Part shown: one piece after another, positions 1 through 64,000 of the stretch
How positions within the stretch are numbered: position 1 is the stretch's first letter
Layout: the number at the start of each line of letters is the position of its first letter
Assembly (NCBI RefSeq): GCF_000219625.1
Contig: NC_018207.1
Location: 1 to 64,000 of the forward strand
DNA from: Zymoseptoria tritici IPO323
Taxonomy: Eukaryota; Ascomycota; Dothideomycetes; Mycosphaerellales; Mycosphaerellaceae
Direction of reading: 5' to 3'
DNA: 64,000 nucleotides
Notes under the pieces: generated by a model
What the model saw: the letters and a program-made list of their open reading frames with translations, nothing else
What the model was told of the DNA's origin: nothing
The model's database searches: none
Translations under genes and position numbers: made by a program

Positions 1-136
1 CCCTAACCCTAACCCTAACCCTAACCCTAACCCTAACCCTAACCCTAACCCTAACCCTAACCCTAACCCTAACCCTAACCCTAACCCTAACCCTAACCCC
101 ACCCTAACCCTAACCCTAACCCTCACCCTAACCCTC
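1..136. repeat. Telomere, CCCTAA repeats (chromosome left end)
   Basis: Perfect CCCTAA units run from base 1 to about 100 and then degenerate into CCCTCA and CCCCA variants up to about 136. The C-rich strand reads 5' to 3', so base 1 is at or near the physical left end of a chromosome. The unit is the TTAGGG type usual in filamentous ascomycetes. Confidence 0.98.
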
Positions 137-894
137 ACCGCCGCGCGCTTACGCGCGCGCCTAACCCTACAACTTTAACCCTATCTAAACTCTACTACCG
201 TCTCTACTCGACCTCCCCTACTTATATGTCTTAACCCTAACCTATACTTTTACCTATTTAACGGGTTACGCTTCGCGTCGATTTTATTAAACCTATTAAC
301 CCTAACGCTTTTACCTATTTAACGGGTTACGCTTTATGGCGACTTAATTAAACCTATTAACCGGGTTAGCGCTACGCGGATTCGGGTTCTACCCTATCTA
401 CTTCTATATCTTTATTCTATTTACTAATATTCTTATTATATAGATTACGCTTTATATTTACCTTAGTTAATTAATTTATCTCTATATCGTAGCTCTAAGT
501 AGTCTAAGTAGAATAAGAGATAGTATATACCCTATATTTTATCTATACTCTAGAACTACTAGCTAAAGTATACTATATATATAAGCTATACTTAAAGTAT
601 TAATCTATTAGGTTCTCGGCTTTTATATTATATATCTATTATATATAATATATAATACTCTATACTTCTAGGCGCCTATACTATATACTATATATTTAGA
701 GACCTCTATAGTATATAGTTCTAAGCTGCTATAGTATATATCTAGATACTAGTATACTCTAAACCGCTATACTCTATATTCTATACTCTATACCCTAGAA
801 CCGCTATAATATATACTTAGAAACCGCTATATCTTATACTTTAAAACCGCTATACTATATATCTAGAAATAGAGTAGACTATATAAACCTTTAG
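137..894. other. Subtelomeric TA-rich spacer with short repeats
   Basis: There is no coding signal here. CA and TG are almost absent while TA is in large excess, the end state of RIP. A unit of about 60 bp containing a shared ACGGGTTACGCTT core is tandemly duplicated at about 247-367. Between about 720 and 870 short units built around ACCGCTATA and TCTAGAA recur every 25-35 bp. Confidence 0.75.
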
Positions 895-1005
895 TTTTCT
901 TCTTACTCTTCTCTTCCTTTTCTTAACTCTCTTATATTATCTACTCTACTACTACCTTTTATACTCTTTGCTACTACTACCTCTTATACTCTTTACTACT
1001 ACTAG
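895..1005 (+). promoter_or_regulatory. Pyrimidine-rich leader upstream of the recombinase gene
   Basis: A CT-rich tract lies directly before the ATG at 1006 and includes an imperfect duplication of a CTACTACTACC...TATACTCTTT unit. Pyrimidine tracts just upstream of the start are common in fungal core promoters. This is inferred from position and composition only. Confidence 0.45.
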
Positions 1006-4000
1006 ATGTCTTCTACTACTAGTAGTATTTATTATAAGAATATAGATAGAATTAGACCTCTTACTATAGAAGAATTTAATAAACTACTAGAGGATAATAG
1101 GCCTTATACTAAGGAGACCTTTAAAGCTATTACTCCTAGTAGTATAGAGTCCTTAGAAGGGTTACCGCTAGACTATAATCCGGATCTAAAGCTATTAATT
1201 TGCTCGGAATGTTCTACTACTCTTACTAAGGATATTAATAATATAGTAAAACATTTAAAGGTAAGTCTAGTCTAGAGAGTATATTAGAAACCCTACTAAC
1301 TATATATAATAGGGACATTCGAATAAGAATAATAAGGAGACTAGAGAATACTATAACTCTACCTCTATTCTAGATTTAATTAAGAGCTTTATAGAGGGTA
1401 AAGATATACTTATTAAAGAGGAAAAGAATTCTAAGGAGTTACTTAGTAATATAAGCTATAATACCTACTACTATCCTAACTTAGAGCTAAATCTAGACGG
1501 GTATAAATGCCGATTTTGTCTCTATCTTAATCCGAGCGCTAAAGAAGTACGAAGACATTTAAATAAAAAACATAACTATAAAAGTACGACTACTCTTAAC
1601 CCTAACGTTCTAAGAGAGGTTCCTATTATATCTATTAAAGGATTTAAGGATAATCTAAAGTATAGGTTTATACCTAAGTTTATTAAAGAGAATAGTAATA
1701 CTTATACTAATAGTATATCTAATACGGATCTAAATCTAGATACGTATAAAGACGTCTTTAGTAGTATAAAGAAGGATACGCTTTCTAACGCGCCTAAGGA
1801 ATCTAATATAAATAGAGAGGAGGAGTTTTTTAATAGAAGTACCTACTACTTTCGATATTTAGAAGATAAGGACCTAGAACTACTTCTAAATACGATAGAT
1901 CCTAATATCTTTCTTAAGAATAGGCTACTAGCCTTTATCTATTATACGACTATAGATCTAGGCTTAGAGACCTTTAGTTCTATCGAAGATCTCTCTATAA
2001 ATACTAGAAAGGCTCTTAATAACTATAATCCGGGAAATAATAATCTAGAAGTAAAGGCCTTTAAAGAGCTAGATATAGCTACGAGAAAGTCTTACCTTAA
2101 GCCTATCGCTACCTTCTTCGTCTATCTCTATACTATATATCGAGAGCCGGAAGCCTACTACTCTAAGCCTACTATAGAGTCTTCTCTTAGTAGTCTTTTA
2201 TTTAAAGTATCTACTATTAGTACGTATTTAATAGAGGATAGTAATAGAGCTAAAGAAGATCTAAAGAGAGTTTTATTAGAGACTCTAGATTATCTTCTTA
2301 CTCTAGGGATAGATATAGTATTCTACGAGAATAGTAGTTTTAATAATCCTTTAATAACCTATTTAATTATAGCGAGCTTAGATCCGGCTAAGATCCTAGC
2401 TCTAGAAGATAAGAATACTATTATATTTAGAAAGACGACTTCGGTACAATCTCTATTATCTAAGTTAATCTACTCTAGCCGCCTATTTACTTTAAAGTAT
2501 TTAGTACTTCTAAGTACTACTACTACTAAAGTAGATAACGCCTTAAAGTTTATCGAGTCTAGATTAACTATAAATGCTAGTAACTACTTTACGGAGTACT
2601 ATAGCCTTCGGATTAAGCTAAAGTATTATAATTATAATAAGATTAGTAGCTATAAGCCTATAGACGATATAGATCCGGATACTTTAGCTATAGATAATAT
2701 TAAAATTAATATAAATACGCTACGGACCTTATTTATAAAATCCTTAGAAGATCTAGAGGATCTATTCTTTAAGGATATTATACTATTTAATAAGGAGGAG
2801 GAAAATATAATAGACCTAGATCTAAGTAAAGTTCTCGATCGAAAAGATAATAATACGCCTTTAGAGGATCTAACGAGCTCTAAGTACCTAGTAAAATATA
2901 AGGATATTCTTATTAAGAAGTTTATAAATAAAGACCTCTTACTAGATCCTACTCTAGGTAGTAAGGCGAATATTAAAGACGGTATTCTAAGCTACTTTAA
3001 AAAGATCTATAACTTCTTAGTATCTTTAGCGCTAAATATCTACTTACTATCGAGTAGTCCCTTAAGAGGGAAAGCGGTTATTCTACTTAAGTTTCGAAAT
3101 ACTAGTCTAGGATCCCTACGAGATATCTTCCTCGATAAGAGTAATAATTTAATAGCTTTAGATACGAGTAACCTCGATAAGAACCGGGACTCTACTACCC
3201 TAAATACTAATACTATTCGGTTTCTACCTATACGCCTAACGAGGATAATAGTCTACTATATTACTTTTATTATTCCGCTAGTAGAGTATCTACGGATTAA
3301 CTATCTAGACGTTACGGCCTTAGAGACGAAGCTTTTCTTTAAGCTTTATAATAAGAATATTACGAGCCTTACTCTAAGTAAAGCTCTAAAGGATATAACT
3401 AAAAAGTACTTTAATAAAGGAATTGGTATTAAAGAGTATAGACATTTAATAACCTATATAATTAAAGAGCGTATACTAGTAGAGAGGCCGGAGCTATTAA
3501 GCCCTCGATCGAATAAAACGGCTATAAAATTAAGTAATCGAGAACAATCTAATATCGAGGATATACTAGCGGGACATTCTACTAAAGTAGCGAATCTAAA
3601 CTACGCTAGAGAAACAAACTACTTTAGTAATAAGACTAGAGATACTACGAACCGAAGCCTAGCTTTCTCTAAGCTATACTTTAACTACTTTAATTTACTA
3701 GAGGATAAATCGATAAGAGAGATCTTAAAAGATAAAGTAGAGTATATCTCTCGAGTAAAAAGCTATAAGACGACTAGTAATAAAGAGGATAGTACTACCT
3801 CTTCTTCGATATCTTCTATCGACTCTAGTAGTCTTAACCTAAGTAATAATTCGGATAATAAAACGCTTACTATTCCTAAGGTACTCGAGTCCTCTAAAGA
3901 TAGTCTAAGTAACCCTAGCTCGGATTCTAATAAATCTCTTACTTTTAAGAATATATTTAGTAGTCCTAAGACTCTTTTAACCGAAGAAAATACCCGGAAA

Positions 4001-4528
4001 AATCGACTTACTCCTAAAGCTCTTCGTCTACTTAATAATAAAGTCTTTAGCCCTTCTAAAGAGACTATTATCGAGGATTATATAACGACTATTAATACTA
4101 AAGTAGAAAGTAATCCGGTACTAAAGAAAGATAGTAATAAAGGAAAGGCTCCTATTATCTTAAGTAGTAATAGTAATAGTAGCTCTTATAAAAGCGCTAG
4201 TAGCGTATCCTCTAATAATATTAAACCTAAGCTAAAACCTACTAGCTCTAAACCTATAGTTAAGAAACAGTCGAGCTCTAAGGCTATAGAAGATATAGAT
4301 ATTCCTACTATTAATATCGAAAAGAACTCGAGTAGTAACTCTAAGGATAAAGAAGATAATAAAGCTATAAGCCGCTCTATATCTAAAGGATCTAAGCGCT
4401 CGTTTAGTAATAGAAGTAGTAGTAACGATAATAATAAGGGATCTTCTAATCCTCCGATAGCTAAAAAGGGTAAAGGTAGGCCTAAGAAGGTTAAGACTAA
4501 TAAGAGGGGACGGCCGAAAAAGATATAG
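1006..4528 (+). CDS. Telomere-linked tyrosine-recombinase-like protein with C2H2 fingers and AT-hooks
   Basis: Two exons, 1006-1260 and 1313-4528, joined by a 52-nt intron (GTAAGT start, CTAAC branch site, TAG end), give 1156 codons without a stop. Seen in the translation: C66-x2-C69...H83-x3-H87 (finger 1, completed only by splicing) and C151-x2-C154...H167-x4-H172 (finger 2). Next come an Arg-I-like PLRG at 667-671 (R670), K792-x-x-R795-H796, and G839-H840-S841 followed by Y849. The H-to-Y spacing of nine residues equals that of classical tyrosine recombinases. The tail is Ser/Asn/Lys-rich and ends in two AT-hook cores (KGRPKK, RGRPKK). From memory, the 620-860 region resembles the N-terminal half of fungal subtelomeric RecQ-type helicases (TLH/OrsD-type); no helicase part is present. 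Exon 2 contains no ATG, GTG, TTG or CTG because TG is nearly absent. Likely role: DNA-binding recombinase of a Crypton-like or telomere element. The open frame is certain; the function is inferred. Confidence 0.88.
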
Positions 4529-4765
4529 GATTATTAGAAAGCTAGAGGCTTAGGGTATATTTATATAGAAGATCTATATATTTCTTACTTCTTCGTTAGT
4601 AGTACTATCTTTCCTTACGCTTTCTTAGTAGTATGTCCTTATAATAAATACTAGGAACTCTATAGCTTAAGAGAATATATAATATAGATTCTTAGAACTA
4701 GAGTAATTAACCTTAAGCTAGCTATAATTTGTCTAGACTTATCCTACCTTTTTAAGGATTTAATA
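4529..4765. other. Spacer between recombinase gene and satellite
   Basis: TA-rich DNA without open frames or recognisable motifs. It probably contains the 3' untranslated region of the upstream gene. Confidence 0.5.
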
Positions 4766-6420
4766 GTACTTAGATACGCTAGAAAAATAGTAGCTAGTCC
4801 TTAGTAGATCTAATAAGCTCTAGATAATTTATTTATAACTTACCCCTCTCTAAATCTCTTAATACTTTGTTTTAAGCTCTATAGAATTTCTACGACCTAA
4901 CTACTATTTTTTATATATTATAGGCTAGCTATATAGTCGTATAAAAACCTAACTACCTATATAGTAAATCTATCTAGCTCTAAAGAATTACTTAGTACTA
5001 CCCTAGATCCGGATTCCTCTCTAATTTATTTTAGAATATATATAATTTCTAGTACCTAATTACTATTTCTATTAGGGTATAGGGTATCTATATAGCCCTA
5101 TAAAAATAATAGCTAGTCCCTAGTAAATTATAAAAGCCTTAAAGAATTTCTTTTACTTAACCTACCCTAAGACCTACTTACCGATTTATTCTAGGCGCTA
5201 TAGAGTATCTACTACCTAGCGATTATTTTTTATAGCTTTCTTAGTATCTATATAGCCTCTTAAAAATAGTAACTAGTCTATAGTAAGTCTAATAAGCTCT
5301 AGATAATTTACTTATAACTTATCTTACTAAGAGTTACTTAATATTTTTTTTTGCGCTCTATAGAAGTTCTATTCCCTAACTACTATTTTTAATAGCTTAC
5401 TTAGCATTAATATAGCCCTAGAAAAATAATAACTAGTCCTTAGTAAATCTAATAAGCTATAAAGAATTTCCTTAACTCTAGACTATATCCGAATTTCTCG
5501 CCGATTTATTTTAGGCACTATAGAGTTTCTATTACCCGGCTACTATTTTCTATAGCTTTCTTTATATCTATATAGCCCTAGAGAAATAGTAAGTAGGCCG
5601 TAGTAAACCTAATAAGCTCTAGATAATTTACTTATAACTTATCTCCCTAATAATTCTTTAACGATTTCTTTTAAGCTCTATAGAATTTCTATTACCCGGC
5701 TATTATTTTCTATAGCTTTCTTAGTATCTATATAGCCTTAAACAAATAGTAGCTAGTCTATAGTTAATCTAATAAGCTCTAGATAATTTAACTATAACTT
5801 ATCTTACTAAGAATTCCTCGACCCTTTCTTTTAAGCTTTATAGAATTTTTATAACTAAACTGCTATTTTTTATAGCCTTCCTAGCATCTATAGAGCCCTA
5901 GAAAAATAATAACTAGTCCGTAGTAAATCTAATAGGCTCTAGATAATTTCCTTATAACTTATCTCCCTAAGAAGTACTCGATAATTTATTTTACGCTCGA
6001 TAGAATTTCTATACCCTAACTACTATTTTTTTTAGCTTCCTTAGTATCTATATAGCCCTAGAAAAATAATAGCTAGTCCTTAGTAAATCTAATAAGCTCT
6101 AGAGAATTTGCTTAAATCTAGGTCCTATCTAAAATTTTTACTAATTTCTTATAGGCTTTTTAGAATTCCTACTACCTAACTATTATTTTTTATAGCTTCC
6201 TTACTATTAGTATAATCTTAGAAAAATAGTAGCTAGTCCTTAGTAAATCTCCTAAGCTCTAAAGAAATCTATTAATACTAATCTCTTCTAATATTACCGA
6301 TCGATTTTTTCTAGGCTCTATAGAATTTCTATTACCTATCTACTCTTTTTCTAACCCTTCTTAGTATCTATATAGCCTAGGAAAAATAGTCGCTAGTCTC
6401 TAGTAATTCTTATAGTAAAT
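4766..6420. repeat. Diverged 160-bp tandem satellite
   Basis: A diagnostic segment (TATAGCCctaGAAAAATAat followed by AGCTAGTCcTTAGTAAATCTAATAAGC-type sequence) recurs at about 4766, 4934, 5097, 5253, 5412, 5572, 5733, 5893, 6053, 6212 and 6372. The step is almost exactly 160 bp across about eleven units. Units differ by many transitions and CA/TG are depleted, so the array has been through RIP. The period is close to a nucleosome repeat. It lies directly 3' of the recombinase gene. Confidence 0.85.
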
Positions 6421-7021
6421 ATAAAAATAGTAGTAGCTTACTCTTAGGGATCTTCTAATATTTTCTTAGTATTATATAAGTAGTTTATATACTTTTAACG
6501 CCCTTTTAACTCTATATAGTATTTAAGAAGGCTACTATTTATTCTAATAAGCGTATATATTAACTATAAAGTCCTAAAAGAGGCTATTTACGTAGATATC
6601 TACTCTTAATTTTTCTAAGCTCTAATCTTTTTTTCTAGCCCTTATTCTATTTTTCTCTTCTTTCTTTAAGTATTCTAATTCTAATAAAAATACTAGCTAA
6701 GGATTCTAAATTATAGTAAGCTCTAGAAAATTATATCTAGAATACCGATTATCTTAAAATAATTTTAGCTTCCCGAAGAGAGTACTTTTTCGACGTCTCT
6801 TATTTTTTCCTTAATCTATAAGCCTTAAGGGCTTATAGAAAAATCCCCGAAGCCCTCTCGAACGACTCGTCGCTTCGCGAAAAATCGCCTTATAGCTCCG
6901 CTCGGGTCGACTTCGTCGACCCGAGCTACGCTATAAGTAGGACTATTGTCGATTTCTCGGTCGGGCAAACCGACTAGTGTCGATGTGCTAGGACTGTTGT
7001 CGATTTTCATCGGCTATACGT
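6421..7021. other. RIP-affected spacer ending in a strong palindrome
   Basis: No gene is visible. At about 6904-6930 a near-perfect hairpin has CGGGTCGAC and GTCGACCCG arms around TTC, flanked by further pairing (GCTC/GAGC). CA and TG return after about 6950, marking the border of the fully mutated zone. Confidence 0.6.
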
Positions 7022-7210
7022 CGTCAGAGCAGTTGAGGCACACATCAAAGCAGGCGCCGCTTCCTACAGCCCTTCAGTCCCTAGGAAGTCTCGAGGAGCT
7101 ACTGAAGTCCTAAGCTCAGAAGTCCGCCGCCAAGACCGCCAGAGCAGTTGAGGCACACATCAAAGCAGGCGCCGCTTCCTACAGCCCTTCAGTCCCTAGG
7201 AAATCTCGGG
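7022..7210. repeat. 118-bp direct duplication
   Basis: The segment from AGAGCAGTTGAGGCACAC through CCTTCAGTCCCTAGGAA occurs at about 7026 and again at about 7141. A shorter relative (AAGCAGGCGCCGCTT...CTAGGAAGTCTCGAGGAGCTACT) lies at about 8522-8583, so this sequence was once dispersed or part of a longer repeat. Confidence 0.8.
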
Positions 7211-7212
7211 GA

Positions 7213-8310
7213 GCCACTAAAGGCTGCGTCGACCGGTCGACCGGTCGACCGCTGCGACCGACGTATGAAACGAACAAGATTATTACCCTATTTAACAACA
7301 AGCCTTTACGACTTTTCTTCTTACCTACAGCACCGAGACCACGATCACCTTACTTCGCTGCACGATCTCCCGGAGATCTCGGAGAGCTGCTGAAGTCTCA
7401 AGCACAAACTTCCGAGGCTGCGGAGACCGGTCGACCGGTCGGCCGCTGCGACCGACGTATGAAACGAACAAGATTATTACCCTATTTAACAACAAGCCTT
7501 TACGACTTTTCTTCTTACCTACAGCACCGAGACCACGATCACCTTACTTCGCTGCACGATCTCCCGGAGATCTCGGAGAGCTGCTGAAGTCTCAAGCACA
7601 AACTTCCGAGGCTGCGGAGACCGGTCGACTGGTCGACCGCTGCGACCGACGCATGAAACGAACAAGATTATTACCCTATTTAACAACAAGCCTTTACGAC
7701 TTTTCTTCTTACCTACAGCACCGAGACCACGATCACCTTACTTCGCTGCACGATCTCCCGGAGATCTCGGAGAGCTGCTGAAGTCTCAAGCACAAACTTC
7801 CGAGGCTGCGGGGACCGGTCGACCGGTCGACCGCTGCTACCGACGTATGAAATGAACAAGATTATTACCCTATTTAACAACAAGCAAGCCTTTACGACTT
7901 TTCTTCTTACCTACAGCACCGAGACCACGATCACCTTACTTCGCTGCACGATCTCCCGGAGATCTCGGAGAGCTGCTAAAGTCTTAAGCACAAACTTCCG
8001 AGGCTGCGGAGACTAGTCGACTGGTCGACCGCTGCGACCGACGCATGAAACGAACAAGATTATTACCCTATTTAACAACAAGCCTTTACGACTTTTCTTC
8101 TTACCTACAGCACCGAGACCACGATCACCTTACTTCGCTGCACGATCTCCCGGAGATCTCGGAGAGCTGCTAAAGTCTTAAGCACAAACTTCCGAGGCTG
8201 CGGAGACCGGTCGACCGGTCGACCGCTGCGACCGACGTATGAAATGAACAAGATTATTACCCTATTTAACAACAAGCCTTTACGACTTTTCTTCTTACCT
8301 ACAGCACACT
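7213..8310. repeat. 194-bp tandem repeat, six copies
   Basis: The anchor GCTGCGACCGACGTATGAAA recurs at 7251, 7445, 7639, 7833 (GCTGCTACCG), 8031 and 8225. The period is 194 bp; one copy is 198 bp because of a 4-bp CAAG insertion. Each unit begins with a GACCGGTCGACCGGTC cluster, with variants ACTGGTC and ACTAGTC that are C/T and G/A transitions. Short open frames inside it are incidental. Confidence 0.92.
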
Positions 8311-8864
8311 GCCGAAGCTTAGAAGCAGCTATCGTTCTAATTGGAAGACACTAATCAGCGGTCTTACCTCACTCTTGCTTTGCACAAACGAGTCTCGGAT
8401 ATAGAGCAGGGACGGCCTTATGCTAGTAACAACGACATCATCGAGCAACCCGCTAGTCGCTTAATCGCACCACAGATCGTGTCGCCCGCAATCGAGGATT
8501 ACTATCCTATAAGCCCCGGCCAAAAGCAGGCGCCGCTTTCTACAGCCGTTCAACCCCTAGGAAGTCTCGAGGAGCTACTAATAGCCACCTCGAGAACGAA
8601 CGGCTAACAGTATTGCATCAGACTCTGATTATAAAGACGACGCCGGCGGCGATGCACCTAATACTCGAAGTCCAATTGATCTCACCGAGAAAGACAAAAA
8701 CGATCTAAAAAACACTATCCTTAAGTTGAGACGGACGATGTAATAGAAACGGCCTAGAAGCGGAGGGAGCGAGACCGGTCGACCGGTGGCCGGTCTTGCC
8801 GCTCCCTATTACTTGTATCTTATTAACCCTTTACCTGCTACTACGTACAAGAGAATCCGCAGCT
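8311..8864. other. Spacer with a short open frame and repeat relics
   Basis: A short frame at 8341-8607 starts with TTG and shows no recognisable domain. Part of it (about 8522-8583) is the same sequence as the 118-bp repeat at 7.0-7.2 kb. A GACCGGTCGACCGGTGGCCGGTC block sits at about 8773. I see no real gene. Confidence 0.5.
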
Positions 8865-9800
8865 TGCGCCCTGTGTAGACTTTCTCTAGGCTAAAGCGAT
8901 GCGTCGCGGCAAGGTGCATGCTCGTTGCATGGTGTGTAACGAGCTAATACAGCCATTCCGGGCTTTAACTAGACTATCTTCGAGGTCAGGACAACTAAGA
9001 GATAGAGGGAGACAGACCGGTCGACCGGCGGCCGGTCCTGCCGGCTCCTCACTGCTTGTTCCTTACCTTTGCTTTATCTTCCCTTGCTCTTACATCTACT
9101 GCAAGCACTGTGTGGACTTTCTCTAGGCTAAAGCGATGCGTCGCGGCAAGGTGCATGCTCGTTGTATGGTGTGTGACGAGCTGATGCAGCCATTCCGGGC
9201 TTCAACTGGACTATCTTCGAGGTCAGGACAACTAAGAGATAGAGGGAAACAGACCGGTCGACCGGCGGCCGGTCCTGCCGGCTCCTTACTGCTTGTTCCT
9301 TACCTTTGCTTTATCTTCCCTTGCTCTTACATCTACTGCAAGCACTATGTGGACTTTCTCCAGGCTAAAGCGATGCGTCGCGGCAAGGTGTATGCTCGTT
9401 GCATAGTATGTAACGAGCTAATGCAGCCATTCCGGGCTTTAACTAGACTATCTTCGAGGTCAGGATAACTAAGAGATAGAGGGAAACAGACCGGTCGACC
9501 GGCGGCCGGTCCTACCGGCTCCTTACTGCTTGTTCCTTACCTTTGCTTTATCTTCCCTTGCTCTTACATCTACTGCAAGCACTGTGTGGACTTTCTCTAG
9601 GCTAAAGCGATACGTCGCGGCAAGGTGCATGCTCGTTGCATAGTATGTAACGAGCTGATGCAGCTATTCCGGGCTTTAACTGGACTATCTTCGAGGTCAG
9701 GACAACTAAGAGATAGAGGGAAACAGACCGGTCGACCGGCGGCCGGTCCTGCCGGCTCCTCGCTGCTTGTTCCTTACCTTTGCTTTATCTTCCCTTCTTC
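8865..9800 (+). repeat. 237-bp tandem repeat, four copies, coding-derived
   Basis: The anchor GCGATGCGTCGCGGCAAGGT recurs with the triplet after GCG at 8899, 9136, 9373 and 9610, a 237-bp step. Each unit encodes the same peptide (MRRGKVHARC..CNEL..FRALT..SSRSGQ). Units are separated by CTCTAGGCTAAAG in three junctions but CTCCAGGCTAAAG in one (about 9358), so an ancestral CAG became TAG by C-to-T. This points to a once-continuous coding repeat inactivated by RIP. Every unit also carries ACCGGTCGACCGGCGGCCGGTCC. Confidence 0.88.
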
Positions 9801-10837
9801 TCCTGCTCTAGCTTTAACTGCTCTTCCTTGTGCTTATCCTGCTACCAAACTGAACTTGAAAGTTCGCACCGGCTTCGGAGCTTAGCGTCTGTGTTACTAG
9901 TGCTACCGGGCTCGACAAGGCTCTCCTAGGCGTCGTAAGAAGCTGTGGGCGTTAGTTAAAGTGAAATTTAGACAGCAACAAGCAGGCTAAACTAAAGAAG
10001 GAAACAGAGCGATGAACCGGTGACCGGTGCTACCGAACGACAAGTTCCAGCTTTAGCAGCGGTATTTGGTGCTACTGTCGTTCGCAGCGGCGATAGCGGT
10101 GTCGTCGCTGTTATGCTGTTCTGGCCTCCTAGCCTCTGGCGCCGACTTAACATTAAATGCCTAGCGTCTGTTCTTAAGGTTGTCCCTCTCTTCTTTCTTC
10201 TTCTCCTCGTCTAAGCCTACGGCTCCTTACAACACTATAGACGACTGTGCATCCTACGGCTCCTTACGACACTATAGACAACCGTGCTTCCTAGGGCGCT
10301 GCTAGTAGATTGATCGCGAGCTCGACGACGGATACTAGCTCGAGCGGTAACAGACTTGGTTCGATAGGCTAACCAACTAGTCGATCGGTTACCGGACCTA
10401 CCAATCTCGAACTATACGGCGCTGAAGGATGCTAGCGGCGGTGTGCCGGTGTCGTTGGCGGCGGCAGCTGTAGCGTCGGTTCGTATACAGAGAGACTAAT
10501 CCTATCCTATACCCAAATTCATCTAAGCGGAAGCTACACCTATCCTCTACGGTATAAACGCCTTTAAACTGTCGCTCTCTAATATAGACAGATTTGTCTA
10601 GGAATGTGGCCTAACCATCTAATATCTTCGCCAGCTTAAGATTGGCGTCAGATGCAACATAACTAAGTCAAGCATATAGCAGCTTAAGTCCTATAAAATA
10701 GAAGCACATAGAAGCGGTCGTCTGTCTAACCGGTCGACCGGTGCGAGCAAAAGGAGAGGAGGAACATAAAATAGAAGCACATAGAAGCGGTCGTCTGCAC
10801 TTTTGATTTATTTCTATCAGGTGCACAAACTACTAAA
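9801..10837. other. Repeat-flanked spacer, no gene recognised
   Basis: Contains a short direct repeat of CCTACGGCTCCTTAC around 10211-10260 and a 74-bp-spaced duplication of ATAAAATAGAAGCACATAGA plus AGCGGTCGTCTG (10694 and 10768). An ACCGGTCGACCGGT palindrome lies at 10729-10742. Reading frames are short and show no family resemblance. Confidence 0.5.
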
Positions 10838-13020
10838 CTATTTTGCGAGACCGGTTAAATCGACCAGTCCTACCGACCTAAACGCCCTAATTGCCCTAGG
10901 TATCTCTTGAACCAAAACCCCCAAACACCAAAAGAAACATGCCGGTTTAACCGGTCTCCTAGTAAGCGGTCGAGCGGCGGTTTCCGCTACCCATACCGGA
11001 ACTACTAGCTGGGGGAGAGCGACTACGACCGAGCTTAGGAGGACCGGAGGAGGGAGAGCGAGACCGGTTGTTGCGGTCCTTGCGACCCTTGCCCTGACCG
11101 GTGTAAGAGGAACCGCTATGTCCGGTGCGATCGTAGCTAGGGGAGCGGTCGGCAAGGGGAAGGCGACTAGTCGGTCCGAGCGAATCGAACTGTCCCACAA
11201 AGTTACGAATCTCCTGTTAGGTGGCACCGGTAAACCAGCTAAGCAAGACTAGTCCACGGGTCTAGAGACCGGGCCAACCGAGCGAATTGCTACGACCGGC
11301 ACTACCGGGCACTGGTCGACTGTTGACGTCGACGCTAAGGACGCGGTAGTTAAGTCTGCCCTGGGAGTCCAAGCCAGCAGTAACCACAAGGAGCGGTGGA
11401 CCGGTCGGGACGCCTCCGACGACCCGTAGGACTAGTCCAATGGCGATCCGGTTACCGGCTGAGCTGCCGGCAAGGATCTGCAGCCGCTAGAGGGACTAAT
11501 TGGTAGGACCGGTGTACTAGCGGGGACCAGTCGGTAGGGTGGCAGGTAGGGCTAGAAGACCGGCGGGTGCGAGAGGACCGGTCGCGGCTGGAGGGGTAGG
11601 TAGAGCGGCGAATAGGTTAGTGCTACCGGTCGGAGCGGGAGGAGCGGTCGGTGCGGTTAGTGTGTTGAAGGGGTTGTGGGCAGCGGGACCGGTTAAGGTG
11701 GGAGCAGGATAAGCGGGACTGGTAGGAGCGGTCTGAGGAGGGGCGGACTAGGCGGTGCGACCGGTGGGACGGATAGGAGAAGGCATGACCTAGGCAGTGG
11801 GACGACCGGTGGCGGGAGTAGGTTAAGCGGTAGTACCGGTGGCGGGAGTCGGCTAAGTGGTAGTACCGGTGGCGGGACTGCCTAGACCGGCGCCCAAACC
11901 GGTAAGGAAGGAGGCAGGCATAGGGATATTAGGCCGTAGACGGGTGGCGTTGCTAGGAGTACCGGTCGGGCAGTTGTTGAGGTTGTTGCGACCGGTTAGG
12001 CGGCGGCGAGAGGGGGTGGCGTTAGTGCGAGCGGTCGTCTTATCTTCCTCCTCATCATCTAACACAGCGAATAGACCGGTCGTACCGCCTGGGCTACTAC
12101 CAAATACACCCTAACGGCGACTGGTGGACGACTCTGGACCGGTCGGGCGGCGGCGGCTAGGGGTGCGGCCGGCGTGAGCGGTCGTGTTGGCCTCCTCCTT
12201 ATTGTCTAAGTCTGCCAGGTTGGAGGCACCGGTCCTACCGCCGAACTGAGGTCCAGGAATCGGACTGGTCTCGGGGCGACGGGAGCCGGTGTGACGGGTC
12301 TCGGCGGGACGGGTCTCGGTGTAGGCTGGCGGTGGAGGGCTGTAGGGTGGTAGAGCGTCGGTCTAACCGGTCGCGTTAAAGCCGGGGCGACGGGTTGGTG
12401 CGGCAGGAGGGGGCGGAGGGGTGCGACCGAAAGGACAGGTTAATGGAGGGGGGCCGGAAGGACGGGTTGGTGGAGGGCGACCGGTGGGACGGGCGGAGCT
12501 AGAGGGAGCGGCGCGACCGGTGGGTTGAGCGCGACCGGTTGGAGGGGCGCGACCGGTCGGAGGGGCGCGACCGGTCGGTCCAGTCTCCTCCATTTCTACA
12601 TCACTGCTGCTGTCCTCCTCATCACTGCTTAGCACGATAGGACCGTCCTTATCCGCACCGGTCCGAGGGGTCTCTGGCACCCTGTTGTTGTGAGGATCCT
12701 AGGACAAGAGGACCGGTTAACGGGCCACAGTGTACCGGTAGTAGAACCGGTCGAGGAGTTGGCGATTGGTCAGACCGGTGCTCCGGTTGGCGACTTGGTA
12801 GTTAGCATTGTACTGCGGTTGTTCGGTCGACCGGTTAAGGAAGTCGCGCAAGGCATTGATCTGAATAAGGGTGTACGGACTAGTGCCACCTTGGCGCTGG
12901 ATAAGACCGGTCGTCTGGCGAGCGAGCCTCCGCAGCTCCGCTAGGGTAAGGCGACCGGTATAGGGGTCTATACCCAACAGGTCGTAGTAGTCGACATCCT
13001 CTAGGTTCTTCAGCTATCTA
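10838..13020 (-). other. Pro/Thr/Gly/Arg-rich coding remnant (minus strand)
   Basis: Minus-strand frames across this stretch encode low-complexity protein with repeated TGR units, for example a PPTGRA series around 12480-12570, plus acidic Ser/Asp patches. The frames are interrupted by TAG/TAA. A more ordinary segment at 12717-12977 (NALRDFLNRST) hints at a folded region. It may be the C-terminal part of the large pseudogene upstream or a second dead gene. No function can be given. Confidence 0.45.
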
Positions 13021-14159
13021 AGGTTGGGAGCTATGCTAACCAGTCGAGCGGTAACTGGTGAAGCGGTGACGTATGTGTTGTTTTTTTCTTACGTGACCGG
13101 TCACGTGCGGACTGGTCGAGTAGTGTTTAGTAAGAGCGGTAGAGGAGTAGTGGGAGCGGTGTGGGTAGATGCGAGCGGTCGGTCGGTAGGAGCGGTTCGA
13201 GGAGAGTGAGCGGCTAGTAGTTAACTGGCAGAGCGGTTAGTAACTGGCGGAGCGGTTGGTGAAATTTTTTCAAGAAATCTTGATAACGGCCGGTCGAGCG
13301 CAGACTGGTAATGCGGCTGTCTGCAAGCGCAGACTGGTAATGCGGTCGATAGCGCTGGAGCGCTGGAGCAGTCGGCTGGTAGGAGCGGTGTGGGTGGCGG
13401 CCGGTCGTGTGGTTTGTGTGTGTAATGTTGGTGTTAATGTTCAGCTAAAGATTTGAAAATTTGAGCAGTCGACCGGAAGAGCAGAATTTTGGTAGGGGGT
13501 TACTAAGCGACGTAGCAAGGTGGGGTGACTTGAAGCTCAGCAACTAAGCTGCAAGTGGGGTCGCTAGAGCGCAGCAACCAAATGCAAACAAACTGCCTAG
13601 TAACCAGGGCACAGAGACTGCGCCCTAGTAACCGGTGATAGAGACCGACCGGTGACGACTGGTCATGATGTTAGCGGTATAAGCCGGTAACAAGGGTTAG
13701 GAGCGGAAGCTGGGCGGTGAAGGGAGTGGGAGAGGAGTTGCTACTAGGTAATATAGAAAATGATATATATCTCCAAATAGACAGAGATATCACAAAAATC
13801 AAAAAGAAGTAAACAATAATATTGTAGGAAACAAAGCAACACCCCAGGTTAAATAAAAATATAGAGAGAGATCTTTAGAGGGAAAAGTAAACATAGGACG
13901 CAATAGCAAAGGGAAACTCTTACAATTGTATGAAATGTATTGTAGTAACCCTAAGAGAGAACCCTAAGAAATAGGAAGTGAAGTGCAAAATAAGGTTTAA
14001 GTGCTTACCGAATTCGGCGCTTGGCCTTTGTAGTGAACCGGACCAAGGAGTCTAACATGCGGGGTAGTATATCCCGTTTCAAGCTTAGCGCAGCATCCGA
14101 TTGAGCTTAGCGTATCCCGAGGCCGGTCGACCGGTCAGTCGAGCAACGTTTCGAGCAAT
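13021..14159. other. Non-coding spacer with AT-rich block
   Basis: GAGCGGT and ACTGGT motifs are repeated to about 13480. An AT-rich, non-repetitive block (about 13745-13990) then differs in composition from both sides and could be an untranslated or regulatory region. No supported gene was found. Confidence 0.45.
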
Positions 14160-17100
14160 GTTATCTGCTTGTTAGTGGAATCGCGGAAGTCGGGACCGGT
14201 CGACCGGTTAAGGGAGCAACCTCGTTATCTGACAACTTCGTTAGCGGAGCTAAAGTTCAAGAGTTCTGTTAATTTCACTCGTCTGCCTCGTCAGAACTGC
14301 CTCCTTCGCTACCCTCAGTGCCCTGTGCCATTGCACGTGCTGCTTCGTTAACCGGACTACCGAGGTCTAGATTCGCCCTAGAGAAGTACTCTAGATAGGC
14401 CCTGTACTGACGTGCGATGTGCCAGCCGTCGTAACGTGGCTCATCTCGATTTGGGTCTTTTCGCTATGTACGGAGGGCTTCCTATTTCGGGGTCTTCCCC
14501 TCTTCGTAGGCTTGTTCTAGGTTAGACGGAAAAGCTGCAATCCACCTGATTAATATCTCGTATACGACCGGTCGACGGGTCCTTAGAGGTGGTGAATCGT
14601 TGTCTGAACTCGGGCGAGGTCGGGCTGGGGCTAGGGGTTGAGTAAACGCCGGTAGTTGGCAAGTCTGGTAGAGCTTGCCGCTCTCGTATAAGGGCAGGAC
14701 CCGGAGGTATCTAGTAGCGTATAACGCAAAGTTCGTCCTCCACTTTTCCGCTATCCTCGGACTAACCGGTCTGCCTGTGTAGGGTGAATTGCCAGGGATA
14801 GTCTTTAGTGCATCGTAGCAGTAGCGAGTCTATACCCGCTATAGGCGGTTATCCCACGTACGAGGGAATCCATCGTCCCAGTTAAAGAGGAGCTAAATGC
14901 GTGTTTCCCAGGTGTTTGGCCAGGCAGAGAAGCCGCCAGTACCGGTCGCCCGCCTACCACCGTCTCTAATCGGGGAGACCCAGGGATCTCGACCGGTCGC
15001 CCGATCGATAAGGTCGTAGGAAAGGCCTTCGAGTCCTATACGTTCCTATAGAGATACTTCGTCGGGGTCGTTAATATACGGCAAACGGGGCATCTTCCCT
15101 AACCGTTTAACCGGTGTAGATAGCGTCGAGAGAAGACAGTTGCAGTAGCGGAATACACATAGCCGTGCGAGTTCCCTTAGGGTTCTGTTTAACGCAGCGC
15201 GGTAGAGTTCGGCGTCGCCGGCCTGCATATGTCCGGCCAACTAACTTATTAGCGTCTGTACCTAGGTCTTAAAGGCTATATAGAGACGGCCCTGACCGGT
15301 CGACCGGAGTTTCTGCCAGAGGAAGTCGTTTGCATATGCCGTCTGTAACAGAACGCCTGATTGGAACCGTAGCTGAATCCAGTCGAATATGTCGTTTGGG
15401 AGCTAGCAGAGGTTAGTGCGACGAAGGGTCTGTAGGAGAGCTAGCCTACGGCGATCTTGGGGCGTACGCACTCCACGAGACTGCTTATACTAGTCTTTCT
15501 CTAGCCGATAGTAACGCCGTATGTTGCGGCTGTTCGTAGTAAACGCAAGGATGTCGAGAAGGGCGGTCAAGAAAGCCGAGGCTAGGCTCTGTTAAACATC
15601 GATAGTGTCGCTACCGGTAGAGTAACCGGTCCGCGGGAGTATAGACAGGACTACACAGATTGCATACAGCTAGCGGTTAATCTGGGTCCGGATATAGCAG
15701 AGCACATTGCGCCTCTCGAGCACAAAGAAGGGCCAGTGTGTCTGTCTATTCGTATGCTGTACAAGAGCCGGTTAATCGAGACCAGCAGGGACTTGTGCTT
15801 TCTAAAATAAGTCCCAGGATATCCGATATTCCTCTCGGACCCCGAAGCCGTATAGACTATCCTCGCACGACCGGAGCGAGCGGTGGACTAACCGGACTTC
15901 ATGCTTGAACGCTGCAAAGATACGACGGCGCTATAGAGCCTTAGCAGCCTACCCTCGCCGGGAGACCGCCTAGGCTTTATCGGCTACACTCTGCGAGAAG
16001 GCGAGGCTGCTATACACCGGCTGGGAGAACAGAGGTTCGGTCGACCGGTCGACCGGTGCAAAGAGATCCTTAATGTTGTTGTACCCTTGCATAAAGGCGA
16101 CACCGCCTAAACGCTTAGGTGATTCGCGCTTTAATTCGCCGCGAACTGTAGTACTATTAAAGGTCCTACTCTACTAGTAGAGCTCTGGCTTTATATTAAG
16201 CCGGCTGGCTTAGTATTCGTTGCAGTTCGTACAGCGGAGCAGAACGAGGGGTTCTTAATGAACCCTCGACCGGTTTGTAGGTTAGTAGGCTAGGTCCTTA
16301 AACGTAAGATCTACGAAGGCGGTGTCGAAGTCGATGTACTCCTCGTCGAATTGTCGTTTAAGGGACTGGTCGACCACTTGCCGAAGGCTGGCGACAGACG
16401 TCTTACGGAGCTCGAGCTTACAGCCGTAGCGCACTGTAATCAGTTCCGCTTCCTGCTAGTCCTCTTCGTCGTCTGCTAGGCGTTTACAAATACGGGTCTA
16501 GAGACGTGCGAGCGGTAGTACCCTAGGACGCCGGGCCTAATCGCTCGGCCATATATTTAGAAGGTCGTAGAATAGCTCGCTAAACGACCAGTTGGTCGAC
16601 CAAATCGACTGCCGCTGGCGAGCGTAGGACCGGTTATACGCCTGTTCGAAAGTGCGAGGATGGTACTAGAGAATGTCGTCCGGGTAGGTGTCTTCGAGGG
16701 CAGGTATAAAGATTTCGTTAATAAAATGCGCTTGCTAGATCCGGTTAAGGTAGCAGCGGCGCTGTTTGTCGACTACTCGTTGCCGCTTTATAGATAGCAA
16801 AGGTAGGTTTAGGAAGAAGATGTAGGTATCGAAGCCGGTAGCACCAAAGCTACGGGCGAGCCGGAAGTGCTTATACGTCGTTAGGCGGATGCCCGACCGG
16901 CTGACCGGTGTGTGCCAGTTGCTAGAAAGAGTCTTTGTAAACCGTAGCTGGTAACAGAACTAGATGCTATGCCGATAGGCTGCAAGTGAGGTTAGTAGTA
17001 GGAATAGGGCATTAATGTCCTACCGGCGCGTTATCGTAAAGGGCCGCTGCTAGTGCGTTAGACAGGACCGCTCGAGCAATAGGACCGGTCGGTTATCGTC

Positions 17101-18380
17101 CGGTGCACCGGTACTGCTAGCGAGGAGTCTTTCCTATGCGATGCAGCGGATCTAGTCTTAACTGTAGACCGGGAGAACTCTATGCTCTGCAATATGTCGC
17201 ATTATATCGGGAATCGTACGTCGTTCCTCTGTGTTTGTGTCTCTGTCCGGGGACCGGTCTTGACTCTCCTTATCGCTTTCTCTAGTAACCTTAAGGCTCT
17301 AGTTACGGCAGAACTAGCGGAGCGTTTGACCGGTCCCCTGCCTCTCTAGACTGGCGCTATCTCCTATTGCCTGGGAACACTTGCAGCCGCTACAGCGAAA
17401 GGCTCTTTGGAGTGTCCGAATAGTATAGGGAGTTGTAGTGTTCCTTACCTCTTCGCTCTTATCCTAATCTGTCCCTCTGCTACCTCGTACGCTCGACCGG
17501 TCGCTGCTAGCATGCGACGACGAATCGTCCTCGACGTCTCCTTCTTCTTCTTCTCCTACGTCGCTATCGGCAAGCGACCGGTCGTTAGGATCCTAAGGAA
17601 CGGGCGCCTCTATCTCGGGCTCGTCGATGACCGGTGTTATAGTGTGCCTTGTCCCTGCCCTCTCGTCCTCGTCGGTAGCGCTACTACCTAAAGTAACTGA
17701 CCGGTCGCTACGTGTATCCGAAAAGTCGTCCTCGACGTAATCCTCTTCTTGCTCCTCTTCTTCCTTGTCTTCTTCTACGCGAGCGGTAAGCGACTGGTCG
17801 TCGAGGTCGGAAGGGTTAAGGTCCTAATTTGTCTCGAATTCGTCGATAACCGGTGATAGAGGGCCAAGCTCCTGGTCCGACTCGAACTCGTCGATAACCG
17901 GTGATAGAGGGCCAAGCTCCTGGTCCGACTCGAACTCGTCGATGACTGGTGACTCGAATTTGTCGATAACCGGTGGTAGAGGGTCGGGCTCCTGGGCTGT
18001 TTTAGATTCGTCGATGACCGGTGGTAGGGGCATGGCCTGCTGGTTAGCGCGGATACCCGTCGCTGCGATGCCTCCAACGAGGGTGTTCCAGTCGGACTCG
18101 TCGACTAGTCTATGTGGTAGCGCTGCGTGCGAAGGAGGTTTAGGAGCGATTTTCCGAGGGCTCCTCTTAAGGATAGCTGTCTCCGGGGCGTCTTCTGCGA
18201 GCTCGGTCGGACAGTGCTGCTGCTGCTGCGCCGCGCTCGCTGCGACGGATGGTCCTGCGACGACAGATAGTCCGGCTGCGACCGGTGCCTGCGGTTGTGG
18301 GGTGTCTGCGAGAGCATCCTGTCGTCGCCGTGCGCGAAGCTCTTGCTAAGTCTGCGACCGACGTTCGTAGGTAGCGGCAT
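14160..18380 (-). pseudogene. Large uncharacterised repeat-family protein, RIP-inactivated
   Basis: Read on the minus strand, a single frame can be followed from about 17.45 kb down to about 14.2 kb, interrupted only by TAG/TAA where CAG, CAA or TGG is expected. Preserved parts include a CxxCxCxQ..FCRxC zinc-ribbon-like segment (about 17.4-17.3 kb), an RLTTYKHFRLAR block near 16.9 kb, YHPRTFEQAY near 16.65 kb, and a clean 64-residue stretch at 15046-15240. Upstream (17775-18380) lie acidic direct repeats with the unit LGPLSPVIDEFESDQE. From memory, the YHPRTFEQA region matches a multi-copy family of large unnamed proteins in Pezizomycotina repeats; its function is not known to me. ACCGGTCGACCGGT insertions appear as TGR/DRST residues. 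Confidence 0.7.
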
Positions 18381-18674
18381 CGAAGGCGGCTTGCGACCGC
18401 GGAGACCGGTGAACCGCTCGCCTAGGCATCGCTTAAGGCAGCCTCTCGCAGGAGGGAATTAAGTAAGAACCGAAGCTGCACTAGGAGTGGGGCGGTATGC
18501 GGGTGCGTCCTCGTCGTCTCGGTGTAGGAAAAAGTGAGGGTGTGGACCCCGCGACCAGTGGACGAATTAGCGGTCGCGAAAGGCGGCTTCAGATCGCTGG
18601 ACCAATTAGCGGTGCCGAAAGCCGGCTTCAGCTTGCGGAGACCGCCCAACCCCAACCCCAAACTGCCTTATGGT
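18381..18674. other. Junction spacer before the segmental duplication
   Basis: Contains a direct repeat of GAATTAGCGGTCGCGAAAGGC / CAATTAGCGGTGCCGAAAGC type, about 38 bp apart, with GGCTTCAG following each. Short frames on both strands are not convincing. Homology to 37.36 kb starts abruptly at 18675. Confidence 0.6.
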
Positions 18675-19002
18675 AGAAATCGGCGCAAAAGTGGTGGTCG
18701 TAGGTCTGGTGTTCCAGATTCTCGTCTTTGCTCTGTTCATTAGTGCGGCAGTTACACTCTACCGACGCTATAAGTCGCAGGTCGGACCCGATTCCGGGCT
18801 GCTCGAATAGAGAAGATACTTGATCTCGCTTCTGACTGCCAGCAGGTGCATCGTTATTCGCAATATTGTACAAGTAGTCGAGTATGCTTAAGGCCCGGAC
18901 GGCTCCATTGCATCGCACGAAGTCTTTGTATATCTTTTTAATACATTGTTAATGCTGTGCGCGGTAGTCCTTATACTAGCGTTACATCCCGGCTACTTGT
19001 AA
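18675..19002 (+). pseudogene. RTA1-like gene, 3' fragment
   Basis: This is a truncated duplicate of the last 109 codons of the gene at 36854-37684. The tryptophan codon in LEWRR has become TAG, and several other codons carry C-to-T or G-to-A changes; the original stop TAA is at 19000-19002. There is no start or promoter, so it is a dead fragment. It is useful as a record of the mutation spectrum at this locus. Confidence 0.93.
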
Positions 19003-19639
19003 CGCTCCTCGCAGCGGAAGTTAGCTATAGACTTCGAAAGAAACAGTATCATCACGACAGAAACCAGTCTTATGCGGGAGACAACACTTAAGGGCTATCG
19101 ACCTAGGCCGTACTCTTATCCGAGGGATAGGGATTAAGCCCGGAAAGCATGCATATCCGAGCTTTTTATAGCGTGCTTAAGAGCGAGAGACCAGTAACGA
19201 CGTCACTAGCAAAATAGTAGAGGGATTAGTCCGAAGGTCTTGTCGATACGGCTTTTGTCGGAAGCAAAGTCGCCGAGATAATGTCGAGTAGCCAGAAAAT
19301 TCGCAATAAGTACCGCGATTGAACCGTCTCTATAGCTGCGTTCGACCTTCGCCGGATCTAACAAAGGGATAAAGCCTATTTTGCCGAGCGGTGCTTAAAG
19401 AGTTGGCCCGAAGGGCTAAGACGCATTCGGCATAGCACCGGCTCCGGCCGAAAGTTTAGGGTCGATGTAACGATGCTTGGCGTTTGACTTTATTCACTTT
19501 ACTATTGTTCTAATTGTAGTAGCCTTTCTTTTCTATAGTAAGCGCGCTAGTTATAAAAGAAAAGGGAGCACAATATAGAGAAAGTTAATAATAGGAAGAA
19601 ACGTAAACGAGAAATCTAAACTTCTCCTCTAGCTTGTAA

Positions 19640-21110
19640 TGTTTTTAATCCTATAAGTAACTACTACTACTACCTCTAACTCCGCCGCCGCTACTATAGG
19701 TAGCCCTCCCTCCCGCTTTTCGCTATCGCGAGCCGTAAGTAATTGTAGTAGAGTAGTAGTATAGGTAGCGCTAACTATAGTAGAATACCTTCTATAAGAG
19801 CGACGCCGTTTAGCGTTACCGTCGCCGCGAGCGTAAGTAATTTAATCTAGCGACCCTTATTATAGTATACCGAGACTAACCTTTATATAGAAGAGAGGAT
19901 AAGACGCGGCGCTACCGTATTTACTGCTCTATAAGTTATTAGTCCTTTGTTTTCTAAACCGCTACTATAGCTTATAAAAGAAACAAAACTAATATCTAAT
20001 AGCCGCGCCTGTCGTACCGCGCTACGGTACTACCTCCCTCCCCCTCCTCCGGCTCCCGCTCCTCTAATCGTCGCTCCGGTCCTAACTACTATCGCTGCCC
20101 CGGCCCTAGCTCTACTACCTCCGGCTCCGCTAGCGTATACCGCCCTAGCGCCCGCTCCTCTAGCTCCGGTCGAGTCTTCTTCCGCCCCTACTCCGGCTCT
20201 ACTAGCTCCGGTCGAGTACGGCGACGACGGGCCTACCGGGTAAGAACATCCTTCTCTTTAACTCTTTACTAGTCTACGAGACTTTAAGAGCTTTATAAGC
20301 TATAAGACTTTAAGAGTAGATATATTATAAACGGCTATAGATTAGAGAACCGTAACTAACTAACTACGTAGCCTTAACGACGACGACGACGACGACGACG
20401 GCATGTTCGTAGCGCCCGGGTAAGCATTTCCTTTATAAAGCGGTATACGCTACTTAGGAAATAAATGCTAACCTATATATAGCCCCTCTCCTTCGCCCGC
20501 GCCCGCGACTCCCTCCGGCGCTAGTACTAGTACTCCCGTTACTCCTCGGTCGCGTAGCCGTCCGCTCGGAAGCGGTACCTTCGCGTACCGTCGCCCGTAG
20601 TAGGCGGACACTTAGGTATATATTCCTTTCCCTTATAAAGTAGTAAATGCTACTTAGAAAAGAAACTAAGCTAACTCGCGCGTATAGTAGTCGGTAACGC
20701 TAGCCCGCTAGGCTTAGGCGACCGACGCGGTGCGCCGCCGTACTACCTATATTAGGCTCCGCTAGGAAACTAGAGTCTAGCGGGTGCCGGCGTACGCGCT
20801 ATACGAGAGGGCCGGCGAGGCCGACCGTTACTTTATACTAGCGACCGGGTAAGTAATTTATTTATCTATTACTATATAAAAGAACTATTACTAACTAGCG
20901 CGCGTATAGTAGAACCTACGGCAATTACCTATAGAAGAACTTACCTATAGGCGGATACTAGTAGAAGCATTAGCGGCATCGGCGCCCGATCCTACTAATT
21001 AGCGGGCGGGTGACCGTATAAGACCGCGTTAATTATTAACGACAGAAACGCTTCCCTTCGGGGTATAAGACGTACGAATAAATACTAGTTTCGCTCTCGT
21101 ATATGTATTT
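19640..21110 (+). other. Multi-intron, CA/TG-free gene-like segment (plus strand)
   Basis: A series of well-formed introns with GT(A)AG starts, CTAAC branch sites and TAG ends can be seen on the plus strand: about 19732-19788, 19851-19912, 20422-20485, 20618-20690 and 20848-20915, with probable ones near 19918 and 20238. They alternate with GC-rich blocks encoding Pro/Ala-rich and poly-Asp (GAC repeat, 20378-20402) sequence, some open. The same structure recurs at 38.3-39.8 kb. It may be an accessory gene of the Helitron or a captured gene. I cannot assign a start, end or product. Confidence 0.45.
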
Positions 21111-21113
21111 CTA

Positions 21114-21157
21114 GTCTTAGTCTTAGTCTTAGTCTTAGTCTTAGTCTTAGTCTCGAT
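21114..21157. repeat. Hexanucleotide microsatellite (TCTTAG)n
   Basis: About seven tandem TCTTAG/AGTCTT units, duplicated at about 39796-39839 in copy B. No function inferred. Confidence 0.9.
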
Positions 21158-21399
21158 ATTAGCTACATTAGTCTCCGTCTATTTCTTTTATAAAGTATAA
21201 GCGTCGCTTAAGAAAAGAAAGTAGTAGAGATTAGAAGGTCCCTCGAGGAGGACGGAACGCGTTGTTGTTACCTAAAGGCTAACTATACTAAACATCCGAG
21301 CGGTAGGTATCCGCGATAGTAACTCGCTACGCTAATCTCCTATTCTAGTCGTACGCTCGCATCTCGGCGACAATCCTACTACCGGCCGTAAGCCGCTCT

Positions 21400-21725
21400 A
21401 AGTCGAAGGTATCCTTAAATAGTAGATTATCTAGCTTCTTATTACGCGAGATAGCGACGTAGAATAACGGTACGTTCTTACGACTATTAGAGATATTAAG
21501 GACAGCCTTCGATAGTATTATACCCTACGCCTTATAAACGGTAATAGCGTACGCGAGTCGAACGGGGAACTAGGTACGAGTACGAGTTTCGCCTTTATAG
21601 AAAAAGGAGCGCTAGAATTATTATTAGTAAGGGCGGATTTCTTTTATAAGGTAAGGGCGTAGGCTTAGAAAAGAAATACGAACCTAGCTTCGGAAGATAG
21701 GAATTACGGCATACCGAGATCTACG
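21400..21725 (-). pseudogene. Helitron PIF1-type helicase, C-terminal end (copy A)
   Basis: The minus-strand translation gives PIFRS, then RTRT, a stop in place of Gln, FPVRLAYAITVYKA, VLNISNSRK, and a LFYVAISR-like motif. This is the conserved C-terminal end of PIF1/Helitron helicases. The two parts join in frame only if the 72-nt hairpin intron at 21612-21683 is removed. Gln-to-TAG and His-to-Tyr changes mark RIP. The rest of the helicase is missing from this copy because the duplication ends at the foldback element. Confidence 0.82.
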
Positions 21726-21826
21726 TAAGGAATACTCCTTAATATATAGACCGTCGTAGGTCGCTCGCGGCATAGTAACGAGAAAGTAATATAGCTAATC
21801 CTATAGCTCGGACGACATTAGCGTAT

Positions 21827-23114
21827 TGTTTGTTTGTTTGTTTGTTCCATTTACGTCCTTTCGGAGTCCAAGACTATGTAGGACGGCCTTGCCCTAAGGG
21901 CAAGGCAGTAGATCTATTTACAATCAAATTCTTCGGTATTCTTTAACCTTAGGGGAAACCCCGTGCCTAAGGCAATGCTAAAGGACTTTAAACAAATGCG
22001 AGACAAAGGAAATCAAACGAGTGTTACTACGGCCCAAGGCTGTAGAATTTTCGCGCCAAGCTTTTTGCAGAATTTTCAGCGGATCCTTCCGCTTCGCACG
22101 TACGTACGCTGCGAATTCGAAAGAGATACAGCGTAAGGCGATGTAGCGCAAAGGCGCAAAAAGCAGCTGTCTAACTTGCTGTCTTCTCTTGTCCTTAATA
22201 TGCCTTTGTGGAACTGTATGCCGCTTCCAAACGTATATAGCTATGTAGGTTAATCGTAGAGTTGTAGATTCCACCGTTGTTCTAACTCTTTAAAGTGACG
22301 GCCGAACAGACTGCACCTTTACGCAGTAGCCGTTGTAAGTACCTTCCTCGGAAGGGAAACTAAGACAGTCTGGAAGAAACCTCCTCGAAAACCTCTCGAA
22401 TCCGCCCGAAATCCTTCTCGAAATCCGCCTCTCGAATCCGCCTAAAATCCTTCTCGAAATCCGCCTCGAAATACAAGTACAGAATAACAGTACGATTCGA
22501 ACGAATAGCCCTCTACGCTACGAACAAGAAGAAGAAGAAGAAGAAAAAGAAGCAGTCTACTCTGCCCTATACGCGCACCTCCTCGAAATCCGAACCGAAG
22601 CACTTTAAAGAGCTAGAACAGTTGGTGGAATCTATAACTCTGCGATTAACCTGCGTAGCTATATGCGTTTAGAAGCGGCATATAGTTCCATAAAGGCGTA
22701 TTAAGGACAAGAGAAGGCAGCGAGTTAGATAGCTGCTTTTGTACGGCATTTTGTATAGCATTCCTCTCTCTCTTTTTTAAATTCGTAGCGTACATGCGAA
22801 GCGGAAGGATCCGCTGAAAATTCTGCAAAAAGCTTGGCGCGAAAATTCTGCAGCCCTAGCTACAGACAACGACACGCGAAAATTCTGCAGCCCCGGCTGT
22901 ACGACACTCGTTGGATTTCCTTTGTTTTGCGCTGCTTTTAAAGTCCTTCGGTAGATTCTGCTTTGCAGATTCTACCTTAGGCACGGGGTTTTCCCCTAAG
23001 GTTAAAGAATACTGAAAGAATTTGATTGTAAATAGATCTACTACCTTACGCGTAAGGCCGTCCTACATAGTCTTAGACTCCGAAAGGACGTAAATGGAAC
23101 AAACAAACAAACAA
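21827..23114. mobile_element. Foldback (long-TIR) element, copy A
   Basis: The left arm (about 21827-22300) and right arm (about 22612-23114) are inverted copies. Both begin with TTTGTTTG runs and TTCCATTTACGTCCTTTCGG at the outer edge and share the TCAGCGGATCCTTCCGCTTC block inside. The roughly 310-bp centre has GAA repeats and duplicated CGAAATCCGCC segments. No transposase frame is present, so it is non-autonomous. The right arm holds extra internal sequence (around 22840-23000). Confidence 0.9.
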
Positions 23115-23130
23115 AACAAACAACAAACAA

Positions 23131-23961
23131 AAGTAGGCGTCCGATCGGTAGGACGTTAAAAGGCTACGCTACGACGTAGGAGACGTAGGCGACTAGCGAG
23201 GCCCGGACTAGCTCCGCACCGGACGATTAACTCTATCCGGAAGGCCTAGCGGTAGATGTAAGGCGTATACCCTAGATCTACGGCTACTTCCTCTTAAAGC
23301 CGGGGAGCGGGAGGAAGAAAACTAGTACCTCTATAGAGTAGTAGGAGGCTTAGAGGAATACGAAGGCGACGGCGTAGTAGGGGAGAGGAGTAGACGACGA
23401 CGATCGCTAGAGGAGGAATTCTAGCTAAAGGGAAGACGGCTCTCCCTAAACCGTTTAGGAAGTACTTATAGACTAGTATATAAGCGGCTCGATTAGAATC
23501 GAATGTCTCCAATAGTAGATATACTAGACAGAGGGAGGATAGAGCTCTACCGGACGGTCTTAAAGTGGGATATTCCCCCTTAACAAGACGGGGTTATAGT
23601 TTCGGGCGGATAAGGAGACGTATACCTCGTCCGTTACCTAGGAGGTTTAGAAACCTAAGGTACGATAGATAGTAAGCGATTACCGGAGCGATATTTTACG
23701 TTAGGATGCGGATTAGCCTATCGGTAGTCTCTCTTTTTAGCGGTTTAGTTAACTCGGGAGATAGTTAAAAGGACACCGTAAAACGTAGTTAGGCTAGGAG
23801 TAGCTACGGTGCCGTATATCGCGAGGCGCTTTACGTAGGAGCGTAGGTCTGTTTCCTCCCCTCTAAAGACGGCTAAAAGAGCCGGTAGTAAGGGCTTAGA
23901 TGGGGCTTTAGTTTAGATTAGGTGCAAAGGTAGACTAGCCTATATAAACAAGTACAATAAA
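23131..23961. other. RIP-degraded remnant of unknown type
   Basis: Depleted in CA/TG with frequent stops in all frames. Fragments of conserved-looking peptide exist but I could not assign them to a reverse transcriptase, transposase or helicase. It is bounded on the right by telomere repeats. Confidence 0.5.
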
Positions 23962-23979
23962 CCCCTAACCCTAACCCTA
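23962..23979. repeat. Interstitial telomere stub (CCCTAA)3
   Basis: Three CCCTAA units (CCCCTAACCCTAACCCTA) stand 24 kb from the end in the same orientation as the left telomere. They abut the truncated recombinase copy without spacer. This is the arrangement of a former chromosome end. Confidence 0.88.
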
Positions 23980-25458
23980 GGGACTTTAAGAGATATTTTT
24001 TTAGATAGAAGTAATAATTTAATAAGTCTTAATACTAGTAACTTAGATAAAAATAGAGATTCTACTACGTTAGATACTAGTACTATAAGATTTCTACCTA
24101 TTAGACTTACTCGTATAATAGTCTATTATATTACTCTAGTAATACCGCTAATAGAGTACTTAAGAATAAATTATCTTAAAATAGAAGTAATCGAGACTCG
24201 GCTATTCTTTAAGCTTTATAATAAAAATATCTCTAGTACTACTTTAAGTAAAGCTTTAAAGGAGATAACTAAAGAATACTTTACTAAAGGAATTAGTATT
24301 AAAGACTATAGACATTTAATAACCTATATAATTAAAGAGCGTATACTTATAAATAAGCCCGAACTTTTAAGTCCTAGATCTAATAAGAGAACGGTTAATT
24401 CCTTAGCTAATAAACAAGATAATATAGAAGATATACTAGCGGGACATTCTACTAAAATAGCTAATCTTAACTACGCTAGAGAGTCTAATTACTTTAATAA
24501 TAAAACAAGAGATACTACGAATAGAAGCCTAGAATTTTCGAAGCTATTCTTTAATTACTTTAATCTTTTAGAAGATAAAACAATAAAGTCTATTATAGAA
24601 GATAAGAAAGAGTATATTTCTAATATTAAAAGCTATAAGAATAAATTAGAAGTTATAAGTAATAGCTCGCTAAATACTATATCTACTATCGATTCGAGTA
24701 GTATAGATATTAGTAATAATTCTAATAAAGAGACTCTTACTATAACTAATATTTTAGAGTCTAATAAAGATACTAAGAGTACTAAAAGTACTAGCTCTAA
24801 TAATTCTTTTAATTTAGAGAATCTATTTAGTATTAATAATCGAGATATAACTAAGGATAATACGAAAATAAATACTTTAACTTCTAAAAGTCTTAATATA
24901 TTAAATAATAATATTTCTAGTCCTTCGAAAGATACTTTAATTAAAGACTATATAGATAATATTAATAGCGGAATAGATATAGTAGAAGAAGAACCTTTAA
25001 ACTATAAAGGAAAAGGAAAAGAACCTATTTATCTAAGTAGTAATTCTAGTACTAGTTCTTATAAATCCTCTATACTAAACCTTTCTTTTAAAGATTTAGA
25101 AGATAATATAAATACTTTAGATATTAGATCTAATAGAGCTATACCTAGTAGTTCAAAAGCTTTTATACCTAATTATATAAATAAGGAGAATAATATAGCT
25201 CTTATACCTAATTATATTAATAAGGAAGATAAGACTTTAGTTACTACTAATTATAAAAACTTAGAAATTAATAAACCTTTAAGTAAAAGATCTTATACTA
25301 ATAGAGATAGTTATAGTAGTAATAAAACAAATACTAATAATATAGAAGATACTATCGAAAATAACGAAGAAAGTATAATAGAAACTAAAAATAAAGGAGG
25401 GCGACCTAAGAAGATTAAAGGCGGTATTAAAGGAGGACGGCCTAGAAAGGCTAAATAA
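23980..25458 (+). pseudogene. 5'-truncated second copy of the recombinase gene
   Basis: An open frame of 491 codons from 23983 to the TAA at 25456-25458 aligns with residues 686 to the end of the gene at 1006-4528; roughly four of five residues match in the recombinase core. It keeps R-H (D-Y-R-H near 24310), G-H-S (24442) and the nucleophile-position Tyr (24472), the Ser/Asn-rich tail and two AT-hook-like GGRPKK/GGRPRK motifs. It lacks both zinc fingers and Arg I and has no start codon; it begins at telomere repeats. It cannot make the full protein. No stop has accumulated in CA/TG-poor DNA, so truncation is recent or selection acted until recently. Confidence 0.9.
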
Positions 25459-25543
25459 GTATTAGAATTAGTTTCTTTATTTACTTATTTATTAATTTAA
25501 TTAATCTATCTTTCTATTTCTTTTTCTTAGTATTATAAATATT

Positions 25544-26560
25544 CGAGGTTTTCTCTTAAGCTAGGAGGTTTTCCTCGACTAGCTATAGGTTTTCTATATA
25601 TATTTAGGTATAGAAGAAGCTAGGAAAACCCTTAGCTAAGCTCTAAAAACTCCGTAGCTCTTAAGAAAACCTCTAAGTCTTTATTTTACTAGTAAATTTC
25701 TTACTATTATAGATACTCGAGGTTTTCTCTTTAGCTAGGAGGTTTTCCTCGACTAGCTATAAGTTTTCTATAGATATTTAGATATAGTAAAAGCTAGGAA
25801 AACCTCTAGCTAAGCTATTAAAACTTTATAGCTTTTAAGAAAACCTCTAACTCTTAATTATACTAGTAAAATTATAGTATTTATAAATATTTAAGGTTTT
25901 CTAGTAGGCTAAGAGGTTTTCCTTTACTAGCTATAAGTTTTCTAGAGATATTTAGATATAGTAGAAGCTAGGAAAACCTCTAGCTAAGCTCTAAAAACTC
26001 TATAGCTCTCTCGAAAAACCTTTTTTTCTTATTTCCTTTAGTAAAATCCTAGTATATATAGATACTTAAGGTTTTCTCTTAAGCTAGGAGGTTTTCCTTA
26101 ACTAGCTATAAGTTTTCCCTATACTATTAGATATAGAGGAAGCTAAGAAAACCTCTAGCTAAGCCTTTAAAACTTCGTAGCTCTTTTAAAAACCTCGAGT
26201 TCTTATTTTTACTAGTAAATTCCTAGTATTTATTACTATTCGAGGTTTTCTCTTAAGCTAGGAGGTTTTCCTTTACTAGCTATAAGTTTTCCCTATACTA
26301 TTAGATATAGAGGAAGCTAAGAAAACCTCTAGCTAAGCCTTTAAAACTTCGTAGCTCTTTTAAAAACCTCGAGTTCTTATTTTTACTAGTAAATTCCTAG
26401 TATTTATTACTATTCGAGGTTTTCTCTTAAGCTACGAGGTTTTCCTCGACTAGCTATAGGTTTTCTATATATATTTAAATATAGAGGAAGCTTAGAAAAC
26501 CTCTAGCTAAGCTCTAAAAACTCCGTAGCCCTCTCGAAAACTAAATCTCGATCCGCGCTC
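25544..26560. repeat. 174-bp tandem satellite, six units
   Basis: The anchor CGAGGTTTTCTCTTAAGCTA (or TAAGG variant) recurs at 25544, 25718, 25892, 26067, 26241 and 26415, a step of 174-175 bp. Each unit contains an inverted pair (GCTAGGAGGTTTTCC ... GCTAGGAAAACCTC), so it can fold. It lies directly 3' of the truncated recombinase copy, matching the position of the 160-bp satellite after the full copy. Confidence 0.92.
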
Positions 26561-26880
26561 GGTCCGACTAAGTAATTCCTACTGTAAGGGTCTGAACCGA
26601 AGTTGCTCACAAAGGGCCAGATCCGAATGTATAAAATTCTAAAGCTACCGAAAAGAAGATCTATCTAGAACAACGGAACGTCGAGTATAAGCTGTGTGTG
26701 CGCGTAGCGTCGCTTGGCGTATACGTAGCCTTCCAGTCGGCCGAAAGGAAGCTTGTTCCCGATTCGGCCTAGTGGATTTCTGAACCGGCGTTCGTCCGTT
26801 GGGCGTTGGCCTAGGCATCGGCACAGCCGATGCAGCCTCAGGCACCAGCCTCTGACACCTACGAACGATATAAGTAGGCT
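26561..26880. other. Island of unmutated sequence
   Basis: CA and TG are present at ordinary levels here, unlike both flanks. The short minus frame at 26645-26845 has no family resemblance. It may be unique DNA that escaped RIP. Confidence 0.5.
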
Positions 26881-29035
26881 TAGTTTCCCTTACCGATAAA
26901 GATAAGAAGAACTATACCCTAATTATCCCTAGTATATACCTATACTAGAAGAAGTAGTATACTAATATAGAGGAGCGTACGTAGGTACTTATTAACTCTA
27001 AAGTCGCTAAGGGTATAGATAAGGAGGCTACTACGAAGGATACTTGCTTTAAGCTTAGTCTACGTAATATAATAGTTCTAATAATTACTAATAAGATAAT
27101 TACTATAGAGAATCTTTAGGAATTTAAGACTAACTAGTATCTTTAGCCGGTAAAGGCCGGTATTACTTATATCTCTTATCTACTACTTCCGTATAGATTA
27201 ACCGGACCTATAACTAAGCTACGTATAACTACCCTACTATAGTTTATTACTAGTAAGCCCGGTAGTACTATTAAGAATACCTTAGCTAGTACCGTCGCCG
27301 AGCTTATCTATTCCTACTCTATACGTATACCTAGCTTTAAGACTCCGTCTAGTAAGCCTAATAACTATAGTATACCGACTACGCCCTTCCCTACTTCGGT
27401 AGTTATCTATACGTAAAGTACTCTATTAAACGCTATTCTTAGTACTACTACCTACCTCGATACCGGTATTAAGGCTAACTAAGACGCCCTCTTTACTAAG
27501 TCTAAGTTCTACTATAAGGAGTACGTTACTAAGACTCGCGCTATACTAGTCGCTCGTATCTTCCTTACTATAGCTAACTACGTCCGTCCGTAAGAGTAAG
27601 AAGCCTTTAGATTTAATAATAGCTACTTTAGCGGTAGTAAGTATAATAAGGTAGGAAAAGTAATACGGAGCGTACTAAGCGTATAGCTATACTAGCTAAG
27701 AATAAGAGTAAGCTATAGGTTAAGGAAATAGCCTAGGAAATTAATATCCGTAATAATAGTAAGGGTTTAAAGGTAACTATTAATACTAAGGGTAATATAG
27801 TTAAGGAGAGTAAGGCTCGTAACCTCTTAGCTAAGACTAATACTAAGAATCTATCTATTTTTAGTACCTCTAGTTACGTTACTAACGGATACGTACCGAC
27901 TATAGAGTAGGTTTACTAGTAATACCTATAGTTTAGTAGTAAGGAAGAGAACTAGCTCGCTAAGAACTAGCTTAATAAGCTAGATCTTCGTAATAACGAT
28001 ATTAAGGAGCTTAGTTACTATTAAGTAGTACTTATTATATCTATAGTATAGATATATAATAAGTAGGGGAGGAAATATTATAGGGCAAATAGTACTAAAT
28101 ATAGTTTATAGTATAGCGTAGTTTTAGGTCTTAGTAATATATAGTAGTCGGATTCTTCCTTTTTTTTAAGGATCTAATAATAATATTACTAGTCGTTAGT
28201 AGCACTTAATATACTTTATAGCTACTACTTATTTCTTAATATAATTCTATACTTAATACCGCGCCCTTAAGGTATAGTATATACTTACCTCTTAGTACCT
28301 TAGGTTAGTAGTAGTCGATTCTACCTACTATAAGACGCTACTACTATTACTTAGTGTCTAGCGGTAGTTATAATAACGCCTTTAACTAAGAGGTACTACT
28401 ACTCTATCGCTTAGTTATAATACTTTTACTAATTAGCCTCTTACGCTTCTTCTTCTTTATATCTATATCCTTATCTTTATTACTAATATTACTAAATAGC
28501 TCCTTCTTAAGAGCGCGAGAGGCGGTATTATCTAGAATCTACTACTCGAGCTAGTTATAACGCTCCTTAATCTACCCTTATATCGTAGTAATATCGTATC
28601 TAATAACCTCTACTAATATACTAATAATAGATATTACTACGTTCTTATTCTTACTCTTACCGCCGACCTTAAACCCTCTATCGAATCTAGCTATATCGAG
28701 TAGTATATTATTAACGTACTCTAGTATCTTATAATCCGGATTATTCGCGATCTCCCTTATTATCTCCTTAAGTTTAGTATTAGTTATAATAGGCTCTATT
28801 ACGACGGCGATAGAGATACTAAATAGAGTAGTAGCGTACTAAGAAAGGGGATAAACAAAGCGGCAATTAAGAGTATAGAGTAACTAGTAAGTAATAATAA
28901 GAGTAGCGACGACAATACCTCGAAATGATAAAAAAGCGTATATACCGACGACGAAGCATAACGCGACGAGGAAATCTTACGCGCGGACAAAACGAGGTAA
29001 TTGTGCACCTTAAATCGTCCGTGCGCGTCTAGCGC
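26881..29035. other. RIP-degraded repeat remnants
   Basis: Plus-strand reading from about 26885 to 27910 gives long stretches of plausible protein (LLLPYRLTGPITKLR, STTTYLDTGIKAN) broken by TAG/TAA where Gln or Trp would fit, so it is a dead coding region, perhaps a gag-like or unknown protein. On the minus strand about 28860-28570 holds another open block of over 80 codons followed by stops. No polymerase or integrase motif was found. Confidence 0.55.
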
Positions 29036-29844
29036 GGAGATTACCGGTGGCTGCGAGGCTGTGTAGAATCGGTGTGATATTTCCGGACCTGCCTCGGTTT
29101 AGAAACAACCGCACTGCCTTGTTCAAGCAGGCATGCTGCCTGTTCGGACGGGGTCTGCGGAGTACAGACCGCGGACGTTGCGCCGGCGGTGCCTAGGTTT
29201 GGCGAAGCACTGCCTTGTTTAAGCAGGCATGCTGCCTGCTCGGGCGGGGTCCGCGAAGTACAGACCGTGGAGTGCATCCGGGAAGCGGTGCTGACGCTGC
29301 AATCAATCGGAGGCCTATTTTGGGCGGGTATCGAATGAACCCCCTCGACTCTACAATTCGACCTGCTCCTCCCGGAAGCTCGAATTCGATGTGCAGGTAC
29401 GGATTTCGAGCTTTCGCGAAGGAATTCATCCGACTCTTCCAGCTCCGAAGTAGAAAGGGCTGAACGGAAGGTAGCATTCGACCGGAGATGTCGGTATCGT
29501 CTCCAGGGTACAGGCATTGACTGCTTCATGTGCTTTTGATCCAGAATCTGTAGGATACGAGGTGCACGGCTTACTCTTCGCACGGAGCAACGTCCTCCAC
29601 TCCCATTCTGCAGGGCAGTAGCATGTCCGGTTGGGTGACTCCCTTTGGTTCCGCCAGGACACTGCCACGACCAGTGTCAACATCCCCTCGTATAAGAATT
29701 CGCTGGTTGTCCTTCCCTCTTCGCAATCCTCCAAACCTCCTTCCTTCTTCAACCAGAACGGTCAAACAAAAAACCCACTCTCCATCCTCGACCTTCAACC
29801 TACCAAGCTTCGGACACAACCGACAACTCATCATCACCATCACG
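29036..29844. other. Start of ordinary DNA; internal duplication; promoter of secreted-protein gene
   Basis: CA/TG content becomes normal at about 29030. A 65-bp segment (GCACTGCCTTGTT..AAGCAGGCATGCTGCC) is duplicated at 29111-29175 and 29207-29272. A minus frame of 180 codons (29041-29583) runs through the duplication but overlaps other open frames and shows no domain. CT-rich sequence precedes the ATG at 29845. Confidence 0.55.
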
Positions 29845-30213
29845 ATGCAGATCCCCATCGTAGGAGTGATCCTCTCGAGCCTCGGCATGGTCCACGCCTT
29901 CACCACCTACGAGATAGTTTTCTGGTCCGGAACGCACTGCCAGGGCGCAGAATCACACCGAATGACCGGAAACGAAGCTACGTCGTGCGGCAAACCGGCA
30001 GGCGTCCCCAATTCCTTTGACGCCCAAAGCGCGACAGTCAGACTGCTGAAGGACTGTACCGTTGTGTTCTACACCGACAACAATCAGCAGTGCAATTTCG
30101 TCGGCCCGGGATTTCAAGGTACAAGTCTTGGACCCTTCCAAGGACCGGACGGTGTAGCCGCCCACAACGGGCACAGTCCTTGGAAGGGACCGACGTACGG
30201 GTGTGCCGAGTAA
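29845..30213 (+). CDS. Small cysteine-containing secreted protein
   Basis: A 122-residue protein. It starts with a typical signal peptide (MQIPIVGVILSSLGMVHA), and the mature part begins near FTTYEIVFW. The mature region has five cysteines, several in short contexts (THCQG, TSCGK, KDCTV, QQCNF, YGCAE), and no known domain. The ATG at 29845 is preferred over the in-frame upstream ATG at 29623 because it puts the signal peptide at the N-terminus and follows the pyrimidine-rich leader. Small secreted proteins near subtelomeres are often effector candidates, but there is no direct evidence for that here. The TAA lies within a GAGTAAGTATC context that also resembles a 5' splice site, so a further exon is possible. 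Confidence 0.7.
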   Translation: MQIPIVGVILSSLGMVHAFTTYEIVFWSGTHCQGAESHRMTGNEATSCGKPAGVPNSFDAQSATVRLLKDCTVVFYTDNNQQCNFVGPGFQGTSLGPFQGPDGVAAHNGHSPWKGPTYGCAE

Positions 30214-30878
30214 GTATCAAACAATCAGTTTCTCTACGGTTCCCAATGTTTGTCTAATCTGTCGAATAGATTGGACCCGAGGAAGAGGGGCAAATGGAAG
30301 CTTGCGCAGGTCAATTGTGGATAAGAACGGGAAATCCGCAAGACCGGCGTGGCAGCAAGGACGGGGGTTGGTGTAACGCCTCATTTTCCCGCACCGGAAT
30401 CTGGACTCCGGAGGAGAGGTTGGACGTGAGTGGGGATTTTGGCGATGTAGTGAGACTTGTTTGTCTGGGGACAGGGTGGGAACTGAGGCATGGTTTACCA
30501 TATTAGTTAATCAACAGTGTATGTTCCTTGGAAGCATTCCTCGACTGTCCCACTGCAGTATGTCACTCGTACTCGCGACACTAGTCCGCACCAGAGGAGG
30601 CAGGTCAACGACCCAGCGAACTCATCACTCCCTTTCTCCGTGTCGCTCCGAAACTGCCACATGCCGCCGCTACGTTGGCGAAGCCAGTGCGTGAAGCGCC
30701 GATCCCTACCGACTAGTAGTCGTTGGTCTTCTTTCCGAGTGTTCAGCCAGCCCGAACACGTGGGCAAGGGTCTAATGAACGACATTGACACGACCTACGG
30801 TAGATACCCAACATCTAAGAACGACCTTCGCCGTAGAGAGTCAGCCAGTGATCGCCACTCCCATTCGACGAGCCCATC
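30214..30878. other. Intergenic, no gene recognised
   Basis: Several overlapping frames under 100 codons occur on both strands. None has a domain or a codon pattern that sets it apart. Confidence 0.5.
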
Positions 30879-31478
30879 ATGGAATCTCCCGAATAAAAGG
30901 CCGCATACCTCATCAACCTCCTTAACACCAAAGGATAAGGAGACTAGATTGGAGAGCCCATCTCACAACTCGAACATTCCCTCCAAGCCGCCCACCAAGC
31001 TAAGCGCAACAACGCCGATGACGAGACGGTTCTTGCAGCGCTGCTCCACGACATTGGCCAATTCCTGCCAGCTCACGAGATTTGATCGATCGCACACGAG
31101 GTGCAGAGCATGAACTCCACACACGACTCAACCGCCGGCGGTGTCGGACGAGTAGGACACGAACGTATCGGGGAAGAATACCTCACTCGGCTGGGCTACT
31201 CGAAGAAAGTCGGGTTTCTGGTAGGATCACATGCTGCAGCAAAGAGATTTCTCTGCGGGACCGATCCTGCCTATCACGATACGCTTTCGGGAGCGAGCAA
31301 GAAGTCGCTGGTCTTTCAAGGAGAGCCCATGAGAGGCGACGAGCTTAATGAGTGGGCTGCGAATCCTTGGTGCGACGAGATGTGCCAGTACGTGTCTTGG
31401 TCATTCGCCGACTCGATCAAGCCCATTGTTGACAGATTGGCAGACTCCGAAAATGGGACGACGCAGCGAAGGACGTAG
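30879..31478 (+). pseudogene. HD-domain phosphohydrolase (PhnZ-like), nonsense-broken
   Basis: One frame of 200 codons from the ATG at 30879 to the TAG at 31476-31478 reads as a PhnZ-like HD-domain protein. It shows [15 protein letters not shown], the metal-binding LLHDIGQF motif, GHERIGEEYL, LVGSHAAAKRFL, and a C-terminal LSGASKKSLVFQG block. Four in-frame stops interrupt it: TAA 30894-30896, TAA 30936-30938, TAG 30945-30947 and TGA 31083-31085. The second and third sit where Tyr is expected. Relatives are small Fe-dependent HD oxygenases or hydrolases. The intact last 126 codons (31101-31478) could be mistaken for a gene, but they lack the HD motif. Confidence 0.72.
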
Positions 31479-32087
31479 GCCTCGAGACCGATCCCGCAAA
31501 CGCGTACGAGGCGATGATCGTGCGTCTGTTGAAGAGCTGAGGTCGTTCGGTGTGACCCAGGCTTGTATAAGTATCCCTGTGGTGTTTTCATATTGTTGGA
31601 CAGTCTCACGGAGGCGAGCGTTCCAGTTGCTAGGCGTAGCATACCTTTTCCTCCCTTGTTCCCTCTTGATAGACGATAAACGAATCACGTCGCAAGGTCT
31701 ACTGCGCTCTTGAAAACGGCCTTCGTCTTCTTCTGTCCAAGAGCCAGCGCCGTGGCAACAACCATCACAACCCAATCAGCTTTCATCTGGCTCACTTGCA
31801 GCGCGAGATTGTCGCATCCATTTGGGCTGTCGAGGCGTGTGAGCATGATTCGCGAGCAGGGCGGAAGCAGAGGAGACGGCAGTTCGCTGTGCTTTGGTGT
31901 TGACATCTGTGAAGCATCACATCTCACAAACAAGCGTATCGAATCTCTCCTCACAGTGCAAACATCATGTATACCGCAGGCAGTGTATATACATGCCTCC
32001 CCCTCCAACGCCGCGCTGAACTCATTCCTCAAGCAAAAGTCGTGATATTTCGTCCTCTATCAATCTGAGCCAAGGTGATTGTACTTT
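31479..32087. other. Intergenic between pseudogene and aquaporin
   Basis: Short overlapping frames only. It probably includes the 3' untranslated region of the aquaporin gene, which ends at 32088. Confidence 0.5.
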
Positions 32088-33097
32088 TTAGTGTTTCATA
32101 GCGGTAGCATCGGAGTCGGAGCTCCTTCCCGGGTTCATCGACTCCCTGGGACCATCGTTGACAGGACCGCCAGCAGGTGGCAGCGCAGCCTCGGGATCGG
32201 GGTTCGCGGTGTCGTACTCGAGCGACTTGACGAGCTTGAAGAGCAAGACGGCGAGGATGGATCCGGCGAATGGTCCGACCCAGTAGACCCATTGGTCAGA
32301 GCTGAAGCTGGCGAGTGCGACGTCGGGAGCGAAAGAGCGGGCTGGGTTAAGGGAGCCGCCGGTCCAGAAGACACCTGTTGAGAACGTCAGCTATGTCGCA
32401 CATGTAAGAGAAGTGATGAATGGCAGCTTACCAGTGAGTTCTGCAATGAAGAGTGAAAGACCGATACCGACGGGCGCGATGAAGTTACCGGTGTGCTTCT
32501 CTGCAGCTAACATAAAGATGGTGAAGACCAGTTGCATGGTTAACAGCATCTCGATGATGACACCTTGAGCAACGGTCGTGGTGTCGGAGAGAGTCGTGCT
32601 GACGTTCAATCCGCCGGTGAACAGCGCCTGGACGACGTATGCTGCAACAATGGCGCCGACCATCTGGGCGATGAAGAGCAGGGCGGCTCGGACAGGAGTG
32701 ATGGCTTGGATGAGCATCATACCGAGAGTGACCTGGTCGATTGGTCAGTGACTGGTCCATTCAAAGGGCGCTCAGGACCACAAACCGCAGGGTTGAAGAG
32801 ACCACCGCTGATACGGAAATAGACCCATGCATTGACAGCCAACGAGAAACCGAAAGCCAACGAAATGTACAGAAGTTGCGCCGGGTTCTTCTGGGGAGTT
32901 GTGGTGATGACCGTGTCACCCGTGTTGGGATTGGACGCGACATTGGCACTTTGGGTACCAGTGAAGGCGAAGAACAAGAAACAGAATGTTCCTACGGCTT
33001 CTCCAACAACTGCAACGATATGTCCTCGTGCGGTCGCGGGAATCTTCTTCATGAGATGGCCGAAGCCATGGCCTCCATGTGGCTCATCGATATCCAT
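32088..33097 (-). CDS. Aquaporin / aquaglyceroporin (MIP family)
   Basis: Three exons, 32786-33097, 32432-32732 and 32088-32374, with introns of 53 and 57 nt (the second GTAAGC...ACAG), give 299 residues. Both pore half-helix motifs are visible: GGLFNPA-VTLG (its NPA falls exactly at the first splice junction) and GGSLNPARSF. Between them are several hydrophobic segments, consistent with six membrane spans, and a short hydrophilic tail follows. MIP channels carry water or small polyols across the plasma or vacuolar membrane. The reading frame is intact in all exons and the introns interrupt nothing conserved. Substrate cannot be told from sequence by eye. Confidence 0.93.
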
Positions 33098-34384
33098 TGT
33101 TCTTTGTTGTTGACGGTGTTGTGGGTTTCGTTCCTTCCTTTGTTTACTCGTTCGTTTCCGCGAGAGGTGAGGTCAGTCTGGCGTGTCTCGGTAGGGACGA
33201 ATAGGTGGAGAGAGGGCAGGGCTGTGAAGAGAGGATCCCAGGGCAGATCGCGATGTATCGCAAGGGGAATGCAGGGGTGGCTTGCTTTTCGTGGCGCTCC
33301 TGTGTGACGTGGTTCGTACGGAAAACCGGGAAATGAAAGAGTGGATCGAATCGCATTTGCCTACTTTGGCGACGACGATTAGGTTTGCGCGGGTGAAGGT
33401 GCGAACTCCGAGCTCCAAACGGTCGAACTTACCCAATCAATCCACCTCGGTCTACCAATGCCGTCTCTAGCGTCCCGCGGAGGAGAAGATCCTGCGCACT
33501 TGCGACTCGTGCACGATGAATGATGACAGTGCGAGGTGTGGCTGTCGCTGTGATGTGTGGTGTGTGGTGTGTACCATGGTTCGTGGAGATGGCGCGCACG
33601 AATCGATGCCCGGATGGCAGAGTACCTTTATTGAATCTCGATTACGACGATGCTGGGGCGGAAACGAACCAAGAAGGAGCCAACTGGGTCGAGTCGAACA
33701 CATTGCACCGATCAGCATCAGTCAGTCAAGGCTCACGTCGATTGCGTGCGTCGAACGGAAGAGAGGAAGCCGTCCTTGCCCAATGTCCATGCTGACTGAG
33801 ATCAAGCCAGCAATGGGCTGGTCTGCTCTGGTCTGGCCAGCAATTGTGATTCGCGCACGTCCATCAACCCACGCAGGCGGCTGGCTTTCGACCCGGTGGC
33901 TTTGGTGTGTGACGACTCTGTGTGCTCGCTTGTCGATCCAATCGAGGACTTCCTTGAAATGTCCTCTCAATTATGATCATCTCAACGAGGCAGAATTCCA
34001 ATCCTGACATGGTTGTTTCAGCATTCCTGAAGATGCGTAGTAGTTGTCATCAGTCATGCGTCGTCACCGTGCCTTATCCACAGCAGGTCTGCATGTTGTT
34101 CAAACCGTCTCTCTTAATCTGTTTGAGCACGTTTCCCGGCTCCTGCGCAGTCGGGCCAGCCACCTGCTCCGTGATGAGCGATCGAAGTACGCACCGGCTG
34201 ATTGGCGTCACTCGATCGTGCCGCGATGGGTACATCTCATCTGGATCAAGAGTGCAGCCTGCATATAGGCTTGTAAGCTGTCTCTCTAATCCATGCTTCA
34301 GGAAAAGACATGTCGCAACCTGCAATTCGTCATCTGGTCGATCTTGCAGGGTGTGCTCCTCCCTTTGATGAGGCACCCGGCTCA
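33098..34384. other. Intergenic, no gene recognised
   Basis: Contains the aquaporin promoter side (33098-33470) and the 3' side of the Zn2Cys6 gene. Overlapping frames of up to 163 codons on both strands (for example 33516-34007) have no domain and shadow each other. Confidence 0.5.
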
Positions 34385-35736
34385 TCATCCTCCGGCAGAT
34401 TGTGACTCTGCCGGCTGGGCAAGCAAGCAAGGCCACTCCATCCAATGCTTGTACGTGTGATGCAACCTCCGCTGGATGTCCACCATGATATGATCAACCC
34501 AACCCTCGACAAACCAGAAGCGGTCCAGTCGAGCAAACAAGACCATGTAGTAAGCGTATATCACCAGAGCCATGGGCTTCCCGTCCTGGAGAGCTTTCAG
34601 GTACTCCGCATTCAATCGATACAGCCAACCAAACACCGCAGGTGAGTGTACTCTGATGACATCCGAGCCTTGTTGGCGCCAGAAGGCACTGTCGAAACAC
34701 TTCTGCAGGTCGTCCACAGGGCGGGAGTACTTTGCGAACGACTCATCTTCAGCGCGCAGGCTCTCGATGCTGGTCTTCAATTTGTCGAAAGAAGCAGAAA
34801 ATCCCGAAAGAGCAAGGTCAGGCCCGACACTCTCCTCCACATCTCCCGCCCTCCCGTCCTCGTCCGAGAGATCAGCCAGAACATGACGATGTTCAGCAAG
34901 GATGGACTTCACGCCTTGAAGCAGTCCCAGCCATTCCGGCTCTGCGGTATCTGCATACAGAAGGTACTGTCCATCCTGCGGCCCTTTCGCCAAATTGCAA
35001 AAGCAAAGTAGCGTTGCGGCGATGAATAACGAGCTCGTACGGTCGCTGTCGGGACTGGCGGCCAATCCATCGATCATACCATCTATGGCGCTGCTTTGCA
35101 GAGCCGTTGAAGTGGCCATGCAGAGAGCTCGACGGACGGTCTGCAAGCGGGCAAGATGCAGGGCAGAGAGTGCAAGGAGAAGCTGTGCAACATAACTGTG
35201 ACGGACGGCAAGTTGAGGCACCGTTTCCCGCCACATACCGACTCTGTTGTCATCGTCGGAGAAGGTCAGGCATGCGGTGGTCAGCCAGTGATGCCACAGC
35301 TCCAAGTGGAAGAGGTTTGGTATCTCAACGCCAGCTGCGGAGGGGATCGGCGGAGTTGAGGCGGTCGAGGGTATGAGATGAGCCGTCGGAGTTGAGATCG
35401 TACTATCAAACGATAGCTGTACAATCGTAGGATCGGTGTGTTGCGAGGGAGTGGTCGCTGCCGATGCATCTTCTGATCGGGTTGCCGGTGCATTGCTGCG
35501 GAATCTGCAAGTCACAGTCCTCCGCACACAATTGCCGCAGGAAGGCTTGACTTCGTCGCACTGCCAGAGAAGAGTCATGTTGAGCCGACGAGGTAGCACA
35601 AATATTTCCCCAAGACACGACTGACCTTTATTCGGCGTCGTTTACATTCTATGCAGCCAGCGCGGGACTTTCGATGAGTGCGTCGGCTGAGGCCATGGTT
35701 CTTGTCATGAGGCGGATCGTGAGTTGTCTCGATCAT
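34385..35736 (-). CDS. Zn2Cys6 transcription factor
   Basis: Two exons, 35626-35736 and 34385-35560, with a 65-nt intron (GTCAGT...GGCAG), encode 428 residues. Splicing joins CIECKRRRIK to CDEVKPSCGNC, making a C-x2-C-x6-C-x6-C-x2-C-x6-C binuclear zinc cluster at about residues 28-55. Met at 35736 is chosen because it lies close upstream of the cluster; an in-frame Met at 35928 would add 64 residues without a domain. The rest has the helical, Leu-rich profile of fungal-specific regulators (LELWHHWL..., SYVAQLLLALSALHLA). Nuclear DNA-binding activator or repressor; target genes unknown. The aquaporin and RTA1 genes are neighbours but no link is shown. Confidence 0.9.
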
Positions 35737-36853
35737 CGCGTATATGCGTACTCGGATAGCGTATTCATAAGAGCAGAGTGAAGACTGGACGGGAAAAGGT
35801 AACGGATTATACGATTCCGAAGAAAGGTGGACGACACACCTAAAGGCCGCGTGGAGCAGATCGGCCGGCGGCGTGTTCGTAAAGCTCGGACCACATCTGG
35901 CGATCGGATACGTCAATCTTGACAACATTGCTCACGACGTCCAATTCCTCGTCGGCGAAAAACGAGCCTGGATCAGCAATGGTATAGGTCCGCGCGCTCT
36001 CAGGTGGTTCGGTTTGGAGCTGGCTCTGTCGCATTTAGCAGCCGAAGGAATACATGCTCGATTGTATGCACACTCTCGATTGGTCATTGACGGATTCGCT
36101 GTCCGTGGGCGGACTACGGCAACTGCTGCGAGAGCTCGAGTCTCCAATGCGGGGATGATCAAAACGACTCTAATGATTCTCCCCTCTCCGCCCGTCGATC
36201 CATCCACTGTCTGATCGGCTCAAACTTGCGACATGTATGTGGACCAGACCGAGCATAAGACATACGAGAATGAGGCCATGAGTAATGTCTTCTCGATTGG
36301 CGTATTAGTTCATTGGAGAAATTGGGCGAGAGGATGGCAAGTTGCAATGGAGTCGAAGAAAAGGCACCACAGTCTGCGTAAATGCGCATTCTTCAGCAGC
36401 GTATTCGTAAAGCTCGGACCATGTATTGGCCACAAACGTCGACTTTTCCACTTGAAGGTCTCCGACAACATCACCACTCACGCAGAACCAGGTACAGATC
36501 GGCAACGAACCGCCATGCTGACGGAGAGCAAGACGAGTGTAGCCGGACGATGCAGCTGCGGACTCCAGCATCGCCAATGCTGCTCCTGTCAACCGAACCT
36601 CGTGATGCACAAAATCTCATTCGAATACGAATACGCCTTGTGTTTCACGGACCGTATGAATGGGCCGATGTGAATGCAACGGACGGCACCGCCGTGTCGA
36701 TCGCTCGTTGCGTGCACAGCTGTGGCCAGTACATAAAGAGCGACAGCGTAAGTTCGCTTTCGTCCATCTTCCAATTCTACCTTTCTCGCTCGACTGTGGA
36801 TCGCAGTCCATTCCGAACATACCATCCAATTTCTTGCGCTCCAGATCAACACC
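35737..36853. other. Intergenic with a diverged tandem duplication
   Basis: The sequence GT(A/G)TTCGTAAAGCTCGGACCA occurs at about 35872 and 36401, and minus-strand peptides WSELYEHAA and WSELYEYAA match, so about 530 bp was duplicated and has diverged. No intact gene is seen. It includes the RTA1-like gene's promoter just upstream of 36854. Confidence 0.55.
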
Positions 36854-37684
36854 ATGAACGCTGCTACTGACGACGGGCGCTGGCTCGGTCTGCCATACCA
36901 TCCAAACGCCGCTGCAGCCATAATCTTCATCGCGACATTCGGACTGGCAACTCTCGGCCACATCGGACACATATTCTGGCTGCGGGCCTGGCACTTCATT
37001 CCACTTCTCATCGGATGCGTCAGTAAGTACAATGATAACCCACGACCCCTCCTTGCGTTAGCTGATCCCCTCGAAGTGGAAACCTTCGGATACTACGTCC
37101 GATTCTGGCTCTCTCGATCTCCAACAAACTTCAAGGCCTACGTCCTCTACGACCTTCTCGTGCTTCCTGCTCCGATCTTCCTCGCTGCTACCATCTACAT
37201 GTCTCTGAGTCGGATCATTATGGCTCTAGCTGCGCAAGACCTCTCTCCGGTACGACCGTCGAGGATGTCCAAATGGTTCATCTTCGGCGACGTGGTCTGC
37301 TTCCTCGTACAGCTAGCGGGAGTGGGCATGGGCGTTACCACCAGCCGCAACATTCAAGAAATCGGCGCAAAAGTGGTGGTCGTAGGTCTGGTGTTCCAGA
37401 TTCTCGTCTTTGCTCTGTTTATCAGTGCGGCAGTTACACTCTACCGACGCTACAAGTCGCAGGTCGGACCCGATTCCGGGCCGCTCGAATGGAGAAGATA
37501 CTTGATCTCGCTTCTGACTGCCAGCGGGTGCATCGTCATTCGTAATATCGTACGAGTAGTCGAGTACGCTCAAGGCCCGGACGGCTCCATTGCATCGCAC
37601 GAAGTCTTCGTGTATCTTTTTAATGCATTGTTGATGCTGTGCGCGGTAGTCCTTATGCTAGCGTTACATCCCGGCTACTTGTAA
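36854..37684 (+). CDS. RTA1-like seven-transmembrane protein
   Basis: Exons 36854-37022 and 37077-37684 give 258 residues. The 54-nt intron (GTAAGT...CGAAG) is a multiple of three and has no stop, so the unspliced frame also reads through with 18 extra residues. Splicing restores the family motif GCVMETFGYYVR, which supports the intron. Other RTA1-family features: YHPN near the N-terminus, VLYDLLVLPAPIFLAATIYMSLSRII, FIFGDVVCFLVQLAGVGMG, RNIVRVVEY and a terminal HPGYL, with about seven hydrophobic spans. RTA1/RTM1/RSB1 proteins are linked to lipid translocation and tolerance of toxic compounds at the plasma membrane. Its last third is duplicated at 18675-19002. The two C-to-T changes this copy itself carries are both synonymous. 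Confidence 0.9.
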   Translation: MNAATDDGRWLGLPYHPNAAAAIIFIATFGLATLGHIGHIFWLRAWHFIPLLIGCVSKYNDNPRPLLALADPLEVETFGYYVRFWLSRSPTNFKAYVLYDLLVLPAPIFLAATIYMSLSRIIMALAAQDLSPVRPSRMSKWFIFGDVVCFLVQLAGVGMGVTTSRNIQEIGAKVVVVGLVFQILVFALFISAAVTLYRRYKSQVGPDSGPLEWRRYLISLLTASGCIVIRNIVRVVEYAQGPDGSIASHEVFVYLFNALLMLCAVVLMLALHPGYL

Positions 37685-40600
37685 CGCTCCTCGCAGCGGA
37701 AGTCAGCTATGGACTTCGAAAGAAACAGCATCATCACGACGGAAACCAGTCTTATGCGGGAGACAACACTTAAGGGCCATCGACCTAGGCCGTGCTCTTA
37801 TCCGAGGGATAGGGATTAAGCCCGGAAAGTATACATATCCGAGCTTTTTGTAGCGTGCTTAAGAGCGAGAGACTAGTAACGACGTTACTAGCAAAATAGT
37901 AGAGGGATTGGTCCGAAGGTCTTGTCGATACAGCTTTTGTTAGAAGCAAAGTCGCCGAGATAATGTCGAGCAGCCAGAAAATTCGCAATGAGCACCGCGA
38001 TTAAACCGTCTCTATAGCTGCGTTCGACCTTCGCCGGATCTAACAAAGGGATAAAGCCTATTTTGCCGAGCGGTGCTTAAAGAGTTGGCCCGAAGGGCTA
38101 AGACGCATTCGGCATAGCACCGGCTCCGGCCGAAAGTTTAGGGTCGATGTAACGATGCTTGGCGTTTAACTTCATTCACTTTACTATTGTTCTAATTGTA
38201 GTAGCCTTTCTTTTCTATAGTAAGCGCGCTAGTTATAAAAGAAAAGGGAGCACAATATAGAGAAAGTTAATAATAGGAAGAAACGTAAACGAGAAATCTA
38301 AACTTCTCCTCTAGCTTGTAATGTTTTTAATCCTATAAGTAACTACTACTACTACCTCTAACTCCGCCGCCGCTACTATAGGTAGCCCTCCCTCCCGCTT
38401 TTCGCTATCGCGAGCCGTAAGTAATTGTAGTAGAGTAGTAGTATAGGTAGCGCTAACTATAGTAGAATACCTTCTATAAGAGCGACGCCGTTTAGCGTTA
38501 CCGTCGCTGCGAGCGTAAGTAATTTAATCTAGCGACCCTTATTATAGTATACCGAGACTAACCTTTATATAGAAGAGAGGATAAGACGCGGCGCTACCGT
38601 ATTTACCGCTCTATAAGTTATTAGTCCTTTGTTTTCTAAACCGCTACTATAGCTTATAAAAGAAACAAAACTAATATCTAATAGCCGCGCCCGTCGTACC
38701 GCGCTACGGTACTACCTCCCCCCCCCTCCTCCGGCTCCCGCTCCTCTAATCGTCGCTCCGGTCCTAACTACTATCGCTGCCCCGGCCCTAGCTCTACTAC
38801 CTCCGGCTCCGCTAGCGTATACCGCCCTAGCGCCCGCTCCTCTAGCTCCGGTCGAGTCTTCTTCCGCCCCTACTCCGGCTCCGCTAGCTCCGGTCGAGTA
38901 CGGCGACGACGGGCCTACCGGGTAAGAACATCCTTCTCTTTAACTCTTTACTAGTCTACGAGACTTTAAGAGCTTTATAAGCTATAAGACTTTAAGAGTA
39001 GATATATTATAAACGGCTATAGATTAGAGAACCGTAACTAACTAACTACGTAGCCTTAACGACGACGACGACGACGACGACGGCATGTTCGTAGCGCCCG
39101 GGTAAGCATTTCCTTTATAAAGCGGTATACGCTACTTAGGAAATAAATGCTAACCTATATATAGCCCCTCTCCTTCGCCCGCGCCCGCGACTCCCTCCGG
39201 CGCTAGTACTAGTACTCCCGTTACTCCTTGGTCGCGTAGCCGTCCGCTCGGAAGCGGTACCTTCGCGTACCGTCGCCCGTAGTAGGCGGACACTTAGGTA
39301 TATATTCCTTTCCCTTATAAAGTAGTAAATGCTACTTAGAAAAGAAACTAAGCTAACTCGCGCGTATAGTAGTCGGTAACGCTAGCCCGCTAGGCTTAGG
39401 CGACCGACGCGGTGCGCCGCCGTACTACCTATATTAGGCTCCGCTAGGAAACTAGAGTCTAGCGGGTGCCGGCGTACGCGCTATACGAGAGGGCCGGCGA
39501 GGCCGACCGTTACTTTATACTAGCGACCGGGTAAGTAATTTATTTATCTATTACTATATAAAAGAACTATTACTAACTAGCGCGCGTATAGTAGAACCTA
39601 CGGCAATTACCTATAGAAGAACTTACCTATAGGCGGATACTAGTAGAAGCATTAGCGGCATCGGCGCCCGATCCTACTAATTAGCGGGCGGGTGACCGTA
39701 TAAGACCGCGTTAATTATTAACGACAGAAACGCTTCCCTTCGGGGTATAAGACGTACGAATAAATACTAGTTTCGCTCTCGTATACGTATTTCTAGTCTT
39801 AGTCTTAGTCTTAGTCTTAGTCTTAGTCTTAGTCTCGATATTAGCTACATTAGTCTCCGTCTATTTCTTTTATAAAGTATAAGCGTCGCTTAAGAAAAGA
39901 AAGTAGTAGAGATTAGAAGGTCCCTCGAGGAGGACGGAACGCGTTGTTGTTACCTAAAGGCTAACTATACTAAACATCCGAGCGGTAGGTATCCGCGATA
40001 GTAACTCGCTACGCTAATCTCCTATTCTAGTCGTACGCTTGCATCTCGGCGACAATCCTACTACCGGCCGTAAGCCGCTCTAAGTCGAAGGTATCCTTAA
40101 ATAGTAGATTATCTAGCTTCTTATTACGCGAGATAGCGACGTAGAATAACGGTACGTTCTTACGACTATTAGAGATATTAAGGACAGCCTTCGATAGTAT
40201 TATACCCTACGCCTTATAAACGGTAATAGCGTACGCGAGTCGAACGGGGAACTAGGTACGAGTACGAGTTTCGCCTTTATAGAAAAAGGAGCGCTAGAAT
40301 TATTATTAGTAAGGGCGGATTTCTTTTATAAGGTAAGGGCGTAGGCTTAGAAAAGAAATACGAACCTAGCTTCGGAAGATAGGAATTACGGCATACCGAG
40401 ATCTACGTAAGGAATACTCCTTAATATATAGACCGTCGTAGGTCGCTCGCGGCATAGTAACGAGAAAGTAATATAGCTAATCCTATAGCTCGGACGACAT
40501 TAGCGTATTGTTTGTTTGTTTGTTTGTTCCATTTACGTCCTTTCGGAGTCCAAGACTATGTAGGACGGCCTTGCCCTAAGGGCAAGGCAGTAGATCTATT

Positions 40601-41803
40601 TACAATCAAATTCTTCGGTATTCTTTAACCTTAGGGGAAACCCCGTGCCTAAGGCAATGCCAAAGGACTTTAAACAAATGCGAGACAAAGGAAATCAAAC
40701 GAGTGTTACTACGGCCCAAGGCTGTAGAATTTTCGCGCCAAGCTTTTTGCAGAATTTTCAGCGGATCCTTCCGCTTCGTACGTACGCACGCTGCGAATTC
40801 GAAAGAGATACAGCGTAAGGCGATGCAGCGCAAAGGCGCAAAAAGCAGCTGTCTAACTCGCTGTCTTCTCTTGTCCTTAATATGCCTTTGTGGAACTGTA
40901 TGCCGCTTCTAAACGTATATAGCTACGTAGGTTAATCGTAGAGTTGTAGATTCCACCGTTGTTCTAACTCTTTAAAGTGACGGCCGAACAGACTGCACCT
41001 TTACGCGGTAGCCGTCGTAAGTACCTTCCTCGGAAGGGAAACTAAGACAGTCTAGAAGAAACCTCCTCGAAAACCTCTCGAATCCGCCCGAAATCCTTCT
41101 CGAAATCCGCCTCTCGAATCCGCCCGAAATCCTTCTCGAAATCCGCCTCGAAATATAAGCACAGAACAATAGTACGATTCGAACGAATAGCCCTCTACGC
41201 TACGAACAAGAAGAAGAAGAAGAAGAAAAAGAAGTAGTCCACTCTGCCCTATACGCGCACCTCCTCGAAATCCGAACCGAAGCACTTTAAAGAGCTGGAA
41301 CAGTCGGTGGAATCCACAACTCTACGATTAACCTGCGTAGCTATATACGTTTGGAAGCGGCATATAGTTCTACAAAGGCGTATTAAGGACAAGAGAAGGC
41401 AGCGAGTTGGACAGCTGCTTTTGTACGGCATTTTGCACGGCATTCCTCTCTCTCTTTTTCGAATTCGTAGCGTACGTGCGAAGCGGAAGGATCCGCTAAA
41501 AATTCTACAAAAAGCTTAGCGCGAAAATTCTGCAGCCCTAGCTGCAGACAACGATACGCGAAAATTCTACAGCCCCGGCTGTACGACACTCGTTGGATTT
41601 CCTTTGTTTTGCGCTGCTTTTGAAGTCCTTCGGTAGATTCTGCTTTACAGATTCTACCTTAGGCACGGGGTTTTCCCCTAAGGTCAAAGAATACTAAAAG
41701 AATTTGATTGTAAATAGATCTACTGCCTTGCGCGCAAGGCCGTCCTACATAGTCTTGGACTCCGAAAGGACGTAAATGGAACAAACAAACAAACAAACAA
41801 CAA
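37357..41803 (+). repeat. Segmental duplication, copy B (partner 18675-23114)
   Basis: This is the source copy: it begins inside the intact RTA1-like gene and ends at the outer edge of the right foldback arm. Beyond 41803 the Helitron continues here, while copy A goes into unrelated sequence. The downstream block at 37685-38180 is single-sequence DNA shared by both copies, with no gene. Confidence 0.95.
40509..41803. mobile_element. Foldback (long-TIR) element, copy B
   Basis: Same element as 21827-23114, inserted between the helicase C-terminus and the rest of the Helitron. Outer ends are TTTGTTTG / CAAACAAA. No transposase frame is present; frames inside (for example 41052-41285) are incidental. 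Confidence 0.9.
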
Positions 41804-42010
41804 CTCTTTAAAGTGCACTTTTCCGTAGAGGACCCGAATCTCTAGAGGGAAAGAGGTGCGATTTCGGTTCGGATTTCGAGGAGGTACGCGTATAGGGCAG
41901 AGTGGACTGCTTCTTTCTTCTTCTTGTTCGTAGCGTAGAGAGCTATTCGTTCGAATCGTGCTATTGTTCTGTTATAGCTTATGTTTCGAGGGGAGGTATA
42001 CCTCCAGGTC
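41804..42010. mobile_element. Truncated second foldback fragment
   Basis: AACTCTTTAAAGTGC followed by CGGTTCGGATTTCGAGGAGGT and GGGCAGAGTGGACTGCTTC matches the central part of the foldback element in inverted orientation. A partial copy therefore sits directly against copy B. Confidence 0.7.
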
Positions 42011-45000
42011 GTGTTGTTTTTGTAAGGGAAGAGGGATCGACAGCCTCTCCAATCCTCCGGAGGAAACTTAGCTCTACGACGACGATGTCGTCGTAGGTTC
42101 GTAGCCGGCACCACGTACAGGTGTTCCTCGTCGCCGGCCTCGACATTAGCGTAGAGCTAGCCTTCTATACTATATTATATAGGCGATACTCGGTACCGTT
42201 AACAATGCTACGCTCCGTCTATAGGTTCTAAAGGATTATAAGCTTACATCTAATACTAATATTAACGCGGTTGTCGAGAAACCTAGCCTTAGTAGTAGGA
42301 ACGTTAGTAGCGATAGGGTAACTATTAGTCGCTATATACGAGAAGACTAGCTAGCTACTATTACGCATACGAGAAAGGTTGTGTTCGTTAGCATCTACGT
42401 TAGTACCGTACAACCGGATAGTATCCTCGAACTAGCGGTATACCGGATACTAAAAATTAAAGTTCGACTACCGAGATTTTTAGTACGCTAAGTCGATAGG
42501 ATTTTCTTTTATAAGGTAGCTATTACGCTTTAGAAAGGAAATGCGGGGATACGAACCTAGCATCGAGTAGACAATGTCTTCTAGTAGTTAGAGGTAACCG
42601 TCGCGTTACGAAGTCCTTCTAACGCGGCCGTAAACTCCGTACCGCCGTCGCTCTAACGCTACTACACCGTTAACTCGATCGTCTTATCGAACGCTCTATA
42701 CTTCTTATAACTAAGTACATCTTCTAGTAATAGACGGCTAGCACCGGCTAGTAGATTCGTAACGTTAAAGAATAGTGCCTTATCGTTAACCGGTAGAAGC
42801 TACTAGAAGTTACCGAAAAGGAGGACGTTTATACTACCGAAGAACTAGTTATTAAGGAACGCTTACTTTAACCGGAGATCGATGTAGTAGAGCGTTAATA
42901 GGCTAACTATACTCTTCTCGTCGATAATAAGGTACTTAGTATCCTTTAGTCCGCTCTATAGCGTTGTAGCTACCGCCGAGGACAGCTTCTTAAATAGGTA
43001 GTTAATTAGTAGTTTAAATAGCGAATGTAGCGTACTACCGGCGATGTTAAAGGACGTAGAACTAGTAGGCGCCGCTCGGAGGATAGTAGTCGTATAGGGC
43101 GATAGGACCTATAGAAAGTTAGACTCCTTAGTCCGGTTTTAAAAGAGGGCTATTTAAGTATTTTTTTTATAAGCTAGCGCTACCGCCTTAGAAAAGAAAT
43201 GCTTACCTACAAATAGGCTAAGACTACCTTAATTAAGAAACTCTTACTAGTACTAGCGCGACCGTCGACATTTAAGAGGAGCTACTTCGGCGTACTACTA
43301 CGGAGACTAGACTTATAGTAGTTTATAACCTCGTCGTAGACTAAGCGCTGCTCTATAGACAGTATGTCTACTACCTCTAGCGATTAGAACCGTACCTCCG
43401 ACTACTTTAGATATATAGCCTTCGCGCGCTCCTACTAACTAGATCGATAGATATCTAGCTCTTACCTAGGAAGCAACTCCTTATCCTACTGCCGCTAGTA
43501 CGTACTAACATAGAAGTCCTAATTATATAGCTAGTTATTAGTCCGCTTACTAAGGTTGTTCGGATCCTTACGCCGCGCTATAGGATTACGACGAACGGTC
43601 TATCCGGCTAGTAGCTCGGTACTACTAGCGCCCTGTTCCTATCGTTCCTTACCGGGCTCGAACTTATCTTCCTCGTCTAGATTATCGAGGATCTTATCTA
43701 TATAGTCGAAGGCGTAGTAATAGTGCTCGTTGTCGTCCTTAGCCTACTACTACCGCTAGTAGGAGCGAAAGGCATTAGCCTAGGTAGTATAGCCGTCGTA
43801 TAGGAGCACTAGATACTCGCGGAATAGATAGTAAAGGACGACTTTTAGGCGGCAGAAGTCCTCGTAATCTAGGCCGGTTAGTATAGCGGAATATCTACTA
43901 AGGAAGTTAGTCCTTTCTTTACTAAAGTAGTAGTTGTAGTATAGAAAAGAAATACCTAGGCATATAGTAGAGAATGCGACTAGGAGCATTCGGCCGGGGT
44001 TTAAAGTCCTTACCCTTACGGTAGTCGAATGTCGTAAGGAAGGTAAATAGACTAGTATCCTCGTACGCCTCGTCCCTAGCCTTATACTTCTAAAGGGGCG
44101 TCCTACCTTACTTAACATCTTTACTACTATTATCTAGCTCTACTATCGTACCGAGCTAATTCTCGGGTCGATAGTTAAAGCTAATAGCCTTACGGCTACC
44201 TATCGATAGTAGCAAACTAAAGAGGATGTAGGAAACCTCCTACGCCGACTAGTCTCGTTCCCTAATTAATCGATTTATCGTCCTAACTACGAGTAATAGT
44301 TCGGGCTTAGCATAGGTTAGCATTTCTTTTATAAGGTGTACTTTAGGCTTTATAAAAGAAAGAAGTAGAAGTACCTACCCGATTCTCGTTTAAATACGGT
44401 GCGAGGCTTTTAGCAATCTACTAGTATGTTAACGTAGTAGGCTCGTTCTTAGTCGCGTACTTCCTAACGTAGTTAATTACCGCCTTCGTGGACGTATAGG
44501 GTAAGATGTCGCTGTTCGCTCGCTACCTTAGCGCGACTATTAGGTAGTATACATTTATTATAGAGTCGTTCGAGGCTACATTAAATAGCGGGTAGTAAGG
44601 ATTGCGGGCGCGGTTAGTAGTAGTAGGGCCGGTAGCTCGAGGGAAGTAGAATCGACACTTAGTCGGTGCATTAGGTGTAGCTCCGCGCACTCTACGTTAG
44701 TAGTAGCCCTATAAGATAGATATTAGACTCCTTAGTCCGGTTCTTCGTATTAGGCCTATTTGTTTTCTATACCGCGCAGCCGCTATAGAAAAGAAAGAAA
44801 GCGCTTACCTTGCTTCCGTCGTAGGAGTACTACTATACGCGGTTTATAACATTAGACAGATCCTTAAGGGTGTTAGTTAGTTCTTCCGTAGTAGTATTAT
44901 AAATACCTCGAGTACCGACACCGGCACGGGCTCTACCTAGCTAAGGGTTAATAGCAACGATATACTTGTCCTAGAATACGGTAAAGGTAGCGCGCTCTAC

Positions 45001-48000
45001 CTCGTCTTAGATATTACTATATACTTCCTATATAATACGTAGATCGCACTATACGAAGCTATATATATAGGTGCTACTACGGCCCTAGAACTCGTACCGG
45101 AACTAGTAATTAACGATGCTAAACTTCGGCTTAAGGACCTACGGGGATAGATGTAAGTATTTGTAGTTATAGTAGCGTTGTCGCTATAGATAGAAACTAA
45201 CCTAGTTAAAGAACGATGTAAACCGATCGTAGAAATGCTAGGTTGCGACGTATAGATAATTACGAAGGTTCCGGCGCCTAATATCGAGCCGCTCTATATC
45301 TATACTAGTCTTCTACCGCTCGTAGTTAGGGAAAAGCCGGTGTAGGCTGTCCTACTATATGTCGGCTACGCTAAAGGTAAAGAAAAACGCGGGTTTGCCT
45401 AGCGGGATTAGCTTTGTTTTATAAGGTAGAAACGTACTTAAGAAAAGAAAAGCATACCTAATGCGTAAACATATAATGTTAGCTCTAATCGCTTTTTACT
45501 CTAGAACGGCCGGATCCCCTTAATGTTTGTAGATATACGTACGACGCGATTAAGTAAGCCTATCGCCTCGCGAGTGTTACTACGAAGATAATTACGTAGC
45601 TAGTTAAGGGTTATAGTATAGCTATTCTTGCGATTAATAATCTAGCGAGATCGACTGCCGCTTATATTACGCATCTAGGTATTAAATACTACGTACCGGA
45701 ACCGCTAGTAACGAGCGAACCGACCGTCGTCGTACTTTATTAAGTACTAAATCTACCGCAAAAGCGGAACGCTCCTCTGTCTCGGGAGTGCCTAATCTAT
45801 AGAGAGTTAGCATTTAATTTCTAAGGCGTATACGTAGTTTAGAAAAGAAAGGAAATCGGCATAGACCTATAAGACCTTAAGGGAACAGGTACGGAAATGC
45901 GAGTAAGAAGATGCGCTCTTTGCGCACCTCCTACGAGCTACGGTTCTGCTACGAATACCGTAGAGTCTATAGACGCGGCTAGACTATTATAGCTCTAAAT
46001 TGCTCGGCGTTCGGTCGTAGTCCTATAGAAGGTTAGACTCCTTAGTCCGGGTTCATTTCTTTTATAAGCTAGCAACGCCGCTTTAGAAAAGAAAACGCAC
46101 CTTATAGAAAGTCGGCTACTTCTGTTTCGGTTAGTAACGTGTTCGGTACGGCCGCGCCTTCTATTACGCCCTTAATGTTAGCGCTAGTCTTACCCTCCGG
46201 TAGGGTTATATTATCCTCGACCTCTACCGTCGCGATCTTATCGAAGACAGTTCTATCCTTAGGTAGGGAGTTTAGGGCGTATTTATCGATACGGATGCCC
46301 TCGTAGCCGGGATAGTGCTTATATAGATATTCTAGCTACCTCTATATTATAGGTTAGCATTTCTTTTATAAGGTGTATAGCCTACTTTATATCGAAATAC
46401 CTAGACGTTGTGCCGATTAACTATAAAGGATCTACGAAATTAAGCTATAAACTACCTACGATTAGGATCCTATATGTCCTACTCCGGCCGGATTAGAATC
46501 GTGTTATACTAACTAGGTAATCGAGGTAGTGTCCTTACGACATTAGGAATATTACGGGCAAAGGTTATAATATGTCCCTTATATCTCTACTAAGCGCCGT
46601 CGACGTAGACTATATATATACTAATATAGACCGGAGCGATTAGTAGTTGCTTAATATCCGCTAGCACCGGTAACTATATAGGAACAGAGCTAGGATCTAA
46701 GTTGTTCTCTATTAACATTAAATAGGGCTCGTTAGGCCTACGTAAATCCGAGGTCTTATATCGTTAGCAAATGCCGGAGGGTATAATCTAAAGGGTGTTA
46801 GCTCCTATAGTTTAGAAGAGAAATCCTACGGTTTAGAAAAGAAATCCTACGGTTTAGAAAAGAAATCCGACAGTTTAGAAAGAAAAGCCGCACCTTAATA
46901 TTAAACTATCGCTCCTTATATCGAGGGCAGAAGTTTATCCGCTTAGTATCTAGATCCTTTATCTACCCTAAGATTCTCGCCTAGTCTTTCTCCGATACGG
47001 CCGGATTACGTAGATTAGTACCGGCATCGTACGCGCGTAGAATCCTATGCGCCCGCTCGTATAGTTTATCGTATATTATATCTAACGATTCTACTATAGC
47101 TAACCTTTATTAAGTAGCTAGCGCCGCCCTCTCCGTACGTCTAGCCGTACGCTCTACTACGATACGCGCCTTCTCCTCTTCTCGTAGTCTTACTACGAGT
47201 AGCCGTCTAGCGGTACGTAATACTACTATCTCCTTATCTAGCTCTTAAGGTAGTAGATCCGGCGGCGGTAGAGGCGGTAGAGGTAGAGGCGGTAGAGGGC
47301 GAGGAAGGATATCGCGATCGTAGTAGGAAGGGACGTATCGTTAAGGTAGTAGTAGAGCGGAGCGTCGCTTAGCTATAGAGGCCTACCTTTCTACTCGTAT
47401 AGAGGTATTATTTCCCTAGAATTTCTATTAGTACTATATACATTCTTTTATAAGGTAACAGCGCTACTATAGAAAAGAAATATAGGCGTACCGCTACGAG
47501 TCGTAAGAGAAAGGCTAACTCTTAATTAGGGCTAGAGCCGTCTTAACGCGTAACCGGCATTACCTAACTATTGTTAGTACGGCAACGTTTAGCTAAGCGT
47601 TTAGCGTAGTAAGTACGATAGTCGTTATAGGACTTAAACTCCTTACCGGCGGTATTATAGAAGGAGGCGAGAGGCAGAGGTCTATACTACCGTATAGTGT
47701 AGAGTTTAGTTAACATCTAGAGTACGAGTGCTTTCTTTTCTAAGGTAAACGCGTCGCTTTAGAGAGAAATTCGAGGATAAAAACAATAGTTTTAGGGATG
47801 CCGCGTAGTTACGTACGCGTTAGCACTACTAGGGTAGAGGTAGATACTTTTACCTATATATTATAGCAATCTATAGCATTAGACGGCCGGGTTTGCTAGC
47901 GTAGTAGTAACGGAAGTCGTAGTGCCTACGGACGTAGAAGAATGCCTAGAGGTGCGCACCTAAAGCTACGTCGATATAAGAAGGGTCTATAGCCCGCCCG

Positions 48001-48150
48001 GCCTCTTTTTTTTAGAGTTCTTTTCTAAAGTAGTAAACTATATAGATCGCGCATAGCGCCCGTTTTAATTGTTTTGTAAGGTAATAGTAGCGCTGTAGAA
48101 AACAATTCGACTAGGCAGAATAGCGTAGAGGTAGAGCAATCACGTAGGCA

Positions 48151-48708
48151 GAAAGTCACGTTATAGGAACTTTTTCAACTTTGGCTGTGAGCCAATCAAA
48201 CCTTATCCGGTTTTTTCAAAAGCAGTCGACTATTATAGGCCCTTCGGGCCAATAAACCATCTCGATGTCGCACCTTCCTCCTCCTCCAGATGCGATTGAC
48301 CACGGCTTCATCTGCTCCGTATCGTGTCTGGGCCGCGAGTCGACCAAGCATACTGCTTCTAGTTAGCAGCAGTGACAAGGCCAACTCGAGCAAGCAGTCG
48401 CACCAGTGTGCTTACTAGAATCACAATGCGGACGAGAGCAGATACAAAAATGACATTGATCTCCGCCTCTGACTCTCACCATCCCACTCTCCACCACAAC
48501 CTCATGTCTACCAATCAGCGTAACCACCTTAGCAGTATCTTCCATTCCCAGAAACGCCATGCTATGCTTCAAAAGACTCCTCCTATCAACACAAAGTCCT
48601 GTGCATCCAACCCAATCTCTTCCGTTACCATAAAGTATGTCCTGTTTCCCGCGCTCGATTGACAAAAGAAATTTCATACATCTCAATCTTTCATTGAGCA
48701 TTCATTCG
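48151..48708. other. Border to core genome; 3' side of the kinase gene
   Basis: CA/TG content becomes normal at about 48170. Frames at 48196-48393 and 48363-48701 (minus) show no domain and probably lie in the kinase gene's 3' untranslated region. Confidence 0.5.
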
Positions 48709-51700
48709 TCACCTCGCCACACCATCCGTCCCTCCCAACCCTCTTCTCTTGACCTTTTGAAGCACTCTCCCTCCGCCAGTAGGGTTGTGCGGCGGCGGGA
48801 CATGCGTGGGAGTATGGTCCGCAGTGCTGGCAGTCCCAGCATCACCCACATTCCCAGCCTTCTCACTCCTCCCCGCCGCCAAACCAAGCCGACTGACAGG
48901 TCGTCTCATGGGCGGCGCACCCATATTGGAACTCGACGGCGCCGACATCGACGGCGCATGTCTCGTGGAGCCTCGCAGAGCAGAGTTACCAGTGTTCCAT
49001 CCAACGCTGCTGTCGCGACTAGCAGGCCTGCTAGGACTGCGCTGCGCGTGCAAGTAAGGGGTATTCCTGGCGTTCGCCGCGGCGGATGGCGTCATGCCGG
49101 ACACCAGCCCTCCCGCGGAATTGTTCGGCAGCAGGTCAAAGTATCCAATCCCATTGATGCCGGTCCTGATACTCCCCGATCCCGCGCCAGAATGGCCGCG
49201 TTCTCGCGCAGGCGTGCTGTTGGTCGAAAAAGACGACTGAGAAAGCAGAGGCGACAAACTCGCACCCAAACCAGAACCACTGGAACTCGTCCTCCGCATT
49301 CCCATATTCGCGTGCGCACTGCTGCCATTTCTGGAATGATGTCCAATACTGGAGTTTCCCAGTTCTGCGCCCGCGGCTTGCATGGCGTAGTCACTACTCC
49401 GCACCAGATCCCCCGCCATTTCGCGGACCAAAATCGCCGGGTCGTGGACGGCGAGAGCTCGTACTGCTTCCAGTAGACCATAGCGTTCGAGCAGAGATCC
49501 CTCGACTTGTCCTGCCATGCCCGAGACATTCTCGCTCGCGTCACAGATACTTCGAATCACCCTGAGGAGGTTCAGTCGGACGAGGGCCTTCTTGCTGTGA
49601 AGTTTCACTCCGGACCGTTCGAACAGGCTCCGATGCGCCAAGCTCCCCGCAACAGCAGGACTCAGGCGCAGTAACTTCTGCAGAGGTTCCAGGAGATTTT
49701 CAAAAGCATCGGCCTTGGCAGTATTGAAGCAGGAAACCATCGCCGAGGCGAAACTCGTCGATGTGGACTTGCCCCTGCCCGCATTCGCGCGAACGTCTTC
49801 GTCGTCCAAGATGAGGAATTCCTCCACCTTGGCGGTCTCTTCGAGTGCCCAGACGAAAATCGCATCCAACGCAGTGACAGCCCAGTATGGCTCCGCCAGC
49901 AGACTGACGTAGAATTGTAGTCCTTTGTTCTGCCATAGTATCTTCCTCCCTACTTTTCCGGAATGAGCCATATCACACAGAATCGGGAGTGCGAATTCCT
50001 TCAAAGGCCGCTCCGTCTGAACAATGCGCTGCAGAAGTGGTATGACTCCAGAAAGCGCCGCATCCTCCTGCCGCGGTTTGGAAAGACGGCAAAGATTGAA
50101 CATGGTGTTGAGGACCTGGTTGGAGATGTCGCGGAAGTAGGCTCCCTGCGAGGAAGCCGGAGAAGAAAGGATAGAGTTGAGCAGATCCGTCAAGACCTCA
50201 ATGGCGTTGCTGTTTTGTAGAGCATCCAGAGTGGTGGCAAGCATGCTGAGGTTCTTGATAAACTTCAGCATCGTGATCTGATGTTGAGGTGACATACGAC
50301 GGAGATCCTTCAGAACCCGCTTGAGCACCATGCGTTCGGCGACCAGTTCCTTGACGTGATTCTCAGCCTGCGAGAAAAGAAGAAAAATGTTCACGATGCG
50401 TCCCTCAATCACTTCCGAAACAGTCGCCGCATCTTCGTCTTCCAGGTTCTCGTTACGCTCGTCCAGGACCCGATTGAGCACGAGAGACAGTGGATAAAGA
50501 ACGGACGATCGAGACAATATCCGGCAAAAGTCGTTCTTCGGCGTCGGGCCTTGCATTTCAAACACCGACCAGATACCGTTAACACCGACCAGAACCAACT
50601 CTCGCCCGGCATCGCTGTCATAGTCTTCCTCGAGGAACTCCACCAACACGTTCAGTCCACCGCAGCTGACGAACATCTGCAGACTGACACCGCCCTGGTA
50701 CATGGCTCGTACGAACGCAGCAGCCTCGAGGCGTATATCGGAGCTGTACTTTTTGTGGGCGAACTTGGTGATGATTGGAATTCCGCCCACGAAGCAGAGG
50801 TTTTCCTGAACCTCAATGTTCCTCTCCAAGATGAGATTGACAATGCGGAGGAGGCGGAATATGATGTGCGGGCGGTTGGCTGTTTCGAGGATCTCCAGAA
50901 TCGGCAGCATCCCGTGGCTGCTGACAATCACGCTTTTGACGTCGGGAGACTCGGCGAGGATCTGCAAGAGTTGCTGGACGATATCCGTCAAGACGTCCTC
51001 CGGTTGCCCGAGTTTCAGCTCGCATACCAAGCCTTCGACCACTGCGCACAAGCGAGCATGTTTGTCTCTGGCGACATTTGACTCCAGGTCCACTTCGTCC
51101 AGCTCCTCCTCCAGCGCAGCGAACGGGTCGTCGTCCTCATCTTCATCCTCGCCACCCCACGAAGAAGAATTGTTCAGCTTCAGCGTTCCACGTTCCGAGC
51201 CCGCAAACTCACTACCCATCGAAACAGCAGATTTGGGCGAGCGAGATACCGCTTGCGAGAGGACCGGCTCCTCGTCAAACAACAGCTCGGTGAAGTCTTC
51301 GTCGTGTTCATCCTCGGCATACTTTTGAATCTCCATTGAGCTCCTCGTCCGCTTCATGGCCGCCGCATCATGCACCACATGTGTCGGCGTGCGTGTCCGC
51401 GTCCTACGAAGAGAGCCACCGGCGATCAAAGCTTGCACGTTGTGTACGCCACCTGCGTTCAATCGCCGGCTGGGCGAGAAGTCGGCAATCTTTTTGATGA
51501 AAGCATCCTCATCGTTCGGGATCAAGTCCGAGTAATCCTCGTCTTCCTCATCCTCGCAGAAATTAATCCTGCTGATTGGCGCAGGCGAGAGCCTGGGTTC
51601 TGGCACATTGGGCCGTCTCATGTTCGGAATCGATGCAGGCTTCAGTATCTGCGTCTTCGGCTGGAAATCACTGCTGGTGTTGCGTAATTGTCCATCTGCA

Positions 51701-53484
51701 GAACTTCGACGAGTGCGTGCTGCCAGTCTGCCAGGAGACTGATGCTTGATCTCTTCATTCGTCGTATCTTTTGGTAAGAATAGACGCACGGTCTGCAGAG
51801 CATCTCCGGCAGTGATCTTCATCGACGACCGGACCGTGAGATCGCCTTCGAATTCTTCATCCCACGCTTCGACTTTCCCGTCCATCTCAGATACCGCGTC
51901 GAGGTTGGCATATTGCTTCAGCTTCTCTGAACTGAAGAGGCCAGCGAAGTTGTCTTGCGGGCGAAGTCGATCTGGGATCTGAAGGCCAGAGACCCCTGAC
52001 GAGAGCGATTCAAAGTCCGAATCCCAGTTATCTTGCCTTTCATTGTCGATAGGAGACTGGAAAGATTCCGCGGCGTGAGGTCTTCGCTGCCCGAGACGAA
52101 AGGCGGGTTTGGCGGGAGGTTGATTCGATGCATTGGGAGTCTTGCTGGCTGGCGCAAGCGACGTCCGCCGCCCTGCCGATTTGCCAATTGTTCCGCTTGC
52201 AGAAGGTTTGGAGCCGGTGCGTGAGTTGGCGAGAGCTTTGGAAGGAGGTGGTCGCGAGGATGCGGCGGACGCATGGTTTCGTGTTGCAGATTTCGTAGTA
52301 GCCGGCGGAGGACTCGCCTTCAACGCTTCATTCCACTGCTGTACGCTCTTGACAGCTTCGTCGTACTCGGTACGAGGCTTCCTCACGTCTGCAGTCTTCC
52401 TCGCGCTGGCGATCCAAGGATGTTTGAGCAATTTCTTCGCGGAGACTCTCAAATTGGGATCCTTCTGAAAGCACTGCATCAAGAAGTCCCGGACTGTCGG
52501 ACTGGCTCCTTCCGGAAGAGGCGGATGGTCGTCGTTGACAATTCGAAATAGCGCTGGCATTGGCGCAAATTGGTGGTATGGAGGCCTCCCGTCGAGCAGT
52601 TCAATGACCGTGCAACCAAGCGACCAAATGTCGGAAGCGGTCGTCGCACCAGAGAGCTCAATCACCTCCGGCGCCATCCAGTACGGTGTTCCCACCACGC
52701 TGCCTTCACTCAACCCCTGCTGTTTGGTCGCAACACCGAAATCCGCCAGCTTCACCAGACCTTCCTTTGTCGTCAAAATATTCGCTCCTTTGATGTCTCG
52801 ATGTATAACACCTTGCTCATGCAAGAAGAGTAGACCCTGCAGGACTTGTGCAATGTAGAGCGCGACCAAGTTCTCGGGGAACTTTCCAAAATTCTTGCAA
52901 ATCTGATGCAAGCTTCCCTGCTCGCAGTATTCCAGGATAATGTACAGACTGTCCGGCGTCTTGACGAAGCCGTGGTATTTGACAATGTTCGCGTGATGCA
53001 GATTCTTGAGCAAATCAATCTCTTGCATGATGACATTCAGCTCCGTCCGAGGCATATCCGACAAGCGCACCTGCTTGATCGCGACGGTCTCACCAGTAGA
53101 CCAGTTCAAAGCGCAGTACACACTGCCGAATGCGCCGCGGCCAAGACAATGTCCCAGTTGGTAGTCCTTCAGCCCTTCCACCTCTTTGGCGTGCCTCTGT
53201 GCCGTGCCATCCTTGCTGGGCATCTTCTCTCGTCCAAAGCCGTCTCGCGGCACCACACTCTGACGGCGTGCTCCATTGCCAGCGCTCACTTTGCCTCCCT
53301 GCGGTCCGTTCTCCTTATCCGAGCTCCCTCGCACTTTTGAGCTGCGCAGTCCTGCGGATCCAGCTCCGACACTACCGGTGGTCTGTTTGGGAGTCGCATG
53401 TCGGACGGATGTGGAGGCTCGGTGCGATGCGCGAGAGGCGGCGGTGGAGGCGACAATCGGCGGTGAAGGGAGTGAAGTCGGCAT
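48709..53484 (-). CDS. sepH: SepH/Cdc7-type septation protein kinase
   Basis: Single-exon gene of 1591 residues. A Ser/Pro-rich N-terminus precedes a kinase domain at about residues 108-358: glycine loop GRGAFG (115-120), K137, HRDIKGAN (228-235, catalytic D230), DFG (248-250), GTPYWMAPE (265-273). Residues about 360-850 are low-complexity and acidic (probable regulatory linker). Residues about 850-1370 form Leu-rich helical repeats of armadillo/HEAT type, and the C-terminus is Ser/Gly-rich. This is the layout of S. pombe Cdc7 and A. nidulans SepH, MAP3K-like kinases of the septation initiation network at the spindle pole body. It is somewhat longer than those two, mostly through disordered parts. 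The frame is intact. Orthology is judged from domain order and kinase motifs. Confidence 0.93.
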   Translation of the reverse strand: MPTSLPSPPIVASTAASRASHRASTSVRHATPKQTTGSVGAGSAGLRSSKVRGSSDKENGPQGGKVSAGNGARRQSVVPRDGFGREKMPSKDGTAQRHAKEVEGLKDYQLGHCLGRGAFGSVYCALNWSTGETVAIKQVRLSDMPRTELNVIMQEIDLLKNLHHANIVKYHGFVKTPDSLYIILEYCEQGSLHQICKNFGKFPENLVALYIAQVLQGLLFLHEQGVIHRDIKGANILTTKEGLVKLADFGVATKQQGLSEGSVVGTPYWMAPEVIELSGATTASDIWSLGCTVIELLDGRPPYHQFAPMPALFRIVNDDHPPLPEGASPTVRDFLMQCFQKDPNLRVSAKKLLKHPWIASARKTADVRKPRTEYDEAVKSVQQWNEALKASPPPATTKSATRNHASAASSRPPPSKALANSRTGSKPSASGTIGKSAGRRTSLAPASKTPNASNQPPAKPAFRLGQRRPHAAESFQSPIDNERQDNWDSDFESLSSGVSGLQIPDRLRPQDNFAGLFSSEKLKQYANLDAVSEMDGKVEAWDEEFEGDLTVRSSMKITAGDALQTVRLFLPKDTTNEEIKHQSPGRLAARTRRSSADGQLRNTSSDFQPKTQILKPASIPNMRRPNVPEPRLSPAPISRINFCEDEEDEDYSDLIPNDEDAFIKKIADFSPSRRLNAGGVHNVQALIAGGSLRRTRTRTPTHVVHDAAAMKRTRSSMEIQKYAEDEHDEDFTELLFDEEPVLSQAVSRSPKSAVSMGSEFAGSERGTLKLNNSSSWGGEDEDEDDDPFAALEEELDEVDLESNVARDKHARLCAVVEGLVCELKLGQPEDVLTDIVQQLLQILAESPDVKSVIVSSHGMLPILEILETANRPHIIFRLLRIVNLILERNIEVQENLCFVGGIPIITKFAHKKYSSDIRLEAAAFVRAMYQGGVSLQMFVSCGGLNVLVEFLEEDYDSDAGRELVLVGVNGIWSVFEMQGPTPKNDFCRILSRSSVLYPLSLVLNRVLDERNENLEDEDAATVSEVIEGRIVNIFLLFSQAENHVKELVAERMVLKRVLKDLRRMSPQHQITMLKFIKNLSMLATTLDALQNSNAIEVLTDLLNSILSSPASSQGAYFRDISNQVLNTMFNLCRLSKPRQEDAALSGVIPLLQRIVQTERPLKEFALPILCDMAHSGKVGRKILWQNKGLQFYVSLLAEPYWAVTALDAIFVWALEETAKVEEFLILDDEDVRANAGRGKSTSTSFASAMVSCFNTAKADAFENLLEPLQKLLRLSPAVAGSLAHRSLFERSGVKLHSKKALVRLNLLRVIRSICDASENVSGMAGQVEGSLLERYGLLEAVRALAVHDPAILVREMAGDLVRSSDYAMQAAGAELGNSSIGHHSRNGSSAHANMGMRRTSSSGSGLGASLSPLLSQSSFSTNSTPARERGHSGAGSGSIRTGINGIGYFDLLPNNSAGGLVSGMTPSAAANARNTPYLHAQRSPSRPASRDSSVGWNTGNSALRGSTRHAPSMSAPSSSNMGAPPMRRPVSRLGLAAGRSEKAGNVGDAGTASTADHTPTHVPPPHNPTGGGRVLQKVKRRGLGGTDGVAR

Positions 53485-54859
53485 TGCGGGTCTTGTGGTG
53501 AGACTACCCGAGTCGGTGCGAGACGCGCATTGGGAGGAGTTGGGCGGTGGTCGAGGTGATGGCGGCGGCGGCGGAGGTGAAGTCGAAGTTGGGCCAGCAA
53601 GCAGACCTCATCGTCCAGCGGAAGAGGGACACTTTGTGCTCCGTGCGTTCGGTGTGGTCCAGTGTTTCGAAAGTGAGGTCAACGGAAGTCTGCGAGCAGC
53701 CTCGGGAAGCACGCACGCGATCTCAGCTGAGTGGGAAGCGTGTCGAAGAAGAGGGGAGGTGCATTCGTGGAGTTGAATTGATCTGGTCAAGTCTGGATAT
53801 CCTCCTTCTATTCTCTCCTCCGATCAGCAGTCCAGGTCCAGCGTCGTCCAGCGCGTTGATCCCTGAGAGTCTTTGTCGTCTGTCGCGGTCTCGTTGTGTC
53901 TCGTCCGTTTCCTGCAGGGTTGATGCTGGCGTGAAACCAAACCAAGCCCGGAGCCGAAACAATCGTTACGATCGTCGCGTGGAGTTGACGGCTGTGGCCT
54001 GTGGCTGGTGAGCAGATGAAAGTGTGGCGCTGCATTCTCCCGAAAGGGAATGAAATGGAAATGTCTTTTTGCGCTTCACAACGACGTCTCTCCTTTCTCA
54101 CTTCTGGATTCAATTGAACATGTTTCGTGCGTGGTACGGTTGATATATCGATCACGGTCAATACATTGGGTAAGCTCATTGATGGACATCAGATCGACGA
54201 GTCAAGGTAAAGTAGAGGGCTATATGATCATCCAAGCGGTGCAGATAAGTGGACAGAGTTTACTGGAAGTGATGTTCCTGTTGATCTGGCTGCAGTGCAA
54301 GAGGATAGATTCGGCTCGGTCTTTCAGATGGAAGCAGCGTGCTAATTTGGCCAAGGCTGTGGAATACAACGGAGGCGAGACGACGACGAGTCCACTCTAG
54401 AAGCATTGAGTGGAACGCTAGAATTCTCTCTGATTCGCACATCCATAAGGCACGGCGCGTTCGGTTTGTCGTCGCGCCTTGGATCGATTGCCGCTTGCCA
54501 TCGCAGGTTGCCAAAGTACAGCTCGAGGAGAACGTGTCGCAATTGAGAGGCAGGAATGCAGACAAAAGCTGGACGGATCTGGTATGTGCTGGACGGATCT
54601 GGTATGTGCTTGTTCGAGTCCACAAGCTGGGCAGGTGCATCTGTGCTCGTTTGTGTATGCATCTTCCTACTCTCGCCGTGAAAGTCTCTGTCGCAAAACG
54701 TATACCGCCTGGTTACCTTGCCTTCGAATGAGCGACAAGACACACGCCGTCGTTGATCCAATAACTGCCGCGTATCATGCCATTCAACCATGCTCATGTC
54801 CAATGCTTCAACAACTCCATCCCGATGCACCCTCGAATCGCCCATCATGCTCAACATCA
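53485..54859. other. Intergenic; kinase 5' region; 20-bp tandem duplication
   Basis: Upstream region of the kinase gene and 3' side of the decarboxylase gene. A perfect 20-bp unit starting GCTGGACGGATCTGG is repeated in tandem at 54568-54607. Frames of up to 293 codons on either strand overlap one another and show no domain. Confidence 0.55.
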
Positions 54860-56035
54860 TCAACAAAGATGCTCCTCCGTCTTCCTCGGCCCATCACCCA
54901 CACTCGTCAAAATCACTCTCGAAATGCCCTCTTTCAACTTCTCACCCGCAACCTCCGTGCCTGCCAGCGCACCTTCCTTGACCTGAATCTTCTTCCCTCT
55001 CGGACTATCCCACCCAGTCTTCTCGCCCAACAGCCCCTTGAACACACCAGCAACCATATCCTCATCTTGAGCCAGATAATAGACCACCGCATTCGGACCC
55101 GCATCGAATGTATACGCCGCATACGTCTTGCCCTCTGGATGCAGCGCGTTGATAGCCTCGACCATCCTCACCGCCGCTCGACTCGTATCGTTCATGTAGA
55201 AAATCGGCGGTTGTGTATCCAGACACGTCGCATGGAAGTTGTTACTATCCTTCATCGACAACACCGCAAACGCTTCAAAGTCTCGGTTGTGAATCGCCTT
55301 CTCCATAGCCTTCATCCTCTTTGGCACGACTTCTTCCGCGCGATGTGCGAAGAGTGCTGAAGTAGCCACAGTCTGTTGCATGCCCGCTGTGCTGGAGACG
55401 TCCTTCTTCTCCGCCGACGCAACGAGGATAATGGCACGCATATCCGGCCAGTGGGATGCTGGACTGACTTCGTAGGCGAAACTGTCCGATCCATCCGCCT
55501 GCTCGCCTTTTTGCCAGGCGACGTAGCCACCCATCAGACTGCGACATGCCGAGCCGGAGCCTTGACGAGCGATGCGGGAGAGGTCGGTGGGCGAAGAGGG
55601 CAGGGCGTAGAGGTTTGCGATGGCGCGGACGAGGGCGGCGAAGCCCGCGGCGGAAGAAGCGAGACCAGCGGCGGTGGGGAAGTTGTTCTCCGAGACGATT
55701 TTGAGGTGTTGGGTGGAGAGTTTGGGGAGCGACGGATCGGAGGATTCCAAGTCGGCGCGGAGGGAGCGGAGCTCGCGGAGGCAGGCTTGTGTGCGGGCGC
55801 CGGAGATGTCTTGGGGTTGAGAGTTGAGGGTGAGGGAGTCGGAGGTGAAGGAGGGCGAGCACGAGGCGGTGGTGTGGGTGCGGAGGTCGTCCTGGGAGAG
55901 AGTCACGGAGAGGGAGGCATTGGTGGGGAGGTTGAGTTTCGTGTCGCGTTTGCCCCAGTACTTGATGACGGCGATGTTGACGGGAGCGAAAGTGCTGGCC
56001 CGGGTGATGTCGTCGGCGGAGGAGGAGGAAGCCAT
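54860..56035 (-). CDS. ERG19: Mevalonate diphosphate decarboxylase
   Basis: Intact 391-residue protein, the usual length for the family. MVD signatures: FAPVNIAVIKYWGKRD (about 17-32), LPTNASLSVTLSQDDL, the GHMP ATP-binding segment NFPTAAGLASSAAGFA, GSGSACRSLMGG, MKDSNNFHATCLDT and a late AYTFDAGPNAV. It converts mevalonate 5-diphosphate to isopentenyl diphosphate with ATP in the sterol and isoprenoid pathway, in the cytosol. No intron is needed. The start at 56035 is the only one that gives the conserved N-terminus. It is divergently transcribed from the haem lyase gene with 236 bp between start codons, so the two may share a promoter. Confidence 0.97.
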   Translation of the reverse strand: MASSSSADDITRASTFAPVNIAVIKYWGKRDTKLNLPTNASLSVTLSQDDLRTHTTASCSPSFTSDSLTLNSQPQDISGARTQACLRELRSLRADLESSDPSLPKLSTQHLKIVSENNFPTAAGLASSAAGFAALVRAIANLYALPSSPTDLSRIARQGSGSACRSLMGGYVAWQKGEQADGSDSFAYEVSPASHWPDMRAIILVASAEKKDVSSTAGMQQTVATSALFAHRAEEVVPKRMKAMEKAIHNRDFEAFAVLSMKDSNNFHATCLDTQPPIFYMNDTSRAAVRMVEAINALHPEGKTYAAYTFDAGPNAVVYYLAQDEDMVAGVFKGLLGEKTGWDSPRGKKIQVKEGALAGTEVAGEKLKEGISRVILTSVGDGPRKTEEHLC

Positions 56036-56271
56036 GCTGGTTGAGGGGGTATGGGGTGGCGGTGGAGCGGAGAGGGACAGTAAGGTTGTTGAATTGTTCC
56101 AGTCGAGATCTTAATTATTATGCAGAGACGTGGAAGAATTATGCACAAGGGTCCAAGCTATCACGAGGATCGTCTCAACTTTTTATGCAGCTTCGACTTC
56201 ATCATCAACGACTTTCTTTCAACTCGTTCTCTTCTCTCTCTCTCTCTCTCTCTTCACTGCATTTGTTCAAC
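56036..56271. promoter_or_regulatory. Divergent promoter of ERG19 and haem lyase genes
   Basis: 236 bp separate the two start codons. A (CT)n tract at about 56232-56254 lies upstream of the haem lyase start. No specific factor site is claimed. Confidence 0.55.
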
Positions 56272-57063
56272 ATGCGACCCGAAGACTCCTCGGAGGCTGA
56301 GAAATGCCCTGTCGATCCGCGAACACGAGAAATCTGGCTCGAAGCCGCCAAAGCAAAAGGCTCCTCAGAAACACCGCCAAAGATTAAATCTCCCGCACCC
56401 TCAAACCTCCCACCAGCCCGCTGGTCTCTCGACACATCCTCATGGCAGCCCTTATCAACTCGGGCACCTCCACCGAAACCCTCAACACGCAAAACCCTCC
56501 CCACCGACCGCGAAATCAGCACAATCCCCCGCGCCATCACCGATCCCTCGACCCTCAACTCCGCCGAACGTGCCGCCCTTCCACCCTCCAACTCCGAGTC
56601 CGACACCGGCCATGACGCCTCAACCGGAAACTGGGTCTACCCTTCCCAATCCCAGTTCTTCTCCGCCATGCAGCGCAAAGGCCACGAAGCGGACCCATCA
56701 GACATGTCCTCCGTCGTGCCGATCCACAACGCCGTGAACGAGCGCGCGTGGTCGGAGATAAAGAAATGGGAAGCAGGTTGGGGAAGCGAGAAGTGCGGTG
56801 GACCGAAGTTGGTGTCTTTTGCCGGCGATAGTAAGAAATTGACACCGAGAGCGAGGTGGAATGGACTGTTGGGGTACTCGGAGCCGTTTGATCGACATGA
56901 CTGGGTGGTGGATCGGTGTGGGAAGAAGGTGGAGTATGTGATTGACTTCTACAAAGGAAAAGGCGGAGCTGGGCCGTTGAGCTTTTATCTGGATGTCAGG
57001 CCAAAGTTGAATAGCTGGGAAGGGTGGAAGATGAGAGGGATGAAAGGCGTGGGATTAGCATGA
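56272..57063 (+). CDS. CYC3: Cytochrome c haem lyase (holocytochrome c synthase)
   Basis: 263 residues from Met at 56272. The frame is open further upstream to 56041, but that part is promoter-like and includes the CT tract, so the inner start is chosen. Seen: the haem-binding motif CPV at residues 12-14, VYPSQSQFFSAMQRKG, the VPIHNAVNERAW block, and the family core KLVSFAGDSKKLTPRARWNGLLGY-type sequence, PFDRHDWVVDRCG, VIDFYKG, FYLDVRPKLNSWEG. The enzyme attaches haem covalently to cytochrome c in the mitochondrial intermembrane space. The CYC3 versus CYT2 (c1 lyase) assignment is likely but not proved by eye. Confidence 0.93.
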   Translation: MRPEDSSEAEKCPVDPRTREIWLEAAKAKGSSETPPKIKSPAPSNLPPARWSLDTSSWQPLSTRAPPPKPSTRKTLPTDREISTIPRAITDPSTLNSAERAALPPSNSESDTGHDASTGNWVYPSQSQFFSAMQRKGHEADPSDMSSVVPIHNAVNERAWSEIKKWEAGWGSEKCGGPKLVSFAGDSKKLTPRARWNGLLGYSEPFDRHDWVVDRCGKKVEYVIDFYKGKGGAGPLSFYLDVRPKLNSWEGWKMRGMKGVGLA

Positions 57064-58247
57064 GGAAACCAGGTCAAGAGATGGTGGGTGAAATAGGGAT
57101 GCATGGACGCTCGCATTTGATACCCGGGGTTTGACTGCATTTACGACAAGCATAAAAGAAGATATTGAACATAGAGATCGTGTTCACTAGCGAGACGGCT
57201 CCGAATCACGCATCGTGGCCACGAACACACCTACCTCGCTTGTAACACGATCTTTGGGCACCACGCATCGACACAGCACCGTTCTTGTAGTTGTGGCATG
57301 GGAGGCAACATCACGTTTTGCCTACAATTCATCCGGTGCAGAGTCAGCTGCGTGGTGGTGGGCAGTCGTGATACCATCGCTCAGCACACTGGAAGTGTCG
57401 TCAAAGCAAGATCTCAGCTGAGCCAGCCCAGGTTCAGGCGAGATCTCAGGTCAAGGCGTGCTCTTCAGCCAGCCACAGATCTCGCGGCTAGGAGAAGCTA
57501 GTCGAGTGCGTGTGTGGGATTGGCTACGCGGCTGAGCGTCCAGCTCTCCGGCGACTTTGGGCATGGTACAGCTCAGCTGATGTTGTAGGGCTGCATGCAC
57601 CATATGGCCTGTAAGCATGGCACGTTGAGTCGTCGATGCACTTGTTAAAAGTCAAAGTCATCAGGTGATGGTAATGGTACTCGCTGCGCGATGTTACTGC
57701 CTCTGCTGCTGTGCTAGTATTGCACAACATCCGGCGACTGGAACGTCTTGTTGGCCGCGTTGCAACTGACTCGTCGGCGCTGTACTTTGGGTCAATGGAA
57801 TGGAAAGACGAGGGAGCGTTCTGATCTCAAACTCGCCTTCAGTCTTTCGCACTCGAGCAGCTGGAAGCGATGCGTTGGCGCGGGGAAAGAGCCTCAGCCC
57901 GCTTGACTTCTGTCGGGCTGAGGGAGGTAGAGTTACGATCTAAAAGCCTACGGCTTGGCTGCATGGATTCACCTGAGCCTCCTCCGGTACGTGTATCCGA
58001 AGAGATCTGGAGCGGTCTGAGAGGGAAGACTTCGCGGGAGAATGCCCCAAATCTGGCTGGTCAGGCAACTCCGGACACACGCGGAAAACAGCCACGTGCA
58101 TTGTTGGAGGCTTGCTCCCGCGATGCAGGATATGCACCCCAATACGGCACGAGTTGACCATAAAGGCATGCCACGATCCACCCGTCCCACAGTTGCGATC
58201 TATTTCCCACACCCACCCATCTTGTACGTTGCGTTCCATCGTCAACG
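57064..58247. other. Intergenic, no gene recognised
   Basis: Holds the haem lyase 3' side and the promoter of the next gene. The word GATCTCAG recurs around 57410-57450. Frames on both strands are short and without domains. Confidence 0.5.
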
Positions 58248-61200
58248 ATGCGCTTCTTTTCCGTCCTTACGGCAGTTCTACCCGCCGGTCCTGTGGTCGA
58301 TGCAGCAATCTTGCCTGACCTCGACTCCCGCTCCCCATTGATCCACGATATAAATCTCCCGAAGCGTCAAACCCAGAGATGCGGTGTCGCCGGCACTGAT
58401 CGAACCAACTGCAGGCCATTACAAACGATAGCGTCCTGCAATGCTGCACGAGCATCTACACTCTGCAAGCAAAATACCAGGTGCAAGAGCTATGCTGTCA
58501 CCACAGCCAGTAATGGGGTGCAATCCTGCGGTCTCTACGCTTTTACTGTCAGCCAGGTATATCAGGCGAACAGCCAGGCGACGAAGAGGTACTATGATGT
58601 GAGCTGTGCTGTAGCCAGGACGAGCACGACGACTTCGAGACGGGCGACTACAACGACGAGACGGGCTACTACGACGACGAGACGGACTACTATAACGACG
58701 AGGCGGACTACTACTACAACTCGACCGGCAAGCAACACAAGTCGGCGGACAAGCACTACTACAGGGCGACTGAATAACACTCCGAGCCGCACAAGCACCA
58801 CTACAGTTCGTACAAGCAGCACGACTGCAAGATCAAGCACTACTTCGCCAAGATTGGGCACTACCACAAGATCCAGTACCTCCATTGTGAGACCAGATTC
58901 GGCCACGACAAGAGAAAGCACCTCCACTCCAAGACCCAACTCGACCACGATGAGATCAAGCTCGACGAGCACAGGGACAGCTCTCCTACTACTAGACCAG
59001 CCTCCATCTCCATAAATACCAGATCCGTCCCAACGACAACCACCAGATCAATCCCAACGACTACAAAGTTGAGCACCGCCACGACAGTCTCAAGCACAAC
59101 CACAACCAGCGTCTCCAACCCCGGCCCCGAAGTCTTTCGTGCTGAATGCTTCCAACTCCAACAACGAAGCGCTGGGCAACGGTGCAGTATCTGACAAAGG
59201 CCCGATATACGCCTTTACCTTTGACGACAGCAACACGGAAGCTTCTCCTTTGACCATAAATCCTGCCGGCCAACTCGTCGTCAAAGGACGCCACCTATAT
59301 GCCATCGTCAAACAAGCTTCACTCGGTTAGAAGAGACAGGCTTCGTCCGGAGCACAGATTCTATTCGTGTCAGAGAGTGAGAGTCAGGCGGAGGGATCCA
59401 GTATTTGCGAATGCAGAATGGCCTCTGGTGTGTTTGCCTGCACTTGCGACGGATTCCATGGCCTCGCGGTCGGACCGGAAGGTCAGCTGGGCAGCGGTTT
59501 TCCGGATGGATACGTTCCAATTTTGGTGCATGCTGCAGTTATAGACGATGCTTCAGGTGGAAGCTCTGCCACGGGTTCAGCGATGTCTGCTACGATACGA
59601 AATGTGACAGCGATTTCCACGGGCATCAGCATGACAGCTTCGACTGGTCAATTGGAACCCTCTCAGAGCACCACTGCCATCACCGGCTCCGCCAGCCAGT
59701 CCGCGACCGGCAGTGTCACAAGCTCAACGGAATCTGCAACGACATCTCTCCTTAGCCAATCCTCGACCGGTGTTAGTGGCGAAGAGTTTTCTCTTCGACC
59801 AGTACTTTCAGCTCCACGGATACCACGACTGCGGTAAGTACTGCACCAGGAGCCGTCGTACCAACCTGCGCGACTTTTGCGCTACAGAAAACCGACGAAA
59901 GCGGACATTATCTTGTGCATGAAAACCTTGAAGAACCAAGTCTCGTCCTGTCAAAAGCCGCCTCCTTCTCGGATGCGACGGAATACCGGCTCGATGGCAC
60001 AAGACTCATCGACGCCTCTATGGGCAAAGTCTGGACCTATGCCGGCGGCCCCGGGTCATCGATCTACATGTTCACCCAGGCAGATCCCTCGCAGCCCACT
60101 TATGAGCTGTCGTGTTCTTTCCGCACCGGTGACACATTGAGCTGTTTCGCTCCGAACAACCCAGCGATCAACCTCCTCGAAGTCGTCACATACGCACAGC
60201 CTTATGGCGACATTCTGTGGATTGGAGATGACTTGTTCTATCAGTTCAAGGCCAAGAGTTACAAGTTTGTCTGCGCTGGAGGCAATAGTGGGATAGCATC
60301 GACTACAATCAGGACGGCTTCTTTTGCAGCGGTAGACACTGGGACTTCAACGACGACGGCATCTTCTGCAGCGGTAGAAACTACGGCACCAGCGACGACG
60401 ACGGCATTTTTTGAAGCTGTGGCCACTAAAACTACAGCAGGCAACATGCCAACCTGCGCGGACTTCCTCCTAATGGTATTCGACGACAGTGGTGAGTATC
60501 TCGCGCACCTCAACGATCAAGACGGAGCTATTGTTCACTCCGTGACCGCTGTTTCGGACGCCACAAGATACCGCATCGAAGGCACGAGGCTCCAACCGGT
60601 GGATTCTGGGTCGGGCAAGGCATAGCCATCCGCACAGTTCACACAGCTGATCCGGACAACGGCTCCCCCGAACTGAATTGTCAATTCGCATCAGATGGAA
60701 CTCTGAGCTGCTTCGACCCAGTCTTCCCGCATATTAACCAACTCCAAACCGTCAGCTACGGGTCCGTGGTGGGGAACGCTCTGTTCATCGCAGAACAAGG
60801 CAAAGTCGCCGACGCCGTAGACAGACAATACAAGTACATTTGTCCAGCGCCCAGTCAGCCCGCTACGACCACAAAGCCCGCCGCCTCCGCTCCAACATGT
60901 GGCGGTGACGGCCGCTTCCGCCTGATGTTCGGCGACGCCTCCTACCTGCAGAACATCCCGCTATACGTCTACGCCACCGACAATCCCGATCAAGCAACGC
61001 GATCCGCACTCAAGGGAACCACGCTCGTGGATCCGAGCAATTATGACCCCCCCTGGCTCACGGGCATGTCGGCGGGCAACGGTCCGGTCGACGCTGGGCT
61101 TCCGCACAGTGCGCCTGAACCGAACAGATTCGTGCCGGTCGAATGTTCGTTGCGCGAGGGCTTTGAGCTGTATTGCCAGCATCCGTTCAGCAATGGGGCG

Positions 61201-61332
61201 ATCCACGATTTGCAGTTCTGCACAGATGGCGCTTATGGCAATTTGCTACTTTTGGCGAATGGGCCGTTTGTGGCGGGCTTGGGATGTGAGCCGATTGTGT
61301 TGACGGCGGAGTGTGTTACGCCGCCTGGGTAG
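58248..61332 (+). pseudogene. Secreted multidomain Ser/Thr-rich protein, frame-broken
   Basis: Starts with a signal-peptide-like MRFFSVLTAVLPAG...DAA and a Cys-rich apple/PAN-like segment (RCGVAGTDRTNC...QSCGLYAF). A long TTTRR repeat linker (about 58620-58990) follows, then a NASNSNNEALG...AGQLVVKG domain (from about 59130). Two related domains come next, each opening with PTCATF/PTCADF and containing DATEYRLDGT / DATRYRIEGT, and a third Cys-containing copy ends at 61332. The frame shifts near 58985, 59130, 59790 and 60600, and TAG interrupts at 59328-59330. The shifts do not coincide with convincing introns. It is a decayed cell-surface or secreted protein gene, or a gene with several indel errors in the assembly. 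Confidence 0.68.
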
Positions 61333-63205
61333 ATTGCGTGGAAAGCGGAGGGGCGTCGATGTGGTCGATCGGCCGGCAAATGAGGTTGCGGATATGACGG
61401 GGATCAATGAGTTCTAATGGCTCACTGTTTGAGAGAACATTCGCTAGCGAAGGTGGAGAGGAAAAGAATGAGAGGTTTTACTGATGATGTTATGACATCT
61501 AGAGATGGAATGCAATGTTTCGACCGTCTCCTTGCTCATCGTGTCAGCAACTTCAATAGTCCGAAGAGTATAGGTCTCGTCATGCTCAGTGCAAACCTCG
61601 AATGCGTTCATTTCAAGCCGTGTAGATTCAGCATGGTCTAAGTTGAGACATCAATCTCGACCATGCAAGTGTTTCATACTGAGAGTAAAACGAACGCCCT
61701 TCATGGCAATCTGTCAAACGTCTGATATGTTGCATTCGCCCTCTCAAATTCCGAGCATCTGAGCTGTGAACGGATGTCCACTTTCCCCGTGATGCTTTCG
61801 GTCAGCAAGACTTGCAGAAACTCACTTGCGTTGGAAAGGTACCACAAAGGGCGGACGACGTTTCATGTTAATATCGCCCTCATGATAGTCGTCCTCCCGC
61901 ACAGCTCAAGTCGAAGTGCAGTTCGCTCAGCGACACGTAGCTTGTCCTGTCGAAGACGATGCGACGCTTGTCCACTCTTACACACTCCCAGTAGAGCATG
62001 CACGTGTAGACACCTCATCTGCACGAAGTCTGCTCCTCCATTCAGCACCTCCTCTGGATCGATATGTTTGCTCTTATCCTGCTTCTCCAGCTTCTCCGTG
62101 CTCTTTCTCGCTTCCTCCTTCAAGGTCTTCTTCCTCTACTCTTGCGGACCTCATACCACCTACTCTTGCGGACCTCATACCACCCATCAAGCCCCTCACA
62201 CCTCCAAGCCAGAATCTTCCTCATCAATGCACCTGCCACAGCAGAAGCTCCACTGGAACTACAATGTAGAATGTAAGCCAAGACGTCAGTTTTCATCCCC
62301 GGAACAGCCGGCGACGATCTGAATCCAGCAAAAGGTGCGGCTTTCATATCTGATCGGAGTCTTGGAGGACGCTTGCTTGAGCCACAACCCTGGCTATCAT
62401 CTCCGAGCGGAGACTTTGCCATAGACTGTAGTGCGTGGCTCTATTCTCATTGCCCATGACGTGCCGATATACGATGTAGACGCAGTAGTGGAGCGCAGAT
62501 CGTGGAAGTGCGTGTCGGCAAGAAGTCCCGTCGGTCGACCTCCCACGTTTCTCGAAAGCCAGAACGGTGCCTGAGGTTGCCCGCTCACGACCTCCTGCAC
62601 CGCCAACAGTGTGGTGCTATGTCAAAAGCAGTAATCACACCACCATCGCTGCCTCATCCTCGCGCGAGAGTGTGATCCAGCCGTTGATGCGCGAGCGTGA
62701 TCGTTGCAGCCGTTGGCTAGACCCTCGGACAAGCAATTACACGAGAACTCAGAATCGATAGTTCGACTATCGTTAGCGGTCACGATTTTAGTGGAACAGG
62801 GGAATGAAATTGAGTCAAATTAGAGGATGCGTCCAATGGGTGGAGAGTGAGTAGACGGGATAGGGAGTCTGACTGGTGTGGTTGGAGTACGGTTTATCAA
62901 TACTGTTCAAAAGGCATGTTGTAGACTTTGGATCATGTGAGGAAGGAGTCAAGCAATTGTTTTTCATTACATATCAACACATACACGAAGCGTCCACGAT
63001 CAACAACAACCAGAGGTGAAGTAGTAATGTAGAAGAAGTTATATGAAAGTGTAAGAAAAAAAGTAAAAGGATATCTCGTCGCTCTTTCCCTCGCTGTACA
63101 AATATCAGAGCAGGCTTGTCATCAAAGTCGTGCTTGCCGTGCAGTGTATCCCAAAATGAATTGCTTTCCCTTCCCTCCCTATCCTCCTTCACAAGCTACC
63201 ACACT
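61333..63205. other. Intergenic, no gene recognised; 24-bp tandem repeat
   Basis: A perfect 24-bp unit (TACTCTTGCGGACCTCATAC plus CACC) occurs twice at 62137-62184. A plus frame at 61774-62322 is low-complexity and lacks a domain. The AT-rich end (62930-63080) is probably the 3' untranslated region of the gene at 63206. Confidence 0.5.
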
Positions 63206-64000
63206 CTAAGCGGCAGACGGGTACGAAGCAGGCACAGGCTGCACGTACGCGGTGCTGACCGCCTCCGTTGTCGTGGCAGGGCCGGAGGTGGCGTAGTATG
63301 GTGGGTATGAGGCGGCCTCGGTGGTGGAGGACGAGGCTGGGTATGTCGCCTCAGCGGTGGAGGAGGAAACGGAAGAGGTAGCGTAGAATGGAGGGTATTC
63401 AGCCGAACCAGTCGAGGACGATGGGTACGCAGCGGCAGTCGATTGGTAGGTCGCCTCAGCGGTCGAGGTCGAGTAGGCCTCCTCGCAGTCATCAGTCGCG
63501 GTCTTGGTGTAAGTCACGAAGCCGGAAGAAGTGGCGTTGTATCCAGCGGGGATCGTCATGCTTGGGTACTGGCCAGGGGCGACCGGGGTGTTGGCGGGCT
63601 GAGTGGGGTGGGCATCAGCAGGAGCGGTCGAGGAGCCAGATGCTGGCGCAGTGACGTAGACCTTCACAATCTCGGTGACGGTGACGGTCGTGGGAACGCA
63701 GACCTCGGCGGTGGAGGATGGGTAGACGGTCACGAAGTTGGTCTGGGTGGAGGTCTTTGTCTCGGTGTTGTAAGATGGTGCGGTCTCAACAACGGACGAT
63801 GAGGTCTCGGTGGGTTGATCGACGTAGACGGTCTTGGTGATCAAGACGGTGGAGATCTTCTTGATGGTCGAGGTGTAGAGCTCGCCGCCGGAAGAGTAGG
63901 TCACTGGCACATCGTAAACGTAGGTGCTGGCCTGGGCAGGTGCAGTGACAACAGCGCTGGACACGCCCTGGCTGGATGACGAAGAGTACACTGCTGGGTA
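63206..64000 (-). CDS. Ser/Thr-rich cell-wall-type protein, 5' end outside window
   Basis: The frame is open from the window edge (64000) to the TAA before 63206, 264 residues, with the N-terminus missing. The sequence is dominated by Ser, Thr, Ala, Tyr and Val. It contains TVTVTEIVKVYVTAPA and ISTVLITKTVYVD segments, typical of glycosylated wall proteins, and repeats of YPPYYATSG / YPPFYATSS near the end. No GPI-anchor signal is evident at the C-terminus (ends PASYPSAA). A frame-initial GTG at 63991 is not a start; the frame continues upstream. Function beyond wall or extracellular location is unknown. Confidence 0.75.
   Translation of the reverse strand, partial: YPAVYSSSSSQGVSSAVVTAPAQASTYVYDVPVTYSSGGELYTSTIKKISTVLITKTVYVDQPTETSSSVVETAPSYNTETKTSTQTNFVTVYPSSTAEVCVPTTVTVTEIVKVYVTAPASGSSTAPADAHPTQPANTPVAPGQYPSMTIPAGYNATSSGFVTYTKTATDDCEEAYSTSTAEATYQSTAAAYPSSSTGSAEYPPFYATSSVSSSTAEATYPASSSTTEAASYPPYYATSGPATTTEAVSTAYVQPVPASYPSAA

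Follow-up and report, generated by a model that had tools for sequence, protein, structure and literature searches.

A RIP-purged gene and the telomere-bearing element that carries it at chromosome ends of Zymoseptoria tritici

Introduction

Telomere-linked helicase (TLH) genes are found at chromosome ends in several fungi and form a long-unexplained family, which the element described here, with an exact inner end at many chromosome ends, may help to explain. The window analyzed in this work (the first 64,000 nucleotides of contig NC_018207.1 of Zymoseptoria tritici IPO323) raises a question of this kind. The genome mutates repeated DNA to death, yet one repeated gene adjoining a telomere is intact and has lost nearly all of its mutable sites. 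How is such a gene maintained, and what does its protein do? The first-pass annotation of this sequence had proposed a telomere-associated tyrosine recombinase, either Crypton-like or TLH-derived, that is maintained despite RIP. The best explanation, in our view, is a DNA-only mobile element that caps chromosomes and encodes a recombinase-like protein; we give it about an even chance of being correct.

Results and Discussion

Gene structure and open reading frame

The two-exon structure proposed at first pass (85 and 1071 codons separated by a 52-nt intron, with a spliced product of 1156 residues) was borne out by reading of the sequence (Table 1), and the intron shows 0-2 differences among the six distinct gene copies. 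The only in-frame ATG of the whole coding sequence is codon 1, and GTG, TTG and CTG do not occur in the codon table; thus, exon 2 lacks all four triplets, as had been claimed. The open frame also exceeds chance expectation. In 100 simulated sequences of 20 kb, generated by a Markov-2 model built on the flank at 4529-7000, the longest stop-free run in the three forward frames was 125 codons and the mean of the 100 maxima was 75, and every forward frame of the flank itself (824 codons) is interrupted by 82-90 stops. With a simulated maximum of 125, the open run of 1071 codons therefore excludes chance. The next longest frame in the element (114 codons) is antisense, so the 1156-aa gene is its sole long open frame. 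All of the protein features listed at first pass were found, namely R670, K792, R795, H796, H840, Y849, two finger patterns and two C-terminal GRPKK motifs. Cysteine and histidine account for only ten codons, which correspond to the eight finger ligands, H796 and H840.

Table 1. Features of the element and of its older relative in the window.
Feature	Positions	Strand	Basis
Telomere repeats (CCCTAA)n, with CCCTCA variants beside the element	1..139	.	Direct reading; CCCTCA then outer hairpin at 11 ends inspected
Outer hairpin CCGCGCGCTTACGCGCGCG, telomere/element border, common to TLH-bearing ends	141..159	.	11 genome matches
Exon 1 (85 codons, ATG at 1006; first three ligands of C2H2 finger 1: C66, C69, H83)	1006..1260	+	Read from sequence
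Intron, 52 nt, GTAAGT...CTAAC...TAG	1261..1312	+	GT/AG borders and frame kept in 7/7 full-length copies
Exon 2 (1071 codons and stop TAG; no in-frame ATG/GTG/TTG/CTG)	1313..4528	+	Codon table
Second C2H2 finger pattern (C151, C154, H167, H172)	1508..1573	+	CA/TG kept at all four ligands in 7/7 full-length copies; sub-threshold C2H2 matches
Recombinase-like region, residues 640-870 (R670, K708, K792xxR795-H796, GH840, Y849)	2975..3667	+	R670, K708 and R795 common to TLH and C11R relative; profile tests negative
Two AT-hook-like GRPKK motifs, C-terminus	4466..4525	+	Sequence; GRPKK also in copies with alternative C-tail
Tandem repeats of ~160 bp, 10.2 copies	4779..6414	.	Repeat analysis
Inner palindrome, 47 bp (arms 7 and 12 bp, 3-bp core TTC)	6890..6936	.	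Hairpin fold computed
Element terminus GTAG; unrelated flank from 6941	6937..6940	.	Each of 18 insertions has its own flank after GTAG
Older relative, 59% identity, 5' side truncated; adjoins CCCTAACCCTAACCC and a sequence that at other ends borders telomere repeats	23968..25416	+	Sequence comparison
174-bp tandem repeats behind older relative	25524..26529	.	Gene-then-repeat layout as in main element

RIP footprint and selection

The gene region (1006-4528, including the intron) displays the CA/TG depletion and TA excess that characterize RIP-affected repeats, with CA at 0.05, TG at 0.04 and TA at 1.56 of expectation. Only 17 CA/TG dinucleotides are left in the coding sequence, about 1/20 of the several hundred expected. 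Fourteen of them lie in the start codon, the eight C2H2 ligands, the two motif histidines and three glutamine codons that RIP would turn into stops. H796 and H840, the sole histidines outside the fingers, are retained in 7/7 full-length copies. Being repeated, the copies were RIPped until hardly any CA/TG remained, and those that survive are mainly found where a change would destroy the protein. The full-length copies are under purifying selection, as indicated by a pooled pN/pS of 0.13 (1010 codons, six distinct copies) and by 165 biallelic sites, of which 110 are synonymous and 55 nonsynonymous, compared with 54 and 107 expected under context-matched placement. The proposal that the gene is maintained despite RIP is thus upheld. 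These data suggest that a repeated gene could stay functional under RIP through exhaustion of its mutable sites, and they turn the footprint into a catalogue, residue by residue, of what the protein can hardly spare. Two loci, L026 and L027, were considered as RIP-killed controls and dropped; both contain stops and neither is CA/TG-poor. L027 (C11R) was used as a less RIPped relative.

The recombinase-like middle region

The catalytic order R...K...[HK]xxR...H/W...Y is present as R670, K708, K792xxR795, H840 and Y849, with the tyrosine nine residues after the histidine. Two divergent relatives, the TLH protein and the C11R relative, retain R670, K708 and R795. K792 is not conserved (A in TLH, L in C11R), the H840 column holds R in both, and the Y849 column holds F in TLH, with Y one residue away. 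A strict form of the motif, [HK]xxRH...[GA]Hx8Y, which was chosen after being seen, occurs in 0/20000 shuffles and in none of the 18 other open reading frames of the window, and a looser form occurs in 75/20000 shuffles.

Profile tests for a tyrosine recombinase gave no significant match by Pfam, NCBIfam, PHROGs or PDB sequence search, and none was obtained when a panel of 87 Xer/integrase sequences was compared by HMM and hhalign. The panel HMM scored the protein at -1.8 bits, below many shuffles (the best shuffle reached 0.3 and the 59% identical relative 1.0). The score of a paired box II PSSM was reached by 1744/2000 shuffles, with its best position off the motif, and that of the box I PSSM was marginal, being reached by 157/3000 shuffles for the 1156-aa protein, 405/3000 for TLH and 1084/2000 for the C11R fragment. 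Both AlphaFold models are of very low confidence. Thus, the motif of the proposed tyrosine recombinase and the conservation of its R670, K708 and R795 stand, and the expected profile match does not; from motif and conservation we infer a putative enzyme of the tyrosine-recombinase type.

The motif may instead be fortuitous, the protein being a non-catalytic C2H2/AT-hook DNA-binding protein that cooperates with a separate enzyme such as the TLH protein. The failed profile tests, the poor AlphaFold models and the replacement of H840 and K792 in the relatives would be expected in this case. A fortuitous motif fits poorly with the retention of H796 and H840 against RIP, with the conservation of R670, K708 and R795 in three divergent families and with the absence of the strict motif from all shuffles, and we regard it as possible though on the whole unlikely.

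Element termini and target sites

The gene is carried on an element of 5.4-7.3 kb, the outer end of which is the telomere and the inner end of which is the 47-bp palindrome followed by GTAG. The element and its exact inner terminus are new here, and the gene itself was already known. All 11 genome matches of the outer hairpin are located less than 8 kb from a contig end in a single orientation. The inner terminus has 18 matches when up to 3 mismatches are allowed (16 are exact over a 41-bp pattern), each in the same orientation and within 22.9 kb of a contig end. The C13L inner terminus lies at 22.8 kb. GTAG forms the last bases in 18/18 and is followed by a different flank in each. The junction falls on the edge of the palindrome, which argues against a classical recombinase, whose core sites have it at the centre. 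In the C4L copy, the palindrome core is inverted (TTC to GAA).

Element-free target copies, which are paralogous copies rather than alleles, were found for 13 insertions. In 12 of these 13, AG stands just before the junction and matches the element's own terminal AG, and target sites read AG|G or AG|T. In the C2R target copy, CG takes the place of AG, and identity to the C13L target match does not exceed 74-77%. At eight ends (C12L, C2R, C6L, C7R, C16L, C17R, C18R, C20R), the stretch distal to the terminus could be followed as far as the contig end or at most 111 bases short of it. The 300-base sequence leading up to the junction in element-free copies is missing from all eight, the exception being telomere-repeat matches in one C7R comparison. 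The distal stretches of C17R and C20R are covered over their full length by other element copies. Contig 17 carries elements at both ends with 0 mismatches over the 5958 + 126 bp compared and with different flanks, and the last 330 bp are identical in 5 of the 11 compared termini (C12L, C2R, C6L, C7R, C16L), which occupy five different targets; such identity among copies could also stem from gene conversion.

Proposed mechanism and alternatives

Under the reading of a chromosome-capping mobile element, the two C2H2 fingers and the AT-hooks of the protein would bind the element ends, and the recombinase-like middle (R670-K708-R795-H840-Y849) would cut the hairpin-forming inner terminus beside GTAG and join it to AG|G in the vicinity of a different chromosome end. 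Distal sequence would thereby give way to the element, which would cap the chromosome with its own telomere. We infer both that the joining is carried out by this protein and that a single joining event replaces the distal arm. More tentatively, and with less than even confidence, we propose a new class of DNA-only terminal transposon, in which a recombinase-type protein would join a telomere-bearing element via its hairpin terminus to AG|G and so replace chromosome ends, TLH proteins would form a helicase-fused branch of the same recombinase lineage, and RIP would serve as a natural saturation mutagenesis that marks irreplaceable residues. Because the terminus is exact, the target is defined and the protein has a candidate catalytic motif, the question of TLH genes becomes a cut-and-join assay.

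Alternatively, host repair could make the junctions. A hairpin extruded from the palindrome would break or prime the DNA, and break-induced replication, guided by AG microhomology, would then add a copy of the element with its telomere to broken ends. The protein would serve telomere structure or chromatin and be selected for that role. Break-induced replication to the telomere predicts the location of all 18 termini near ends, and the absence of the distal target half at 8/8 tested ends, the limitation of the shared AG to 2 bp and the common occurrence of telomere-healed truncated copies agree with it as well. Random invasion would not yield an inner end that stops at the same base in 18/18 cases, and the ligand and motif residues kept under heavy mutation also argue against repair by the host, a reading that we consider unlikely.

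A third possibility is that the host domesticated a TLH derivative, which it uses in telomere maintenance or heterochromatin and which spread between ends by ordinary ectopic recombination. Strong purifying selection is consistent with this scenario, as are the link described between S. pombe tlh RNA and heterochromatin and the Y'-like role discussed for the family (Dhillon et al. 2014, PMC4522978). The inner terminus is found at only 17 of the 42 contig ends, in five cases with mere fragments of ~0.25-0.4 kb, and its exact boundary with different flanks is unlike ectopic exchange; we hold domestication of this kind to be distinctly improbable.

Relation to TLH proteins and the RecQ helicase annotation

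The gene was reported in 2014 as a subtelomeric 'RecQ helicase' family of Z. tritici (M. graminicola), with 13 copies, 7 of them full and 6 truncated, distributed over nine chromosomes, low GC, a ~3.2 kb ORF on chromosome 12, a 3,480-bp CDS and similarity to S. japonicus RecQ (Dhillon et al. 2014, PMC4522978). The gene is therefore not new, and the first-pass annotation had missed this report. The accessible portion of that paper does not describe the recombinase motif, the RIP footprint of the gene or the element termini, and its main text contains 0 occurrences of 'palindrom' (PMC4522978). In comparison with the 2014 family, the gene is the same, and the present description differs in the lack of a helicase, the exact inner terminus, the putative mobility and the RIP-purged coding sequence.

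C13L encodes a protein of 1658 aa that extends into a RecQ helicase, and C8R has a near-identical copy of it. Its alignment with the 1156-aa protein (35-46% identity in the fingers and 28% in the middle) bears out the suggested TLH relationship, and the 1156-aa protein is related to the true TLH protein of contigs 8 and 13 but shorter, with AT-hooks replacing the helicase. Neither Pfam, applied to both exons, nor NCBIfam, applied to exon 2, detected a helicase domain in the 1156-aa protein, whereas the same searches recovered the RecQ helicase of the C13L/C8R relative. Hence a subtelomeric RecQ helicase gene, despite the similarity to S. japonicus RecQ in the 2014 paper (PMC4522978) and the helicase of the C13L/C8R relative, is a reading to which we give almost no credence, and the published annotation is corrected for this gene. 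OrsD-type matches in Pfam are sub-threshold, with E 0.0048 for exon 1 and E 0.14 for exon 2, and that of the TLH relative is also below the cut-off (E 0.00059).

Comparison with known element classes

Fungal TLH loci (U. maydis UTASa/UTASb, S. pombe tlh, F. oxysporum TLHcr) are likewise telomere-adjacent; the published description of UTASb names an OrsD domain and a conserved core, either alone or together. The TLH relative in this genome shares approximately the outer 200 bp of the element and the front part of the protein. In contrast to TLH, the element described here has an AT-hook tail in place of the helicase, both motif histidines and a palindromic inner end.

Among telomere-targeted retroelements, MoTeR resembles this element in its end location and in the telomere repeats at its terminus. 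Both properties are also described for FoTeR. Family 4 of Z. tritici shows them as well and is always in one orientation (PMC4522978). The present element differs in being DNA-only, without a reverse transcriptase (Pfam matched no such family in either exon with E up to 1), and in its palindromic inner terminus at AG|G.

Cryptons, which are marked by a GCR1_C-type DNA-binding domain, and Starship captains, which are marked by DUF3435, are fungal tyrosine-recombinase elements that share the recombinase-type motif order and the DNA-only constitution. Here the telomere forms one end, the inner end is palindromic, and Pfam, with E allowed up to 1, matched neither GCR1_C nor DUF3435 in the exons. 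The element ends are also unlike those of Cryptons, and the 'Crypton-like' part of the earlier proposal is not supported.

Helitrons have a CTRR end, an A|T target and a Rep/Pif1 protein, and they share with this element a hairpin a few bases inside one terminus. The GTAG end, the AG|G or AG|T target and the lack of a Pif1 helicase set it apart. Helitron chemistry was ruled out for the protein, because its six histidines are all used as finger ligands or as H796 and H840 and none is left for an HUH nuclease.

Copies across the genome

Genome search revealed seven full-length open copies near chromosome ends, six of them distinct, in agreement with the proposed telomere association and presence at other ends. 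The older relative within the window (Table 1) may mark a former chromosome end, to judge from the sequence that it adjoins; no palindrome with perfect arms over 7 bp was found beside it at 26,351-26,700. The C13R copy has G at residue 790, unlike copies with G790S. The C18L element contains N over 4530 bases and was left out of the gene-copy count; this stretch fits the 4.5-kb gap of unclonable DNA reported on chromosome 18 (Dhillon et al. 2014, PMC4522978).

The telomere-proximal gene and its copies

The first-pass annotation had proposed an intact 1156-codon gene near the telomere, and its exons, intron and long open frame were borne out. In simulated sequence modelled on the flank 4529-7000 (100 x 20 kb), the longest stop-free run reached only 125 codons, thus the 1071-codon frame is real. 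The encoded protein lacks Trp and has a single Met, alongside 6 His, 4 Cys and 3 Gln. Each of the ten His and Cys residues is either a ligand in one of two C2H2 finger patterns (C66, C69, H83, H87 and C151, C154, H167, H172) or one of the candidate recombinase motif residues, H796 and H840.

We searched the genome (39,686,251 bases in 21 contigs with 42 ends, designated by contig number and L or R for left or right). Copies at other chromosome ends, proposed earlier as a check, are present: seven are full-length and open, two are 5'-truncated, and shorter fragments also occur. The gene sequence is identical between C17L and C17R, and the tail after approximately residue 1013 differs in C20L, C20R and C4L, with the GRPKK motifs still kept. 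Pooled pN/pS is 0.13 (1010 shared codons, six distinct copies). Among 167 polymorphic sites, which are non-independent events if copies exchange sequence, the 165 biallelic ones comprise 110 synonymous and 55 nonsynonymous changes, versus 54 and 107 by random placement in the same trinucleotide contexts. The gene is almost certainly intact and under selection.

Coordinates of the described features
Feature	Location	Strand	Description
Telomere repeats	window start		read directly
Main gene	window 1006-1260 and 1313-4528		two exons, 52-nt GTAAGT...TAG intron between; 1156 residues
Full-length open copies (7)	C12L, C3L, C17L, C17R, C20L, C20R, C4L
5'-truncated copies (2)	C5L, C13R
Older relative	window 23968-25416		59% identity
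Telomere-linked helicase (TLH) gene	L048 (C13L) 901-5991	-	1658 aa; RIP-depleted yet open; fingers, recombinase-like middle, RecQ helicase; directed toward telomere
TLH gene, near-identical copy	L034 (C8R) 4232-9166	+	1644-codon open frame
Tandem repeat	window 7221-8307		194-bp unit, 5.6 copies, 96% matches; shortly inward of the inner end of the element
Moderately RIP-like region	window 39001-47000		CA/TG ~0.3 of expectation, TA 1.67
Putative non-LTR reverse transcriptase fragment	L047 (C5L end) ~130-420		directly after telomere; by eye

RIP footprint

The coding region retains 10 CA and 7 TG (0.05 and 0.04 of expectation), the dinucleotides depleted by RIP. At these 17 sites RIP is predicted to abolish the start (1), replace a finger ligand, or one of the two motif His, with Tyr (10), create a stop (3), or cause A507T, G790S or T853I. 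The G790 site is not essential, since serine occupies this position in C4L, C5L and the older relative. All seven full-length copies share 14 retained sites, namely the start, eight ligands, H796, H840, Q464, Q830 and the A507 site, with Q1071 excluded. The CA/TG count reaches 25 in some copies, which may be explained by the dim2 copies of IPO323, described as non-functional by Möller et al.

TLH relatives and the recombinase motif

The C13L and C8R ends are 99.6% identical across 6.5 kb. Judged by its sequence, their protein is a true TLH, with DEAD and Helicase_C domains (Pfam E 1.5e-8 and 1.5e-10 in the C13L protein) and a RecQ match (TIGR00614, E 4.5e-8). The earlier claim of TLH relatedness holds, as the fingers (35-46% identity) and middle (28%) of the main protein align to the C13L protein, which runs on into the helicase. 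CA/TG is depleted in the C13L gene too (101 vs ~563 expected). The C11R relative has the same middle region, stop codons and ordinary CA/TG content.

R670, K708 and R795 are invariant over these three families. H796 and Y849 are each conserved in two of three, a Tyr standing one residue away from Y849 in TLH; H840 is confined to the family of the main gene, the C11R alignment being gapped in that last part. Y849 lies nine residues past H840, a spacing shared with the Xer-type protein L061 (LGHx8Y). Together, R670, K708, R795, H796, H840 and Y849 match the positions of a tyrosine-recombinase active site. The motif half of the earlier tyrosine recombinase claim stood, but the family went unrecognised by every profile method (Pfam, NCBIfam, PHROGs, PDB sequence, and HMM/hhalign against 87 Xer/integrase sequences). 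Because of this and the very low confidence of the predicted structures, we say that the protein works like, rather than is, a recombinase; on balance, it is predicted to be a recombinase-type enzyme.

Dhillon et al. 2014 (PMC4522978) describe the genome, 39.7 Mb on 21 chromosomes, and the ORF on chromosome 12; they name a 13-copy family of telomere-associated RecQ helicases and point to Y' elements. The RecQ label suits the C8/C13 protein, not the 1156-residue one. A limited literature search of partly available sources, which is no proof of novelty, found no description of the palindromic terminus, base-exact junctions, recombinase motif in TLH-type proteins or RIP-marked residues.

Element borders and targets

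Both borders are common to the element copies. The outer one runs from the telomere through CCCTCA variant repeats to a GC hairpin (CCGCGCGCTTACGCGCGCG), all 11 genome matches of which lie <8 kb from a contig end in a single orientation, including both TLH ends. At the inner border, GTAG comes directly after a 47-bp palindrome. The 18 matches of this border (<=3 mismatches allowed, so that more divergent termini would escape), 16 of them exact over 41 bp, all lie no more than 22.9 kb from a contig end in uniform orientation, at 17 of 42 ends. The flank after GTAG differs in each case and begins with G (15/18) or T (3/18).

Element-free flank copies, which are paralogous rather than allelic, were located within the analysed loci for 13 insertions (the C13L match being weak, 74-77% identity). 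AG stands at the junction in 12, the exception being C2R with CG. At the eight ends with distal sequence complete or at most 111 bases short of the contig end, the 300 bases preceding the junction in these copies are missing distally, telomere-repeat matches in one comparison being the exception. Therefore, the element replaces the chromosome end rather than interrupting it. Very likely it has a specific inner terminus and was mobile in the past. The chances are evenly balanced for the full mechanism we propose, in which the protein would join the inner terminus to AG|G sites, replacing distal ends.

Element variants and a probable former chromosome end

Measured between the outer hairpin and the inner end, the elements are 6.3-7.3 kb long (5.4 kb in C4L), the sizes at C3L, C17L, C18L, C20L and C4L being computed from coordinates. 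The C17L and C17R elements show no mismatches in 6084 bp compared and have different targets; the last 330 bp are identical in five of 11 compared termini, each at a different target. In C2R, C6L, C7R and C16L (loci L049, L051, L052, L054) only ~360-375 bp of the inner end is left, directly under the telomere, with the same telomere/element junction in C7R and C16L, as if a mini-element had moved in trans. At C18R, one inner terminus sits within the gene of an older copy. The 3-bp core of the palindrome is inverted, from TTC to GAA, in a single instance, C4L (L043, C4:12949-12989), where the arms are intact.

The older relative in the window is cut at ~23,955-23,980, where it adjoins CCCTAACCCTAACCC and another sequence that occupies the same place before the telomere repeats at C4L and C11R. 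This second sequence probably represents the 3' end of the telomeric retroelement that Dhillon et al. 2014 described. We read this junction as a former chromosome end, with everything distal, including the present element, added later. At C18L (L059), 4530 N occupy the expected gene position of a full-size element, which agrees with the 4.5 kb of unclonable DNA that Dhillon et al. 2014 (PMC4522978) reported as a gap on chromosome 18.
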